This document shows positions 1-64,000 of a stretch of DNA of 64,000 nt, piece after piece. The stretch is from Haemophilus pittmaniae (lineage in GTDB: Bacteria; Pseudomonadota; Gammaproteobacteria; Enterobacterales; Pasteurellaceae), in the NCBI RefSeq assembly GCF_900186995.1, contig NZ_LT906463.1, positions 1,674,001-1,738,000 of the forward strand, read 5' to 3'. Below the pieces are notes generated by a model. It did no database searches, was not told where the DNA came from, and was given only the letters and a program-made list of their open reading frames with translations. A program made the translations under genes and the position numbers. Within the stretch, counting starts at the first letter, position 1. The number at the start of each line of letters is the position of its first letter.

Positions 1-841
1 CTTCAATACGTGAAGTATTATTGACTTCACTTTCCCCTTTAATATAACTTCCTCCACGAGCAATCATTCCACCCTCTTGTCCATGATAACGGCTTAGCTT
101 GTTGGCTCGGAAACCATCAAATACCATTTCGGAAACATTTCCTAATGTATCAAATAAACCCAGCGGATTTGCTTCGAGTAAACCAATAACCTGCAAACGG
201 CCATTTGCATTTTTAGATGACCACGCATAACGGGCAATCCCCTCAGGCATAGGGAAAGTATTTTCACGAAATGCCGCTTCATCAACCGCAACCCCACCAC
301 GGGAGGCGAATTCCCACTCGGCATTAGTCGGTAAACGGACAAAACCTTTACTGCCATCTTCTGTTGGGAGTTTATCGGCTGCATTTTTAAGTAGCCATTC
401 GTTATATTTATGGGTAAATTCTACTGCATCAAACCAGCTAATATTAATCGCTGGTAAGCTTGTTTTCATATTCACCGAAGGACATTGCTCTCCTTTCATT
501 ACGGCATTGAACTGCGCTTCAGTGACTTCATATTTTCCCATTAAGAAATAACGTTCTTGTTTTTCATTGGCGAAGCTACCTGAAATATAATTGGGAGTAG
601 CATATTGAGCATACCCATCCTCATCATTACTATTCCCCCCCAGGGTAACTTTGATATCTTCTAATGGTTTTTTAGTATTCGTTTTAATTACTCGAAAAAC
701 CATATTTCCTTCACAAGGCATAGGTAAAACGACATCACCATCTAATTTTTTCGGATTAAAAAATTTTTCATCCCAAGGTTGGGCTGATACGGCGACACTA
801 GCCACACATAGTGCTAATAAAGAAAATCGGTATTTAAACAT
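1..841 (-). CDS. Formylglycine-generating-enzyme-like (SUMF1/FGE domain) secreted protein, partial
   Basis: Last visible gene of the srf operon, cut by the left edge of the window (280 codons seen, no stop). The start ATG at 839-841 overlaps the stop of the upstream permease gene by 8 bases (ATGTTTAA), so translation is probably coupled. Residues 1-20 form a Sec signal peptide ending near VSA-QPW. From about residue 85 the FGE fold is recognisable by its landmarks: YFLMGKYEVTEAQF, VRLPTNAEWEFASRGG, GLFDTLGNVSEMVFDGF and ARGGSY. True FGEs oxidise a sulfatase cysteine to formylglycine; many family members lack the catalytic cysteines and serve as binding or other modifying modules. The C-terminal part that would decide is outside the window. 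A periplasmic or envelope role is inferred from the signal peptide. Confidence 0.85.
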   Translation of the reverse strand, partial: MFKYRFSLLALCVASVAVSAQPWDEKFFNPKKLDGDVVLPMPCEGNMVFRVIKTNTKKPLEDIKVTLGGNSNDEDGYAQYATPNYISGSFANEKQERYFLMGKYEVTEAQFNAVMKGEQCPSVNMKTSLPAINISWFDAVEFTHKYNEWLLKNAADKLPTEDGSKGFVRLPTNAEWEFASRGGVAVDEAAFRENTFPMPEGIARYAWSSKNANGRLQVIGLLEANPLGLFDTLGNVSEMVFDGFRANKLSRYHGQEGGMIARGGSYIKGESEVNNTSRIE

Positions 842-2042
842 CTCGCAGACTCTCCGCAGGTTGAATCTTTACCGCTCGAATTGCACCAATCGCTGCAACT
901 ACACCAGCAAGTAAAAAAGAGAAAACAAAAGCCAGGCTTAAATGTACAGGAGCCAAACGGCTAACAAAATAAGAACCACTTAGACTTGTTCCTAAAATTT
1001 GATTAAATAATTGACTGCCAAACAAATACAGCCCGTAAGATAGAACAAAAGCAACACTACTAAGTACGATTGCTTGAAAAACCAGATAAATACCAACTGC
1101 ACTCTGTTGAAAGCCTATCAAGCGCAAAACCGCAATATCCTTACGTTTTCTATCAATATTTGCAAGAAATGCGCCAATAAGGGATAGAACACAACCAACC
1201 ACGGAAGTAAATGCGATTACCATAAAAATAATATTTAATACACTATCAATCGCTTTTACATTTTCAATAGCCTTGGATTCTGTGCGAGTATCGATGTGAA
1301 ATTGTTCGCGTAACTTAAGGGCTAAAGGAGCCACATCATCTAAACTTTTGGCATAAATTCTAGCTCTGGCAAAATGCTCACGAGCTTTATCGTTCAACTT
1401 TCCTTTCGCTTCCGGAAAAAGGGCTGTTTGCATACCATCGCGGAAATCTTCAACGCCAATTAACAAAGACATAGGCACAAAAATAGCCGCACGTGGAAAC
1501 TGTTGTTCATTTAAAACAGACTGAACTTTTAATTGCAATAATGCTTTTTCCTCTTGTCCATTTTCATTACGCGTGGCAACCAAAGTAATACTTTCACCCT
1601 GTTTAGTTTGTAGCTTTTCTGCACTTAACGCACTCAAAATAATAGAGTTTTCAGTTTGTAAAGATTGTTGGGTGATTGGATCACCTTCATCCGTTGGAAT
1701 TAATTCTACGTTACGAACAAAATTTGTTCCTTTTTTCAAATCAATAATGGTGTTGAGCGAACGGGTTAAGGGAATAGAAAATTGAGTTTCTGGCTGTTGT
1801 TTAAGCCAGTCAAACCAATTCTGAGAGAGATTTAAATTACCAACTATTTTCACTTCTAAATTAGTCGGATCATTCACTAGTTGATAGCGTAACTGAGAAA
1901 CAATGCCGTATTTCAAACTAAACAGAAGCAATAAAGGCGCAATGACAGCAACTAGAGAAGCAATAATACAAAAAGAAACTTTACGATCATAAAAGAGGTC
2001 GTTTAATGCTAATCTTGCCAATAATACAAATCTATTCTTCAT
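834..2042 (-). CDS. ABC transporter permease, FtsX/MacB-type
   Basis: 402 residues. One N-terminal membrane helix (about 25-48), a large extracytoplasmic domain (about 50-265), then three C-terminal helices: about 270-295 (begins near IIFMVIAFTSVVGCVLSLIG), 315-345 and 370-395. This is the MacB/LolCE/FtsX permease topology. The gene starts 15 bases after the ATPase gene, so the two should form one transporter. MacB/Lol-type systems act on periplasmic or membrane-anchored substrates through conformational coupling rather than passing substrate across the inner membrane. Here the substrate is unknown; the neighbouring signal-peptide proteins (vWA, FGE-like) are natural candidates as partners. 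The protein ends in a MacB-like tail, PAESLRDV. Confidence 0.88.
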   Translation of the reverse strand: MKNRFVLLARLALNDLFYDRKVSFCIIASLVAVIAPLLLLFSLKYGIVSQLRYQLVNDPTNLEVKIVGNLNLSQNWFDWLKQQPETQFSIPLTRSLNTIIDLKKGTNFVRNVELIPTDEGDPITQQSLQTENSIILSALSAEKLQTKQGESITLVATRNENGQEEKALLQLKVQSVLNEQQFPRAAIFVPMSLLIGVEDFRDGMQTALFPEAKGKLNDKAREHFARARIYAKSLDDVAPLALKLREQFHIDTRTESKAIENVKAIDSVLNIIFMVIAFTSVVGCVLSLIGAFLANIDRKRKDIAVLRLIGFQQSAVGIYLVFQAIVLSSVAFVLSYGLYLFGSQLFNQILGTSLSGSYFVSRLAPVHLSLAFVFSFLLAGVVAAIGAIRAVKIQPAESLRDV

Positions 2043-2057
2043 TGAAACGCCCTATTT

Positions 2058-2780
2058 TTACCGGTCATTATTGGTTTGTTCGATAAAACAAGACTGACGT
2101 AACGCCGTATCTAATTTTGCACTAAAGGTACGAAGTTTGTTACGTTGTACCAAATCCCAATCATGGGTAACTAACAAAACAGCGATTTTTTGCTGTTTTG
2201 CTAGGGATAGCATTAAATGAAATAACACCTCTGAGTGATGGGGATCTAATGCAGATGTTGGTTCATCCGCTAATAATAAAAGTGGTTTATGGGAAATTGA
2301 ACGAACAAAAGCTACTCGTTGGCGTTCACCGATAGAAAGCTGTTTGGGATACTTAGCCAACAAATGGCCGATGTTTAGTTTCTCACATAAATGATGCAAC
2401 CAAACTTCATCGGCTAAAATCTCATTAGTTTGACAAGGTAATAGGATATTTTGCCATACGCTTAAAAAAGGCAATAGGCCACCATTTTGCAACATAAATC
2501 CAAGATTCTTTGAGCGAATCTCAGCTAAAGTCTTTTGGTCATTCCCCTGAATAAGGGGAGCTAAATCCATATTCAAAGTAACACAATCAAAATTATATTG
2601 GCTCAAGGTATCGGGCTTTAAAATTAGCCCGATCATTTCTAATAGCGTACTTTTGCCACAACCACTTGAACCGCAAAGAGCAATGACTTCACCTTCGGTT
2701 AAAGATAAATGAGGCAACGAAACCGTAAAACTTTGTTCACCTACCCCACGGGTTATAGATAAATCTTTAATGGCTAGCAC
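2058..2780 (-). CDS. ABC transporter ATP-binding protein (LolD/MacB-like)
   Basis: 240 residues, GTG start at 2780 preceded by AAAGGATG. Walker A is GSSGCGKST (residues about 37-45) and Walker B is LLLLADEPTSALDP. The signature motif reads LSIGE instead of the usual LSGGQ, followed by RQRVAFVRSISHKP. The Q-loop region (FMLQNGGLLPFLSVWQNILLP) is typical of the LolD/MacB/FtsE branch, which pairs with FtsX-fold permeases such as the next gene. It sits 12 bases downstream of the vWA gene. Energises the permease at 834-2042; the substrate cannot be told from sequence. Confidence 0.9.
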   Translation of the reverse strand: MLAIKDLSITRGVGEQSFTVSLPHLSLTEGEVIALCGSSGCGKSTLLEMIGLILKPDTLSQYNFDCVTLNMDLAPLIQGNDQKTLAEIRSKNLGFMLQNGGLLPFLSVWQNILLPCQTNEILADEVWLHHLCEKLNIGHLLAKYPKQLSIGERQRVAFVRSISHKPLLLLADEPTSALDPHHSEVLFHLMLSLAKQQKIAVLLVTHDWDLVQRNKLRTFSAKLDTALRQSCFIEQTNNDR

Positions 2781-2792
2781 GCTACATCCTTT

Positions 2793-4793
2793 TTATGGTA
2801 ACGCATCCAATGGTACTGGATACACATTATCTCGGGGATCCGCACCTTCAGTCAGAGAAATCCAGCGAGATTGATCTTCATTAAAAATACGGTAATGGCG
2901 TAATTTACTATGTAGATCACGAATAAATTTCTCTTGTTCCTGAACGCTCATTCCCTTCCAAGTATCTTCGTCAATTCCAGTCACCTGACTCTTATATGGA
3001 ATACCATCCAAATATTCTCCAAGTAAGCCTAAATCTGCCAATTTAGTTGATTTATCTTCCTTAATTTTATTTGGATCCTGTCCCATAGCGGCAGCCACCG
3101 AACGCAATTGAGCAAACATATCCGTTGGCGAGATCAAACCATTATTTGCTGCATCCGCAATTTTCTTAACAACATCACTTAAATCACTCAACTGCGCCTT
3201 GGTTAATAAAACTCGGGCTTCAGCTGTTGGGATTGTTGGTTTAGCAAAATCACGGTCACTCACCCAGGCTTTAAATACTGGGGGGGCTTTCGTACCTTTT
3301 ACATCACCTAAATAGGCTAACTGCATTGCTTTACCCAATAAAATTGCATCTTCTTCAATTTCTGATTTCTTCTGATCATCGCCTGTTTTCGGTGTAGCAG
3401 TTAACACACTACCGGCAGCCTCTTCTCCTGAGTAAGCCTGTTTTACTTGTGTGGTTAACGCATTAGCAAGAGTATCTACTTTTTGCCCAAACTCATTCAC
3501 ATCTCCCGCATTGACCGAATAGTAAAGCGGTTTATTTAAATAATTATTGAAAGACAATTCATTATATTGTGTTTGAGCTATTTGGTGGTTATTTTTACCT
3601 GATGGAGTTTTAAGGTGCAGCGTATAGATCGCCACACCACGATGTTGAGCCTCTAAACGCAATTGCTTAGCATCTAATCCTGTAGTTGAAATCGGATTAT
3701 CTCCCTCAATCGCGCCGGCATCAGTAATCAACACTAAGTAACGGCCACCAAAATTGTTCCAATTGATTTCATTCAATGCCTGCGATACTCCAGCATAAGC
3801 ATCTTCACTAAATTCTTTTGAAGAAACTACCGCCTGTTTTAGGTTAGCCACTTTATCCATGAAATCCTTGCCATCTTTTACAGTACTTGGATCAACAAAC
3901 ATTTTTGAAGTGTACTCTAATCCAGGTACAGCTTTAGTGCTTGAACGGAATGCCACTAAACCAAATTTAACCTGTTTACCCAGATTCTCTTTTTCGATTT
4001 TTTCATAGACTTTTTTAATCGCATCTCGGGTTCGATTAATGTAGGGATCCATAGAAATCGTCGAATCAATCACAAACACAACAGCTGCGCTAAATCCAAC
4101 AATTTCTTGAGGTTGATTTTGCCCCGCTTTATTTGTTTGATTCCCCGTAGCTGTCGTAGTCGGTTGGGCTACTGGTTTATCATTTTTACTAACCGATGCT
4201 ACTTCTAACAAACGTTCGTAAAATCCTTGGCTATCCATTACTTCTTCACCTTGTAAAACAGGTAATAGATAGAAGTTCTTTTGGAAATCAACAAACTCCT
4301 TTGGCTCTTCCGCTAACACTTTTTCACTGCTTTTTTTCTGGGATAATTCGGCACGAATTGGTTCAACGGCTTTTGCTGGAGAATTATCATTGATGATACC
4401 TTCAAGAGTTGCCTTATCCTTAAAGAACAATAAGGAACCACGATCAGATGGATTGGTAAAGACCATTGTCATTTGCATATTCCAAGGTACTGCGCAGCTG
4501 GCATCCAACCAACCGACAGTTTTACCAAAGCTATCCGGCCCTACCTGTAATAGTTCTTTATTAGCAACATTTTCCCGTTTATATACATAATAGCGGGAAA
4601 ATGCAGGAATTTTTTGACCGCTCTTAGCATCCGTTTTTGCCAACAATTCACAACTTGGCGTACTTAACACACGTTGATAGAGCGTAGTTTTACCTTCTTG
4701 CAGTAACGGTTTACTCTCTTCAGCAAAAACTGATTGAGACATAATCGCAGTCAAACAACAAAGAGATAAAGTAGAAAATCTTAACGGTTTCAT
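2793..4793 (-). CDS. Secreted von Willebrand factor type A (vWA) domain protein of the srf operon
   Basis: 666 residues. Signal peptide 1-24 (cleavage near VFA-EE). Residues about 35-105 resemble a bacterial SH3-like fold (RYYVYKRENV, GKTVGWLDAS), an inference from pattern only. The vWA domain spans about 233-440, with a MIDAS motif DSTIS (243-247) and ITDAG (356-360), so metal-dependent ligand binding is likely. The C-terminal 200 residues are alpha-helical, of unknown fold. The start ATG overlaps the stop of the upstream gene (TAATG), indicating tight coupling. No membrane anchor other than the signal peptide is visible, so it should be periplasmic or exported. vWA proteins commonly act as scaffolds in multi-protein machines; the specific role here is unknown. 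Confidence 0.85.
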   Translation of the reverse strand: MKPLRFSTLSLCCLTAIMSQSVFAEESKPLLQEGKTTLYQRVLSTPSCELLAKTDAKSGQKIPAFSRYYVYKRENVANKELLQVGPDSFGKTVGWLDASCAVPWNMQMTMVFTNPSDRGSLLFFKDKATLEGIINDNSPAKAVEPIRAELSQKKSSEKVLAEEPKEFVDFQKNFYLLPVLQGEEVMDSQGFYERLLEVASVSKNDKPVAQPTTTATGNQTNKAGQNQPQEIVGFSAAVVFVIDSTISMDPYINRTRDAIKKVYEKIEKENLGKQVKFGLVAFRSSTKAVPGLEYTSKMFVDPSTVKDGKDFMDKVANLKQAVVSSKEFSEDAYAGVSQALNEINWNNFGGRYLVLITDAGAIEGDNPISTTGLDAKQLRLEAQHRGVAIYTLHLKTPSGKNNHQIAQTQYNELSFNNYLNKPLYYSVNAGDVNEFGQKVDTLANALTTQVKQAYSGEEAAGSVLTATPKTGDDQKKSEIEEDAILLGKAMQLAYLGDVKGTKAPPVFKAWVSDRDFAKPTIPTAEARVLLTKAQLSDLSDVVKKIADAANNGLISPTDMFAQLRSVAAAMGQDPNKIKEDKSTKLADLGLLGEYLDGIPYKSQVTGIDEDTWKGMSVQEQEKFIRDLHSKLRHYRIFNEDQSRWISLTEGADPRDNVYPVPLDALP

Positions 4794-5806
4794 TATTTTT
4801 TCAATGCCTCTAATTTTTCTTTAGCTGTCGCATTATTTGGATCGTGACTTAATGCTGTTTCATACCAATAAATTGCAGTTTCTTTATCTGCTTGGAAGCA
4901 GCTACTGCCTTTTTCATATTCCGCGGCATAAGCCAGCGCAATCTCTACATTACCACCTTGTGCTTGATTGGCATAAAGTCGCTGAGCAATTGCGCATTTA
5001 TTTGCTTGTTTGGCCGAAGCAATAATTTCTAAAATTTGCTTCGGCTCAGGTTTAGTTTTCAAACAACTTTGAATAAACGCTAATTCATCATTAGTATTTG
5101 CATCAACAGTACAGTCAGATTTTGCAACAGGTTCATCCTTTTTATTTAACAAGAAATAAGCCCCAACGCCCCCGCCAATTAATAAAGCTAAGATTAATGC
5201 AATTAAGCCACCCTTACCTTTTTTCTTAGGTTCTTCTGCAATAGTTATCTTTTCCTGGTTCACCGCTGATTCATTCGGTGTTTCTATTTGCGTTAAATCC
5301 TCAAACTCAATAGCCGGTTCTGCCGCTTGTTCAACCTCAACTACTGCAATGGAATCCTCTTCAACCGGTGTTTCAATCACGGCCTCTGGCTCTGGCTCTG
5401 GCTCAGGTTCATACTGAACGTGGCTTTGTACATTGTCTTCCCGACTAGAATCACCTCCTGCAAGAGAGGCTAAGATATTACCGACCATTCGGACTGGGCC
5501 ATTATCCATAACAGCACTATCATGCACATCACGAACAGACATCATATAACGTACATTACCAATTTGTTGCACAAGGCTATCCACTAACCATTTACCAATA
5601 ACGCCTTGCAATACATCATTTTCTAAATTTAGTCCTTCTACCTTATGCCAAACTGGCTCAGGATTCCATGGATTACCGTTACCATTAAAATAGCAACCAT
5701 CTTGGTTTCTTTGCACTGCAATTTCGACTTCTGCACTTCCACTCCATTTCATCGCAGTAAATTTTGCGTATCCTGGGCGGTCTTCCTCTAATTGAATTCG
5801 TAACAT
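4793..5806 (-). CDS. Single-pass membrane protein with C-terminal TPR/Sel1-like region, srf operon
   Basis: 337 residues. An N-terminal globular domain (1-115) matches no family I recognise. An acidic Glu/Pro linker (about 132-195, including EPEPEPEPE encoded by a hexanucleotide repeat) leads to a lysine patch and one membrane helix (about 200-220, from LIALILALLIGGGVGAYFLL). The C-terminal region 230-337 has TPR/Sel1-like helices (IALAYAAEYEKG, AIYWYETALSHDPNNATAKEKL). Predicted topology is N-terminus in the cytoplasm (positive residues KKKGKGG before the helix) with the TPR part in the periplasm, which would link the cytoplasmic SrfB/SrfC proteins to the periplasmic vWA protein. Starts 10 bases after srfC, with AAGGAA as ribosome binding site. 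Confidence 0.75.
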   Translation of the reverse strand: MLRIQLEEDRPGYAKFTAMKWSGSAEVEIAVQRNQDGCYFNGNGNPWNPEPVWHKVEGLNLENDVLQGVIGKWLVDSLVQQIGNVRYMMSVRDVHDSAVMDNGPVRMVGNILASLAGGDSSREDNVQSHVQYEPEPEPEPEAVIETPVEEDSIAVVEVEQAAEPAIEFEDLTQIETPNESAVNQEKITIAEEPKKKGKGGLIALILALLIGGGVGAYFLLNKKDEPVAKSDCTVDANTNDELAFIQSCLKTKPEPKQILEIIASAKQANKCAIAQRLYANQAQGGNVEIALAYAAEYEKGSSCFQADKETAIYWYETALSHDPNNATAKEKLEALKK

Positions 5807-5816
5807 TTTCTATTCC

Positions 5817-8498
5817 TTAGCATTGTGCGGAACGATATAAATCTAATACCGTTCCTAATTTTGTATTGCTGACCTGATCAATCTCACGACCGGCACTGTG
5901 TCCTGCATTTCCTTCAGCAAAGTGGCCAAAAGCCACAAACCAATCAAAAAGATAATTTTTGGTGTAATTATTAGTTTGGTCGTCCAATTTAGGTAAACCA
6001 TTTATCTTTTCAACTTCCCGATTTTCAAATATAGCCCGTTCATTCATCACACGACTGGCGGGGCGTTGAGATAATGGTTGATTAACAAAATCTAACCAAG
6101 CGATGAAATCGGCAATTTCCGTATTAATGGAAAATACTTGGCGTTCAGCTAATTGGTCACGCTTACTACCGGCATTTTCATTGCGAAAAACAACTTTTGA
6201 AAGTTTATCTTGCAGATGAAGACGATTTGCACCAGTAATCAATTCACCAACTAAACCTTCAACGGTTTCTTTAGAAAAACCAAAAAATTGCATCAAATGC
6301 TGATCCGAGGAAACTGAACGCAAGTGCTCAATCCAGGATTTAAAAGCAGCCATTGAAAAACGAGATTCTACAAGTTTCTCAACTGGTTTTTCTTCTACTA
6401 CAGCAGGTGCCGGTTCAGCAAATAAGTCAAAGCCTTCTGAACCGAAGCCAAAACCAGCATCAAAGGTATTCGTCGAGCTTTCTTGTGCTTTAGTTTTTTC
6501 CTCATCTTTATTCAACAAAATTTCTTCATAATCAGAAAAATATAAAGAACGAATCGTTTCTTCTGGCAATTGAAGACAACGTAAAAATTCACCAACCAAA
6601 AGACCTTTTTTACTGAATTCAGCAACAATCATTTGTGCCAATTGGCGTTTTTTATTCACCTCTTCGGCACCTTCACTTTGATACCAAGAAGAAAAACGGT
6701 TTTCTACAATGTGATGAATACATTCATTAAGTTGCTCGGTTAAACGTTGAGTCTTCACTTCTGGCAAAGCAATAGTTTTCAAATAATCACTAATTCGCTG
6801 CATACCGCCATCATTCAGTTTCATCATAGCGTCCCAAGCTTCTAGCGGCTGAGCAACATGTTTTTGAATATCCGGATCATTCGCAAAAGTGCTACGCAAA
6901 AGATTAAGCTGACCAGCTTCTTTGGCATTGATAGCTAATTCTTCGGTATTATCCATATCTAAGAAAGCGACTTTAAAACCAGGTTTACGTACTAAAAAAA
7001 CATTATCAAAAGGCTTACCATTCGCCCATTCATTTAACCACGTATAGTTTCCAAAGCGTTCTAAAATTGTTTGTTTCAGTAATCCGCCCTGTCCCCAAGA
7101 CATTTTTAGCATATCTTCATCTTTGCCCAAGTCACTACTGATACGCATATCAAACATCGTTATTGCCCAAAGTAAGCCTGGTTTACGTTTTGCCCGATCA
7201 ATCGGATTATCCCCTTGGGTTTTATTGATCCAACGTTCTAATACAGGTCCTACACTATTTACATCAGATTGCTTGGTTGATGGTGTACAAACAACCAAAA
7301 TATTCATTTCTTGGCTGTCGGTATAGCGTTCAAAGAGATAAGCCACCTTACCCCGTAAAATAAGCTGAGATACCGGATTACCCTCTTTCACTTCACTCAA
7401 CGAAGTAATGGCTAAACGCCCGCGGTAGCCGGGAAAATCCAATAAATCCACGGTCTCAACAGCTGGCACTCGAGTTGGATTAATCAACGGGAAAACCAAT
7501 TCAGCGGTCAATGCGGTTAATTCAGCCAAGGAAATAGAAACAGGTTCACCGACTAGCCCTTCTTCAATAAACGGACGAACAGCAATTTGTTCATCTCTAT
7601 TGGTCCCCAAACGCTCAAGCATATCTACGTTCATAATACTGTCTGCCTGAGAAAGGCCTCCACTACCATTATCTTTAACAACAGCAGTAAGCGGTGCATA
7701 AACCCGTTCAGGATTACCTAATTGGAAAAGTGTTTTAGCAAACCGGATATAAATTTGTGTCAATTCTGGAATTTCGGCCCATAACACAGAAAATAATGTC
7801 GCACGATCTTCGATATTTAGGCGAGGAGCCATTGCAACCGCTCGCGCCCAGTAATTCGCTTGCAATACAGATAAAGATTTACCGAAACTTTCTTGTGCAT
7901 AATCCTGTAAATCAACCACATCATCTTCATTAACCCCTTTTATCCGCTGTGCATTGAGCTTAGCGTTTAACGGTTTTAGAATTTCATTAATGCGGGATTG
8001 CTCCAATTGATAAGTCACCCGTTCTTTATCAAAATCGTTGAAATAAGCATTAACTAAAATCTTGGCAACTTCAATTTCATGGAACAAACGTAATTCCAAA
8101 GGATAACCACTGACTGCAGCTTTAGCCGAACGAGTAAAACGGGTAACCAAACCGGTTGCCTCTTTACCACCGCCAGGTGGATTAACATGTTTAATAAAAT
8201 CCAGTTGTTGTCCATCAAAAATGGTTTCTAGATTTCCTTTTTGATCTGCTGCCAATGCGGAAATTAAAAAAGACTTTCCTGCTTGAGACAAGCCAAAAAA
8301 ACCGGCAGTGATCGGTTTGGAAGAAACTGCACCAAGACGTTTTGCCGTATTACGTAAACGTCTTAATTCAAGGATTAAACCATCCGCCTCATTATTTAAA
8401 CGAGCAACATTTGGGCGAACATCATTTACCCAATCAATCGCTTGTTGTGATGCTTGGAATACCTTATCCCAAGAGGTTGTTAATTGATTATCCGTCAT
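5817..8498 (-). CDS. srfC: SrfC-family putative virulence factor, large P-loop GTPase
   Basis: About 893 residues. The frame is open from a GTG at 8510, but AGGTGG lies at the right distance before the ATG at 8498, which I prefer. In the longer numbering the G1 loop is GLSQAGKS (73-80), G3 is DFPG (358-361, in VDLLDFPGYRGR), and LLWAITMFDMR occupies the G4 position, where the usual NKxD is degenerate (TMFD). A large insertion separates G1 and G3. This is the organisation of SrfC (Virul_Fac family), encoded with srfA and srfB in Salmonella, where the operon was found as SsrB-regulated. Biochemical function is not established. Probably a cytoplasmic or membrane-associated switch working with SrfB. 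Confidence 0.88.
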   Translation of the reverse strand: MTDNQLTTSWDKVFQASQQAIDWVNDVRPNVARLNNEADGLILELRRLRNTAKRLGAVSSKPITAGFFGLSQAGKSFLISALAADQKGNLETIFDGQQLDFIKHVNPPGGGKEATGLVTRFTRSAKAAVSGYPLELRLFHEIEVAKILVNAYFNDFDKERVTYQLEQSRINEILKPLNAKLNAQRIKGVNEDDVVDLQDYAQESFGKSLSVLQANYWARAVAMAPRLNIEDRATLFSVLWAEIPELTQIYIRFAKTLFQLGNPERVYAPLTAVVKDNGSGGLSQADSIMNVDMLERLGTNRDEQIAVRPFIEEGLVGEPVSISLAELTALTAELVFPLINPTRVPAVETVDLLDFPGYRGRLAITSLSEVKEGNPVSQLILRGKVAYLFERYTDSQEMNILVVCTPSTKQSDVNSVGPVLERWINKTQGDNPIDRAKRKPGLLWAITMFDMRISSDLGKDEDMLKMSWGQGGLLKQTILERFGNYTWLNEWANGKPFDNVFLVRKPGFKVAFLDMDNTEELAINAKEAGQLNLLRSTFANDPDIQKHVAQPLEAWDAMMKLNDGGMQRISDYLKTIALPEVKTQRLTEQLNECIHHIVENRFSSWYQSEGAEEVNKKRQLAQMIVAEFSKKGLLVGEFLRCLQLPEETIRSLYFSDYEEILLNKDEEKTKAQESSTNTFDAGFGFGSEGFDLFAEPAPAVVEEKPVEKLVESRFSMAAFKSWIEHLRSVSSDQHLMQFFGFSKETVEGLVGELITGANRLHLQDKLSKVVFRNENAGSKRDQLAERQVFSINTEIADFIAWLDFVNQPLSQRPASRVMNERAIFENREVEKINGLPKLDDQTNNYTKNYLFDWFVAFGHFAEGNAGHSAGREIDQVSNTKLGTVLDLYRSAQC

Positions 8499-8510
8499 TT
8501 TATCTTCCAC

Positions 8511-11500
8511 CTATCGTTTCACACAGCCAGTATCTAACCAGTATAATTTTTGATCGCCAAGCCCTGCATCTGTCATTGTATTTAGATGAAGGGTAATATC
8601 CCTTTCACGCACACAAGAACGCCCATTCGATGCGGTCACATTTTTAATATAGAAATTTTCCGCTCTTTCTTTACTATTACGGCTGTTTTTTATACCTAAA
8701 GTAACCTGCAATACTACGCCTTCATTGTTCAACATAGCTTTCCACTCTCGGCTTTCAATAGAAAGCATATAAAGTGGAGATGCGACCCAACGTTCCACAT
8801 TTAATTGACGGAAACCTAAACGGGTATCACCACGAACTTCAAAGGAAGTATCAGGGAAATCATAGTCTTCATTATCTAAATCAATATCGCGATAATAGAC
8901 ATTGCTATCTTTAATCACATTATTGTTATCCAAGTAGCCAATGTATTTCACTGTGGAATAAGCGGTCATTGCCATTGAACGCAAATAGAAATTTGTTAAA
9001 CGCATGTCTTTACATAAGAAGCAAAGCATCGCGCCTACTGCTGCAGTAGTTTTTGGATCATCTATGCGACCTTGTTTATGGAATGGATACCAGTTTCCCG
9101 TACGATAATGGTGCAACGGTAAAATCCGCCCTACCGGTAAAGGTAAACGGGAACGGAAAAAGGATTGCACTCCCGGTAAACGGGATGGGCGACCGGTCAG
9201 TAATAGCACATCACATTGATAGCTGTTGACTACCTCGCACAAGGCATTAAAGGTCTTGCAAATATCAAAATAATCACCACGAATAAACAAACTGTGGATA
9301 CGCTCTAAATTCACCTGAACCGGTAAATTCAAAATATTAAAATCAGAAGAGCCCAAAGCACGACGAATTGGTTCATTAATATAATCCAATACACTTTCTG
9401 TCGGTTGCTCTACATCCTCTAATAATTCTGCAAAGGTTTTTCCATTTAATGCATTGGTCTTTTGCATCGGATCATAGCCTTCGTATTCTTTCAATACGCG
9501 CAAACCGATCGGGCTGAATACTTGTAATGTTAATTGTTGACGCAGTAGCGCATCCTGTACTTTTAACGCCTGATCACCAATCAATTCAGAAAGAATCGGT
9601 TCCGGATCACGCAAGCCGGCATTTTTCAAGCCAACAGTTAAGGATTCCACCACCACATTACGAATCATATCCAGCAAAATATCATCGCCCGCCACTTTGA
9701 AGCCATCGCGGAAACGTTGAGTCGGGATAATATAGGCGTTACTGCCAGAGCCACCGTTTTCCCCATAATCAAGGGAATAATCGTTGATTACCAAGTCGGT
9801 TGTGCCACCGCCAATATCAACTGTCGCGATAGTAATACGATCCTTTTCTTTTTTATCCGGACGCTGCAATGCGGCAATAAATTCCTCCGGACGACCGCCA
9901 TAGTTATTCTGTGTTTCATTGAATAGATAGACGACTTGTCCACAGGTTGCTTCATCCCATTGAATAATTACTTCCGGTAAAATCGGCCAATATTTTTCCC
10001 TTGCAGTTTGCGAATTGAAGTCAAAGTCATCATCGGATTTATCCCAACCAAGAGATTTCCATACTAAACCGATAGCCTGGTAAATGGATTGACGGAAAAT
10101 TTCTCGTTCAGGTTTTGGCATTGCCGGTGGCACGGTCAAGATAATTGAACGTAAGAAACGCGGTGCTTTGGAATGTTCTAATTTAGCCCGTTGAGCTGGA
10201 CTATTAATTTGCATCAACGCCTGCATTAAGACTTCTGACAACATAAATGTCATCAAGGAACGACGGGAATATTTAGGTTGGAATACCGGCATTTTACGTT
10301 CGAACTCTTCATCAATATCGTCCCGCAAAATATGTAATGCTTCGCCATACTCATTGATTAATCCGGAAAGCGGATCGGCCGTTGCATAAGGTTCATAATC
10401 GGTTTTCACATAGGAAGAGTTAAAACGCCAACCCTGTTCATAGCGGGCATCGTCCCATAAGTAACGTTTCGGGCTAGATAAACCGGTTGAGCCTTCATTA
10501 CCTTCACGACGGCTTGCCAAACGGGCGGCTTCCTTACCGACACGGGCAATGGTCGCCCATTGGAAAGCATCGCGTCGGCCACTTTGTACAGAAAAATGAT
10601 CTTTGCCAAAAAACGCTTGAGCAAATTCAACGCGACTTTCAAATGGTTCAGAATACACACGTTCCGGACGGGTCAAATCACGTAATTCCAATTCGTAGCG
10701 TTTTTTCAACCCATCTTTTTCCTGCACGTGATCCTCAATTAAAATACCACAGGTACGGGAATTACCGACATCCAATACCATATCCACCGGAATAGCACGG
10801 TTAATTTCATCGGAACGATTAGAAATCATTTTAATGCGCGGAATATCAATTTCTTCGCCAAGAATCGCCAACACATTCAAATAATGGCCTTGGTGGAATT
10901 TCGCAACAATATCGGTTTTCAAATCATCTGGATGAATTTTTAAGCGATCATTTTCCGGAGCCAATTCGGTAAAGAGCTCCAGCAACCACTCATTTACCCA
11001 TTTATAATCTAAAAACCATGACATCTGGTGGGATTGGTAAGCGAGTCCAAAAACCGCACCGGAACGCACATCTTCTTCAGTCGGCGCAAGGTAAGCAACA
11101 TCCGCACGGTTTGGGAAAATTTTGGTATCAAAAGCTAAAGTAACACGATAAGTATTACCTTCTACATCCGGCTCAGCCAATTTAACAATGCGTGCTCGCG
11201 CCCAGTTATAAGGACCTTCATCAAAACCATCGGTCGAAGCCACCGTACGTAATACCGGAATGGGTAGCCAAACGCCATCCAATAATTTGAAAGACTGCTC
11301 TACGCTGATTTCATGCTCTACTTTGACCATACGGCTCAAATCACTACTATCGCAATAACCTTCGCCACTACGGTGTTCAACTAAACGACGAATCGGATGG
11401 TTTTCACCGCCAGAGGCAAAGTTTCCCATGCTTTTGCTGCGCCACTCTTTGTCTTTCCAATCAATTTTTAAACCGAAGTCTAAAAATTGCACCCCACTAT

Positions 11501-11549
11501 TCATAATCAGTGAGATTTCTTTTCCGTAATGATGTAGTTCCGGTAACAT
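8511..11549 (-). CDS. srfB: SrfB-family virulence factor, actin/Hsp70-fold ATPase
   Basis: 1012 residues. The actin/Hsp70/sugar-kinase nucleotide-binding motifs are in order: phosphate-1 DVGNSRT (260-266), phosphate-2 DIGGGTTD (578-585) and an adenosine-type motif LLTGRPSRLPGV (783-794). The first 250 residues are an SrfB-specific domain. No signal peptide or membrane helix, so cytoplasmic. Its stop TAG abuts srfC directly. SrfB is known by family name from the Salmonella srfABC operon; its activity has not been defined there as far as I know. The nucleotide motifs imply ATP binding and possibly polymer formation or chaperone-like cycling, which is inference. Confidence 0.9.
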   Translation of the reverse strand: MLPELHHYGKEISLIMNSGVQFLDFGLKIDWKDKEWRSKSMGNFASGGENHPIRRLVEHRSGEGYCDSSDLSRMVKVEHEISVEQSFKLLDGVWLPIPVLRTVASTDGFDEGPYNWARARIVKLAEPDVEGNTYRVTLAFDTKIFPNRADVAYLAPTEEDVRSGAVFGLAYQSHQMSWFLDYKWVNEWLLELFTELAPENDRLKIHPDDLKTDIVAKFHQGHYLNVLAILGEEIDIPRIKMISNRSDEINRAIPVDMVLDVGNSRTCGILIEDHVQEKDGLKKRYELELRDLTRPERVYSEPFESRVEFAQAFFGKDHFSVQSGRRDAFQWATIARVGKEAARLASRREGNEGSTGLSSPKRYLWDDARYEQGWRFNSSYVKTDYEPYATADPLSGLINEYGEALHILRDDIDEEFERKMPVFQPKYSRRSLMTFMLSEVLMQALMQINSPAQRAKLEHSKAPRFLRSIILTVPPAMPKPEREIFRQSIYQAIGLVWKSLGWDKSDDDFDFNSQTAREKYWPILPEVIIQWDEATCGQVVYLFNETQNNYGGRPEEFIAALQRPDKKEKDRITIATVDIGGGTTDLVINDYSLDYGENGGSGSNAYIIPTQRFRDGFKVAGDDILLDMIRNVVVESLTVGLKNAGLRDPEPILSELIGDQALKVQDALLRQQLTLQVFSPIGLRVLKEYEGYDPMQKTNALNGKTFAELLEDVEQPTESVLDYINEPIRRALGSSDFNILNLPVQVNLERIHSLFIRGDYFDICKTFNALCEVVNSYQCDVLLLTGRPSRLPGVQSFFRSRLPLPVGRILPLHHYRTGNWYPFHKQGRIDDPKTTAAVGAMLCFLCKDMRLTNFYLRSMAMTAYSTVKYIGYLDNNNVIKDSNVYYRDIDLDNEDYDFPDTSFEVRGDTRLGFRQLNVERWVASPLYMLSIESREWKAMLNNEGVVLQVTLGIKNSRNSKERAENFYIKNVTASNGRSCVRERDITLHLNTMTDAGLGDQKLYWLDTGCVKR

Positions 11550-11586
11550 TTTTATTCTCGCTTCTATTCGTTATTTATTGGTTCAC

Positions 11587-13194
11587 TTAATTCGATTTCA
11601 TTGTCATTGGGAAACCCTGTCCGCTACCGTATCCGCCTTGGCAATCGGCAACGCTGGTTGCACCCGGTTTACAAATCACTTCAGGTAACTGATAGCTTGA
11701 ACCATCACTACACTTGGCCACGCCTTTATTAGCAATATTCAAACCATTACCTTGCATTTTTGCAGAAACATCGCCGGTACATTGTACACCGTCACCACGT
11801 TGTACTTGCACTTGGCCAACACCATCAGAGAATGCATAACTTAAGCGTAACGGTTTGCCGGTAGTTTTATCCTGAATACCGGCTCCAGCATTCCAACGAC
11901 CATTTAAGAAATCCACGTTGCCGTTTTGCGTACTGGCAGTCGGAATTTGTAATGGTTTCGCATTACCGGACGTTGGACTGGTTGCATTGTTATTCGCCGG
12001 GATATTTTTAGCATCGCCGGATGCTGTCGGATTATTTTTGCTATCCGCAGTATTTAGATTAGCATTTGGATTGCCATTATTTTGATCTGCTTTGATATCC
12101 GCTTTATTATTTTCAGCTAATGGATCGACCGGCGGTTGTGGCGCATTTCCAGCCATTTTATTTTCATCCGCTTTGATATCCCCAGCTTTATCGTTGTTTA
12201 ACGCATCCACTTTAATATCATCGGTTGTTGGTAAAAGTGAATTAACATCTCCCGACACATTTCCTTCACCAACCACCGGTGCCGTATTCAAATTATTTAA
12301 AATGGAAGAATCCGTTACCGATACCCCGTTATGATCAACCCAACGGCCATTTAAGTAACGGTAAAGTGCCTCATTCAATTTACGAGCTTCTTTTTCCTTA
12401 GGCTTTTTCGGTTTTTTCGCTTTTTGCTCTTTCGGTTCGGAAACAGTCACCGGCTCATTCTTCACAACAGTATCTTCTTTTGGCCACCATAAATCTTTAA
12501 ACCACCAAGCCAATAATAAGAGTAATCCGAGTAACAATGGCAATACCCACCAAAAGACGCGACAAGGGTGTTTTTTCTCGATAACAGGTTCAATCGGTGC
12601 TGCGACTGCTGGTGCAATCGGTATGCTCGGCGCAACCGGTTTTGGCTCTGCAGCCTGTAGAGATAAAAACGGATTGCCATGCGCCGCAGCATGTTTTTCA
12701 AGAAATCCCCAGAAGGTGATCACCGGACGATCATTGACTAAATAAACATGTTCAGGATTAGGAAAGCGCAGGGCTTTAAGGTTTTCAGGATCGGTAATAT
12801 CGTCAGGATTGCCGCCACAGAGTAAACGGGCAAATAACAGTTGGTCGCCTTTGGAGGTGGGAGATTGAATCAGTTCCTTGCCGAGCTCCAGCACAGTACG
12901 TTCAAAAACTTTCAATTCAGCCCTGGCGGTTTCACGTTCCTCTTCAGTGGCTGAAGTCCAAGGAATAATCATATATTGCCCATCGGCACGGGTAGAATCA
13001 AAGGGCACATACCAATCAATCTTATCCCCTTGTTCATTGCGCTGCGGAATTGCTAAATATTCTGCAAAGGAACGACCACGTTTAAACTTAATCGCATCCC
13101 GCAATTGGGAGGCTACCGTATAAACGGCCATGCCATCCTGGCCTAATGGCGTATAGTCTTTGATTTCGCCACTTCTCAACAATGCACTCAACAT
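11587..13194 (-). CDS. srfA: SrfA-family membrane protein, first gene of the srf operon
   Basis: 535 residues, ATG at 13194 with GGAGC upstream. The N-terminal 180 residues are the conserved SrfA part (LLRSGEIKDYTPLGQDGMAV, SFAEYLAIPQRNEQGDKIDW, VIPW-type motifs) and are probably cytoplasmic. One membrane helix lies at 213-232, flanked by a KKHPCR patch. A long Asn/Asp/Lys-rich low-complexity linker (about 300-425, with repeated DIKAD) follows, then a small C-terminal domain (about 430-535) with several cysteines that may be beta-rich and periplasmic. Recognition as SrfA rests on the N-terminal motifs and the srfA-srfB-srfC order. A shared intergenic region separates it from the divergent importer genes. 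Confidence 0.82.
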   Translation of the reverse strand: MLSALLRSGEIKDYTPLGQDGMAVYTVASQLRDAIKFKRGRSFAEYLAIPQRNEQGDKIDWYVPFDSTRADGQYMIIPWTSATEEERETARAELKVFERTVLELGKELIQSPTSKGDQLLFARLLCGGNPDDITDPENLKALRFPNPEHVYLVNDRPVITFWGFLEKHAAAHGNPFLSLQAAEPKPVAPSIPIAPAVAAPIEPVIEKKHPCRVFWWVLPLLLGLLLLLAWWFKDLWWPKEDTVVKNEPVTVSEPKEQKAKKPKKPKEKEARKLNEALYRYLNGRWVDHNGVSVTDSSILNNLNTAPVVGEGNVSGDVNSLLPTTDDIKVDALNNDKAGDIKADENKMAGNAPQPPVDPLAENNKADIKADQNNGNPNANLNTADSKNNPTASGDAKNIPANNNATSPTSGNAKPLQIPTASTQNGNVDFLNGRWNAGAGIQDKTTGKPLRLSYAFSDGVGQVQVQRGDGVQCTGDVSAKMQGNGLNIANKGVAKCSDGSSYQLPEVICKPGATSVADCQGGYGSGQGFPMTMKSN

Positions 13195-13394
13195 AAAAAG
13201 CTCCGCAAATTTTTAGAGATTAATTTAAATGGCGCCTATTCTATTAAAAAAACCGCAGAAAAAGAAGGTTCATTTATTTGTTTTATAAAGAAAAAACACT
13301 TTCAAAACCATAAAGTTTTTATGGTGTTAAGAAGCCCATAGAAACCGCTAAAATTTCTGTAAAAAAATCAATGCCTTTTCTATTTTTCATGCAA

Positions 13395-13460
13395 CCCTAA
13401 TAAAATCAATGGGTTATATTCAACTTTAGGAAAAACTCCGTTCTTCGAGGGGGCGTTTTA
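13395..13460 (-). repeat. Dispersed intergenic repeat, copy 1
   Basis: Member of the repeat family whose landmarks are AAACGCCCC at one end and a core ATTGATTTTATTAG about 45 bases further on. Here it is in reverse orientation: CTAATAAAATCAAT ... GGGGGCGTTTTA. No coding capacity. Confidence 0.7.
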
Positions 13461-13485
13461 AGGGAAATCAGAGGATTAATCCGAA

Positions 13486-13496
13486 CTCGTTATATA
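13486..13496 (+). promoter_or_regulatory. Possible ModE half-operator (CTCGTTATATA)
   Basis: CTCGTTATATA agrees with the left half of the published ModE consensus (ATCGNTATATA) at 10 of 11 positions. The right half expected six bases further on (TATATAACGAT) is poorly matched (TCGATAAAGGG). It lies 57 bases before the importer start. If real it would tie the importer to molybdate control; a chance match in AT-rich DNA cannot be excluded. Confidence 0.35.
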
Positions 13497-13553
13497 AAAA
13501 AATCGATAAAGGGGTTACAATCCGTCACCTACATTGTGGATATCGGGATATTT

Positions 13554-14540
13554 ATGGATAAACAAAAATTACTTTTTTCCCTCCTCTTACTCTTACTGCT
13601 ATTTCTTTGCCTGCTTTCACTTTCGCTCGGGCGATTCTCTATTCCATTGAGCGATACCCTGGAAATTCTGTTGGGGCAACAAGATAACGAGATTCAACGC
13701 AATATCATTTTTAATCTACGTTTACCACGTATACTCGCCGCGATTTTGGTCGGCGCCTCCCTAGCTATTGCCGGTGTGGTATATCAAGGTATTTTTCGCA
13801 ATCCATTGGTTTCACCGGATATTTTAGGGGTATCTAATGGCGCTTGTGTTGGGGCTGCATTAGCGATTTCAATCGGTTCGGGCATGCTGGGTATTCAAGC
13901 CTTTGCCTTTGTCGGTGGTTTGATTGCCGTCTTGCTCACCATGAATTTACCACGTTTAATTCAACGCGACTCCACCATTGTTTTAGTGCTTTCCGGCATT
14001 ATCGTTTCAGGTTTTATGATGGCGACATTAGGCCTCTTGAAATACCTTGCAGATCCCGAAACCCAGCTGGCTGATATTGTGTATTGGCAATTAGGGAGCC
14101 TAACCAAATCCAACTACGACAACTTACTCGTACTTTCACCAATCATTTTACTCACCACTCTTGGCTTATTTTTAATGCGTTGGCGCATTAACGTACTTTC
14201 CTTGGGCGATCGAGAGGCGAAATTAATTGGGGCAAATATTCGATTAGAGAGAGGTTTAATGGTGGTTTGTGCCACGTTACTGACAGCTTCATCGGTTTGT
14301 TTAAGCGGGACGATTGGTTGGCTTGGTTTAGTCATTCCGCATTTAGCGCGACTTTTTATCGGTGATAACAATGTCAAAAGCTTACCGCTTGCCGGACTTA
14401 TTGGTGCAATATTCTTGCTCGTAATCGATACTCTCGCCCGCAATTTATATATTCAAGAAATTCCGCTCGGCATTCTCACCGGCTTTATCGGTGCACCATT
14501 TTTTGCTTGGGTACTGATTAAACAAAAGGTGGTGGACTAA
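13554..14540 (+). CDS. FecCD/BtuC-family ABC transporter permease
   Basis: About 328 residues from ATG 13554; an in-frame GTG at 13536 has no ribosome binding site. Roughly ten membrane helices and the family signature LRLPRILAAILVGASLAIAG near residue 60, with GIFRNPLVSPDILGVSNGA following. Inner-membrane channel of a class II importer for chelated metals or, in the H. influenzae MolBCA system, molybdate/tungstate. The stop overlaps the next ATG (TAATG). The downstream molbindin and the ModE-like site favour molybdate, but siderophore-iron or nickel chelates are not excluded. Confidence 0.88.
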   Translation: MDKQKLLFSLLLLLLLFLCLLSLSLGRFSIPLSDTLEILLGQQDNEIQRNIIFNLRLPRILAAILVGASLAIAGVVYQGIFRNPLVSPDILGVSNGACVGAALAISIGSGMLGIQAFAFVGGLIAVLLTMNLPRLIQRDSTIVLVLSGIIVSGFMMATLGLLKYLADPETQLADIVYWQLGSLTKSNYDNLLVLSPIILLTTLGLFLMRWRINVLSLGDREAKLIGANIRLERGLMVVCATLLTASSVCLSGTIGWLGLVIPHLARLFIGDNNVKSLPLAGLIGAIFLLVIDTLARNLYIQEIPLGILTGFIGAPFFAWVLIKQKVVD

Positions 14541-15328
14541 TGCTGAAAATCGATGAGCTTTATTATTGGCACAATGTTGAACATTCGCTACTCAATGGTA
14601 TTGATTTAACCTTACAAAAAGGCGAATTGCTGACTATTCTTGGTGCTAATGGTCGTGGTAAATCAACGTTATTAAACTGTATCGCGGGGCTTTTGAAACC
14701 AAAGAGCGGTCAGATTTTGCTGGATAATTGCAAATTAAGCGAAATGAGCAGCAAGCAAATTGCTCAAAAAATTGCTTATGTCTCGCAACACAGCCCACAA
14801 ACCTATCAATATCGCGTGCGTGATTATGTGGTACTCGGTCGCGCTGCGCATTTAGGTGTTTTTGATAAGCCAAGTGAAGCTGATTTTGCATTAGTTGATG
14901 AGGCTTTAAATAAACTTGGCATCAGTCATTTTGCAGACCGAATTTATATGCAAATGAGTGGCGGCGAAAAGCAACTGGTCAATCTTGCGCGTATTTTGGT
15001 GCAACAACCGCGACTGATTTTATTTGATGAACCTACTTCGGCATTAGATTACGGCAATGTATTTAAAACCTTAAGCCTAATAAAAGAGCTCTCACTACAA
15101 GGCTTTACCATTGTGATGACAACACATAATCCCGATCATCCAATGTTATTGCATAGCACACTACCCAACAGCCGCGTGAGCATCTTAAACGAACACGGCA
15201 AATTACAAACAGGTTCGGCACCAGAAATCATTACCGAAGCCAACTTAAAAGCGCTTTATCAAACAGATTTGCGCCTGGTCGATGTGCCATCTCTGCAACG
15301 ACAAATCTGTGCGATTACCCATTTATAA
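14540..15328 (+). CDS. FecE/BtuD-type ABC transporter ATP-binding protein
   Basis: 262 residues. Walker A GANGRGKST (about 34-42), signature LSGGE-like MSGGEKQLVNLARIL, Walker B LILFDEPTSALD, H-loop TTHNPDH. Length and spacing are those of ATPases that pair with FecCD-fold permeases. The start overlaps the permease stop by one base, and the gene is followed within 21 bases by the binding protein. Powers the importer. Confidence 0.9.
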   Translation: MLKIDELYYWHNVEHSLLNGIDLTLQKGELLTILGANGRGKSTLLNCIAGLLKPKSGQILLDNCKLSEMSSKQIAQKIAYVSQHSPQTYQYRVRDYVVLGRAAHLGVFDKPSEADFALVDEALNKLGISHFADRIYMQMSGGEKQLVNLARILVQQPRLILFDEPTSALDYGNVFKTLSLIKELSLQGFTIVMTTHNPDHPMLLHSTLPNSRVSILNEHGKLQTGSAPEIITEANLKALYQTDLRLVDVPSLQRQICAITHL

Positions 15329-15349
15329 CCCCACTAGAAGGAAATTCAT

Positions 15350-16384
15350 ATGTTGAAACATTCTCTAAAAAAAGGCTTAATCGCCCTCTCTCTTGCAGCT
15401 TGTTTTGCTATGCCACTACAAGCTAAGATCATAACCGACGTTGAAGGAAACAAAGTTGAATTACCGGATAACGTTCAACGCGTTGCTGATCTTTGGCATG
15501 CCAATAACCAAATTGTCTTACTATTAGGCGGTGCCAATAAACTAGTTGGCACGACCACATCTATCGCGGCCAATCCTTGGTATAGCGAAGTGTATCCAAA
15601 TATCAAAAACGTACCGGTATTAACCAATGGCGAAACCATTCAAACAGAAGAACTGTTAAGTCATAAGCCCGATGCAGTGTTGCTCTCGAAAAAATCCATG
15701 TTAACTGAAGTGGAAAAAGCGGGATTAAAAGGCGTGCGTGTAAGTTTCCAAGATTTTGATGGTTTGAAGAAAACCGTACGGATTACCGCTGAAGTTTTAG
15801 GTGATAAAGCACCTGAAATTGCAGAAAGCTATATCAAAGAATTAGAAGACAATATTCAATTTGTGGAAAATCGTCTTAAAGGTCTCAAAGATGAAGCGCG
15901 CCCTACGGTGTTACATATCACTAAAGGCTCTGACTTATTGATGATTGACGGCGGAAAATCCATGATCGGCGAATGGATTAAATTAGCCGGTGGTAAAAGC
16001 GTGTTACCAGATGAAGCCAATATGATCACGGTTACCATGGAAGCTATTTTGCAAGCCAATCCGGATGTGATCATCATTGGCAGCAGCGGCAATAAAGCAC
16101 AAGCAGCGATAGATAAAATCAAAGGCGATCCGGCATGGCAATCAATAAGTGCGGTCAAAAATAATCGTATTTATGCTAACCCAACCGGCACGTTCCCATG
16201 GGATCGCTACAGTGCAGAAGAAGCCTTACAAATTCTTTGGGCGGCTCAACTCTTCCACCCAGAGCAATTTAAAGACTTAAATATGGTCGAAAAAACGCAA
16301 GCCTTCTATAAAAAATATTACGGTTATACGTTAAGCAAAGAAAATGCCGAGCAAATCTTGAAAGGCTTAGCACCTCTTAAGTAG
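15350..16384 (+). CDS. Periplasmic/lipoprotein substrate-binding protein of the FecBCD-type importer
   Basis: 344 residues, AGAAGGAAATTCAT before the ATG. N-terminal secretion signal; LSLAAC resembles a lipobox with Cys19, but MPLQA-K could equally be a signal peptidase I site. The class III (TroA-like) binding-protein fold is indicated by the ITDVEGNKVELP start, the two lobes and the end motif GTFPWDRYSAEEALQILWAA. Substrate not determinable by eye: related proteins bind iron-siderophores, haem, cobalamin, nickel chelates or molybdate. The mop gene next door suggests molybdate or tungstate. The gene contains one perfect uptake-signal core at 16147-16155. Confidence 0.85.
   Translation: MLKHSLKKGLIALSLAACFAMPLQAKIITDVEGNKVELPDNVQRVADLWHANNQIVLLLGGANKLVGTTTSIAANPWYSEVYPNIKNVPVLTNGETIQTEELLSHKPDAVLLSKKSMLTEVEKAGLKGVRVSFQDFDGLKKTVRITAEVLGDKAPEIAESYIKELEDNIQFVENRLKGLKDEARPTVLHITKGSDLLMIDGGKSMIGEWIKLAGGKSVLPDEANMITVTMEAILQANPDVIIIGSSGNKAQAAIDKIKGDPAWQSISAVKNNRIYANPTGTFPWDRYSAEEALQILWAAQLFHPEQFKDLNMVEKTQAFYKKYYGYTLSKENAEQILKGLAPLK
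16147..16155 (+). other. DNA uptake signal core
   Basis: AAGTGCGGT, inside the binding-protein gene. Confidence 0.8.
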
Positions 16385-16386
16385 TA

Positions 16387-16415
16387 TTTTCATTTGAAGC
16401 ATTTATCGTTATAAT
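16387..16415 (+). promoter_or_regulatory. Predicted promoter of mop
   Basis: TTTTCA (16387-16392) and a perfect TATAAT (16410-16415) with a 17-base spacer, 38 bases before the mop start. This suggests that mop can be transcribed on its own as well as from the importer operon. Confidence 0.5.
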
Positions 16416-16453
16416 ATGCGTTCTTTTTTAACTCAAACATAAGGAAATACTTG

Positions 16454-16663
16454 ATGAAAATTAGTGCAAGAAACCAACTTAAAGGTACTGTAAAATCAAT
16501 CGAAACTGGTTCTGTGAACGCAATCGTACACATTGATATCGGTAACGGTAACGTAATTTCTTCTACCATCTCTATCGATGCAGTAAAAGAATTAGGTTTA
16601 GAAGTGGGTAAAGAAGCTTATGCAATCATCAAAGCAACCTCTGTAATGGTTGGCGTAAACTAA
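16454..16663 (+). CDS. mop: Molbindin (Mop-type TOBE-domain molybdate-binding protein)
   Basis: 69 residues, one TOBE/Mop domain (SARNQLKGTVKSIETGSVN at the start, VMVGVN at the end), the length of H. influenzae and Sporomusa molbindins. Start chosen at ATG 16454 (AAGGAA at 16441-16446); an in-frame TTG three bases earlier is not needed. Molbindins are cytoplasmic oligomers that bind molybdate or tungstate at subunit interfaces and are thought to store or buffer the anion. Its place behind the importer is the main argument for the importer's substrate. A strong terminator follows. Confidence 0.93.
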   Translation: MKISARNQLKGTVKSIETGSVNAIVHIDIGNGNVISSTISIDAVKELGLEVGKEAYAIIKATSVMVGVN

Positions 16664-16690
16664 TCTAATTTATCGAATGCAACATTCTAC

Positions 16691-16722
16691 ATAACCGCGC
16701 TTTAAAGCGCGGTTATTTTTTA
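16691..16722 (+). terminator. Rho-independent terminator after mop
   Basis: Perfect inverted repeat AACCGCGCTT / AAGCGCGGTT (16693-16714) followed by ATTTTTTAT. Confidence 0.9.
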
Positions 16723-16971
16723 TCTGCAATAAAAAAGTGGCAAGAATAGCTGGTATTTTGGCTGATAATAATCGCAAATAATTAGCAAGCGTATGAATAA
16801 ACACTTGTTCCAATCCGTCAGAAAATATTGCATTTACACTTGCACTCATAAAACCTTGTCACATTCAAATCCTTAAAACATATAAACAATAAAATCAATA
16901 TGTTACACTCCATTTTCACAAAAAAACAATAAACCAATAGGGCATTTATATGTCACATTTATAAGTAATAA
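16723..16971. other. Intergenic region without recognised gene
   Basis: About 250 bases between the mop and grxB terminators. AT-rich, no ORF with a ribosome binding site. The right part (16884-16950) resembles a degenerate reverse copy of the dispersed intergenic repeat (AATAAAATCAATATGTTAC ... GGGCATTTATATGTCAC). No tRNA or structured RNA recognised. Confidence 0.5.
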
Positions 16972-17012
16972 AAAAGGCAGCCTCAACATCGGCTGCCTTT
17001 TCTTTTTTGAAA
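16972..17012 (-). terminator. Terminator after grxB (recB-recD-grxB operon)
   Basis: Stem AAAAGGCAGCC / GGCTGCCTTTT with an eight-base loop, flanked by A and T runs so that it can serve on both strands. It lies directly after the grxB stop on the minus strand. Confidence 0.88.
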
Positions 17013-17016
17013 CGAA

Positions 17017-17664
17017 TTAAATTGCAGTATCGAAATATAAATTCACTCGACTTAATTCGGCCATTTTTTTCACATACGCAGCCAATTTCGGTGGGAATGA
17101 AATGCCTTTCACACAAGTTAAATTACGTAGGATTGGGAACACCACGATATCTTCCAAGGATAATTGTCCGTTCAACGCCGATTCGCTTTGTAGCAAATCT
17201 TCTAAAGCGGCCAAATGTGGTGCTAACTTCTGTAAATATTCTGCAGTTTTTGCAATATTCTCTGCAAAATCGCCCAAGGTTGCGCTTTTCTTGGTAGTGA
17301 AATAATCAATGGCGCTTTGGCTGGAAAATTCACCCAATGGCATTTGGGTAAAACGCACAGTCGTTAAATGGCCAATTAAGCCACCTACCGCTTTTAACCA
17401 AGCCTCAATTTGCGGACGGATCGCATCCTGCAATAATGGCTCAGCAAATTGACTATCCACATAACGCACGATATCTAAACTTTCCGGCATTGCCGAGCCA
17501 TCATCTTTGACTAAAATTGGCACCATTTTTTGGCCAACAAGCCCTATTGGCGTAGCATCATCGTCATTCGCTAAAACATGCAGTTGTACGGGGAGATTTT
17601 TTAACCCGAAAATCATGCGTGCGCGCACGCAAAACGGGCAATGATCATAAATATAAAGTTGCAT
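17017..17664 (-). CDS. grxB: Glutaredoxin 2
   Basis: 215 residues, glutathione-S-transferase fold. N-terminal thioredoxin-like domain with active site CPFC (residues 9-12), cis-proline region MVPILVKDDG and glutathione-binding PESLDIVRYVD; C-terminal all-helical domain. Typical length of E. coli Grx2. Reduces protein and glutathione mixed disulfides in the cytoplasm. AGGAGGC before the ATG overlaps the recD stop, so it is the third gene of the recB-recD-grxB operon. Confidence 0.95.
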   Translation of the reverse strand: MQLYIYDHCPFCVRARMIFGLKNLPVQLHVLANDDDATPIGLVGQKMVPILVKDDGSAMPESLDIVRYVDSQFAEPLLQDAIRPQIEAWLKAVGGLIGHLTTVRFTQMPLGEFSSQSAIDYFTTKKSATLGDFAENIAKTAEYLQKLAPHLAALEDLLQSESALNGQLSLEDIVVFPILRNLTCVKGISFPPKLAAYVKKMAELSRVNLYFDTAI

Positions 17665-17672
17665 AAAGCCTC

Positions 17673-19607
17673 CTAGTTCTCCATTAATAATTTTGCTAAA
17701 CCACTTTGCCGCTCAGTAGAATGCCCTACCGCCTGATTCCAAATCGTCGTCTTGGCAAAGGCTGAAAATGCGTTTTTGGCACGGGTTACTCCGGTAAAAA
17801 TCAATTCACGCGATAACACCGGATTCATTTCATTTGGCAATGCCAAATAACAATGTTCAAATTCCGAGCCCTGTGATTTATGAATCGTCATAACAAAAAC
17901 CGCCTCATGGGCTGGAATACGCCCAATTGCCACAGCCCGATTAGCAAACCAAACTTTGCCTGGGGTAAGGCACAGGCCGATATCGCCGTTATACAGTTTT
18001 ACGTTGTGGTCGTTTTCGGTCACCATAATTGGCTTACCTAAATACCAATCTTGCTCGCTGCCAAAATATAATAAACGGGCTTGTTTCAAGGCCAGTGCAA
18101 TTGCCTGATTTAATTTTTCCACCCCCAATTCACCGCCACGTAAGGCCGCTAAAAAACGTACACGATTAAAATCACGCTGCACATCTTCGGCAAAAGTGAC
18201 CGGATTACCACGTTCATCCTGATAAGCGATAGCACTAAAATCAACATTCTGTTTTTGATAGTCATGCCATTTATTAAGAAAACGCCGATATTCCTCTACA
18301 GACAAACGGACAATACGCTGTAATTGAGCTGTTTCATCCAGTTCATCACCCGCATAAAAATGTAATTCCTGCGGGAATTCATTAAAAGTGGCTAAGGAAG
18401 CGCCCCCTTTGCCTAGTTGAATTTGCTCGGCTAAGGTTTTAATTCCTGAATCATCACGAAACCGGCGGCTGATTTTTAAATGACACAGACTATCACGCAA
18501 CCAATGGGGATTATCCGATGGCAAACTGACTTGGCTTACTTGCCGCAAATAATCAGCTTGCGCATGGGTCACATCAAAGCGTAAAAACTGCGCTAACTCC
18601 CCTAACACCGCACCGGCTTCAACGGAAGAAAGCTGATCCTGATCGCCCAATAAAATTAAACGGGTATTGGGTTTTAATGCAGAGAGTAATTTTGCCATCA
18701 TAGGCAAATCAATCATGGATGTTTCATCCACCACCAGTAGATCAATAGGTAGCGGATTTTGCGCATGATAGCGCGTATCATCACTTAACGGACGAACCCC
18801 CAATAATCGATGGATGGTTTCCGCCGTTTTCGGCATAGCGGCCAATAATTCTTTACTTAACGGCTGTTGCTGTTCAATAAATGCCAAGGCATTTTGCAGG
18901 GATTCCGTCATACGGGCAGCCGCTTTGCCCGTTGGCGCAGCCAATTTGATATGTAATTTATGTTGGTAGAGCGCCTGCAGTACCAATAACAAACGGGTAA
19001 CCGTGGTCGTTTTACCGGTTCCCGGGCCACCGGTGATCACACAAAATGGCGCTTTAATTGCCGTAGCCACGGCGATTTTTTGCCAATCGATATCATCACT
19101 CGCTGGAAAATAGCGTGTCAATTGCTGCTGAATTTGCTCATTGGAAAATGGCATTTCCGCAGCCGATTTGGCTTGTTGGCGAATATAGCGTGCGATACGT
19201 TGTTCATCGTCCCAGGCTCGATAAAAATATAGTGCATCAAATTGCAATACCAAAGGCGCGCCCTGTTGCTCTGGCATATCGGTAAAAGCAAGGTGATTTT
19301 GTAGAACTTGCGACCATTGTGCAGCCGGCAAACAAGCAATTTTTTGATTGATTTGGCTAAGTAAATCGTTGCCGTTGGCTCGATATGCCAAGCCAAACCA
19401 ATTACGACTTAATTGATCGCTTAAATAGCAACAGGTATCACCTTGGTTATAGCGCCAACTGCAAAATGTTGCCAATAACACAGCTAAATTCGCGGTACTG
19501 GCCGGATACTGATATGCCGCCTGTTTATCGGCAATCAACTTGCCAAAATAATACTCACCCAGGCTAATAATGCCCTGCTGTTGTAATTCTTTTAAAATCG
19601 CCAGCAT
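17673..19607 (-). CDS. recD: Exodeoxyribonuclease V subunit alpha (RecD helicase)
   Basis: 644 residues. Superfamily 1B 5'-3' helicase: Walker A GGPGTGKTTTV (about residue 195), LLVVDETSMIDLP, LILLGDQDQLSSVEAGAVLG, and motif VI region VMTIHKSQGSEFEHCYLALP with TRAKNAFSAF near the end. Length is normal (E. coli RecD 608). Acts in the RecBCD complex for double-strand break repair and degradation of foreign linear DNA. Start ATG overlaps the recB stop (TAATG). Confidence 0.96.
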   Translation of the reverse strand: MLAILKELQQQGIISLGEYYFGKLIADKQAAYQYPASTANLAVLLATFCSWRYNQGDTCCYLSDQLSRNWFGLAYRANGNDLLSQINQKIACLPAAQWSQVLQNHLAFTDMPEQQGAPLVLQFDALYFYRAWDDEQRIARYIRQQAKSAAEMPFSNEQIQQQLTRYFPASDDIDWQKIAVATAIKAPFCVITGGPGTGKTTTVTRLLLVLQALYQHKLHIKLAAPTGKAAARMTESLQNALAFIEQQQPLSKELLAAMPKTAETIHRLLGVRPLSDDTRYHAQNPLPIDLLVVDETSMIDLPMMAKLLSALKPNTRLILLGDQDQLSSVEAGAVLGELAQFLRFDVTHAQADYLRQVSQVSLPSDNPHWLRDSLCHLKISRRFRDDSGIKTLAEQIQLGKGGASLATFNEFPQELHFYAGDELDETAQLQRIVRLSVEEYRRFLNKWHDYQKQNVDFSAIAYQDERGNPVTFAEDVQRDFNRVRFLAALRGGELGVEKLNQAIALALKQARLLYFGSEQDWYLGKPIMVTENDHNVKLYNGDIGLCLTPGKVWFANRAVAIGRIPAHEAVFVMTIHKSQGSEFEHCYLALPNEMNPVLSRELIFTGVTRAKNAFSAFAKTTIWNQAVGHSTERQSGLAKLLMEN

Positions 19608-22600
19608 TAAAACACCTCCTCCAGCGCCGCCATTAATGCCGGGCTCGGTTTATCAAAGAAAATTCCGCCTTGCGGCTGACCATCCATACCACGTAGGAAA
19701 GCATAAAGCACGCCACCGAAATGCTGTTCATAGGAATATTGCGGATCGCGTTCCCGTAGGTAACGATTCAGCGCAACACAATAGAGCAAATATTGCCAAT
19801 CATAATGCTGTGCACAGATAGTTTGAATTAACTGTTCCTTCCCATAGGCGCTTGCCGTTTCTCCCAAGAAATTCGATTTATAATCCAACAAATAATAACG
19901 CCCCTGATATCGAAACACTAAATCCATAGTACCGCGTAACATGCCGCGTATCTGCTCAAAAACTAAAGGTTCACTAGACAAATGATGATGCGCTTTTAAC
20001 GCCTGATTAAAGGCATTTGCATCAAAATCCTGTCGAATATTGATATAAAAACCCAATTCTTTAAGGCAATCCTTATCTTGAATTTGTGACAAACATAGCG
20101 CATCCTCAGCGAATAACGGCGTATTGACAATATTTCCCAGCCAACGGCTCATCGAGGTAATATTTTCCTCATCTAAACGCAACATTCGGCAGAGTTTTTC
20201 CGCCGCAATATCAGTCGGCCATTGCGCAAATTCGGTGACTTCCGCAAAACGGTGAATTTGTGTACCAAATTGACGACCGCGCGGTAGGCTATTTAACCAT
20301 TGCTGATGTTCATCTAAAGGTGCTATTTCCGTGAGAGGTTCTGTTAAATCTGTTGATGAAGCATCCTCATAATCCGTCGCATCCATACCGAAATCAAAGG
20401 CGGAATTGCGATTTTCCTGCAAATATACATGGCGTAAATGACCTTGCTCCAAGGCGCTAAAACTGATGATATGCCAATTTTGTTCAATGTGCCCTTCAAA
20501 GACTCGCGCGCTTAAGGCCTTATTCTCGGCTTTTTGTACAATCGGAGGAGTAGCCTGCAATGTTGATGCCTCTTGGATCTGCACCTCCTGCTCCTGTCCT
20601 CGGGCAAATTGCGCGACTAACTCGGCACTCGAATATGTCTGGGATAATTGCTGTTGTGTAGCGATTTCCCCTTGGGTCAGGGTATATAACAAGGCATTCC
20701 ATTTATCCGTGAAAGTAGCCGGTAAGGTTAAGAGCATTTGGTACTTGGCACGGGTTAAGGCCACATACAGCAATCGTAATTCCTCAGCAAACAACTCTTC
20801 GGCTAATTCTTGTTGGTGCTGATTTTGCATATCCCAACAAATTTGTTCTTTGCCCTTGTCGTAATATAAATGCAAACCATTTTTTGAAATGGTTCGCGCT
20901 GGCCGCCATAAAAACGGTAAACAAACCAAATCGTATTCCAAACCTTTGGATTTATGCACGGAAACAATCTTGACCAATTGTCGTTCACTTTCCAGACGAA
21001 TTTGCGCTTCTTGACGACCATCGTCACGAATTTGTTTTTCAAACCAATGTAGCAGTGCCGCTGCACTTTCTTGTAATGCGGCAGCCTGTTGTAATAGCTC
21101 AGCCAAATGTAATAAATCGGTCAATTGCCGTTCCCCATCGGGACGCGCCAATAATCGTTCACAAATATGCTCACGCAATAACAATTGCTGCAACATGGCC
21201 AAAATCCCCTGACGTTGCCACAACCGCTGATAATAGCTAAAAGCATCGGCCCATTTCTGCCATTGATTTTCATCCTGATGGATCTGGCGAATTTCCGCCG
21301 CATTTAACGCAAATAGAGCCGTACCAATCGCGTTTAAAATACTACGCTCCCCCACATCCAAACAGGCCTTTAAAATTAGCGCCAATTGCGCTGCTACTGG
21401 ACTATCAAAAACACTACTTTGTTCGGATAAATAAACCGATGCTACACCTAATTTTTGCAATTCGCTTTTTATCCAGCCAGCTTCATATCTATCACGCACC
21501 AAAACCGCAATATTTTCCGCTAATAACGGCTTGTCAACGAAATGAGCTTGCCCTTCAGCCGCCGCATTAAGCCATTGCTGAATGGCAATCGCGGTGGCGC
21601 GGGCATGTTCCATAGCATCATCGCTATCGCTTATATAACAACGCAACGCCGGCTCTTGTGCCCCTCGCAAGGTAAAGCGTGCCACATCATCGCGTGCAGA
21701 AACCGGTAAAAAACGAATGGAAGGATAAATAAAGGGCGCATTAGGAAAATCAAATAAACGGTTTACCGCTTGCACTAAATGGGCTTCGGAACGATAGTTT
21801 TTACCTAAATTAAAGCACGCATCGGCCTCCTTTGCGGCAGCTAAATAAGTAAAAATATCGGCACCACGGAAACGATAAATTGCCTGCTTCGGATCGCCTA
21901 TCATCATAAACCCACCCGCGATTTTTTCATCCTGCGGTTTTTCACGATAAATTTTGGAAAAAATCGCATATTGACGGCCATCGGTATCTTGGAATTCATC
22001 AATCATAGCAAACGGATATTGGCGGCGAATTAAGGCTGCCAGCTCCTTGCCATGGGCGGCCTCAAGCGCTTCCTGTAATAATCGCAACAAATCATCAAAG
22101 CCTTTTTCCACATGCTTGGTACGATATTCCAATAGTCCGCGATTGAGGGCATTTAGATAATGATATTGCAACCCTTTTTGTAAAAAATCTATTGTGGGCA
22201 AAGCAGCTAATTTTGCTTCCAAATCGGCAAAAACCTGATGTTCGAGGGGCATCGCGCCTTCTTCCGCGTACTGTGCCAAAGCGCTTTGAGTAAAACGCTC
22301 CGGCAGTTTTTTTGCTACTTGCCATTGATTTTCATCCTGCGCCCAAGCATTAACTTCGGATACCCATTTAGTGACTAAATTTCTTTTATAACTTTGACGA
22401 TTAAGGGATTTGGCTTCGCCCCCCGAGTATTTTTTGGCTAACTCCTGCTCAAGGATTTGCTCAATCAAATTACTCTGAGCCAACCAAAAGTGTTTTATCT
22501 CCTGAAGGGATTGCTCGTAATCGGCCAATTTCGGCAAAAATTCCGCCATACTCTCACCCAATGCTTGAGCTTGAGCATCATTTACAACTAATTGCCGCCC

Positions 22601-23185
22601 AATGTGTGGTTTTAACACCGCTAAAAGCGATTCAGGTGAACCCAACAGATCGGCAATCATGGCACTATGCCGTACCGATAAATGATAAAAATAACGCCGC
22701 CACAGTTCTTCGGCTAATTGACGATATAAATCCGATGAATCCTTAACTAATTGCAAATTGAAATGCACCCCGGAATAAAATGCATGTTGCATTAACATTC
22801 GGCGACAAAAACCATGAATCGTAAAAATCGCCGCCAAATCCAAATTTTGCAACGCCTCTTCCAAGCGCCGAATCCCCTCGTTGACATTCTCAAGGCTCGC
22901 AATCAATGGAGTTAAAAAGGGATCTTGCGGCAGGTTATCTGATGTTGCTTGGTAAGCCTGCAAGAAAGCCAAGGCTTCCATCAGCCGTTCACGAATTTTT
23001 CGTTTGAGATCTTGGGTAGCAATCTCCGTAAAGGTCACCACCAAAATTTCCTCAACCTTGCGTTTTTCCTGTAATAACAAACGAAGATAAAGGGAACCTA
23101 TCGTGTAGGTTTTCCCTGTACCGGCGGAGGCTTCGATAAGATTGGTTTGATTTAAGGGTAATTCGAGAGGATTTAATGGATTCAT
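19607..23185 (-). CDS. recB: Exodeoxyribonuclease V subunit beta (RecB helicase-nuclease)
   Basis: 1192 residues from ATG 23185; the frame is open further upstream but that extension is not RecB-like. UvrD-type helicase: Walker A ASAGTGKT (19-26), AMIDEFQDTDGRQY (motif II), VSVHKSKGLEYDLVCLPFLW, VALTRAKYQMLL. C-terminal RecB nuclease domain with GTMDLVFRYQGRYYLLDYKS containing the D...DYK catalytic pattern. Slow 3'-5' motor and the nuclease of RecBCD. recC is not adjacent in this window, so the complex is encoded at two loci, as in Haemophilus. Confidence 0.96.
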   Translation of the reverse strand: MNPLNPLELPLNQTNLIEASAGTGKTYTIGSLYLRLLLQEKRKVEEILVVTFTEIATQDLKRKIRERLMEALAFLQAYQATSDNLPQDPFLTPLIASLENVNEGIRRLEEALQNLDLAAIFTIHGFCRRMLMQHAFYSGVHFNLQLVKDSSDLYRQLAEELWRRYFYHLSVRHSAMIADLLGSPESLLAVLKPHIGRQLVVNDAQAQALGESMAEFLPKLADYEQSLQEIKHFWLAQSNLIEQILEQELAKKYSGGEAKSLNRQSYKRNLVTKWVSEVNAWAQDENQWQVAKKLPERFTQSALAQYAEEGAMPLEHQVFADLEAKLAALPTIDFLQKGLQYHYLNALNRGLLEYRTKHVEKGFDDLLRLLQEALEAAHGKELAALIRRQYPFAMIDEFQDTDGRQYAIFSKIYREKPQDEKIAGGFMMIGDPKQAIYRFRGADIFTYLAAAKEADACFNLGKNYRSEAHLVQAVNRLFDFPNAPFIYPSIRFLPVSARDDVARFTLRGAQEPALRCYISDSDDAMEHARATAIAIQQWLNAAAEGQAHFVDKPLLAENIAVLVRDRYEAGWIKSELQKLGVASVYLSEQSSVFDSPVAAQLALILKACLDVGERSILNAIGTALFALNAAEIRQIHQDENQWQKWADAFSYYQRLWQRQGILAMLQQLLLREHICERLLARPDGERQLTDLLHLAELLQQAAALQESAAALLHWFEKQIRDDGRQEAQIRLESERQLVKIVSVHKSKGLEYDLVCLPFLWRPARTISKNGLHLYYDKGKEQICWDMQNQHQQELAEELFAEELRLLYVALTRAKYQMLLTLPATFTDKWNALLYTLTQGEIATQQQLSQTYSSAELVAQFARGQEQEVQIQEASTLQATPPIVQKAENKALSARVFEGHIEQNWHIISFSALEQGHLRHVYLQENRNSAFDFGMDATDYEDASSTDLTEPLTEIAPLDEHQQWLNSLPRGRQFGTQIHRFAEVTEFAQWPTDIAAEKLCRMLRLDEENITSMSRWLGNIVNTPLFAEDALCLSQIQDKDCLKELGFYINIRQDFDANAFNQALKAHHHLSSEPLVFEQIRGMLRGTMDLVFRYQGRYYLLDYKSNFLGETASAYGKEQLIQTICAQHYDWQYLLYCVALNRYLRERDPQYSYEQHFGGVLYAFLRGMDGQPQGGIFFDKPSPALMAALEEVF

Positions 23186-23243
23186 TGGGGATTCACAGTC
23201 ACAAAATTTACCGCTTATTTTAGGGATTTTCCCGCCCCTTGGC

Positions 23244-23329
23244 AAAACGCCCCATTAAAAATAAAAGCTTTTGCCAAAATACCACGCAAGTCATTGATTT
23301 TATTAGGAAATGTTTAAAAATGGATTTTA
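23244..23329 (+). repeat. Dispersed intergenic repeat, copy 2 (left bracket of the hsd locus)
   Basis: AAAACGCCCC at 23244 and the core CATTGATTTTATTAG. Over 86 bases I count about 8 differences from the copy at 30585-30670 (about 91% identity), much closer than any other pair in the window. Lies between the recB start and hsdM. Confidence 0.85.
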
Positions 23330-23465
23330 GTGAAAAATTTATTACCAGAAATGCTTTTACATTTTCAGAAAGCGCGATAAATGCGCTAGAATGAGCGCCA
23401 TTTTCAAATCAGAAATTGATGCAGATTCAATGGGCTATGTCTAGCCTAAAAAATAAGAGGATTTT

Positions 23466-25013
23466 ATGGCAGCAGCAATTCAACAACGCGCAGAACTTCA
23501 ACGCCGTATTTGGCAAATCGCTAATGATGTACGCGGTTCCGTCGATGGTTGGGATTTTAAACAGTATGTTTTGGGTACGCTTTTCTATCGTTTTATCAGC
23601 GAAAACTTTGCTAACTATATTGAAGGTGGCGATGATAGCGTTGATTATTCTACTTTTAATGATGACGCCCCTATTATTGCAGCGATCAAAGAAGACACCA
23701 TCAAAGCAAAAGGTTACTTCATTTATCCAAGCCAGCTATTTAAAAATGTCGTGGCAACAGCCAATACTAATCCGAATTTAAATACAGACCTAAAAAGTAT
23801 TTTTACAGATATTGAAAACTCCGCTACTGGCTACCCTTCCGAACAGGATATCAAAGGTTTATTTGCTGATTTTGATACCACCAGCAACCGCTTGGGCAAT
23901 ACCGTTGCCGATAAAAACAGCCGTCTAGCTGCTGTATTAAAAGGCGTTGCCGAGTTAGATTTTGGTGACTTTGAAGATAATCATATTGATTTATTCGGCG
24001 ATGCTTACGAATTTTTAATTTCCAACTATGCCGCTAATGCCGGTAAATCAGGTGGCGAGTTCTTTACACCACAATGCGTTTCCAAGCTAATTGCTCGACT
24101 GGCTTTATATGGACAAGATAAGGTCAATAAAATTTACGACCCAGCGGCGGGTTCTGGTTCTTTATTATTGCAAGCAAAAAAACAATTTGATGAACACATT
24201 ATTGAAGAAGGATTCTTCGGGCAGGAAATTAATCACACCACTTACAACCTTGCTCGTATGAATATGTTTTTGCATAACATCAACTACGACAAGTTTGATA
24301 TCGCCCTTGGCAACACCTTAATGAATCCGCAATTTGGTGAGGATAAACCCTTCGATGCTATCGTTTCTAACCCACCTTACTCCGTGAAATGGATTGGCTC
24401 AGACGATCCGACGTTAATTAACGATGAACGCTTCGCCCCAGCTGGTGTGCTTGCACCGAAATCCAAAGCGGATTTTGCCTTTATTTTGCACGCATTGAGC
24501 TATCTTTCAGCAAAAGGTCGTGCGGCGATTGTCTCCTTCCCCGGCATTTTTTATCGCGGCGGTGCGGAGCAAAAAATTCGTCAATATTTGGTGGATAATA
24601 ACTATGTAGAAACGGTAATTGCCTTAGCGCCCAATCTCTTTTTCGGCACCAGTATTGCGGTGAATATTTTGGTGCTTTCCAAACATAAACCCGATACCCA
24701 AACCCAATTTATTGATGCCAGCGGTTTATTTAAATCCGCCACCAATAATAACCTTTTGGAAGAGGAGCATATTGAGCAAATTCTCAAACTGTTTGCCGAT
24801 AAAGAAGATGTCCCGCATTTAGCCAAATCCGTGTCCTTTGAAGAAATCGTTAACAATGAATACAACCTTGCGGTGAGTTCTTATGTAGAACAAGAAGACA
24901 CCCGAGAAGTGATTGATATCGATAAACTCAACGCAGAAATTAAACAAACTGTTGCCAATATCGACCGCTTACGTGCTGAAATTGACAAAATTGTGGCGGA
25001 GATTGAGGGATAA
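23466..25013 (+). CDS. hsdM: Type I restriction-modification system, N6-adenine DNA methyltransferase subunit
   Basis: 515 residues, AAGAGG ribosome binding site. N-terminal HsdM helical domain ([19 protein letters not shown]), SAM-binding motif [10 protein letters not shown] (about 225-233) and catalytic motif IV NPPY (about 302-305), SGGEFFTP before motif I. Resembles the EcoR124I (type IC) branch. With HsdS it methylates the host recognition sequence; with HsdR it cuts unmodified DNA. First gene of hsdM-hsdS-[RAYT-rhuM remnant]-hsdR. Confidence 0.96.
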
Positions 25014-25016
25014 AAT

Positions 25017-25077
25017 GTAGGGTGGGCTTTAGCCCACCAATTTACGATAACTGGCGGTGGGCTGAAGCCCACCCTAC
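25017..25077. repeat. REP palindrome pair, copy 1 (hsdM-hsdS gap)
   Basis: Two opposed palindromes: GTAGGGTGGGCTTTAGCCCA and its inverse ending GCCCACCCTAC, separated by about 17 bases. Same unit as copies 2-4 around the RAYT gene. The paired stems could form a strong hairpin in the hsd mRNA. Confidence 0.9.
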
Positions 25078-25097
25078 GAGGAACAACAAAAAATACC

Positions 25098-26255
25098 ATG
25101 AAAAACAACCGCACTTTTTTAGAAAAATTATTGGATGGGGCTGAGGTTGAGTGGAAGCCTTTAATTAAAGTAGCATCTTTGACAAGAGGGAGAGTTATAT
25201 CAAAGGAGTATTTAGCTGATAATTTAGGTGATTATCCGGTATATAGTTCTCAAACTGTCAATAATGGTGAAATTGGAAAAATAAACTCATTCGACTTCGA
25301 TGGAGAATTTGTTAGTTGGACTACTGATGGTGCTAATGCAGGAACAGTATTTTATCGGTCAGGAAAATTCTCAATCACAAATGTTTGTGGCTTGATAAAA
25401 ATTCAAAATAACCTTGAACTAAACTATAAATTTTTATTTTATTGGCTCTCAATTGAAGCAAAGAATCATGTTTATTCAGGTATGGGAAATCCCAAACTAA
25501 TGAGCCACCAGATGGAAAAAATCCTAATCCCCATCCCCCCACTCCCCGTCCAAACCGAAATCGTAAAAATTTTGGACGCATTGACAGCGCTTACCAGCGA
25601 GCTTACCAGCGAGCTTATACTACGCCGGAAGCAGTATGAATACTATCGGGAGAAATTGTTATCTTTCGATAGTTTAGAGCAATTAAATATGGGGGGGGCG
25701 AAGAAGAAACTTATTGATGTGGCAATTTATGCAAAAGTACGCATCTTGGCTGATAAGTTGGATAAAGAAAATTATGTAGGTGTAGAAAATTTACTTCAAA
25801 ACAAACTCGGTAAAACAAGCTCCAATTATGTACCAACTGATGGTGCGTTTATTGAGTATCTTCCTAATGATATTTTGATTGGAAATATTCGTCCCTATTT
25901 AAGAAAAATTTGGCTATCGGATCGAAAAGGAGGAACAAATGGAGATGTGTTAGTTATACGCTTAACAGACGAAAACATTCTTCCTCGCTATCTTTATCAT
26001 ATATTGGCAAATGAACATTTCTTTGAATACAACGTTAAATATTCAAAAGGTGCCAAAATGCCTCGAGGAGATAAAGCTGCAATTTTACAATATGAGTTTG
26101 ACGTACCTACATTCGAACAACAGCAACGTATCATTTCAATCTTAGATAAATTTGAAACTTTAACCAATTCCATCACCGAAGGCTTGCCGCTGGCGATTGA
26201 ACAAAGCCAAAAGAGGTATGAGTATTACAGGGAATTGTTATTGAATTTCTCGTAA
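25098..26255 (+). CDS. hsdS: Type I restriction-modification specificity subunit
   Basis: 385 residues. Two target-recognition domains (about 15-150 and 205-345), each followed by a conserved helical region: residues about 155-195 (ILDALTALTSELTSEL, RRKQYEYYREKLL) and 348-385 ([34 protein letters not shown]). The central spacer holds two TSEL units encoded by a perfect 12-base tandem repeat (25590-25613); in EcoR124-type HsdS the number of TAEL units sets the spacing of the bipartite target. A run of eight G (25691-25698) lies at the entry to the second recognition domain. The start of the gene (MKNNRTF) overlaps an uptake-signal core at 25108-25116. Full-length and intact as sequenced. Confidence 0.95.
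   Translation: MKNNRTFLEKLLDGAEVEWKPLIKVASLTRGRVISKEYLADNLGDYPVYSSQTVNNGEIGKINSFDFDGEFVSWTTDGANAGTVFYRSGKFSITNVCGLIKIQNNLELNYKFLFYWLSIEAKNHVYSGMGNPKLMSHQMEKILIPIPPLPVQTEIVKILDALTALTSELTSELILRRKQYEYYREKLLSFDSLEQLNMGGAKKKLIDVAIYAKVRILADKLDKENYVGVENLLQNKLGKTSSNYVPTDGAFIEYLPNDILIGNIRPYLRKIWLSDRKGGTNGDVLVIRLTDENILPRYLYHILANEHFFEYNVKYSKGAKMPRGDKAAILQYEFDVPTFEQQQRIISILDKFETLTNSITEGLPLAIEQSQKRYEYYRELLLNFS
25108..25116 (-). other. DNA uptake signal core
   Basis: ACCGCACTT (reverse) followed by a T run and AT-rich flank as in full Haemophilus-type signals; inside the start of hsdS. Confidence 0.8.
25590..25613 (+). repeat. 12-base tandem repeat (x2) encoding TSEL-TSEL in HsdS
   Basis: CTTACCAGCGAG at 25590-25601 and again at 25602-25613, in frame. 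Falls in the helical spacer between the two target-recognition domains. Confidence 0.95.
25691..25698 (+). repeat. G8 homopolymer in hsdS
   Basis: Eight consecutive G within codons for MGGA, about residue 198-201. A slippage hotspot; a one-base change would stop translation shortly after and leave a single-recognition-domain HsdS. Confidence 0.85.
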
Positions 26256-26258
26256 CCC

Positions 26259-26324
26259 GTAGGGTGGGCTTCAGCCCACCAATTAACAATCATAAATAAA
26301 ACGGTGGGCTAAAGCCCACCCTAC
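26259..26324. repeat. REP palindrome pair, copy 2
   Basis: GTAGGGTGGGCTTCAGCCCA ... GCCCACCCTAC, directly after the hsdS stop; spacer AATTAACAATCATAAATAAA. Nearly identical to copy 3. Confidence 0.9.
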
Positions 26325-26331
26325 AAAACGC

Positions 26332-26424
26332 ACTAACTCCATCACCGAAGGCTTGCCTTTAGCGATTGAGCAAAGCCAAAAGCGGTATGAATATTACAGG
26401 GAATTATTATTAAATTTCTCGTAA
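26332..26424 (+). pseudogene. Remnant of a second hsdS (C-terminal 30 codons)
   Basis: Encodes the same peptide as the HsdS C-terminus ([20 protein letters not shown] and onward to LLNFS-stop) but differs from hsdS by ten silent changes, including CCG/CCT, CTG/TTA and AGG/CGG. No start. Looks like the tail of another hsdS allele whose body was lost. Confidence 0.8.
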
Positions 26425-26426
26425 CC

Positions 26427-26492
26427 GTAGGGTGGGCTTCAGCCCACCAATTAACAATCATAAATAAGACGGTGGGCTAAAGCCCACCCTAC
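26427..26492. repeat. REP palindrome pair, copy 3 (left of RAYT)
   Basis: Same unit as copy 2 with one visible change in the spacer; ends 23 bases before the RAYT start codon. Confidence 0.9.
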
Positions 26493-26515
26493 AAAACTAC
26501 AATTTGGAATAATAT

Positions 26516-27046
26516 ATGCCTAATTATCGCCGCGATTTTACTAAAGGTGGATTGTATTTTTTCACAATTGTTTTACAAGATAGGGCAAAATCTTATCTAA
26601 CTGACTATATCAATGAATTTAGATCTGCATATAAACAAACTTGTGAACATTATCCATTCGAAACAGTAGCAATTTGTATTTTGCCCGATCATATTCATTT
26701 ACTGATGCAATTACCTGAAAATGATGATAATTACGCAATACGTATCGCATATTTAAAAACACAATTTACACGACAACTTCCCAAAGAATGCCGACAATTT
26801 AATAAAAATAGACAAAAATATCGAGAATCAGGTATTTGGCAACGCCGATTTTGGGAGCATTTAATTCGTGATGATAAAGATTTGGCGAATCATTTGGATT
26901 ATATTTATTACAATCCTGTGAAACACGGCTATGTTGAGGTAGTAAAAGATTGGCCGTATTCTTCCTTCCATCGTGATGTGAAAGCAGAGATCTATCCTGA
27001 AGATTGGGGAGGCAACCCAGATTTGAAAATTAAAGGCGATATATAA
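26516..27046 (+). mobile_element. REP-associated tyrosine transposase (RAYT, IS200-like Y1 family) gene
   Basis: 176 residues. The HUH motif is HIH (59-61, in CILPDHIHLLMQLPE), and the catalytic tyrosine region is LDYIYYNPVKHG (about 126-137). N-terminal YRRDFTKGGLYFFTIVLQDR is typical of RAYTs. The length and motifs appear complete, so the enzyme may be active. It is flanked on both sides by REP palindrome pairs (copies 3 and 4) in the arrangement known as a REPIN/RAYT unit. RAYTs are single-copy, usually vertically kept transposases that nick and mobilise REP sequences. Unusually it sits inside a restriction operon, in the same orientation as the hsd genes. Confidence 0.9.
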
Positions 27047-27053
27047 CAATACC

Positions 27054-27117
27054 GTAGGATGGGCTTCAGCCCACCAATTAACAAATAAATAAAACGGTGG
27101 GCTTTAGCCCACCCTAC
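27054..27117. repeat. REP palindrome pair, copy 4 (right of RAYT)
   Basis: GTAGGATGGGCTTCAGCCCA ... GCCCACCCTAC, with one G-to-A change in the first arm and a slightly shorter spacer. Starts 8 bases after the RAYT stop. Confidence 0.88.
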
Positions 27118-27134
27118 AAATTTGAGAAGAAATA

Positions 27135-27443
27135 ATGAACGACTTAATCATCTACAACACCGATGACGGCAAATCCCACGTTGCTTTATTAGTTGTTGAA
27201 AATGAGGCCTGGCTAACCCAAAATCAGCTTTCCGAACTTTTTGACACCTCTGTACCAAATATAACCACTCATATAAAAAATATATTACAAGACAAAGAGT
27301 TAGATGAGTTTTCAGTTATTAAGGATTACTTAATAACTGCCCAGAATGGTAAGCAATATCAGGCAAAAACATTGTAAATAGATACTGAAGATTTAGAAAG
27401 TTTAGAAAACTGGCAAAAAGATCTGAAAAAGCAAAAGAATTAA
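27135..27443 (+). pseudogene. rhuM: Broken rhuM-family gene
   Basis: An ATG at 27135 with a ribosome binding site opens an 80-codon frame whose first 75 residues are the N-terminus of the RhuM family (LIIYNTDDGKSHVALL, WLTQNQLSELFDTSVPNITT, EFSVIKDYLITAQNGKQYQ). Full RhuM proteins are more than 300 residues. Here the frame stops at 27375-27377 and continues in the same frame for 21 codons (IDTEDLESLENWQKDLKKQK) to a second stop at 27441. This is best explained by an internal deletion plus a stop at the junction. RhuM genes often sit inside type I restriction operons; their role is unsettled. Confidence 0.8.
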
Positions 27444-27452
27444 GGAACCCTT

Positions 27453-30400
27453 ATGACCCAATATAAAACCATCGCCGAATCCAATAATTTTATCGTTTTA
27501 GATCAATATAATAAGTTTGTTGAAGAGCCTAATGCTGGTTACCAAACGGAAGGGAGACTTGAGCGTGAATTTATTCGTGATTTACAAGCGCAAGGCTATG
27601 AGTATTTGCAGGGTCTCAATAATCATGATGATTTGGTTAAAAATTTACGAGCGCAATTACAACGATTGAATAATGTAGTTTTCTCTGATGCGGAATGGCG
27701 ACGTTTTTTAGAAGAATATTTAGATAAACCGAGCGATAGTCTAATCGAGAAAACCCGTAAAATTCATGATGACTATATTTATGATTTTGTGTTTGATGAT
27801 GGACACATTCAGAATATTTATCTGCTAGATAAGAAAAATCTTGCCAATAATGCCCTGCAAGTTATCAATCAATTTGAACAAACCGGCAGCTATGACAATC
27901 GTTATGATGTGACGATTTTGGTCAATGGTTTACCGCTTGTGCATATCGAACTGAAAAAACGCGGTGTGGCTATTCGTGAAGCCTTTAATCAAATTCACCG
28001 CTACAGCAAAGAAAGTTTCAATAAAGAAAATTCTCTCTTTAAATATATTCAGATTTTTGTCATTTCTAATGGCACGGATACCCGTTATTTTGCCAATACC
28101 ACCAAACGCGATAAGAACAGCTACGACTTCACAATGAATTGGGCTACGGCAAAAAATACTCTGATTAAAGATTTAAAGGATTTTACGGCGACATTCTTGC
28201 AAAAACATACCCTGCTTAATGTGTTGGTAAATTACTGCGTGTTTGATGTTTCTAACACCCTATTGATTATGCGCCCCTATCAAATAGCCGCCACCGAGCG
28301 TATTTTATGGAAAATTAAAAGTTCATATCAGGCGAAAAATTGGAGCAATAAAGAAAGTGGTGGCTACATTTGGCACACCACCGGCTCAGGTAAAACGCTT
28401 ACCAGCTTTAAAGCTGCACGCCTTGCAACGGAATTAGACTTTATTGAAAAAGTATTCTTCGTGGTTGATAGAAAGGATTTGGACTATCAAACCATGAAAG
28501 AATACCAACGCTTTTCACCAGATAGCGTGAATGGTTCGGAAAGTACGGCGGGGCTAAAACGCAATATCGAAAAGGACGACAATAAGATCATTGTTACCAC
28601 CATTCAAAAGCTCAACAACCTGATGAAATCGGAAGATAAGTTACCGATTTACGATAAACAGGTCGTGTTTATCTTTGATGAATGCCATCGTTCTCAATTT
28701 GGTGAAGCACAAAAAAATCTAACAAGAAAATTCAAAAAATACTATCAATTTGGTTTTACTGGCACACCGATTTTTGGCGATGACATTATTGATGGAAAAT
28801 TAATTCGTAAAGGTAACGCCCTAGGTGCGGAAACTACAGAAAGCGTGTTTGGAATCCAACTCCACTCTTACATTATCACCGATGCGATTCGTGACGAAAA
28901 AGTGCTGAAATTTAAAGTGGATTACAATGATGTTCGGCCACAATTCAAGAGTATTGAAACCGAAAAAAATCTTGAAGCGCTAACAAAACTCGAGAAAAAA
29001 CAAGCCTTTTTACAACCTAAACGTATTGAGCAAATTGCCCAATATGTTCTAGATAATTTCAAACAAAAGACCCATCGCTTTAATGCCGGTAACAATGGCT
29101 TTAATGCCATGTTTGCGGTAAGTAGTGTGGATGCGGCCAAAGTTTACTACCAAACTTTTAAACGTTTACAAAGCACAGTTCCAAATCCGCTGAAGATTGC
29201 AACGATCTTCTCTTTTGCGGCAAACGAAGAACAAGATGCGATTGGCGATATTGTCGATGAAAGTTTTGAAGTGGAGGCAATGAACTCCTCTGCTAAGGAA
29301 TTTTTAAAATCTGCCATTGATGATTACAACGGCTATTTTGCGACAAGCTATGATGTGGATGGTAAATCGTTCCAAAACTACTATCGTGATCTCGCCAAAC
29401 GCGTCAAAAACAAAGAGGTGGATTTACTGATTGTCGTTGGAATGTTTTTAACCGGTTTTGATGCGCCAACCTTAAACACGTTATTTGTGGATAAAAATCT
29501 TCGTTACCATGGTTTGATTCAAGCTTATTCTCGTACAAATCGCATTTACAACAGCACCAAAAGTTTCGGCAACATTGTAACCTTCCGCGACTTGGAACAA
29601 GATACCATTGATGCGATTACCCTTTTCGGTAAATCCAATACGCGCAATGTCGTTTTGGAAAAAAGTTACCAAGAATATATGGAAGGCTTTACCGATTCGG
29701 GTGTGGCCCGTCGTGGGTATTTAGAGGTTATTGCTGAATTGCAAGAACGCTTCCCGGATCCTGATGAAATTCAAACGGAAAAAGACAAAAAAGACTTTGT
29801 GAAATTATTTGGTGAATATTTGCGAGTTGAAAATATTCTGCAAAACTACGATGAGTTCGCTGCTTTGCAGGCATTTCAAGCGCTCGATACCAGCGATGCA
29901 AAAGCCGTTGAAGCCTTTAAAGAAAAATATTATTTAACGGACGAAGCTTTTGCTGAAATGCAACCTATTGATATGCCAAGCGAACGTAGCATTCAAAATT
30001 ACCGTTCGACATACAACGATATTCGGGATTGGCTCCGTCGTCAAAAAGATGGCGAGGAAAAAGCAAAATCGACCATTGATTGGGATGATGTGGTGTTTGA
30101 AGTGGATTTATTAAAATCCCAAGAAATCAATCTGGATTACATCTTAGAATTGATTTTTGAACACAACAAGAAAATGAAAAATAAAGCTGAGCTGATTGAT
30201 GAAATTCGAACCACTATCCGAGCGAGTCTAGGTAATCGAGCCAAAGAAGGTCTGATCGTAGATTTTATCAATCAAACTGACTTAGATAGCATTGTCGATA
30301 AAGCCGGTATTATTGAATCCTTCTTCCAATTTGCCCAAAAAGAGCAACAGAAAGAAGCTGACGAATTAATTAGCAGTGAAGGCCTGAATATTGATGCCGC

Positions 30401-30581
30401 GAAGCGCTATATTAACGTGTCCTTAAAACGCGGATATGCTAGCGAACAAGGTACGGATTTAAATGATACCCTACCGAAAATGAGTCCTCTTAATCCGCAA
30501 TATCTCACGAAAAAACAAAGCATTTTCCAAAAGATCGTTGCCTTTGTTGAGAAGTTTGTTGGGATTGGTGGAGCGGTTTAG
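27453..30581 (+). CDS. hsdR: Type I restriction-modification system endonuclease/translocase subunit
   Basis: 1042 residues, AAGGAA ribosome binding site. N-terminal nuclease domain with the PD-(D/E)xK pattern ([20 protein letters not shown], about 150-168). Superfamily 2 translocase motor: Walker A HTTGSGKT (about 306-313), [12 protein letters not shown] (about 406-417), [27 protein letters not shown], and motif [15 protein letters not shown]. The C-terminal helical domain binds the methylase core. Complete in length for the EcoR124I family. Translocates DNA and cuts unmodified DNA at a distance. Confidence 0.96.
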
Positions 30582-30584
30582 CTT

Positions 30585-30670
30585 AAAACGCCCCATTAAA
30601 AATAAAAGTTTTTGCCAAAATATCACGTAAGTCATTGATTTTATCAGTAATAATTTAAAAATGGATTTTA
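30585..30670 (+). repeat. Dispersed intergenic repeat, copy 3 (right bracket of the hsd locus)
   Basis: Begins AAAACGCCCCATTAAAAATA three bases after the hsdR stop, same orientation as the copy at 23244-23329 and about 91% identical to it. Confidence 0.85.
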
Positions 30671-30727
30671 TCGGGTTTAAATGCCGATTTTGGCCATAAG
30701 CCGTGGAGGCTTGGGTGGGGAAAGTAA

Positions 30728-30766
30728 ATAAAAAAGGTGCAATCTTTCGATTAGCACCTTTTTTAT
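30728..30766. terminator. Bidirectional terminator between hsdR and the DsrE-like gene
   Basis: Stem AAAAAGGTGC (30731-30740) / GCACCTTTTT (30754-30763) with a 13-base loop, A and T runs on both sides. Serves the convergent hsd operon and the minus-strand DsrE-like gene. Confidence 0.85.
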
Positions 30767-30782
30767 TGTTCTGCGTTTGGGA

Positions 30783-31139
30783 TTAGAAAGTTAATACTTT
30801 ATCGGCCCATAATGTCCATTCGGAGACATCGTCTAAAGTACCGAGGGTAACGCCATCGATTAATTTAGCATCTAATAAACCACGAGCTTTTACGCAGCTG
30901 GTGCAAAGTTTAATTTCAGCACCTTGTGCCGCTAAAATATCGATAAGTTGTTGGATATTGAACCCTTCATTTGGATTTTGTCCTGCGATACCGCATAAAA
31001 TCGCATCAGAAAAGCAAAATAATTTGATATTTACATCCTTGCTGTGCTCTTCTTTCATATTAATAGCGAAACGAACCGCATTGAAGGTTTTTTCTCCACT
31101 GTATGTGGAATCATTGACGATAAAAAGAATATTTTGCAT
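30783..31139 (-). CDS. DsrE/DsrF-family (YchN-like) protein
   Basis: 118 residues. DsrE fold: N-terminal LFIVNDSTYSGEKTFNAVRF, then KLFCFSDAILCG and IKLCTSCVKARGL, with a cysteine in the position used by sulfur-handling relatives. It resembles E. coli YchN, a small hexameric cytoplasmic protein of unclear function; no TusBCD partners are adjacent, so a sulfur-relay role is unproven. AAGGAG precedes the ATG. Confidence 0.85.
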   Translation of the reverse strand: MQNILFIVNDSTYSGEKTFNAVRFAINMKEEHSKDVNIKLFCFSDAILCGIAGQNPNEGFNIQQLIDILAAQGAEIKLCTSCVKARGLLDAKLIDGVTLGTLDDVSEWTLWADKVLTF

Positions 31140-31163
31140 AACGCACTCCTTGTTGCAATGCTA

Positions 31164-31193
31164 TAAAAAATGAAGGCGTAATAAATTACGCCT
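31164..31193 (-). terminator. Terminator after the purine permease
   Basis: Perfect stem AGGCGTAAT / ATTACGCCT (31174-31193) with a T run on the minus strand (the A run at 31164-31170). Confidence 0.8.
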
Positions 31194-31201
31194 CTATGAA
31201 A

Positions 31202-32509
31202 TTAGCCAACCCAAACGAATTTGGCTACAAACAATAAAGACACCACCCACACCGGGGCGTTGACCTCGCGTATTCTACCCGTACCTACCTTCATCACGCA
31301 ATAGCTAATAAAGCCAAAGGCAATCCCTTCAGTGATGGAATAGGTAAATGGCATCATGGCCGCGGTGATAAAGGCCGGAGTGGCTTCAGTTAAATCTTCC
31401 CAGCTCACACGAATAAGACTGGATGCCATTAAAATCCCTACATACACCAATGCTCCGGCTGTTGCATAAGCCGGTACCACACTAGCAAGCGGAGAAAAGA
31501 AAATCGTGAGTAAGAATAAGACACCGACTGTAACAGCCGTTAAACCGGTTCTACCGCCAACGGAAACGCCGGCGCCACTTTCGATATAGGTACTGATAGC
31601 CGATGTGCCGATGTAAGAACCCACTACTGCACTGACACTATCCACATACAGGGCCTGTTTCATTTTCGGGAAACGGCCTTTTTCATCGCTGAAACCGGCT
31701 TTATCGGTAACGCCCAGCAAAGTGCCCGATGAGTCAAATAGATTCACCAGTAGGAAGGAGAAAATAATGCCAAGCAAAGCTGTATCTAACGCGCCGGCAA
31801 TATCCACTTTACCCACGACCGCGCCTAGACTTGGCGGCATAGAAACAATGCCTTGGAACATGACTTGATCATCAACTAAAAGCGCTAATCCAGTCACTAC
31901 CGCAATAGAAATTAATACACCGGAAAAAATATTGCGGGCGGCTAAGACCACGATAATGAAAAAGCCTAATACACCAAGCAAGACTTTCGGATCATGTAAA
32001 TTGCCTAACGCAACCAAGGTCGCCGGATTGGCTACAACCAATCCCATATTTTTAAAGCCAATTAACGCAATAAAAAAGCCGATACCGGCACCAATTCCCA
32101 CCCGTAGTGAAAGCGGAATGGAAGCCATAAGCCAATAACGGATTTGGAATAAGGTTAACACGAATAAACCGATAGAGCCCCAGAAAATAGTGCCCATGCC
32201 CACTTCCCATGAATATCCCAGCTTGCCGACAACTACATAAGCGAAGAACGCATTTAGCCCCATGGCGGGTGCGAGAGCAATCGGTAAATTACTGAATAAG
32301 CCCATGGCGATAGTGCCTAGTGCGGCAATTAAACAGGTGGTGACGAACACGACCTGTTTATCCATGCCGGCATCGCCTAATACGGATGGATTCACAAATA
32401 CGATATACACCATTGTAAAAAAGGTGGTGATACCGGCGATAATTTCAGTTTTAGTAGTACTGCCCTTTTCTTTAATTGAAAAAAGCCGTTCAAGTAACGA
32501 TTGTTGCAT
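31202..32509 (-). CDS. NCS2/AzgA-type purine (adenine/guanine/hypoxanthine) permease
   Basis: 435 residues from ATG 32509, which has GAAGGGAAAA before it; the frame is open five codons further to a TTG. About 12-14 membrane helices. Family landmarks: TEIIAGITTFFTMVYIVFVN at the start, ALAPAMGLNAFFAYVV, FDSSGTLLGVTDKAGF, and SAISTYIESGAGVSVGGRTG. Matches the AzgA/PurP/YicO branch of proton-coupled purine importers, not the UraA/XanQ branch. Which base is transported cannot be told. It follows usg closely. Confidence 0.92.
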   Translation of the reverse strand: MQQSLLERLFSIKEKGSTTKTEIIAGITTFFTMVYIVFVNPSVLGDAGMDKQVVFVTTCLIAALGTIAMGLFSNLPIALAPAMGLNAFFAYVVVGKLGYSWEVGMGTIFWGSIGLFVLTLFQIRYWLMASIPLSLRVGIGAGIGFFIALIGFKNMGLVVANPATLVALGNLHDPKVLLGVLGFFIIVVLAARNIFSGVLISIAVVTGLALLVDDQVMFQGIVSMPPSLGAVVGKVDIAGALDTALLGIIFSFLLVNLFDSSGTLLGVTDKAGFSDEKGRFPKMKQALYVDSVSAVVGSYIGTSAISTYIESGAGVSVGGRTGLTAVTVGVLFLLTIFFSPLASVVPAYATAGALVYVGILMASSLIRVSWEDLTEATPAFITAAMMPFTYSITEGIAFGFISYCVMKVGTGRIREVNAPVWVVSLLFVAKFVWVG

Positions 32510-32524
32510 TGGTTTTCCCTTCAA

Positions 32525-33478
32525 TTAATAACCTTGATAATAAATAGCTTCAAGCAATTTCACGCCCAATAAGGCGATGTTGAAACGTTGCTCATCGGCA
32601 ACCGTCCAAAATTCAATCCCATTTTCAACCGCACTTTGTTGGCTGATATGCAATTTTACGCTGTCTTCACCATTTTCATTTTCACCGTTAATCACAGGCG
32701 TAATAAGGCTATCGTGTAATTCAATCAATTCGCTTTGTTGGGGCTGATAATCAAATTCATAATCTGAAAGTGCGGTCACTTTTTGTGCCATGCCGTAGAA
32801 TACGGGCACTTGAATTTGATGGAAAATCACATTGTCCAACTGCGGAAAGATTTTTTGTAATTGCAGATTTAAATTCGTGGCTTGCTGTGGAAAAACATCA
32901 AAAGCAAAGCGGGTTTCCCCCTCTTCTAGTGGCATACCATTGAGTAAACGTGCAGTTTGCCCGGCCAGTTTATTAACGGTTTCTCCATTGGTATAAGAAG
33001 CCGGCAAAAGTGATGTTGCAAAAACCTGAGTTAAATTCGTTTGCTGTGTGATAGAAGCTAGAGATAGAGCCAGTTGGCTCACTTGTGGATCCGGCAAGCT
33101 AACAATGTTACGTTGTCTTAACTCCGTGAGAGCTTGCTCATTAATGGTTGGTACTACAACCGGTACATCGGATAATGCGGAACAAATACCTTTTAAATCC
33201 ACGACTACGCAGCCGCTTTCTGCCGCTTGGGCTAACAGTGGCGCTTGTTCGATTTGACCGGCAAACAACAGATAATTAACACTTTCCCATTCAACCTCTT
33301 CGGGCGCTAATTGAGCAACGGCTTTATTACGAAAACGCACTGCTTGCTCTTCTTCAAAGGGATAGATTTCCACAATGGAAACTTTCTCTATTTCCAACTG
33401 AGTTTGCTCAAGGGCTTCGGCAATTTTTTCGCATAGTTCAAATTCTGCTGCGATGGCAATATTTAGGCTTGCGTCCAT
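32525..33478 (-). CDS. usg: Usg-1-like protein (aspartate-semialdehyde dehydrogenase homologue)
   Basis: 317 residues from ATG 33478 (GGAGAG upstream); the open frame extends 13 codons further without a good start. It follows the fold of aspartate-semialdehyde dehydrogenase ([20 protein letters not shown] nucleotide-binding start; [40 protein letters not shown]) but the NC(T/S) catalytic cysteine motif is not visible, as in E. coli Usg. Probably not an active dehydrogenase; function unknown. The gene carries two perfect uptake-signal cores (32628-32636 and 32768-32776). Confidence 0.85.
32628..32636 (-). other. DNA uptake signal core
   Basis: ACCGCACTT in usg. Confidence 0.8.
32768..32776 (+). 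other. DNA uptake signal core
   Basis: AAGTGCGGT in usg, opposite in orientation to the one 140 bases away. Confidence 0.8.
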
Positions 33479-33556
33479 TTTTCTCTCCACTGTAGAATAT
33501 TTTTTCGAACGCGGCATTCTACCGAAATTACCCCGCTAAATATAGAAGGAAATAGC

Positions 33557-34030
33557 ATGACTCCGGCAATTGATTTATTAAAAAAACATAAAATCCCTTT
33601 CACTTTGCATACCTATGATCACGACCCAAACAACACTCATTTTGGCGATGAAGCCGCTGAAAAACTCGGTCTTGATCCCCATCAGTCCTTTAAAACCCTA
33701 TTGGTTGCAGAAAATGGTGATCAGAAAAAGCTGGCCTGCTTTGTTCTTTCAACGGCCAATATGTTGAATTTAAAAAAAGCGGCAAAAGCCGTTGGTGTGA
33801 AAAAGGTTGAAATGGCAGATAAAGAGGCTGCACAAAAAAGCACAGGATATTTGGTGGGTGGCATTAGCCCATTAGGACAAAAAAAACGGGTGAAAACTGT
33901 TATTCATTCCGAGGCATTGGAGTTTCAAACTATTTATGTGTCCGGTGGAAAACGGGGATTGAGTGTAGAATTAGCGCCACAGGACTTAGCCACCGTATTA
34001 AACGCAGAGTTTATCGATATTGTGGATTAA
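33557..34030 (+). CDS. ybaK: Cys-tRNA(Pro)/Cys-tRNA(Cys) deacylase YbaK
   Basis: 157 residues, complete YbaK/EbsC domain: [27 protein letters not shown], the catalytic-region lysine in [26 protein letters not shown] and [18 protein letters not shown]. Hydrolyses cysteine mis-attached to tRNA(Pro), working in trans with prolyl-tRNA synthetase. AGAAGGAAATAGC before the ATG. Confidence 0.95.
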
Positions 34031-34049
34031 GTCATTTAGCAATGTGACA

Positions 34050-34119
34050 TAAAAATGCCCGATATAATTTGTTTATTTTAGTTAAAAACCAACCTAACCT
34101 ATTGATTTTTATAGGACCC
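34050..34119 (+). repeat. Degenerate copy of the dispersed intergenic repeat
   Basis: GTGACATAAAAATGCCC ... CCTATTGATTTTTATAGG: right length and partial core only. Assigned with reserve. Confidence 0.4.
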
Positions 34120-34153
34120 ATATAAAAAACAAATTTTCGTGACAGGGCTAAAT

Positions 34154-34184
34154 AAAAAGCCGCATCAACAATGCGGCTTTTTTA
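34154..34184. terminator. Bidirectional terminator between ybaK and fabA
   Basis: Stem AAAAGCCGCAT / ATGCGGCTTTT with a five-base loop and T/A runs on both sides; serves convergent ybaK and fabA. Confidence 0.9.
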
Positions 34185-34197
34185 CGATTCAAATCAA

Positions 34198-34731
34198 TTA
34201 GAAGCTGGAAGTATCTTGGAATAAACCCACTTTTAAATCGGTTGCAGTATAGATTACGCGACCATCAACTTCCACTTCACCATCAGCCATTCCCATTACC
34301 AATTTACGGTTAATTACACGTTTCATATTGATGCGATAAATCACTTTTTTCGCAGTTGGGAGAATTTGTCCGGTAAATTTCACTTCACCTACACCTAATG
34401 CACGACCTTTACCTTTGCCGCCAACCCAACCAAGGAAGAAACCGACTAATTGCCACATCGCATCTAAGCCTAAACAGCCCGGCATTACCGGATCACCGAT
34501 AAAGTGACAAGCAAAAAACGGTAAATCCGGGTGAATGTCTAACTCGGCTTCAATATATCCTTTGCCAAAAGCACCATCGTCTTCGGTCATTTTTACAATA
34601 CGATCCATCATCAACATGGTCGGAGCCGGGAGTTGTGGACCTTCTTTACCAAATAATTCGCCGCGACCGGAAGCTAATAAATCTTCATAGGTATAGCTAC
34701 TTTTGATGTTTGGTGTACAAGTGTTTGGCAT
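34198..34731 (-). CDS. fabA: 3-hydroxydecanoyl-ACP dehydratase/isomerase
   Basis: 177 residues from ATG 34731 (GAGGAAATC before it); an upstream in-frame ATG would add 14 residues without homology. The hot-dog fold is shown by the catalytic His in [14 protein letters not shown] and Asp in [10 protein letters not shown]. FabA makes both trans-2- and cis-3-decenoyl-ACP and so starts unsaturated fatty acid synthesis. The order matP / lon-like / fabA is the same as in E. coli (matP-ycbZ-fabA). Confidence 0.97.
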
Positions 34732-34869
34732 TGTGATTTCCTCATTAAACTGATTTTGCTTGGGATTAAGCAATAGTCGCGCATTCTATGGGGAAACTTA
34801 AATGAAGTAAATAGCGAACAGTTGTTAGCTAAAGTTGTCGGAGCAGTCAGTAAACGACAAGATATAAAA

Positions 34870-34897
34870 GAAAAGCGAACCGAAGTTCGCTTTTTTC
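34870..34897 (-). terminator. Terminator after the Lon-like protease gene
   Basis: On the minus strand GCGAAC-TTCG-GTTCGC (UUCG tetraloop) followed by TTTTCTTTTAT; lies between the protease stop and the fabA promoter region. Confidence 0.85.
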
Positions 34898-34899
34898 AA

Positions 34900-36663
34900 T
34901 TAGGATTTAAAGAAATCCAGCCATCCTTTTTTCGGCGTTTCCGAACGGAATGCAATACGTTTTTGAATTAAGCGGGAAATCGGTTCTTTGTCCTTGGCAT
35001 AATCTTCTTTTTCTTCCAACAAATCACGATCAAACAAAATGCTGGCGGTTTGATAAATATCTTCCACCGGATAAATAAAGAATTGCTCGTTTTTTACCGC
35101 CTCAACTACATCGTTGGATAAACTGAGTTGCTGTATGGTTGTGGCAGGAATAATGACTCCTTGTTTTCCGGTTAAACCGCGACGCTGACAAATTGTGAAA
35201 AAGCCTTCGATTTTATCGTTAACCCCACCAACCGCATGCACCAATCCAAATTGATCAATGGTGCCGGTAATTGCAATATTTTGTGGCAACGGTAAATCGG
35301 CAAGCGCGCTAATCAACACGGAAAAAATCGCTAGAGAAGCACTATCGCCATCAATCTCACCATAGGATTGCTCAAATACCAAAGACGCGGAAAAAGGTAA
35401 TTGGGAAGGCAAATCTAAAATTCCGGCAAGGCAAGCTTCAGAAATCATCATCCCTTTTCCGTGGAGATTACCCGCTAATTCATTTTTACGTTCTACATCG
35501 ACGACTTCACCATCACCAAATTGCACCAAACAACTAATCCGCGAAGGCTCGCCAAAACAAACCGGTGTGCCCGGATATTCAATCACCGATAGGCCATTAA
35601 TCTGGCCAACAATTTCACCATCAGTTTCCACATAAATTTGCTCGTTGAGAATATCGGCATAGGTTCGCTCCCGCAAAAAACCATGTTGTTGACGTTTTTG
35701 CTGGAAAACGGCTTCAAAATCGTCGGCGGTTAAGGTTTGTTTTTGTGACAACGTCGCAGCATTCAGTAACATTTCACGAATGGTTAGCGGTGAAATATCG
35801 ATTAATAAGCGATCTTCACTTTCCCGTACCAATAATTGATAGATTTTATTTAATGCTCCGGAGTCCAGATCTAATGCTAATTCAGCGGCTTGACATAACA
35901 CATAATTCGCCCAAGTTTGCTGGTTTTCCATTTCGGCAATGGAATAATAACTTTCAATTTCCGCATAATCGGCAAATTGATAAAGAGCCTCTTCCAATTC
36001 ACCTAAGGTCGCAATTTCCGTGCGATTTCCCAAAATAATCACTTTTAAATCAAGCGACATACTTGGAATATCACAAGGCAGCGCTTTAAAAGGATGAGCC
36101 GATTGCCAATCAAAGGTCTGGGTTTGTAACAGATGTTTTAAGCGTTGCCATAAATCAAATTGATTTAGCAGGCATGCAGCGCTCAGTATTAACACACCGC
36201 CGTTTGCTTGGTGTACCAAACCTTTGCTTAATAAAATATCCTGCGAACTTGGATGCTGACGCACCTTGCCAAAAAGCTGAAACTGATCGCAATTTAACGC
36301 TGTAATGACCTCGCCTTGAGAGGCAAAGTTGTCGGTGAGATCTTGAGCCGGCTCAACATAAACCTGCGGAAAAGAAAAGGAATCCCCTTGCTCAACCTGA
36401 TAATTCACTCCAAAAATCGCATCTGGAGTTGGGCGTATCTCGGTTATAAACTGACTCAGTAAGGCTTGATATTCAGCCGCTTCATCAATTTTTAAAATAA
36501 ATAAAGAGCGTTTCGGATGGGCTAAAAATAAGGAAAGTGCTTGAGCTGCATTTGGCTGCAAATCCCAAAAGCCGACTTTTTCCGGTGAAAGTTGATTTAA
36601 GGTTAATTCAGGTTGCAAGGATTGCCAATTTAAGGCTTGTTCTAGAAAGGCGCTGGAGGTCAC
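34900..36663 (-). CDS. Lon-like protease, LonB/YcbZ family
   Basis: 587 residues. The C-terminal Lon-type protease domain carries the Ser-Lys dyad: Ser in EIDGDSASLAIFSVLISALA and Lys in HAVGGVNDKIEGFFTICQRR, followed by KQGVIIPATT. The upstream region (about 1-340) is a degenerate AAA-like domain with GGVLILSAACLLNQFDLWQR but no intact Walker A loop visible, as in E. coli YcbZ. Probably ATP-independent or weakly ATP-dependent; substrates unknown. Divergent from matP. Confidence 0.9.
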   Translation of the reverse strand: MTSSAFLEQALNWQSLQPELTLNQLSPEKVGFWDLQPNAAQALSLFLAHPKRSLFILKIDEAAEYQALLSQFITEIRPTPDAIFGVNYQVEQGDSFSFPQVYVEPAQDLTDNFASQGEVITALNCDQFQLFGKVRQHPSSQDILLSKGLVHQANGGVLILSAACLLNQFDLWQRLKHLLQTQTFDWQSAHPFKALPCDIPSMSLDLKVIILGNRTEIATLGELEEALYQFADYAEIESYYSIAEMENQQTWANYVLCQAAELALDLDSGALNKIYQLLVRESEDRLLIDISPLTIREMLLNAATLSQKQTLTADDFEAVFQQKRQQHGFLRERTYADILNEQIYVETDGEIVGQINGLSVIEYPGTPVCFGEPSRISCLVQFGDGEVVDVERKNELAGNLHGKGMMISEACLAGILDLPSQLPFSASLVFEQSYGEIDGDSASLAIFSVLISALADLPLPQNIAITGTIDQFGLVHAVGGVNDKIEGFFTICQRRGLTGKQGVIIPATTIQQLSLSNDVVEAVKNEQFFIYPVEDIYQTASILFDRDLLEEKEDYAKDKEPISRLIQKRIAFRSETPKKGWLDFFKS

Positions 36664-36776
36664 AAGATATCTCTGGTTAAAAAAATTATCTGCATTATCG
36701 CATAGTTGTTCCCCAGTGAGAATCCGTTATAAAAATCTGCTGGAAAAATCCCTTTAAAACGCGTAACATTGGTTCG

Positions 36777-36789
36777 GTTACCACGTCAC
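36777..36789 (+). promoter_or_regulatory. Possible matS site upstream of matP
   Basis: GTTACCACGTCAC agrees with matS (GTGACRNYGTCAC) at 11 of 13 positions and is 17 bases before the matP start. May serve autoregulation; could be chance. Confidence 0.3.
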
Positions 36790-36805
36790 TAAAGAATACG
36801 AAATT

Positions 36806-37255
36806 ATGAGATATCAAAAACTTGAAAACCAAGAAGCCAGTTGGAAATGGAGCTATTTAATTCGCAAACATCGCGAAGGCGAAAAAATCACCCGTTATGC
36901 GGAAAATAGCCTAGAAGAAAGCAAAGTACAGGAATTAATCGAATGCCAAAATTATCCGGAAAAAATCGAAGAATGGATTAGTAACCATCTCTCAGCCGAT
37001 TTACCGGTAAAATTAGATCAAGCGATTCGTGCCCGCCGTAAACGCTTTTTCAATGCGGAAAAACAATCCACCAAGAAAAAATCTATCGATTTGGAATATG
37101 CGGTTTGGTTTCGTTTGTCGCGCTATTCCCAAAAAATGAAAATGACTCTATCTGAAACCATCATGTATATGATTGATGAACGGGAAAGTAAGGCCTTGTA
37201 TGAAAGCCAAATGACCGCAATGAAAGCGGGCTTGAAAAATCTACTGAAAAAATAA
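36806..37255 (+). CDS. matP: Macrodomain Ter protein MatP
   Basis: 149 residues, family-typical length. N-terminal RYQKLENQEASWKWSYLIRK, then the ribbon-helix-helix DNA-binding region (KKKSIDLEYAVWFRLSRYSQ) and a C-terminal coiled-coil. MatP binds matS sites and organises the replication-terminus macrodomain. Divergent from the Lon-like gene, as in E. coli. Confidence 0.96.
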   Translation: MRYQKLENQEASWKWSYLIRKHREGEKITRYAENSLEESKVQELIECQNYPEKIEEWISNHLSADLPVKLDQAIRARRKRFFNAEKQSTKKKSIDLEYAVWFRLSRYSQKMKMTLSETIMYMIDERESKALYESQMTAMKAGLKNLLKK

Positions 37256-37263
37256 CTGCAATA

Positions 37264-37294
37264 AAAAAGGCAAGGTTTTTAAACCTTGCCTTTG
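37264..37294. terminator. Terminator between matP and cspD
   Basis: Perfect stem AAAGGCAAGGTTT / AAACCTTGCCTTT; the T run is better on the minus strand (cspD side), but it can serve both convergent genes. Confidence 0.85.
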
Positions 37295-37340
37295 AGTTAC
37301 GCTAAATAGAGAAGATTTTTTGAACGCTTACGCGTTCGGT

Positions 37341-37550
37341 TTATTCCACTATCGGAATAATCTTTGTGGCGTGGGAACCTTTATCCCCATGGATCACGTC
37401 AAATTGCACTTTTTGACCGGCTTTTAAAGAGCGATATCCATCCATTTCAATCACCGAATAATGTGCAAAAATATCGGAGTCCACACCTTCGGCGGAGATG
37501 AACCCAAATCCTTTTGCATTGTTAAACCATTTAACTACTCCAATTTCCAT
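37341..37550 (-). CDS. cspD: Cold-shock-like protein CspD
   Basis: 69 residues, one cold-shock domain with RNP1 KGFGFIS and RNP2-type DIFAHYS; begins MEIGVVKWFNNAKGFGF. The IFAHYSVIEMDGYRSLKAGQ variant is CspD-like rather than CspA-like. E. coli CspD binds single-stranded DNA and inhibits replication in stationary phase. Confidence 0.93.
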   Translation of the reverse strand: MEIGVVKWFNNAKGFGFISAEGVDSDIFAHYSVIEMDGYRSLKAGQKVQFDVIHGDKGSHATKIIPIVE

Positions 37551-37695
37551 ACTGAACCTCTAGGCAACGCCATAATACAGATAAATAATAAGGTGGAAGC
37601 CTTATCCCCTTAACTTGTTGGGGCGTATACTCAACGATTTCATCTATGTATTCAACTGACAATCTCAAAAAATGATAACTTGATCACAAAATATT

Positions 37696-37860
37696 TTATT
37701 TTTCCCTTGTCTTTTCGTTTTCCGCTTTACCGTGAATCTCACGCAATGCTTTGGCGACGATTTGAATAGCCTCTCCGCTACTTATTCCTTGCGCCATTAA
37801 TTGCTGAATTTGTTCCACCGCTTTTTGCTGTTGTTCGTGGGTTAAATGAATATCAAACAT
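37696..37860 (-). CDS. yoaH: UPF0181 family protein YoaH
   Basis: 54 codons, ATG 37858-37860, stop at 37696. Translates to a start [20 protein letters not shown] followed by [20 protein letters not shown], the signature of the UPF0181/YoaH family. Function unknown. It starts 3 bases after the truC stop, so it is likely the last gene of yqcC-truC-yoaH. Confidence 0.88.
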
Positions 37861-37863
37861 AAT

Positions 37864-38574
37864 CTACCAACCAAAAATTTCTATGAGTTTTTGCCATTGT
37901 TCATCTACATCAGCCCGAATTTCCACCATCTCATGACTGTAAGGGTGGCAAAAACGTAACATTTCAGCATGTAAAAATAAACGATTTACCCCACAATGGG
38001 TTGTCAATGCTCGATTCTGATGCAGATCACCATATTGGGTATCACCCAAAATTGGGTGAAAAATATGTTTTAGATGTCGCCGTAGCTGATGTTTACGGCC
38101 AGTTTGCGGGAAAAGACGTACTAAGGAATAGCGACTGGTCGCATAACGCCCCACTGCGTAAGGCATTTCCACGGTCTGTAAACCACAATAATCGGTAATT
38201 GCCAGTTGTGGCTGTTTATCGGTTTCAGCAAATTTATCGGCAATTTTGTCTAGTCGAGGTTTCAACGGATAATCAATCCGTCCTTCCCCCAATAAATAAC
38301 CGCGCACAATCGCCAAATAGGATTTCTCCATCGTTTTCTCGGCAAATTGTTGGCACAGTAAATTGGCGGTTTCACTATCCAAGGCAAAGAGCAATACGCC
38401 AGAAGTCGGCCGATCCAAGCGGTGAATCGGAAATACATGACGCCCCAACTGATCTCGCAAGGTTTGCATAACGAAACGCGTTTCGTGGGTATCCAACCAA
38501 CTGCGGTGCACCAACATTCCGGCCGGTTTATTCACCGCCACCAGCACTTCATCTTGATATAAAATCTCAAGCAT
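37864..38574 (-). CDS. truC: tRNA pseudouridine(65) synthase TruC
   Basis: 236 residues, RluA-type pseudouridine synthase. Catalytic motif HRLDRPTSGVLLFA (Asp of RLD), N-terminal VNKPAGMLVHRS, C-terminal QTGRKHQLRRHLKHIFHPIL. No S4 domain, matching TruC, which modifies U65 of certain tRNAs. Overlaps the end of yqcC by 8 bases; the same pairing is found in E. coli. Confidence 0.93.
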   Translation of the reverse strand: MLEILYQDEVLVAVNKPAGMLVHRSWLDTHETRFVMQTLRDQLGRHVFPIHRLDRPTSGVLLFALDSETANLLCQQFAEKTMEKSYLAIVRGYLLGEGRIDYPLKPRLDKIADKFAETDKQPQLAITDYCGLQTVEMPYAVGRYATSRYSLVRLFPQTGRKHQLRRHLKHIFHPILGDTQYGDLHQNRALTTHCGVNRLFLHAEMLRFCHPYSHEMVEIRADVDEQWQKLIEIFGW

Positions 38575-38890
38575 CTTGTTGATTCTGCAGTAATTCTTCT
38601 AATTGGCGCAACGGTTCTAATAATTCTGACAATGCCTCAAATTCGGCCATTGCTTCCTCCAAATAAGGGGAAACGGCAATTTGACTCGGCAATGCAGCAC
38701 CGCTGTCTAATAAGGCATGCATGCGGGGAATAAAAATCCACTGTAACCATTCAGTCGGTTCCATGGTATCCAACGCAAAAGGTTGTTCGCTAATAAAGGC
38801 GGCCGGCGCCGGTGGATTGGTCTGCCATAATTGCAGACGCTGCATGACGATTTGCAATTGTTGCAAATGCTCTCTGGTTTGTTGCTGCAT
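38567..38890 (-). CDS. yqcC: YqcC family protein
   Basis: 107 residues from ATG 38890, with GGGAG six bases before. Small helical protein: LQIVMQRLQLWQTNPPAPAA, SEQPFALDTMEPTEWLQWIF, IPRMHALLDSG. YqcC family; function unknown, persistently linked to truC. Confidence 0.9.
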   Translation of the reverse strand: MQQQTREHLQQLQIVMQRLQLWQTNPPAPAAFISEQPFALDTMEPTEWLQWIFIPRMHALLDSGAALPSQIAVSPYLEEAMAEFEALSELLEPLRQLEELLQNQQDA

Positions 38891-38943
38891 CTCATTCTCC
38901 CAAAAGGCGCGCATTCTACGCAAAAAACGGACGAATTTTAAGT

Positions 38944-39020
38944 TTTAAAATCAACCCTAATAAAATCAATGACTTAGGTGTTATTTAAAGAAAAACGTAG
39001 AAAATTGATGGGGCGTTTTA
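38944..39020 (-). repeat. Dispersed intergenic repeat, copy 4
   Basis: Reverse orientation: CCTAATAAAATCAATGACTT ... GATGGGGCGTTTTA. Confidence 0.75.
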
Positions 39021-39031
39021 GCGCTAAATGT

Positions 39032-39310
39032 CTAATCCCAACTATGTAATACGCGAAAATCCGGGTAATCGCGCATCTCAATATCCGATTGTAAAACCCG
39101 TTCTACATTAGCACTTGGCGGTCCTTGGTGAAGCCAAGTCGATAATTGAGCGACAGCTTCCGGTGTTCCTTGGGCAATCACCTCAACACTACCATCTAGA
39201 CAATTGCGCACCGTACCGTACACCCCTAGTTTTTGTGCCTGCCGCCAAGTAAAGTAACGAAATCCGACGCCTTGCACACGCCCATACACTTGAAATTTGC
39301 CTGCTATCAT
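39032..39310 (-). CDS. acyP: Acylphosphatase
   Basis: 92 residues from ATG 39310 (GGAGCAATC before it). Full acylphosphatase domain: YGRVQGVGFRYFTWRQAQ contains the catalytic Arg, YGTVRNCLDGSVEVIAQG the catalytic Asn. Hydrolyses acyl-phosphates in the cytoplasm. Confidence 0.95.
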   Translation of the reverse strand: MIAGKFQVYGRVQGVGFRYFTWRQAQKLGVYGTVRNCLDGSVEVIAQGTPEAVAQLSTWLHQGPPSANVERVLQSDIEMRDYPDFRVLHSWD

Positions 39311-39420
39311 GATTGCTCCATAAACATACAAAATTCGGCCTTTTGCCTATTTCCATTTGATGAAAATTAGCATAGCATACGCAACCACTTGTTTCATTTA
39401 TAAATATAAAAGGAGTAATT

Positions 39421-40080
39421 ATGAAATTACGCGCAATTGCACTGGGTTTGGCAGTACTCACAGCCAGCGGCAGCTCAATGGCAGGGATGGTCAATGCGTC
39501 ATCCAATCTTTCCGTTTTAGCCGTAGATGGCCAAAAAGCCTCTAAATCCTTGCTAAAAAATACCACTTCATTTAACGCCGAAGCAGGTCAAACCCACCAG
39601 GCCGTAGTTCGTTTATCAGAAGTGCTTGGTTCAGCCAATAACCAAGAATTATTTGAATCCTCGCCAATTATCGTGACTTTCCAAGGTAACAGCCAAGATT
39701 TACAAATTACCGCACCAACCATTCGTTCTAAAGACGATGCTGAAAAATTCAACAAAGCCCCATCCATCACCGTTACCACCAAATCCGGTCAAGCTGTTGA
39801 TGCTAAAGTGGATGTGTTAAAACAAGAAGGGCTTTTCCCAACGGCCAACGTAGTAAGCGATTTAGCGGAATATAACGCCTCTAACGCACCAGCTGCAGTT
39901 GCCGCTTTTGCTGCCGGTAATGCGGCCGCAATGCCGGGTGTTGCCTCCACTAAAGCCAGCAAAGGCAAAATTGTGGTGCAAGGGGAAAATGTTGCTGAAC
40001 AACAATTACAATATTGGTTCCAACAAGCCGATAAAGAAACCCAAACCCGTTTCTTGAACTGGGCTAAAAAACAAAAATAA
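39421..40080 (+). CDS. yccT: UPF0319/DUF2057 family periplasmic protein (YccT-like)
   Basis: 219 residues; signal peptide 1-21 (SMA-GMV). DUF2057 features: NLSVLAVDGQKA, FNAEAGQTHQAVVRLSEVLG, IIVTFQGNSQDLQI, and the C-terminal LQYWFQQADKETQTRFLNWA. E. coli YccT (CsgI) dampens curli; no curli genes are seen here, so that role need not carry over. AAAGGAG before ATG. Confidence 0.88.
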   Translation: MKLRAIALGLAVLTASGSSMAGMVNASSNLSVLAVDGQKASKSLLKNTTSFNAEAGQTHQAVVRLSEVLGSANNQELFESSPIIVTFQGNSQDLQITAPTIRSKDDAEKFNKAPSITVTTKSGQAVDAKVDVLKQEGLFPTANVVSDLAEYNASNAPAAVAAFAAGNAAAMPGVASTKASKGKIVVQGENVAEQQLQYWFQQADKETQTRFLNWAKKQK

Positions 40081-40094
40081 TTTGTTAACAATAA

Positions 40095-40127
40095 GAAAGA
40101 AAAGTGGGCTTTAGGCTCACTTTTTTA
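40095..40127 (+). terminator. Terminator after yccT
   Basis: Imperfect stem AAAGTGGGC / GGCTCACTTT with a TTTTTTA tail; lies between yccT and yccS. Confidence 0.65.
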
Positions 40128-40153
40128 TTACATCAACTGAAGAAGGAAAAAGC

Positions 40154-42319
40154 ATGAATCGTTGGCTAAATGCGAAAGTCATTGCAGCCATTCCGGTGTT
40201 TATTGCACTCAATTTGGCGGCTGTCGGCATTTGGGCATTTGATATTTCGGCACAGGCCATGCCCTTAGTTTTGGGGATTATTGCCGGTGGTTTAGTGGAT
40301 TTGGACAATCGCCTAACTGGTCGTTTAAAAAATGTGTTTTATACCCTCGTGGCTTTTTCTATCTCCACTTTTATCGTACAGCTAAATATCGGACAACCGC
40401 TCCAATATATTTTGCTGATGACCGCAATAACCTTTATTTTTACCATGATTGGTGCGGTTGGGCCACGCTATAACACCATCGCTTTTGGAACACTAGTAGT
40501 CGCAGTCTATACCACCCTCACCTACTTACCCGATAATCAGCAAAGTTGGTTTATTAATCCTTTAATGATCCTGCTCGGCACATTGTTGTATAGCGTAGTC
40601 ACACTCATTGTTTATCTGTTTTTTCCCAATCGTCCGGTGCAAGAAAACGTCGCCAAAGCCTTCTGTGCCCTGGGTGAATATTTAGATGCTAAATCCACCT
40701 TTTTCGATCCCGATGAAATTGAGCAAATTGAACACAAGCAACTGAATGTGGCGATGAAAAATGCCAATGTAGTAAGCGCCTTTAATTTAGTTCGCACAGC
40801 CTTGTTTCACCGTATTCGGGGACAACATCGCCATCCTCGCACCCAACGAATGTTGCGCTATTACTTTATCGCTCAAGATATTCATGAACGGGCCAACTCC
40901 AGCCATTTTGATTATCAACAATTAGCCGAAACCCTCAAAAATACCGATTTAATTTTCCGTATTCAGCGTCTTTGGGAATTACAGGCTCAAGCCTGCCATG
41001 AAATGACCGCTGCATTACGACAAAATCAACCTTATCACTACAATCTGCGGGTTGATAAAGCCCTGCAAGGCACCATGCAATCCTTTGAATTGTACGCTCG
41101 CCAACATCCGGATGCCGATGAGCTAACCGCAATTCAAACACTGTTGGATAACCTACAAAGTATCAACTGGCAATTACGTCAATTAGAGCAGGATAATCCG
41201 GATCAGGAAAAATATGCCCAGATCTATGAAGTGCAAATTACCGGCCTAAAAAATATCGTTGCTGCCATCCTAGAGAATTGCACCTTTGAATCCCAATTAT
41301 TCCGCCACGCAGTGCGCCTGTCGTTGGTAGTTTTGCTATGCTGTTCAATTGTAGAATTTTTCCAATTTAACTTGGGCTACTGGATTTTGCTCACCGCCGT
41401 ATTTGTTTGCCAACCCAACTACTCCGCCACAAAAAGCCGTTTACGGCAACGGATTGTGGGAACGATTTTGGGTGTATTAGTCGGCTCCGCATTGCCTTAT
41501 TTAAATCCAACCCTGGAAATGCAATTAGGACTATTGGTGTTAACCAATACCCTATTTTTCTTTTTCCGCAGTAATAATTATAGCTATTCCACCTTCTTTA
41601 TTACCTTACAGGTATTGATTAGCTTCGATGTAGCCGGTCTTAGTAGTGAAGCCGCATTATTACCGCGCCTACTCGACACCCTGATTGGTACAGCCATTTC
41701 TTGGGTGGCCGTTTCCTATCTATGGCCCGATTGGAAATATTTGCAACTGGATAAGGTCAGCCGTCAGGCTATCTATAGTGATGCGCAATATCTATTACAT
41801 ATTTTAAGCCAATTACAATTTGGCCAATCCAATGATCTGCAATATCGCATTGCGCGCCGTAACGCCCATCAATATGCGGCAGCCCTCAGTGCCACCCTGT
41901 CCAATATGAACAATGAACCGGACAAATATCAGAGCTATTTGCAACAGGGATTTGATTTACTGAAAATGAATTACTCATTGCTCAGCTATATTTCCGCATT
42001 AGGGGCATATCGACAAAAAATGAGTCGTTTGCAGCAAAGCACCCAATTCTTGGCCGGTTTCTATCCTTGCGCTAAAAAAGTGCTGTATGTGTTAGAAAAT
42101 ATTGAAAAATTATCCCCTGAAGTATTTGATAAATTACAACTCAATATCGAGCTAGGGTTGAAGGAAATCCAATGGGATGAAAGCCAGGCCGCAGAAAAAG
42201 CCGCTTTCAGCCAACCCTTGCAACAATTAAATTTGATTGCCCAGTTATTGCCGCAAATTTACCAATACTTTCACCCAACGGCCGATTTGCCTTTAATGAA
42301 CGAACAGTCGGCTGGTTAA
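40154..42319 (+). CDS. yccS: FUSC-family inner membrane protein YccS
   Basis: 721 residues, YccS/YhfK type. Two blocks of about five to six membrane helices (residues about 10-160 and 385-540), each followed by a cytoplasmic helical domain. Landmarks: PLVLGIIAGGLVDLDNRLTG, and the FUSC signature GYWILLTAVFVCQPNYSATK near residue 410. Relatives include aromatic-acid exporter AaeB; substrate unknown. Confidence 0.92.
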   Translation: MNRWLNAKVIAAIPVFIALNLAAVGIWAFDISAQAMPLVLGIIAGGLVDLDNRLTGRLKNVFYTLVAFSISTFIVQLNIGQPLQYILLMTAITFIFTMIGAVGPRYNTIAFGTLVVAVYTTLTYLPDNQQSWFINPLMILLGTLLYSVVTLIVYLFFPNRPVQENVAKAFCALGEYLDAKSTFFDPDEIEQIEHKQLNVAMKNANVVSAFNLVRTALFHRIRGQHRHPRTQRMLRYYFIAQDIHERANSSHFDYQQLAETLKNTDLIFRIQRLWELQAQACHEMTAALRQNQPYHYNLRVDKALQGTMQSFELYARQHPDADELTAIQTLLDNLQSINWQLRQLEQDNPDQEKYAQIYEVQITGLKNIVAAILENCTFESQLFRHAVRLSLVVLLCCSIVEFFQFNLGYWILLTAVFVCQPNYSATKSRLRQRIVGTILGVLVGSALPYLNPTLEMQLGLLVLTNTLFFFFRSNNYSYSTFFITLQVLISFDVAGLSSEAALLPRLLDTLIGTAISWVAVSYLWPDWKYLQLDKVSRQAIYSDAQYLLHILSQLQFGQSNDLQYRIARRNAHQYAAALSATLSNMNNEPDKYQSYLQQGFDLLKMNYSLLSYISALGAYRQKMSRLQQSTQFLAGFYPCAKKVLYVLENIEKLSPEVFDKLQLNIELGLKEIQWDESQAAEKAAFSQPLQQLNLIAQLLPQIYQYFHPTADLPLMNEQSAG

Positions 42320-42340
42320 ACAGTAAAATGTCACATTTGA

Positions 42341-42424
42341 TTTAAGTTTTTATTCAACATCAATAAAATCAATAACTTACATGTTATTTTTAATAAAAAG
42401 CAGTAATCCAAGGGGGCGTTTAGA
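42341..42424 (-). repeat. Dispersed intergenic repeat, copy 5
   Basis: Reverse orientation: CAATAAAATCAATAACTTAC ... AAGGGGGCGTTTAG, between yccS and rnfA. Flanked on both sides by short matches to TGTCACATTT. Confidence 0.7.
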
Positions 42425-42520
42425 TGTCACATTTAGCCCCCTTTAAAGGCCGTCTATGTACCCCAAATTTCCTATTGTTCTAAGGCGATAAAATCCGCAT
42501 AATACGCGGTCTACATTTGA

Positions 42521-43175
<655 letters not shown>

Positions 43176-43176
<1 letters not shown>

Positions 43177-43754
43177 TGTATCTGTTACTTGCCATCAGTT
43201 TGTTGGCGCTACTATTTGGGGCTATTTTGGGGTATGCCTCTATCAAACTTAAGGTCGAAGCCGATCCCGTGGTGGATAAAATCGATGCGATTTTGCCGCA
43301 AAGCCAATGCGGACAATGTGGTTATCCCGGTTGTCGCCCTTATGCCGAAGCCATTGCCAATGGCGATAGCATCACCAAATGCATACCCGGTGGACAACCT
43401 ACGATAGTGAAGATCGCTGAGATTATGGGCGTTGATGTACCTAGCGGTGATGCACAAGAAGAGCCGGTGACCCAAGTTGCCCTAATCCATGAAGAAATGT
43501 GCATTGGTTGCACCAAATGTATTCAAGCCTGTCCGGTCGATGCCATTATTGGTACCAATAAAGCCATGCATACAGTCATCGCCGATCTTTGTACCGGCTG
43601 TACCCTTTGCGTAGCACCTTGCCCGACGGATTGTATAAAAATGATTGATGTAAAACCGCAAGTGGATAATTGGAACTGGAAATTCGATGCTAAATTGGTA
43701 ATTCCCGTGGTAAATACCACTGATAATGAGAAAAAATTAGTGGTGGGGGAATAA
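43176..43754 (+). CDS. rnfB: Rnf electron transport complex subunit B
   Basis: 192 residues. N-terminal membrane helix (1-25), a 4Fe-4S domain with [17 protein letters not shown] and a downstream Cys, then two ferredoxin clusters [16 protein letters not shown] and [16 protein letters not shown]. Carries electrons between RnfC and the membrane subunits or ferredoxin-side partners. Stop abuts the rnfC start. Confidence 0.97.
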
Positions 43755-46193
43755 ATGGCCGATGTATTAAGTCGTTTTGCCAGCGGTAAACTTTGGCAGT
43801 TTAAAGGTGGAATTCATCCTCCTGAAATGAAAGCACAATCCAATCACCAACCGATTAGTGCAGCTCCTTTAAGCAAAGATTTTTATGTGCCAGTTAAACA
43901 ACATGCCGGCAATCCGGGGCGTTTATTGGTACAAGTCGGCGATCGCGTGCTCAAAGGCCAACCACTCACCCAAGGTGATGGGCTACGCGAGTTGCCGATT
44001 CACGCCCCTACTTCCGGCCTTGTAAAAGATATTGCGCCTTATGTGGCAGCCCACCCTTCAGGTCTTACGGAAATAATGGTGCATATCGAGGCTGACGGCC
44101 TAGATCAATGGCGTGAACAATCCCCCTTAGCCGACTATCTACATCTGCCACCGCAACAATTAGTAGAGCGGATTTATCAAGCTGGAGTGGCCGGGCTAGG
44201 TGGCGCAGTATTTCCAACTGCGGCAAAAATCCATTCTGCGGAATCTAAGGTCAAGCTATTAATTATCAATGCTGCTGAATGCGAACCTTATATTAGTTGC
44301 GATGATCGCCTAATGCGTGATTACACCGACGAAATCTTGGAAGGTGTACGTATTTTGCGTTATCTGCTAAGACCGGAAAAAGTCGTGATCGCCATTGAAG
44401 ACAATAAACCGGAGGCTATTAGCGCGTTAAAACGTCATCTCAATGGTGCCGATGATATCGAACTGCGGATCATTCCAACCAAATACCCTTCCGGTGCCGC
44501 GAAACAATTGATTTATGTACTAACCGGTATGGAAGTGCCGGCCGGTGGCCGTTCTTCAGATATCGGTGTATTGATGCATAATGTCGGAACGGCTTTTGCA
44601 ATTAAGCGAGCGATAATTGACGATGAGCCATTGATTGAACGCGTAGTCACCCTGACCGGCGATAAAATTAGCCAAAAAGGAAATTATTGGGTGCGTTTAG
44701 GTACCCCAATTAATGAATTATTAGCGCATTATGGCTATCAATTCGATGCTCGTTTTCCGGTATTTGCCGGCGGGCCGATGATGGGCCTACAGCTCTTTGA
44801 TTTAAAAGCACCGGTAAGCAAGGTCGTCAACTGTCTGCTTGCACCGGATCATTTCGAATACGGCGAACCTGAACCTGAACAATCCTGTATTCGCTGCTCT
44901 GCCTGTTCCGATGCTTGTCCGGTTAATTTAATGCCGCAACAGCTCTATTGGTTTGCACGTAGTGAAGATCACAAAAAGTCTGAAGAATATTCTCTCAAAG
45001 ATTGTATTGAGTGTGGAGTTTGTGCCTATGTTTGCCCAAGCCATATTCCACTGATCCAATATTTCCGCCAAGAAAAAGCCAAAATTTGGGAAATCAAAGA
45101 AAAAGAAATTAAGGCAGCAGAAGCTAAAGCCCGTTTTGAAGCCAAACAGGCCCGTATGGAACGGGAACAAGAGGCGCGTAAAGCCCGCACCCAACAAGCG
45201 GCAGAAAATCGCCGCCAAGAAGTCGCACAAAACCAAGGCGAAGACCCGGTTGCAGCTGCACTTGCTCGGTTAAAAGCCAAACAAGCTGAAAATACGCCAC
45301 TTGAAATTAAAACGGTGATTTCCGAACAAGGGGAAGTTCAACCGGATAATTCACAATTAATGGCCTTACGCAAAGCCCGACGCTTAGCCAAACAAGCTGC
45401 GGAAACTGAAAAATCAACACAAGTTGATACCTCATCAACGGCAACAAATGATTCAGCAAGCGATGATAAAAAAGCCGCTGTTGCCGCAGCACTTGCCCGT
45501 GCTAAGGCAAAAAAAGCAGCTCAACTCAATAGTGCTGCCACTGTTGTTGCTGAAAATACAGTAACAGAAACGGCATCAATAGCGGCTGAAACCGATCCGA
45601 AGAAAGCCGCTGTCGCGGCTGCCATTGCCCGTGCTAAAGCAAAAAAAGCAGCTCAAACTGATAGCACCACTGCTGTTGCTGAAAGAACGCCAATGGAAAC
45701 TGCATCGACAACCGATGAGACTGATCCGAAGAAAGCCGCTGTTGCGGCAGCCATTGCTCGTGCTAAGGCGAAAAAAGTGGCTCAAGCTGATAGCACCACA
45801 GCTGTTGCTGAAAGAACGCCAATGGAAACTGCATCGACAACCGATGAGACTGATCCGAAGAAAGCCGCTGTCGCGGCTGCTATTGCTCGCGCTAAGGCGA
45901 AAAAAGCTGCTCAAGCTGATAGCACCACAGCTGTTGCAGAAAGAACGCCAATGGAAACTGCATCGACAACCGATGAGGCTGATCCAAAGAAAGCGGCTGT
46001 CGCGGCTGCCATTGCCCGTGCTAAAGCGAAAAAAGCGGCTCAAACTGATAGCACTACTGCTGTTGCTGAAAGAACGCCAATGGAAACTGTATCGACAACC
46101 GATGAGACTGATCCGAAGAAAGCCGCTGTCGCGGCCGCTATTGCTCGCGCTAAAGCGAAAAAAGCGGCTATGGATGCCGCCAAGCAACAATAA
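43755..46193 (+). CDS. rnfC: Rnf electron transport complex subunit C with repetitive C-terminal extension
   Basis: 812 residues. Core 1-450: RnfC barrel-sandwich start (GGIHPPEMK), FMN/NADH-binding [12 protein letters not shown] (about 145-157), two 4Fe-4S motifs [14 protein letters not shown] (about 377) and [14 protein letters not shown] (about 417). From about 450 a charged Ala/Lys/Glu coiled coil follows, then six repeats of a 43-residue unit ([20 protein letters not shown] ...). The core oxidises NADH; the extension is variable between species and of unknown role. Longer than most homologues because of the repeats. Confidence 0.96.
45465..46175 (+). repeat. 129-base in-frame tandem repeats in rnfC
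   Basis: Unit starts (GAT of DPKK/DDKK) at 45465, 45594, 45723, 45852, 45981 and 46110, each 129 bases apart. The first is diverged (DDKK..., [14 protein letters not shown]), the inner ones are nearly identical, and the last is truncated. Encodes [20 protein letters not shown] plus a Thr/Glu-rich linker. Confidence 0.95.
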
Positions 46194-46216
46194 AATAAAG
46201 AAATTGAGATAGATCC

Positions 46217-47299
46217 ATGTTTAAAAATATGACCAGCTCACCCCATGTGCATTCCGGCAAACTCACAGCCCGAATTATGCTTTGGGTGATCCTTGCTATG
46301 TTACCGGCACTGGCCGCCCAGTTATATTACTTTGGTTTTGGTGTGTTGATTCAAATCCTATTAGCTGTGAGCTGTGCCCTTCTATTGGAATTTGGAGTAA
46401 CCAAACTACGTAAAAAACCAACGCTTTTTTATATCGGGGATTTTAGTGTGGTATTAACCGCGCTTATTCTTGCGATGGCAATTCCACCCTATGCGCCCTA
46501 TTGGGTAATTCTAATCGGTACCGCTTGCGCTGTGCTATTGGGGAAACATGTATATGGTGGATTAGGACAAAATCCTTTTAACCCGGCTATGGTCGGTTAT
46601 GTGGTGTTATTAATTTCTTTCCCATTGCAGATGACAACCTGGATTCCGCCAATTGCGTTATTACAGGAACCACCGACATTCCCGGATGCACTTTCCCTTA
46701 TTTTTAATAATGTGACGACCGATGGCTTTACCCTGTCACAATTGCTACATTCAATCGATGGAATAACCCAAGCAACACCGTTAGATAGCGCCAAAATCTT
46801 CTATTCCCTGCATCAGGGTGGCCCAGAGGTTTTCCATCAATTTGTACAACTGCCGATTTTACAAAATGGTAGTGATTTGGCTACCGGCTGGTGGCAAATC
46901 AATCTTGCCTTCTTACTAGGCGGTCTATTCTTAATCTGGAAGAAAGCCATTCATTGGCAAATTCCCGTAGCAATGCTAGTAAGTTTCATGTGCTTGGCAA
47001 TCATTACCGCCTTTTTGGGAAAACATCATCTAAGCGTAATTAGTCAATTATTAAGCGGAGCCATGATGTTTGGCGCATTTTTTATTGCTACAGATCCTGT
47101 CACAGCATCTATTACACCTCGTGGAAAACTAGTATTTGGTGGATTAATCGGGTTATTAGTCTATTTAATCCGTTACTTCGGTAACTATCCCGACGGTGTA
47201 GCCTTTGCCGTGTTATTGGCAAACATTTGTGTGCCATTGATTGATCACTACACCCGCCCACGGGTGGCCGGTTATGCTGTGAAGGGGAAAAAATCATGA
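46217..47299 (+). CDS. rnfD: Rnf electron transport complex subunit D
   Basis: 360 residues, about nine to ten membrane helices. The covalent FMN threonine is Thr187 in [10 protein letters not shown], the same number as in Vibrio cholerae Rnf[21 protein letters not shown] and [20 protein letters not shown] are family landmarks. Membrane subunit thought to take part in Na+ or H+ pumping. Stop overlaps rnfG (ATGA). Confidence 0.97.
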
Positions 47300-47922
47300 G
47301 TGTGATGACTAAAATTTCTTCCCGTTACGGTTTATTACTCGGCTTTTGCGCCTTAATTTGCACAATAATTTCCGCCGGCGTGTATTCGTTGACCAAAAAA
47401 CAAATCGAGGAAGCCATGCTGGCTCAACAGAAGGACCTATTGTTGCAAGTTGTTCCACAAAATTATTTCGATAATGATTTTGTGCAAAGCGACCTAGTAC
47501 CGCAAACCGAGCAATTGCAAGGAATTCAGAAAATCTATTTTGCCCGCAAAGCAGGCCAACTCACCGCTTATGCCTATGAAACCACGGCACCGGACGGTTA
47601 TTCTGGCAATATTAGAATGTTGGTTGGTCTGACTCCAGCCGGAGAAGTATTGGGCGTGCGGGTTATCGAGCACCATGAAACACCGGGATTGGGCGATAAA
47701 ATCGAATTACGCATTTCCAATTGGATTTTATCCTTCTCCAACAAATGGCTAAAACCGGATAACCTCAATGATTGGGCGGTAAAAAAAGACGGCGGTAAAT
47801 TTGATCAATTTTCTGGAGCCACCATTACACCACGTGCGGTGGTGAATCAGGTACGTCGCTCCGCCCAAATAATGTTGGATAATTCAACGTTATTACAACA
47901 AATGGCTGCACAAGAGAAATAA
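47296..47922 (+). CDS. rnfG: Rnf electron transport complex subunit G
   Basis: 208 residues. One N-terminal membrane helix (11-31), then a periplasmic FMN-binding domain with SGAT (173-176); Thr176 is the predicted covalent FMN site. [12 protein letters not shown] is the other family landmark. ATG overlaps the rnfD stop. Confidence 0.96.
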
Positions 47923-47923
47923 T

Positions 47924-48625
47924 ATGAGCGAACCTTCAATCACTCAGAGTGAACAAAATCCACAAAGCGACAGCATCCATAGCCCACAAAAAACGCCATC
48001 AATTTGGCGCGACATCTTTTTACAAGGGGTTTGGCAAAATAATAGTACCTTGGTCCAATTGCTCGGTCTATGCCCACTTTTGGCCGTTTCTTCCACCGCA
48101 ACCAATGCATTGGGATTAGGCTTGGCCACTATGCTGGTGCTGACCTGTACCAATACCATGGTATCGCTATTTCGGAAGCAAATTCCTAACGATATTCGAA
48201 TTCCAATTTATGTGATGATCATTGCGACAACCGTAACCGTAGTGCAATTATTAATGAACGCCTATACCTATACGCTGTATCAATCCCTCGGGATCTTTAT
48301 TCCGTTGATTGTCACCAACTGTATCGTTATCGGTCGAGCGGAAGCCTTTGCCTCAAAAAACAGCATCTTACATTCCGCTTGGGATGGTTTTTCCATGGGG
48401 CTCGGCATGGCATTAAGCCTTACCTTTTTAGGAGCCTTACGGGAAATTCTGGGACAAGGTACGCTCTTTGAAGGTATTGAAAATCTTTTTGGGCAACAGG
48501 CCAAATTCCTTACTCTGCACATTTATCATAGCGATAGCAGCTTTTTACTGTTTATCTTACCGCCAGGTGCCTTTATCGGACTGGGCCTGATGTTGGCAAT
48601 AAAAAATAGAATCGAGCAAAAATAA
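47924..48625 (+). CDS. rnfE: Rnf electron transport complex subunit E
   Basis: 233 residues; about 25 residues of polar N-terminus, then six helices homologous to Rnf[21 protein letters not shown] and [15 protein letters not shown] are landmarks, the cysteines pairing with those of RnfA. Stop overlaps the nth start. Confidence 0.97.
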
Positions 48626-49260
48626 TGAATCAGGCCAAAAGAATTGAGATTTTACGCCGTCTGCGCGATCAAAATCCCCACCCCACAACGGAATTACAGT
48701 ATAATTCGCCCTTCGAATTATTGATTGCCGTGATTTTATCCGCGCAAGCAACGGATAAAGGCGTCAACAAAGCTACCGCTAAATTATTCCCGGTAGCCAA
48801 CACGCCTGAAGCCATTTGGGCGCTCGGGGTTGATGGTTTAAAGGAATATATCAAAACCATCGGACTATTTAATGCGAAAGCAGAAAATATCATCAAAACC
48901 TGTCGAGATTTAATCGACAAACACCAAAGCCAAGTACCGGAAGATCGCGCCGCCTTAGAAGCGCTCGCCGGTGTAGGTCGTAAAACCGCTAATGTGGTAT
49001 TGAATACGGCCTTTGGCCACCCGACCATTGCCGTGGACACCCACATTTTCCGCGTGTGCAACCGAACCCAATTTGCTCCCGGCAAGGATGTCGTCAAAGT
49101 GGAAGAAAAACTCAATAAAGTGGTGCCTGCCGAATTTAAGGTGGATGTGCATCATTGGCTCATTTTACATGGCCGCTATACCTGTATTGCGCGCAAACCC
49201 CATTGCGGTTCGTGCATTATTGAAGATTTATGCGAATACAAAGATAAAACCGAATATTGA
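48625..49260 (+). CDS. nth: Endonuclease III
   Basis: 211 residues. Helix-hairpin-helix LAGVGRKTANVVLNTAFG with the catalytic Lys, catalytic Asp in IAVDTHIFRVCNR, and C-terminal 4Fe-4S cluster CIARKPHCGSCIIEDLC. DNA glycosylase/AP lyase for oxidised pyrimidines. Last gene of the rnf operon, a linkage also seen in E. coli and H. influenzae. Confidence 0.97.
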   Translation: MNQAKRIEILRRLRDQNPHPTTELQYNSPFELLIAVILSAQATDKGVNKATAKLFPVANTPEAIWALGVDGLKEYIKTIGLFNAKAENIIKTCRDLIDKHQSQVPEDRAALEALAGVGRKTANVVLNTAFGHPTIAVDTHIFRVCNRTQFAPGKDVVKVEEKLNKVVPAEFKVDVHHWLILHGRYTCIARKPHCGSCIIEDLCEYKDKTEY

Positions 49261-49284
49261 TTCGCCAAGCTAACGGATAACAAA

Positions 49285-50658
49285 ATGACAACAACCAAAC
49301 AACAACGACAAACTTGGTCAAGCCGACTGACTTATGTACTTACTGTCGCCGGCGCAACCGTCGGTTTCGGCGCTACCTGGCGCTTTCCTTATTTAGTGGG
49401 ACAAAATGGCGGTGGTGCTTATGTATTACTGTTTTGTTTAGCGATGCTGCTGATCGGAATTCCAATGATTTTAGTGGAAAACGTGATCGGCCGCCGTTTA
49501 CGGGTCAATTCCATTGATGCCTTTGGCGATAAAATCCAGGATAAGGGAAAAAATATTTCCCAATACTGGAAAATTCTCGGTTATATGGGAATTCTTGGTG
49601 CCTTTGGCATTATGGCCTATTACATGGTGCTCGGTGGTTGGGTGATTTCTTATATCATCAATTTAATCAGCGGTGGCTTGGATATTTCCGAACCAATTAC
49701 CAAAGATGTAGCCAAAAATTTCTATGAATTACACATTGAAAACAGCCCTTGGGAAATTGTTGGTTATACCTTCCTTTTCGTGGCCATTAACTACATTATC
49801 TTAGCCAAGGGTATCATCGGCGGGATTGAACGCTCGGTGAAATATTTAATGCCATTGCTATTTATTTTCCTTATCGGCATGGTGATCCGTAACCTTACAT
49901 TGCCGGGAGCAATGGAAGGCGTGAGCTTTTATCTCAAACCGGATTTCTCCAAAATTACCCCACAACTATTTATTTTCGTGTTAGGTCAGGTATTCTTCGC
50001 CCTAAGCCTTGGCTTTGGCGTATTAATCACCCTATCCAGCTATCTGAATAAGGAAGAAAACCTCATCCACACTGCGGTTATCACCGGTTTTACCAACACC
50101 ATCATCGCTGTGCTATGTGGCTTTATGATCTTCCCTTCTTTATTTACCTTTGATATTAAACCGGATGCCGGACCAACCTTAGTATTCCAAAGTCTGCCAA
50201 TCGTATTCTCACATCTTTGGGCAGGCAAATTCTTTGCCATTGTATTCTTCGGTCTCTTACTGATTGCGGCACTGACTACTTCACTCACCATTTATGAAGT
50301 GATTATCACCGTATTGCAGGAAAAATTAAGAATGCGCCGTGGTAAAGCGATTTTCTTTACCCTGCTGGGGATCTTCCTATTCGGAAACATACCATCAATT
50401 TTAGGCGATAATTTATGGAAAGATGTCACTTTCTTCGGTAAAAGTATTTTCGACAGCTTCGATTTCCTTAGCGGTAATATTCTGTTTATGCTTACCGCGT
50501 TGGGTTGTGCGTTATTCGTTGGTTTCGTGTTGAAGGATGAAGCGAAAAAAGAACTCAGCCCGACCCCGAATTCACTCTTTACCAAAGTTTGGTTTAACTA
50601 CGTGAAATTCGTAGTACCTATTATCATTTTGGTGATTTTTATCAGTAATCTAATCTAA
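49285..50658 (+). CDS. Neurotransmitter:sodium symporter (SNF) family transporter
   Basis: 457 residues, about 11-12 membrane helices. Helix 1 carries GATVGFGATWRFPYLVGQNG and helix 2 GGAYVLLF, the sodium and substrate sites of LeuT-fold transporters. Bacterial members import amino acids with Na+; the substrate here is unknown. 24 bases after nth, so possibly read through. Confidence 0.92.
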   Translation: MTTTKQQRQTWSSRLTYVLTVAGATVGFGATWRFPYLVGQNGGGAYVLLFCLAMLLIGIPMILVENVIGRRLRVNSIDAFGDKIQDKGKNISQYWKILGYMGILGAFGIMAYYMVLGGWVISYIINLISGGLDISEPITKDVAKNFYELHIENSPWEIVGYTFLFVAINYIILAKGIIGGIERSVKYLMPLLFIFLIGMVIRNLTLPGAMEGVSFYLKPDFSKITPQLFIFVLGQVFFALSLGFGVLITLSSYLNKEENLIHTAVITGFTNTIIAVLCGFMIFPSLFTFDIKPDAGPTLVFQSLPIVFSHLWAGKFFAIVFFGLLLIAALTTSLTIYEVIITVLQEKLRMRRGKAIFFTLLGIFLFGNIPSILGDNLWKDVTFFGKSIFDSFDFLSGNILFMLTALGCALFVGFVLKDEAKKELSPTPNSLFTKVWFNYVKFVVPIIILVIFISNLI

Positions 50659-50663
50659 ACAAA

Positions 50664-50691
50664 AAAACCGAGGTTCTCCTCGGTTTTCTTT
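50664..50691 (+). terminator. Terminator after the SNF transporter
   Basis: Stem AAAACCGAGG / CCTCGGTTTT, tail TCTTTTA. Confidence 0.88.
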
Positions 50692-50701
50692 TACCTCTCC
50701 C

Positions 50702-50777
50702 AAACGCCCCTTCCAAAACCAAAGTTTTTCTAAAAATAACGCATAAGTTATTGATTTTATTAGAATTGATTTAAAAC
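50702..50777 (+). repeat. Dispersed intergenic repeat, copy 6
   Basis: AAACGCCCCTTCC ... TTTTTCTAAAAATAACGCAT, AAGTTATTGATTTTATTAG. Forward orientation, between two terminators. Confidence 0.8.
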
Positions 50778-50802
50778 AGGGCATAAAGGACATTTTTCTG
50801 CA

Positions 50803-50838
50803 TTAAAAAAGGCGAACACTAAAGTGCTCGCCTTATTA
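50803..50838 (-). terminator. Terminator after thrS
   Basis: Imperfect stem AAGGCGAACACT / AGTGCTCGCCTT with an A run before it, giving a T run on the minus strand. Confidence 0.75.
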
Positions 50839-50853
50839 ATTAACGCCGTAGGC

Positions 50854-52785
50854 CTATTCTTCACCCAATAATTTCAACTCACGTTGTCTGACTTGGGATT
50901 TTAAGATTTCAGCAAACTCTTCTACGCTGAAGGAGCCTAAATCTGCACCTTTGCGGGTACGTACCGCCACTTTGCCTTCAGCGATTTCTTTATCACCGCA
51001 AACAAGCATATAAGGTACACGACGTAGGGTGTGTTCACGAATCTTAAAGCCGACTTTCTCATTACGTAAATCTGCTTTAACGCGTAAACCTGCATCGGAA
51101 AGTTGTTTCACAACTTTTTGCACGTAATCTGCTTGGCTATCGGTAATGTTCATCACAACCGCTTGTACTGGAGCTAACCATGCCGGGAAGAAACCCGCAT
51201 ACTCTTCAGTAATGATACCGATGAAACGTTCAATCGAACCAAGAATCGCACGGTGAATCATAACCGGTGTACGACGGTCATTGTCTTCTGCGACATAAGA
51301 TGCGTTTAAACGACCCGGTAAAGCAAAGTCTAATTGGATAGTACCGCATTGCCATTCACGATCTAAGCAGTCACGTAATGCAAACTCAATTTTCGGACCG
51401 TAGAATGCACCTTCACCTTCTTGAATTTCATATTCAAGACCGTTATGCGCTAATGCTGCCGCAAGACCTGCTTCTGCACGATCCCACATATCATCCGCAC
51501 CGATACGTTTTTCAGGACGAGTAGATAATTTCACCTGAATATTTTGGAAACCGAAAGTGCTGTAAATGTCGTAAACCATTTTGATACAGCTGGTTACTTC
51601 ACTTTCAATTTGGTCTTCAGTACAGAAAATGTGGGCATCATCTTGAGTGAAGCCACGTACACGCATTAAACCGTGTAAAGAACCCGATGGCTCATTACGG
51701 TGACAAGAACCAAACTCCGCCATGCGAATTGGTAAATCACGGTAAGATTTCAAACCTTGATTGAAGATTTGAACGTGTCCCGGGCAGTTCATTGGTTTAA
51801 TCGCATATTCACGGTTTTCTGATTGTGTAGTAAACATCAAATCACCGTAGTTTTGCCAGTGACCTGTTTTTTCCCATAACACACGGTCCATCATAAATGG
51901 ACCTTTTACTTCTTGATAATCGTATTCTTTTAATTTAGTACGTACGAAGGTTTCCAATTCACGGAAGATTGTCCAACCATCGTTATGCCAGAACACCATA
52001 CCCGGTGCTTCTTCTTGCATATGATATAAATCTAACGCTTTACCGATTTTACGGTGGTCACGTTTTGCCGCTTCTTCTAAGCGGGTTAAGTATTCCGCTA
52101 ATTGTTTTTTATCTGCCCAAGCCGTACCGTAGATACGTTGTAACATTTTATTTTTGCTATCACCACGCCAGTATGCACCTGCTACTTTCATTAATTTGAA
52201 GTGATGGCAGAAACGCATATTCGGCACATGTGGCCCACGACACATATCAATGTATTCTTCATGATGATATAACGCAGGGGTTGCGGTACGTTCGATGTTT
52301 TCATCTAAGATAGCCATTTTGTATGGCTCACCGCGTTTTTCAAAAGTATCTCTTGCTTCTTGCCAGCTTACCGGAGTTTTGATGACGTCATAATTGGTTT
52401 TCGCCAATTCAAGCATACGTTTTTCAATGGCATCAACATCTTCTTGGGTTAAAGAACGGTCTAAATCCACATCGTAATAGAAACCATTTTCAATCGTTGG
52501 ACCGATCGCCATTTTAACATCTGGGAATAATTGTTTGATGGCGTGTCCAAGCAAGTGTGCGCAAGAGTGACGAATGATCTCTAAACCGTCTTCATCTTTT
52601 GCTGTAATAATTTCAAGGTTGGCATCTTCATTGATAATATCGCAAGCATCACGACGTTCACCGTTTACACGGCCGGCAATAGTTGCTTTGGCAAGACCGG
52701 CTCCGATATCTTGAGCCACTTCTAACACGGAAACAGGACGATCAAATTCGCGTTTAGAACCGTCCGGTAAAGTAATAATAGGCAT
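50854..52785 (-). CDS. thrS: Threonyl-tRNA synthetase
   Basis: 643 residues from ATG 52785 (AGAAGGAAAA before it); an upstream open extension is not ThrRS. N-terminal TGS domain ([20 protein letters not shown]), editing domain with [16 protein letters not shown] and CRGPHVP, class II catalytic core with [14 protein letters not shown] and [20 protein letters not shown], and C-terminal anticodon domain. Complete length (E. coli 642). infC is not adjacent, unlike E. coli. Confidence 0.98.
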
Positions 52786-52848
52786 AATTTTTCCTTCTAC
52801 AGTGGTCGCCCATACGAAAGGCAACATGCAAATAATGATTAAAAACAA

Positions 52849-52857
52849 ACCGCACTT
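52849..52857 (-). other. DNA uptake signal core
   Basis: ACCGCACTT between thrS and azoR; a near-match AAGTGCGGC follows in inverse orientation at about 52885, so the two could pair as a stem. Confidence 0.8.
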
Positions 52858-53048
52858 TCATTCACTCCCACTATCGAGCAAACCAAGTGCGGCGGCGCAT
52901 TCTAGCACTTAATCGATATTTTGTTAATCGCTCTGCATTATTTACTGCCAAGAAACAATGATTTTCCTTACAGTCCCTTTATCTGTCAGCAAACCAAGAT
53001 AGAATTAAGGGCACATTTAACGACCACTTTCAATAGAAGGAAAACATA

Positions 53049-53633
53049 ATGAAAAATGTACTCGTTTTAAAATCCAGTATCTTGGCTGATAACTCACAAA
53101 CCAACAAATTGATTGATTACAGCATTGAAAAGTTATCGGGGAATCATATCGTGGTACGGAATTTAGCCACACAGCCACTCCCCCATTTTGATGCTACCGC
53201 AGCAGTTGCCGTGCGAGGCGAACCACAAAGTAACGAAGAAAAAGCGCTGTTAGCCTTATCCGATGAATTAGTAGCTGAATTAAAAGCAGCGGATATCATT
53301 GTTATTGGAGCACCGATGTATAACCTGGGTATCCCAACGCAGCTGAAATCCTATTTTGATTTTATCGCTCGCCCGCGTGTCACTTTCCAATACACAGCCA
53401 ATGGTCCGGAAGGCTTGCTAAAGGATAAAAAAGCGATTGTATTAGCTGCTTGTGGCGGTATGTATGACGAAGACAATAATGTGACAAACTATTTAAAAGC
53501 CATTTTAGATTTTGTTGGCATTACTGATGTTCAATTTGCTTATGCAAAAGGTATTGGATTAGGTCCAGAAGCAATTGAAAAAGCCCAGAGCTCAGCGAAA
53601 CATAAAATTGATGAGATTCTTGCTACACTTTAA
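53049..53633 (+). CDS. azoR: FMN-dependent NADH-azoreductase
   Basis: 194 residues, flavodoxin-like AcpD/AzoR. Begins [40 protein letters not shown] and AACGGMYD are FMN-site landmarks. Two-electron reduction of quinones and azo compounds. AGAAGGAAAACATA before ATG. Confidence 0.93.
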
Positions 53634-53654
53634 TTTTCCCCTTTCAATATAAAA

Positions 53655-53692
53655 AAAGGCCGCATCGATTGTTTAAAATTATGCGGCTTTTA
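53655..53692 (+). terminator. Terminator after azoR
   Basis: Stem AAAGGCCGCAT / ATGCGGCTTTT with a loop of about 16 bases. Confidence 0.75.
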
Positions 53693-53759
53693 AGTTTTAA
53701 ATCACCTCCCTCTATGCTCAACATTTACCGTAAAAAATCCATTTTTTTTGAATCCCCCC

Positions 53760-53788
53760 TTGACTTAATCTCATTGTACTAGTCTAAT
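53760..53788 (+). promoter_or_regulatory. trp promoter
   Basis: TTGACT (53760-53765), 17-base spacer, TCTAAT (53783-53788). The start point would be near 53795, only about 22 bases before the trpE ATG, leaving no room for a leader peptide or attenuator. Confidence 0.75.
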
Positions 53789-53793
53789 AGTGC
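53776..53793 (+). promoter_or_regulatory. TrpR operator
   Basis: GTACTAGTCTAATAGTGC matches the TrpR palindrome (GTACTAGTTAACTAGTAC) with ACTA/TAGT half-sites at the right spacing. It covers the -10 element, so TrpR-tryptophan would block RNA polymerase. Confidence 0.75.
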
Positions 53794-53816
53794 AAAATTT
53801 CAAAACAGGATTGATT

Positions 53817-55367
53817 ATGAAAAATGCTCCTTTTATTGCAGTAACTTCTCAACCGGTGCCCTATCATGCCGATACCACTGCAATTTTTAATACGCTTTGC
53901 CAACAAAACTCGAATTCACTCCTTCTCGATTCAGCCGAAATCGGTAGTAAAAATAGCTTACAAAGCCTTATTCTGATCAATGCTGCCGTCAAAATTATCT
54001 GTCTTGGTAATCAAGTTACCTTCAAAGCCCTAAATGCAAACGGTAAACAAGTCCTAAAGGAAATCCATCCAGTATTAAGTCAGCTTGGTACATCCAATAC
54101 TGCCAAGGTTGAGGAGGAATTTTCTGTACAATTTGCGCCACTCGATAATCAATTGGATGAAGACAGTAAATTACAGGCAGCTACTATTTTTGATGGCCTT
54201 CGGGTAATCTCCAACCATTATCAACACAGCAGCACGCCAATCTTTTTAGGTGGCTTATTTGCCTATGATTTAGTTGCAAATTTTATCCCAATGCAAGGCA
54301 TCGCATTGCAGGATGATGGTATTAGCTGTCCGGATTATAGTTTCTATCTCGCGGAAAACTTAATCACTATCGATCACCAAAGCCAACAAGCGACCTTGAA
54401 AAGTTTTTGCTTTAGTCAAGAAGAACAAGTGGAAGTGGCTAAAACGGCGCTTTCTATCGCACAAAAATTAAAAAATATTGATGGCGTACTTTCAATTAAA
54501 GCAGCAAGCGATGAAATTAGCACCAACTTTGAAGACCCGGAATTTATCGGCATTGTAAAAGCCTTAAAACACCATATTAATATTGGTGATGTATTCCAAA
54601 TCGTACCATCCCGGCGTTTTTCATTGGCCTGTCCAAACACTCTTGCCAGCTATGCCCAATTAAAACATAACAATCCAAGCCCTTATATGTTCTATATGAA
54701 TGATGAGGATTTCATTCTATTTGGCGCTTCGCCGGAAAGCGCATTGAAATATGCCCCGGAAAATCGCCAATTAGAAATTTACCCTATTGCCGGTTCTCGC
54801 CCGCGTGGTTTTGATGCCCATGGCAACATTGATCCTGAATTGGATGCGCGCTTGGAATTAGAATTACGCCTTGATCATAAAGAACAAGCCGAACATTTGA
54901 TGTTAGTGGATTTAGCCCGTAACGATATTGCTCGTGTGTGCCAAAGCGGTACGCGTAAAGTAGCCGAATTAATGCAAGTGGATCGCTATTCACATATTAT
55001 GCATTTAGTCTCTCGCGTGGTAGGTAAACTCCGTCCTGAACTTGATGCCTTACACGCTTATCAGGCCTGTATGAATATGGGCACTCTAACCGGCGCACCT
55101 AAAATCAAAGCCATGCAGTTAATTTATCAATTTGAACAACAAAAACGTCACAGCTACGGCGGTGCGGTGGGATATCTCACTTCCGATGGTCATTTTGATA
55201 CCTGTATCGTCATTCGCTCGGCCTTTGTACAACATGGCATTGCGCATATTCAAGCGGGCTGTGGTGAGGTATTAGATTCCGATCCACAAATGGAAGCCGA
55301 CGAAACCCGCCATAAGGCAGCAGCGGTGCTTAAAGCGATTAGACAAATCAATACCCAAGCAAAATAA
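53817..55367 (+). CDS. trpE: Anthranilate synthase component I
   Basis: 516 residues from ATG 53817 (CAGGA before it); the open frame runs 9 codons further upstream across the promoter, so that is not the start. Chorismate-binding enzyme: GDVFQIVPSRRFSL, PSPYMFYMNDEDFILFGASP, IAGSRPRG, AGCGEVLDSDPQMEADE. Makes anthranilate from chorismate with TrpG. Confidence 0.97.
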   Translation: MKNAPFIAVTSQPVPYHADTTAIFNTLCQQNSNSLLLDSAEIGSKNSLQSLILINAAVKIICLGNQVTFKALNANGKQVLKEIHPVLSQLGTSNTAKVEEEFSVQFAPLDNQLDEDSKLQAATIFDGLRVISNHYQHSSTPIFLGGLFAYDLVANFIPMQGIALQDDGISCPDYSFYLAENLITIDHQSQQATLKSFCFSQEEQVEVAKTALSIAQKLKNIDGVLSIKAASDEISTNFEDPEFIGIVKALKHHINIGDVFQIVPSRRFSLACPNTLASYAQLKHNNPSPYMFYMNDEDFILFGASPESALKYAPENRQLEIYPIAGSRPRGFDAHGNIDPELDARLELELRLDHKEQAEHLMLVDLARNDIARVCQSGTRKVAELMQVDRYSHIMHLVSRVVGKLRPELDALHAYQACMNMGTLTGAPKIKAMQLIYQFEQQKRHSYGGAVGYLTSDGHFDTCIVIRSAFVQHGIAHIQAGCGEVLDSDPQMEADETRHKAAAVLKAIRQINTQAK

Positions 55368-55379
55368 GGACGATAAATT

Positions 55380-55961
55380 ATGGCTAATATTCTCTTTTTA
55401 GATAATTTTGATTCATTTACCTACAACCTAGTGGATCAATTCCGCGTGCTTGGACATAACGTAAAAGTCTATCGCAATGACACCAATTTAGAAGCCTTGG
55501 TACAGGAAGCACTCAATACGCCAAATGCCGTATTGGCACTCTCCCCCGGCCCAGGTACACCGGCCGAAGCCGGCATTTTGTTACCATTGATTGAACGCTT
55601 AAAGGATAAACTTCCGATTATTGGTATTTGCTTAGGCCATCAAGCACTCATTCAAGCGTTTGGCGGTGAGGTTGTACATGCTGGAGAAGTCTTACATGGT
55701 AAAGTATCGCGCATTCAGCACGATAATCAGGCCATGTTTAAGGATCTCGCCAATCCAATGCCGGTAGCACGCTATCACTCTTTGATGGGTAAAAATCTGC
55801 CGGATGAGTTTATTGTCAACGCAGACTATAACGGTATCGTGATGGCTATTCGTCATAAAACTCTACCGATTTGTGCTTTCCAATTTCATCCGGAAAGCAT
55901 CCTCACAGTGCAAGGTTCACAATTGCTACAACAATCGGTGGAATGGCTACTAAACCGCTAA
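55380..55961 (+). CDS. trpG: Anthranilate synthase component II (glutamine amidotransferase)
   Basis: 193 residues, class I amidotransferase alone, not fused to TrpD. Catalytic triad: Cys in IIGICLGHQALIQAFGG, His-x-Glu in AFQFHPES. NFDSFTYNLVDQF at the start. Supplies ammonia to TrpE. Confidence 0.97.
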   Translation: MANILFLDNFDSFTYNLVDQFRVLGHNVKVYRNDTNLEALVQEALNTPNAVLALSPGPGTPAEAGILLPLIERLKDKLPIIGICLGHQALIQAFGGEVVHAGEVLHGKVSRIQHDNQAMFKDLANPMPVARYHSLMGKNLPDEFIVNADYNGIVMAIRHKTLPICAFQFHPESILTVQGSQLLQQSVEWLLNR

Positions 55962-55967
55962 TTTTGA

Positions 55968-56417
<450 letters not shown>

Positions 56418-56428
56418 GGGAGTTGATT

Positions 56429-57430
56429 ATGCAAACCGCACAACTTTTAGAACAACTTTACAATGGTCAAAGCCTCGACAAAGCGGCTAGCGAAAATCTT
56501 TTTAATGCCATTATGCAGGGTGAACTCAACAACGAACAAATTGCCGCGATGTTGATCGCCTTAAAAGTACGTGGTGCAACTATTGACGAATTAAGTGGTG
56601 CCGTATCGGCCTCCTTACACAATGCCAAACCATTCCCTCGTCCCGACTACCCTTTTGCGGATATTGTGGGAACTGGTGGTGATGGTCAAAACACAATTAA
56701 TATTTCTACCGCCAGTGCAATCGTTGCGGCCTCTATGGGTGTCAAAGTGGCAAAACACGGCAATCGCAGTGTCTCGAGTAAATCTGGGGCAAGTGATGTA
56801 TTAACCGCACTCGGCGTAAATGTAAATGTTACTCCGGAACAAGCCCGCCAGGCATTGGATGATATTGGTGTGTGCTTTTTATTTGCCCAGCAATATCACA
56901 GCGGTTTTAAACATGTAGCTCCGGTGCGTGCGGCGCTAAAAACCCGCACATTATTCAATATCCTCGGGCCATTAATTAATCCGTCCCGTCCGACTTATCA
57001 TTTACTTGGTGTATATGCCCCAGAATTAGTCAAAACCTATGCAGAAACAGCATTAGCTTTAGGGCATCAACATACGTTTGTGGTACATGGTGCCGGTTTA
57101 GATGAGGTGGCTGTACATGGCGAAACCCAAGTGGCTGAAATTAAAAATGGTAAAATTGACTACTTCAGCTTAACGCCGGAGGATTTTGGTTTAAGCACCC
57201 AATCCTTAGAAAGCTTGCGCGGTGGTGAACCGGAAGAAAACGCCCAATATTTAACCGCACTTTTACAAGGTAAAGGGAAAGCCGAAAATGCCAATGCAGT
57301 AGCGGCCAATGTGGCGTTATTGTTAAAATTATTCGGGCATCAGGATCTAAAACAAAACGTTCAACATGTGTTGGCACACCTTGCTTCCGGCAAAGCCTTT
57401 GCAACCTTGCAAAAATTAACAACATATTAA
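56429..57430 (+). CDS. trpD: Anthranilate phosphoribosyltransferase
   Basis: 333 residues from ATG 56429 (AAGGGAG before it). [17 protein letters not shown] is the PRPP loop, [19 protein letters not shown] the anthranilate/Mg region, [16 protein letters not shown] follows. Second step of tryptophan synthesis. Starts 12 bases after the tautomerase gene. Confidence 0.97.
57254..57262 (-). other. DNA uptake signal core
   Basis: ACCGCACTT followed by TTA, inside trpD. Confidence 0.8.
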
Positions 57431-57470
57431 TCCATGGGCGCTGCGACTGGCGCCCATTGATGGTTACTCC

Positions 57471-57545
57471 AAACGCCCTATCGTTTTTCAGAGTTTTTCT
57501 AAAAATAGCATGTAACCCATTGATTTTATTAATATTGATAAAAAA
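57471..57545 (+). repeat. Dispersed intergenic repeat, copy 7 (between trpD and trpCF)
   Basis: AAACGCCCTATCG ... TTTTTCTAAAAATAGCATG, CCCATTGATTTTATTAATA. Sits inside the trp operon. Confidence 0.78.
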
Positions 57546-57571
57546 ACTAATTTTCTCTTAAAAGAGCCATT

Positions 57572-59005
57572 ATGATCACTCAAGATTTCAGTAAACCTAT
57601 CGATTCTGCTACGGTATTGCAAAAGATCGTGTTAGATAAGGCCCAGTGGGTTAAAAACCAAGAAGCCGCATTTCCGCTTGCACAATTTAAAGAGCAAATT
57701 CAACAATCCGATCGTTCTTTTTATGCCGCGTTAGCTCAGGGGACTCATCAGCAACCGGCCTATATTCTGGAATGTAAAAAAGCCTCCCCTTCGAAGGGAT
57801 TGATTCGTCAGGAATTTAACTTAGAAGATATCGCTAACGTCTATAAGCATTATGCTTCGGCGGTTTCCGTGCTCACCGATGAAAAATATTTCCAAGGCAA
57901 ATTTGAATATTTACCATTAGTGCGGAATATCGTTTCACAACCGGTGTTGTGTAAAGATTTTATGATCAGCGAATATCAGGTTTACTTAGCACGTTACTAT
58001 CAAGCCGACGCCATTTTATTGATGTTGTCCGTAGTCAACGACGATACCTACCGTATCTTGGCCGAGTTCGCCCATTCCCTCGGCATGGGGGTACTCACCG
58101 AAACCAGTAATGAAGCTGAATTTGAACGTGCCCTTGCACTTGGCGCAAAGATCATCGGGGTCAATAATCGAAATCTTCATGATCTCAGCGTAGATTTAAA
58201 TCGCGTGGTGGAGCTTACGCAAAAATATGCGGAGCGTATCCCTGCGGATGTACGTATCATCAGCGAATCAGGCATTTATAATCATCGCCAAGTACGGGAA
58301 TTAAAGAAAACTGCTCATGCCTTTTTAATTGGCAGTAGCTTAATGGGAAGCTGCGATTTAAATAACGCCGTGCGAGAAGTGATTTTTGGAGAAAATAAGG
58401 TATGCGGTTTAACTCGCGCACAAGATGTCAAAGACGTCTACGCAAACGGTGCACTTTACGGCGGATTAATTTTCGTCGAACATTCCAAACGCTGTGTGAC
58501 ACTACGTCAAGCGCAGGAGTTAGTCACGGCAGCTGAATTACGATTTGTGGGCGTATTTCAGAATCAAGAGATTGATTTTATTGTGAAAATAGCCAGTCAA
58601 TTGCAGCTTTATGCAGTGCAATTACACGGTAATGAGAGACCGGAATTTATTACCCAATTGCGGGCTGAATTGCCATCACAAATTCAAATCTGGCGGGCGA
58701 TTTCCATTGATTTAACGCAACAATCCTTTAGCTTGCCGAAAATTAACGGCGTTGATCGTTATGTCCTTGATAGTCAGGCAAATGGCCAACAAGGCGGTAC
58801 CGGTCAAGCCTTTGATTGGGCTATTATTAAGGATTCCGACAAAGCCCATATTATGTTGGCCGGCGGGCTGAATGAACAGAATATTGAACAGGCATTGGCA
58901 CTCAATCCCTTAGGCTTGGATCTGAATTCCGGTGTAGAAAGTGCGCCCGGTATAAAATCAGCGGATAAAATCCAACAATTATTTGAAAGAATAATCAGCG
59001 CATAA
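57572..59005 (+). CDS. trpC: Bifunctional indole-3-glycerol-phosphate synthase / phosphoribosylanthranilate isomerase
   Basis: 477 residues. IGPS domain about 1-255 ([57 protein letters not shown]), PRAI domain about 256-477 ([41 protein letters not shown]). Same fusion as in E. coli TrpC. trpBA do not follow; the operon ends here with a terminator, so trpBA must be elsewhere, as in H. influenzae. Confidence 0.97.
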
Positions 59006-59006
59006 A

Positions 59007-59043
59007 GAAAATCCCTTAAGCGGTATTCCCTTAAGGGATTTTT
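59007..59043 (+). terminator. Terminator after trpCF
   Basis: Stem AAATCCCTTAAG / CTTAAGGGATTT with a loop of about 8 bases and a T6 run. Confidence 0.9.
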
Positions 59044-59058
59044 TCACACCCACCTATA

Positions 59059-59074
59059 TACCCATTAATAAGTA
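59059..59074 (+). promoter_or_regulatory. NarP/NarL 7-2-7 site, distal
   Basis: TACCCATTAATAAGTA fits the inverted-heptamer consensus TACYYMT-N2-AKRRGTA at every position. About 168 bases before the predicted hyb start point. Confidence 0.6.
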
Positions 59075-59081
59075 ACACTCA

Positions 59082-59097
59082 TACCCATTTGTAAGTA
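59082..59097 (+). promoter_or_regulatory. NarP/NarL 7-2-7 site, proximal
   Basis: TACCCATTTGTAAGTA, one mismatch to the 7-2-7 consensus. Lies 23 bases after the first; the two form a direct repeat. Confidence 0.55.
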
Positions 59098-59186
59098 ACT
59101 ATATTTTAACAAATAAAAACTATTCTTATTTATCAGCAAAATCAATCACTTATACCCTTTTAAAATACAGGGAAATAGCCTTGTTA

Positions 59187-59200
59187 TTGATAATGATCAA
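59187..59200 (+). promoter_or_regulatory. FNR box upstream of hyb
   Basis: TTGATAATGATCAA, a perfect match to TTGATNNNNATCAA. With the -10 below, its centre is about -41.5, the class II activation position. Confidence 0.85.
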
Positions 59201-59222
59201 ATAAATTTATTAGCCGCAGGCA

Positions 59223-59228
59223 TATCAT
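59223..59228 (+). promoter_or_regulatory. -10 element of the hyb promoter
   Basis: TATCAT, 22 bases after the FNR box; start point predicted near 59235. No -35 needed for FNR-dependent promoters of this type. Confidence 0.6.
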
Positions 59229-59269
59229 GCCCAGGTTATTTGTAATGTTATTTTTATCTTGGAGTGATT

Positions 59270-60418
59270 ATGCAACGCAATGATGGTTTATTCGGCAATT
59301 TAGCCGAGGTGTCCCGTCGTGACTTTATGAAGTTATGCTCTGCCCTCGCCGCGACAATGGGATTAAGTTCTAAGGCCGGTGCACAAATGAGCGAAGCTCT
59401 AACCTCACCGAGTCGCCCACCGGTAGTATGGATCGGTGCACAAGAATGTACCGGTTGTACTGAATCGTTACTTCGTGCCACTCACCCAACAGTCGAGAAT
59501 TTAGTACTCGATGTCATTTCTTTGGAATACCACGAAGTACTTTCCGCTGCATTCGGTGAACAAGCAGAGGAAAATAAACACCATGCTTTAGAGAAATACA
59601 AAGGCCAATATGTTTTAGTTGTTGATGGTTCCATCCCACTAAAAGATGGCGGTGTATATTGTATGGTGGCCGGTAAGCCTATCGTAGAACATATCCGTGA
59701 AGCAGCTAAAAATGCAGCCGCGATCATTGCTATTGGTTCTTGTGCCGCATGGGGTGGTGTACCTGCAAGTGGCGGTAACCCGACCGGCGCGGCAAGTTTA
59801 GCTGAAGCGCTTCCACCAAATACCCCAATAATCAACATTCCGGGCTGTCCACCAAACCCACATAACTTCTTGGCAACAGTCGCTTACATTATCACTTATA
59901 AAAAATTGCCTGGCATGGACAAACTAAACCGTCCATTATTCGCCTATGACCGTTTAATTCATGAAAACTGCTATCGTCGCCCACACTTTGATGCTGGACG
60001 TTTTGCCAAGGAATATGGCGATTATGGACATCGTCAAGGATGGTGTTTATATCACCTTGGCTGTAAAGGTCCGGAGACCTATGGTAACTGCTCAACCTTA
60101 GAATTCTGCGATGTCGGTGGCAATAACTGGCCGGTTGGTATCGGTCATCCTTGCTATGGCTGTAATGAAAAAGGTGTCGGTTTTACCAAAGGCATTTTCC
60201 AATTAGCCAGCGTGGAAAACCCAACTCCACGTGTAGAAAAACCAGATGTGATGAATACCGAAGGTGAAGGCGCTTCGCCAACAGCAATCGCCTTACTTGG
60301 CGGCGCTGCAGCGATTTTGGCCGGCGTGAGCGTAGTTACTCTGCGGGAATTAAGTGTTCAACATAAAGCCCGTAAACAAGAAAAAGCACAAACCGCACAA
60401 CACAACACAGGTAAATAA
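59270..60418 (+). CDS. hybO: [NiFe]-hydrogenase 2 small subunit
   Basis: 382 residues from ATG 59270 (GGAGTGATT before it; an in-frame GTG two codons earlier lies in the ribosome binding site). Twin-arginine signal SRRDFMK (15-21), proximal cluster start [15 protein letters not shown], further Fe-S cysteines in [30 protein letters not shown] and [11 protein letters not shown]-terminal membrane helix ([20 protein letters not shown]). Periplasmic uptake hydrogenase, exported folded with HybC by Tat. Confidence 0.96.
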
Positions 60419-60420
60419 CC

Positions 60421-61458
60421 ATGGATAGACGCAAATTTCTCAAAGCGGGTTTGCTCGGTGGTGCGGTTTCAACCTTACCTGTCAGTGCACAGGCATCGGA
60501 AACCGTTGAACCGATCCCGGGCGCCTTGGGTATGCTATATGACTCGACTCTGTGCGTAGGCTGTCAAGCCTGTGTCGCGGAATGTCAACAGGTCAACCAT
60601 ACTCCTGTCAATCCCAAAGGCGAACAGATCTGGGCAAATAACGACAAACTCTCTCCATTCACCCGTAATATCATCCAAGTTTGGTCCGATGGCGATGGCA
60701 AAAATAAAGACAAAACGGAAAATGGCTACGCATATGTAAAAAAACAATGTATGCATTGCGTGGATCCAAACTGTGTTGCCGTTTGCCCGGTACAAGCTTT
60801 AACCAAAGATCCAAAAACCGGTATCGTTAAATACGATCCGGATATTTGTACCGGCTGCCGTTATTGCATGGTGGGTTGTCCATTCGATGTACCAAAATAC
60901 GATTACGACAACCCATTCGGTGAAATCAGCAAATGTGAACTTTGTAACCAAAAAGGTGTGGAACGTTTAGATAAAGGTGAAATTCCAGGTTGCTGCCATG
61001 TTTGCCCTACCGGTGCCATTATTTTCGGCACCCGTGAGGAATTATTAGCTGAAGCCAAACGACGCTTAAGTCTATTACGCGGCACCGAGTATGATTATCC
61101 TCGACAAACAGTTAATAGCACCGATAAATACCGAGCTACTGTACCGGCCTATCAATACCATGTTTATGGTGAGAAAGAAGGTGGTGGTACTCAAGTGCTA
61201 GTATTAAGTGCTGTACCAACTGAAAATCTCGGTTTACCTCCATTGGAAGAACAAGCAACCGGCTCCCGTGCTGCACATTTGCAACACTTCCTTTATCGAG
61301 GCTTAGCATTGCCATTAGTCGCCCTTGCAGGTCTTACCGTGATGACATACAAAAATATGCATGGCGATCAAATTGCCGCACGTATTGAAAAACAAAAAGA
61401 AGCGATGCGTCAGGCTCGCAAAGAAATAGAAGAAGCGGAGGACGAACACCATGAGTAA
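60421..61458 (+). CDS. hybA: Hydrogenase 2 iron-sulfur subunit HybA
   Basis: 345 residues. Tat signal [15 protein letters not shown], four 4Fe-4S motifs ([46 protein letters not shown] with [10 protein letters not shown]), and a C-terminal membrane helix ([17 protein letters not shown]). Passes electrons from HybOC to HybB and quinone. Overlaps hybB by 8 bases. Confidence 0.96.
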
Positions 61459-62677
61459 CCCACGTCCGGTCGGCGGTCGTTTAATTTCCGCGGCTATTAT
61501 CTTTTTTGCCCCATTGGCTGTGATCTGTGCCGTGCTTATCTTAAAGCGTTTAGTCTTTGGGATCGGTTCTGTAACCGCATTAAATGGTGGTTATCCTTGG
61601 GGTTTATGGATTGCCTTCGACCTTTTGGTCGGTACCGGCTTCGCCTGTGGTGGCTGGGCTTTGGCTTGGACCGTGTATATTTTTAATAAAGGGAAATATC
61701 ATGGTTTAGTTCGTCCGGCTCTGCTTGCCAGCCTATTCGGCTATTCCTTGGGTGGTCTTTCTATCACTATCGATATGGGGCGTTACTGGCACTTACCATA
61801 CTTCTATGTACCAGGCCAATTCAACACCAACTCGGTATTGTTTGAAACCGCTTTCTGTATGACCGTTTATATCTGTGTGGTTACTTTAGAATTTGCACCG
61901 GTCTGGTTAGGTTTCCTTGGCTTGAAAAAATGGTTTAACAAACTTAATAAAGTGATGTTCTTCATCATTGCATTAGGTGCCCTCTTACCAATGATGCACC
62001 AATCCTCAATGGGTTCATTAATGATCGTTGCCGGTCATAAAGTTCATCCGGTATGGCAAAGCTATGAAGTGTTACCAATACTTTCATTGCTTACCGCCTT
62101 TATCATGGGTTTCTCCATTGTAATTTTTGAAGGCTCCTTAGTTAAAGCGGGTCTTGCCGGTAAAACCCCTGACGAACGCCATTTATTCAGCCAATTGGCC
62201 AAAGTTACTGCCGGCTTAATTAGCTGTTTCCTATTAGTACGTTTTGGCGAATTAATTTATCATGACAAACTTCACTATGTGCTTGGTTTCGATAAATTGC
62301 ATAATTTTGAAGCTTGGATGTTCTGGATGGAAATTTGGTTAATGGTATTACCATTACTAACCCTTTTCCTCGGGGAAAAACGCTCAGACGCTCGTTGGCT
62401 ATTTATTTCCGCATTAAGCATGTTGCTTGGCGCAGCCCTTTGGCGGATGAACTACTCGCTGATCATGTATGATCCGGGTAATGGCTATGAATATTTCCCA
62501 TCGGCACAAGAATTGTTAATTTCAATTGGTTTCGTTTCTATCGAAGTTTGTGCCTATATTTTAATTGTACGTCTATTCCCTGTATTACCGGTGTTTAAAG
62601 AAAAACACACAGAGGAATCGGAACAAATTATTGCCGAAAAAGCGGCATTCAGTAAAAAAGTTAGCGGAGCAGAATAA
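61451..62677 (+). CDS. hybB: Hydrogenase 2 integral membrane subunit HybB (NrfD family)
   Basis: 408 residues, about ten membrane helices. [20 protein letters not shown] is the NrfD/PsrC landmark, and [20 protein letters not shown] follows. Has no haem ligation pattern; reduces menaquinone and may link to proton movement in E. coli hydrogenase 2. Stop overlaps hybC (TAATG). Confidence 0.96.
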
Positions 62678-64000
62678 TGACTGAAAAACAACGTATCTCA
62701 ATCGACCCGATCACTCGTATTGAAGGTCATTTACGTATTGATTGTGAAATTGAAAACGGCAAAGTGACCAATGCTTGGTCCTCCGGCACAATGTGGCGTG
62801 GTATGGAAAATATCGTAAAAGGTGCCGATCCCCGTGATGCGTGGATGATTATGCAACGGATTTGCGGTGTTTGTACCACGGTTCATGCCATTATTAGCGT
62901 ACGCGCTGTTGAAGATGCGATCGGTGCTAAAGTGCCAGTTAACGCTCAATATATTCGTAATATGATTTTGGCAGCTCACAATATCCATGACCATATTGTG
63001 CACTTCTATCAACTCTCCGCAATGGACTGGGTAGATATCACTGCCGCACTTCAAGCGGATCCGGAAAAAGCTGCGGAAATGTTAAAAGGTGTTTCCACAT
63101 GGTCATTAAATAGTGCCAATGAATTCCGCAATGTGCAGAAAAAAGTCCAGGCGTTGGTCGACAGCGGACAATTAGGCATTTTTGCCAACGGTTACTTTGG
63201 TCACCCGGCAATGAAATTACCGCCAGAAGTCAACTTAATCGCCGTAGCTCACTATCTGCAAGCATTGGAATGTCAACGTGACGCTAACCGCGTAGTCGCA
63301 TTATTAGGCGGTAAAACACCACATATCCAAAACTTGGCAATTGGTGGTGTAGCAAACCCTATTAACTTAGATTCGCAAGCAGTGCTTAATTTAGAGCGCT
63401 TAATGTTTGTAAAATCCTGTATCGACCGTCTAACAGACTTCATCAATCAGGTATATAAAGTCGATGCGGCCGTATTCGGGGCTTACTATCCGGAATGGTT
63501 TGAATTGGGTAAAACTTCAGGTAACTACCTCTCCGTACCGGAATATCCAATTGATGCTAATAACTCCGTATTTATGCTCAAAGGCGGTTATGTTGAAAAT
63601 TATGGTCTTGGTACTTTCCGTGAAATCACCCAACAAAAAGATGACTTCGTTGTAAAAGGCATTAAAGAAAGTGGTAAACACGCTTGGTATGAAGATGATC
63701 AACCATTAGAACCTTGGGCCGGTTTAACTCGTCCAAAATACACCGGTTGGCAAGATGATGGTAAATACTCTTGGGTTAAATCACCAACTTTCTACGGTAA
63801 AGTGGTCGAAGTGGGTCCATTAGCCTACTTGATGACCGGTATTGCAGCCAACGACAAACCAACAATGACTCACTTCAATGAGATAAAAGCGCTGTATCAA
63901 ACCCTAACCGGCAAAGAGTTAAGTGTTGATGCATTGCATTCCACTATGGGACGAATCATTGGCCGTACAGTACATTGCTGTGCAATTAACGATATCCTTG
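62677..64000 (+). CDS. hybC: [NiFe]-hydrogenase 2 large subunit, partial
   Basis: 441 codons seen, cut by the right edge. N-terminal ligand motif RICGVCTTVH (first CxxC of the NiFe site) after SIDPITRIEGHLRI, and GHPAMKLPPEVNLIAVAHYL. The C-terminal DPCxxCxxH ligand motif is outside. No signal; co-exported with HybO. Reads without interruption to the end. Confidence 0.96.
   Translation, partial: MTEKQRISIDPITRIEGHLRIDCEIENGKVTNAWSSGTMWRGMENIVKGADPRDAWMIMQRICGVCTTVHAIISVRAVEDAIGAKVPVNAQYIRNMILAAHNIHDHIVHFYQLSAMDWVDITAALQADPEKAAEMLKGVSTWSLNSANEFRNVQKKVQALVDSGQLGIFANGYFGHPAMKLPPEVNLIAVAHYLQALECQRDANRVVALLGGKTPHIQNLAIGGVANPINLDSQAVLNLERLMFVKSCIDRLTDFINQVYKVDAAVFGAYYPEWFELGKTSGNYLSVPEYPIDANNSVFMLKGGYVENYGLGTFREITQQKDDFVVKGIKESGKHAWYEDDQPLEPWAGLTRPKYTGWQDDGKYSWVKSPTFYGKVVEVGPLAYLMTGIAANDKPTMTHFNEIKALYQTLTGKELSVDALHSTMGRIIGRTVHCCAINDIL

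What the first reader, a model, noticed from the sequence alone, without database searches (positions are those of the whole stretch)
1..13194. Eight-gene srf operon: actin-like ATPase, GTPase, vWA, ABC exporter and FGE-like protein as one candidate machine
Seen: eight same-strand genes with overlaps or gaps of at most about 40 bases, in the order srfA, srfB (actin/Hsp70 motifs), srfC (P-loop GTPase), membrane TPR protein, secreted vWA protein, LolD-like ATPase, FtsX/MacB-like permease, secreted FGE-like protein. Known: srfABC were named as SsrB-regulated genes in Salmonella and have no settled function. Inference: SrfB/SrfC act in the cytoplasm, SrfA and the TPR protein span the membrane, and the vWA and FGE-like proteins with the Mac/Lol-type transporter act in the periplasm, making a trans-envelope system. 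The downstream five-gene module is what may be undescribed.
Basis: partly seen in the sequence, partly recalled or inferred. Interest (0 to 1): 0.75.

Follow-up and report, generated by a model that had tools for sequence, protein, structure and literature searches.

The report
Srf operon: envelope-sensor dynamin machine
An eleven-gene operon joins a cell-envelope damage sensor, otherwise known as the trigger of a bacterial weapon, to an Hsp70-like and a dynamin-like protein, and the shorter version known from Salmonella looks like a stripped-down relic of it.

Summary
The operon is real and longer than reported: eleven minus-strand genes, three beyond the window's left edge. The downstream module is not undescribed: ABC ATPase, permease, FGE-like protein and glycine-zipper lipoprotein match TagT, TagS, TagR and TagQ of the type VI secretion (T6SS) threonine-phosphorylation pathway, and the vWA protein matches the whole non-kinase half of the kinase PpkA (577-590 bits, 6 of 6 T6SS loci). 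Campbell 2013 already reported srf/tag linkage in Deltaproteobacteria. The link is general: 41 of 60 fetched srfB loci, 22 genera, 9 family groups. It does not serve a T6SS here: the window genome and 26 of 41 module-bearing genomes lack the sheath gene. New here: SrfB models as Hsp70-like, SrfC as dynamin-like; one clade has Zorya-type ZorA/ZorB instead of Tag genes; stand-alone srfABC (Salmonella type) is one nested clade whose SrfC P-loop is usually eroded (6 of 22 intact, against 62 of 62 other loci). Best reading: envelope damage signals through the Tag module to an SrfA-anchored Hsp70/dynamin effector at the inner membrane. The function is inferred.

The parts
11587..13194 (-). srfA, 535 aa; N-terminal domain predicted in the cytosol, one TM (aa 213-231), periplasmic C-terminal part
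   Evidence: NF040486 SrfA_fam 338 bits; TM by hydropathy
8511..11549 (-). srfB, 1012 aa, Hsp70/actin-superfamily ATPase; D260-G262-N263, D578, GGGTTD and G786/P788 invariant in 28 aligned sequences
   Evidence: PF07520 1394 bits; alignment A1; model pLDDT 87, pTM 0.90; PDB hits Hsp70/DnaK, best E 2.8e-14
5817..8510 (-). srfC, 897 aa, dynamin-like GTPase; P-loop GLSQAGKS
   Evidence: PF10139 1130 bits; model pLDDT 83, pTM 0.72; PDB hits SynDLP, BDLP, mitofusin, best E 5.7e-8
   Evidence: TM aa 201-219; TPR only under cut-off; hhalign of its family to the protein in the same place of Zor-type loci, prob 54, E 1.3e-4
2793..4793 (-). secreted VWA protein, 666 aa = non-kinase half of PpkA without the kinase
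   Evidence: PF00092; profile positions 18-24 to 656 of 656 match the PpkA C-terminal ~620 aa, 577-590 bits in 6 of 6 T6SS loci
2058..2780 (-). TagT-like ABC ATPase, 240 aa
   Evidence: PF00005; 235-249 bits to T6SS TagT, 6 of 6 loci
834..2042 (-). TagS-like FtsX/LolC-type permease, 402 aa
   Evidence: PF02687; strong matches only in srf loci, T6SS Tag loci and one other genome of 398
1..841 (-). TagR-like FGE-fold secreted protein, first part (full length 526 aa, L002 10841-9261); lacks Cys after GFR
   Evidence: PF03781 126 bits on full length; 294-306 bits to T6SS TagR, 6 of 6 loci
1..1 (-). Operon continues outside the window (L002 = G000:C1:1664001-1675500): TagQ-like glycine-zipper lipoprotein 9261-8530; lipoprotein 8520-8035; SrfA-like/TM/VWA protein 7938-6460
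   Evidence: the position given here is only the window edge

Best explanation
The operon encodes one trans-envelope machine. Its sensor half is a Tag-type envelope-damage module: OM lipoprotein TagQ-like, periplasmic FGE-fold pseudoenzyme TagR-like, ABC complex TagTS-like, and the non-kinase half of PpkA as a free secreted VWA protein. Its effector half is cytosolic: SrfB, an Hsp70-like ATPase, and SrfC, a dynamin-like GTPase, held at the inner membrane by SrfA, the TM protein and the SrfA-like VWA protein. Proposed working order: local outer-membrane damage is sensed by the TagQ/TagR/VWA layer; TagTS couples it across the inner membrane; instead of a kinase phosphorylating Fha to fire a T6SS, the signal reaches the SrfA-type membrane proteins and lets SrfC assemble and hydrolyse GTP at the membrane under the site (remodelling, sealing or walling-off), with SrfB loading or disassembling it. 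Shown here: homologies, order, conservation, topology, predicted folds, independence from T6SS. Inferred: signal direction, SrfC polymerisation, SrfB as its chaperone, the biological benefit.
For: Tag homology: strong permease matches occur in 15 of 398 phylum genomes: 8 srf genomes (all 8 have SrfB), 6 T6SS genomes and G403 (two pieces); the next best hit is 46.6 bits. VWA/PpkA, ATPase, permease, FGE-like and glycine-zipper relatives lie together in 6 of 6 T6SS loci; L063 reads TssM-TagF-PP2C-PpkA-TagT-S-R-Q-TssA-B-C (Pfam), and VipB lies on the same contig within about 17 kb in 6 of 6. The Tag pathway senses outer-membrane damage in Pseudomonas aeruginosa (PMC11881912, passages). System unity: 41 of 60 loci; none of the 12 stand-alone genomes is among the 222 genomes with any permease match (7 are printed with zero, 5 are unlisted), so the module is missing, not moved. 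Folds: SrfB Hsp70-like; all 11 SrfC hits with E<=1e-3 are dynamin superfamily. Functional coupling: SrfC P-loop GKS in 62 of 62 loci outside the stand-alone class, GK[ST] in 6 of 22 stand-alone ones. Sensor swap: a single clade of 4 loci has ZorA/ZorB instead, one of them only by a weak partial match. In print: SrfA, SrfB and SrfC form a heteromeric complex by native PAGE and co-IP (PMC6950479, abstract).
Against: No experiment on this operon. No kinase, FHA or PP2C among the 11 genes, so how the signal crosses the membrane is open. SrfC fold matches have low TM-scores (0.14-0.24 by query for E<=1e-3); membrane binding was not tested. Neither SrfB nor SrfC hits Pfam Hsp70 or dynamin models at E<=1. 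Stand-alone srfABC persists in f18 (Enterobacteriaceae-type loci) with the SrfB motif intact, so at least part of the function does not need the Tag module or an intact P-loop; 6 of 22 stand-alone loci even keep the P-loop. A study reports Xenorhabdus Srf proteins to be cytotoxic to cultured cells, which a cytosolic machine does not predict. Four srf VWA proteins fall outside the main srf clade. Several srf loci have neither Tag nor Zor genes in the stretch read (L020, L080, L085, L086, L088).
Confidence: 0.5

Rival explanations
1. SrfABC is a secreted multipart toxin/effector, and the Tag-like module controls or performs its release (the reading of the Xenorhabdus work and the suggestion of Campbell 2013).
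For: Cytotoxicity of Xenorhabdus SrfA/B/C lysates and proteins, and a tripartite complex (PMC6950479, abstract and part 1); Campbell 2013 suggests PpkA may trigger SrfC export.
Against: No signal peptide seen on SrfB or SrfC; Hsp70-like and dynamin-like folds; the module's relatives are a signalling pathway, not an exporter; carriers include Methylococcus capsulatus, Vreelandella and Terasakiella; 26 of 41 module-bearing genomes lack a T6SS sheath gene.
Confidence: 0.13
2. It is an anti-phage defence system: the Tag or Zor module senses phage-induced envelope disturbance and the dynamin/Hsp70 pair blocks entry or kills the cell.
For: Replacement of the Tag genes by ZorA/ZorB relatives (PADLOC E 1e-28 to 7e-56 for L053/L054; own profiles for L126); patchy distribution, 15 of 121 in the own family; presence on 142 of 72,556 plasmid records.
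Against: No PADLOC model hits SrfA, SrfB, SrfC, the TM protein, VWA or (cut) FGE-like protein at E<=1; none in 50,697 phage records; near-core in one family group, 47 of 56 genomes, unlike typical defence genes; flanks were not scanned for defence islands.
Confidence: 0.15
3. It is a surface-contact or motility system: the module senses surface or envelope strain and Srf proteins adjust swarming or cell-surface state.
For: Salmonella srfC mutant swarms poorly but swims normally; the operon is under FlhDC (PMC4219756, passages). srfB, srfC and the next locus tag are all raised in an acapsular Pasteurella multocida strain in a study of Fis (PMC2816674, passages).
Against: The Salmonella type is the derived stand-alone form with eroded P-loop, so its phenotype may not represent the full system; whether the carriers swarm was not tested.
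Confidence: 0.12
4. The Tag genes are left over from, or still serve, a T6SS; adjacency to srfABC is incidental.
For: Clear homology to TagTSRQ/PpkA; 15 of 41 module-bearing genomes do have a T6SS sheath gene.
Against: No T6SS sheath gene in the window genome or in 26 of 41 module-bearing srf genomes; no kinase; 30 of 34 srf VWA proteins form one clade apart from the T6SS clade; module beside srf in 9 family groups.
Confidence: 0.04

Closest known systems
TagQRST-PpkA envelope-damage pathway of the Pseudomonas aeruginosa H1-T6SS (threonine phosphorylation pathway)
   Same: ABC ATPase, permease, FGE-fold protein, glycine-zipper lipoprotein and the whole non-kinase half of PpkA are homologous to those of six unnamed T6SS genomes, in the same order. 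The four T6SS TagR proteins read also lack Cys after GFR. That these six loci equal the P. aeruginosa genes rests on gene order and names from papers, not on a direct comparison.
   Different: No kinase, phosphatase or FHA partner; output genes are srfABC, not tss; extra TM protein, second lipoprotein (no match in 6 of 6 T6SS loci) and SrfA-like VWA protein; mostly a separate clade.
Salmonella-type srfABC
   Same: SrfA, SrfB, SrfC families and order; SrfB motif GGGTTD kept in 22 of 22 stand-alone loci.
   Different: Lacks all eight further genes; SrfC shorter (710-820 aa) and its P-loop GK[ST] lost in 16 of 22 loci; one clade nested among Tag-bearing forms.
srf/tag neighbourhood of host-associated Deltaproteobacteria (Campbell et al. 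2013, PMC3608642)
   Same: srfB, srfC, tagQ, ppkA, tagR, tagS, tagT listed in one neighbourhood.
   Different: The paper also names a ligA and a Hap-like gene and treats PpkA as a kinase; the passages read give no fold for SrfB/SrfC, no Zor variant and no long/short comparison.
Bacterial dynamin-like proteins (SynDLP, BDLP) and mitofusins
   Same: Best structural matches of the SrfC model.
   Different: No Pfam dynamin hit; low TM-scores; membrane binding untested.
Zorya ZorA/ZorB motor
   Same: Takes the place of the Tag genes beside srfABC in one clade.
   Different: Absent from the window operon; ZorC/ZorD not searched for separately in those loci.

Membership tests
SrfABC family | SrfA (NF040486), SrfB (PF07520), SrfC (PF10139) adjacent in that order | tested here: met
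   338, 1394 and 1130 bits, all over cut-off
T6SS threonine phosphorylation pathway (TagQRST-PpkA-PppA-Fha) | TagT, TagS, TagR homologs in order | tested here: met
   235-249 / 327-346 / 294-306 bits between srf profiles and 6 of 6 T6SS loci
T6SS threonine phosphorylation pathway (TagQRST-PpkA-PppA-Fha) | TagQ outer-membrane lipoprotein | tested here: met
   Lipobox LAGC; Rick_17kDa_Anti 23.8 bits, just under the 24.2 cut-off; 56-61 bits cross-match in 6 of 6 loci. Outer-membrane placement itself not tested
T6SS threonine phosphorylation pathway (TagQRST-PpkA-PppA-Fha) | PpkA with cytosolic Ser/Thr kinase domain | tested here: not met
   VWA protein has a signal-peptide-like N-terminus and no kinase hit; PpkA of L063 has Pkinase at aa 12-254
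T6SS threonine phosphorylation pathway (TagQRST-PpkA-PppA-Fha) | PppA phosphatase and Fha protein in the cluster | tested here: not met
   No PP2C or FHA among the 11 genes
T6SS threonine phosphorylation pathway (TagQRST-PpkA-PppA-Fha) | A T6SS to control | tested here: not met
   No PF05943 match in the window genome; 6 of 6 T6SS control genomes positive
Hsp70 superfamily | Hsp70-type nucleotide-binding fold with phosphate motifs | tested here: met
   Foldseek to DnaK/Hsp70, DnaK NBD alone TM 0.67 by target; motif residues invariant in 28 sequences
Hsp70 superfamily | Recognised by the Pfam HSP70 sequence model | tested here: not met
   Only PF07520 at E<=1
Hsp70 superfamily | Substrate-binding domain and J-protein/nucleotide-exchange partners | tested here: inconclusive
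   C-terminal strand-rich region in the model; no partner test
Dynamin superfamily | Dynamin-type GTPase domain with helical stalk | tested here: inconclusive
   All 11 hits with E<=1e-3 are dynamins, but TM-scores are low; P-loop present
Dynamin superfamily | Recognised by the Pfam dynamin sequence model | tested here: not met
   No dynamin family among SrfC hits at E<=1
Dynamin superfamily | GTP-dependent oligomerisation and membrane remodelling | not testable with these tools
   needs purified protein
Functional FGE (formylglycine-generating enzyme) | Catalytic cysteine after GFR (motif recalled) | tested here: not met
   No Cys in the three residues after G[FLVI]R in 36 of 39 FGE-like proteins; motif not found in 3
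Known anti-phage defence system | Match to a PADLOC model | tested here: not met
   None for SrfA, SrfB, SrfC, TM, VWA, FGE-like (280-aa part) at E<=1; ATPase and permease gave hits that I read as generic

The most novel reading that the evidence does not exclude
Srf is a new class of bacterial envelope-emergency machine: an Hsp70-dynamin effector pair (SrfB/SrfC) plugged into interchangeable envelope sensors (TagQRST plus kinase-less PpkA in most lineages read, ZorAB in one clade, a kinase/FHA set in a Desulfovibrio). It assembles at the inner membrane under a wound or phage/T6SS entry site. The T6SS retaliation sensor and the srf sensor share one origin, and the srfABC known from Salmonella is a remnant that lost its sensor and then mostly its GTPase site.
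Probability: 0.3. Interest if true: 0.88.

Novelty: new variant of a known kind. Interest (0 to 1): 0.72.

Why it matters
SrfA, SrfB and SrfC have carried the label 'virulence factor' without a settled function, studied largely in a form that this evidence marks as derived and probably GTP-site-damaged. The full system gives a testable hypothesis (damage-triggered recruitment of a dynamin by a sensor with known behaviour in Pseudomonas) and points to harmless organisms in which to test it. It also suggests that the T6SS 'tit-for-tat' sensor is a general module wired to different outputs, which makes its unknown signal accessible in simpler contexts, including stand-alone VWA-ABC-permease loci.

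Tried and rejected
Considered and dropped. (1) TM protein-VWA gene fusion in L096 (894 aa ORF): only a start-site over-extension, no second domain. (2) Toxin-export reading of the ABC pair: the strong permease matches are srf and T6SS-Tag genomes plus G403 (L069, with an S41 peptidase); the strong VWA matches add stand-alone loci. (3) PADLOC defence match: none for the srf-specific proteins. (4) Solved-structure sequence searches: SrfB nothing useful (best E 0.58); FGE-like protein 16 hits with E<=1, best 1.2e-9, several named formylglycine-generating enzyme or PorK/GldK, some unrelated by name. (5) Recent acquisition by composition: GC 0.39-0.42 over the operon against 0.38-0.46 elsewhere in the window, no clear anomaly. 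(6) Promoter/terminator scan: fewer promoter-like sites than in shuffles (23 against 35.9), terminators as in shuffles, uninformative. (7) VIA-align library not available. (8) Trees are quick LG+G4 with several long branches; the SrfB outgroup was not one side of a branch, so the direction of loss rests on deep nesting only.

Limits of counts. The 60 loci come from 59 of 73 genomes with an SrfB match. Thirteen of the other 14 were fetched later, annotated and are not in the 60: 8 show VWA, ABC, permease and FGE (L127-L130, L132, L133, L135, L136); L131 the same with FGE cut at the stretch end; L134 and L137 are cut by contig ends; L125 has srfB in two ORFs, srfC, then 1.9 kb with only minus-strand ORFs before its contig ends; L138 is a fragment. 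G568 (under cut-off) was not fetched. Among the 20 loci, SrfC was readable in 19 and its P-loop ends in GKS in all 19. The GGGTTD string of SrfB is missing in 4 of 85 loci, none stand-alone: GGGTSD in L055, L061, L074; L093 is incomplete. Some named and unnamed loci are the same species (identical SrfB: L025/L073, L051/L079). VWA tree: 79 sequences cut to 60, about one per genus. SrfB tree: 66 rows, about one per genus of the 60, with L084, L093, L123, L125, L127-L138 left out; 'tag' was the default label there and includes rows whose module was only partly seen or lay beyond the contig (such as L124). Reading of f3 as Succinivibrionaceae, f27 as Orbaceae and the own family as Pasteurellaceae is inference or recall, not a tool result.

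Full report
1. What is there. The minus strand of window 1-13194 holds srfA, srfB, srfC, a single-TM protein, a secreted VWA protein, an ABC ATPase, an FtsX-type permease and the start of an FGE-like gene. The window edge cuts the eighth gene. The genome beyond (L002) shows it is 526 aa and is followed, after a 1-base overlap, a 9-base and a 96-base gap, by a glycine-zipper lipoprotein (243 aa), a second lipoprotein (161 aa) and a 492-aa protein with SrfA-like N-terminal part, one TM and a VWA domain; then come plus-strand genes. So the operon has eleven genes. Families: PF07520 1394 bits, PF10139 1130 bits, SrfA_fam 338 bits, VWA, ABC_tran, FtsX, FGE-sulfatase. The TPR label is under cut-off.

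2. Is it one system? PF07520 is found in 15 of 121 genomes of the own family, 57 of 295 of the order, 22 of 398 of the phylum (21 over cut-off) and 47 of 56 of family group f3. I read 60 loci from 59 of the 73 genomes found with profiles started from the window operon. VWA, ATPase, permease and FGE-like genes follow srfC, in that order, in 39 of 60; a 40th (L055) is cut by its contig end after the permease and a 41st (L019) has the module on a second contig (L070). These 41 cover 22 genera in 9 family groups. Sixteen loci, all in f18, have srfABC alone. Two (L053, L054) have other partners, and one (L020) has only the TM protein.

3. What the module is. An alignment of 16 srf permeases searched against 398 phylum genomes gives strong matches in 15: eight srf genomes, six genomes of one family group, and G403 (two pieces); the next best is 46.6 bits, and the weaker hits listed are nearly all on the C-terminal part alone. 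In the six, an ORF of 990-1164 aa is followed by the ATPase (235-249 bits), permease (327-346), FGE-like protein (294-306) and glycine-zipper protein (56-61), 6 of 6. Pfam on L063 shows IcmF/TssM, TagF, PP2C, protein kinase (aa 12-254 of the long ORF), then ImpA, VipA and VipB on the far side; the other five were not scanned, but a VipB match lies on the same contig within about 17 kb in all six. The long ORF is PpkA (kinase shown in L063), and its C-terminal ~620 residues match the srf VWA profile from position 18-24 to the end (656), 577-590 bits, 6 of 6. The srf module is therefore TagT-TagS-TagR-TagQ plus the non-kinase half of PpkA. In a VWA tree the six T6SS rows form one clade (100), 30 of 34 srf rows another (99), and 16 of 19 stand-alone rows a third (100); four srf rows on long branches lie elsewhere. 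The FGE-like proteins (36 of 39 readable), and the four T6SS TagR proteins read, have no Cys after GFR (the canonical motif is recalled), so they are probably not active FGE.

4. Not for a T6SS. PF05943 is absent from the window genome, from 14 of the 15 own-family srf genomes and from 26 of all 41 module-bearing genomes; 15 of the 41 have one, and six of six T6SS genomes are positive. No kinase, PP2C or FHA lies among the eleven genes.

5. What the srf core is. SrfB models well (28 sequences, pLDDT 87.3, pTM 0.90), and the 50 PDB matches shown are Hsp70-family entries apart from two ciliary central-pair chains whose titles do not name the molecule (best E 2.8e-14; DnaK NBD alone TM 0.67 by target). 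SrfC (pLDDT 83.2, pTM 0.72) matches SynDLP, BDLP, mitofusin, Fzo1 and MxB; all 11 hits with E<=1e-3 are dynamin superfamily, though TM-scores are low (0.14-0.24 by query). Neither is found by the Pfam models of those families. Two searches gave no paper that links SrfC with dynamin or SrfB with Hsp70 in the bacterial sense, judged from the listings (open-licence library only).

6. Long and short forms. Across 84 loci with a readable SrfC, the P-loop ends in GKS in 62 of 62 loci outside the stand-alone class (with Tag, Zor or other partners, or partners unseen), but GK[ST] survives in only 6 of 22 stand-alone loci; the rest read AKA, GKA, GKH, GKQ or GKN (a few species are counted twice). Nineteen further loci, none of f18, all read GKS. 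In the SrfB tree the 17 stand-alone rows form one clade (100) inside Tag-bearing rows (with L035+L050 at 86; with L033 at 100), and the four Zor rows form one clade (100). None of the 12 stand-alone genomes is among the genomes with a permease match (7 printed with zero, 5 unlisted). G350 carries both forms (L034, L035). The simplest reading: the module was lost once and SrfC's nucleotide site then decayed in most lines, while SrfB's motif GGGTTD stayed (22 of 22).

7. Swapped sensors. In L053, L054 and L126 srfABC is followed by ZorA/ZorB relatives (PADLOC ZorA1 E 1e-31/1e-28 and ZorB1 E 4e-45/7e-56 for L053/L054; own two-sequence profiles for L126); L121 ends in a weak ZorA-like start. The small protein after srfC in these loci aligns weakly with the N-domain of the TM protein (hhalign prob 54, E 1.3e-4; the other nine families gave 0.048 or worse). 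A Desulfovibrio locus (L085) has srfB-srfC-TM protein followed by three FHA proteins, a PP2C and a kinase. An Acetofilamentum MAG (L090) has SrfB/SrfC beside VWA proteins that hit TssR_VWA.

8. Mechanism. In Pseudomonas aeruginosa the TagQRST-PpkA pathway is reported to sense outer-membrane damage and to act through PpkA dimerisation (PMC11881912, passages). Keeping the sensor and the non-kinase half of PpkA but replacing kinase-Fha-T6SS by SrfA-anchored Hsp70-like and dynamin-like proteins suggests a damage-triggered membrane effector. Co-IP of SrfA, SrfB and SrfC (PMC6950479, abstract) and joint up-shift of three consecutive locus tags from srfB in a P. multocida strain (PMC2816674, passages) fit one machine. 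What the effector does is inference.

9. Known or new. The srf/tag neighbourhood is in print (PMC3608642, passages; PMC6950479). The listings of my paper searches showed nothing on the kinase-less PpkA assignment, the fold assignments, the Zor variant or the long/short decay pattern, though not each was searched by itself; the Zorya modularity paper has no 'srf' in its main text. I file it as a new variant of a known kind.

Noticed in passing
L053 12257-13804 and 18329-19300; L054 10569-12125 and 15479-16372; L126: srfABC joined to Zorya-type ZorA/ZorB relatives plus three unknown genes, in place of the Tag module; L121 perhaps the same but cut by its contig end.
   Followed up: partly
L097-L115: Nineteen loci with VWA and FtsX permease, mostly with ABC ATPase and a small TM protein, no srf match; two (L112, L113) also show an FGE match and L115 a glycine-zipper match. 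No T6SS profile was run on these stretches. Relatives of PpkA's non-kinase half with no known output.
   Followed up: partly
L069 6120-15284: VWA-ATPase-permease-FGE-two lipoproteins followed by an S41 peptidase, in a genome (G403) not among the SrfB matches and without a T6SS sheath gene.
   Followed up: no
L085 17893-23120: Desulfovibrio srf locus followed by three FHA proteins, a PP2C phosphatase and a Ser/Thr kinase.
   Followed up: no
L090 1192-7523: Two VWA proteins matching TssR_VWA (PF20782), the model named for TssR, beside SrfB/SrfC in an Acetofilamentum MAG.
   Followed up: no
plasmid records, e.g. L116, L117: SrfB on 142 of 72,556 plasmid records, 114 of them Klebsiella; in two read, the long operon with a further SrfA-like/VWA-type gene upstream of srfA.
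   Followed up: partly
L118 6647-18522: Rahnella plasmid: stand-alone srfABC about 3 kb upstream of hscC (Hsp70 family) and a J-domain gene.
   Followed up: no
L003, L005, L006, L009, L012, L036-L040 and others: The last gene (SrfA-like with VWA) is followed by a second copy in many own-family and f27 loci.
   Followed up: no
window 13536-16384: Divergent FecCD permease, ABC ATPase and periplasmic binding protein genes: an iron/cobalamin-type uptake operon.
   Followed up: no
L002 801-4642: mukE, mukF and a YadA-type trimeric autotransporter gene left of the operon.
   Followed up: no
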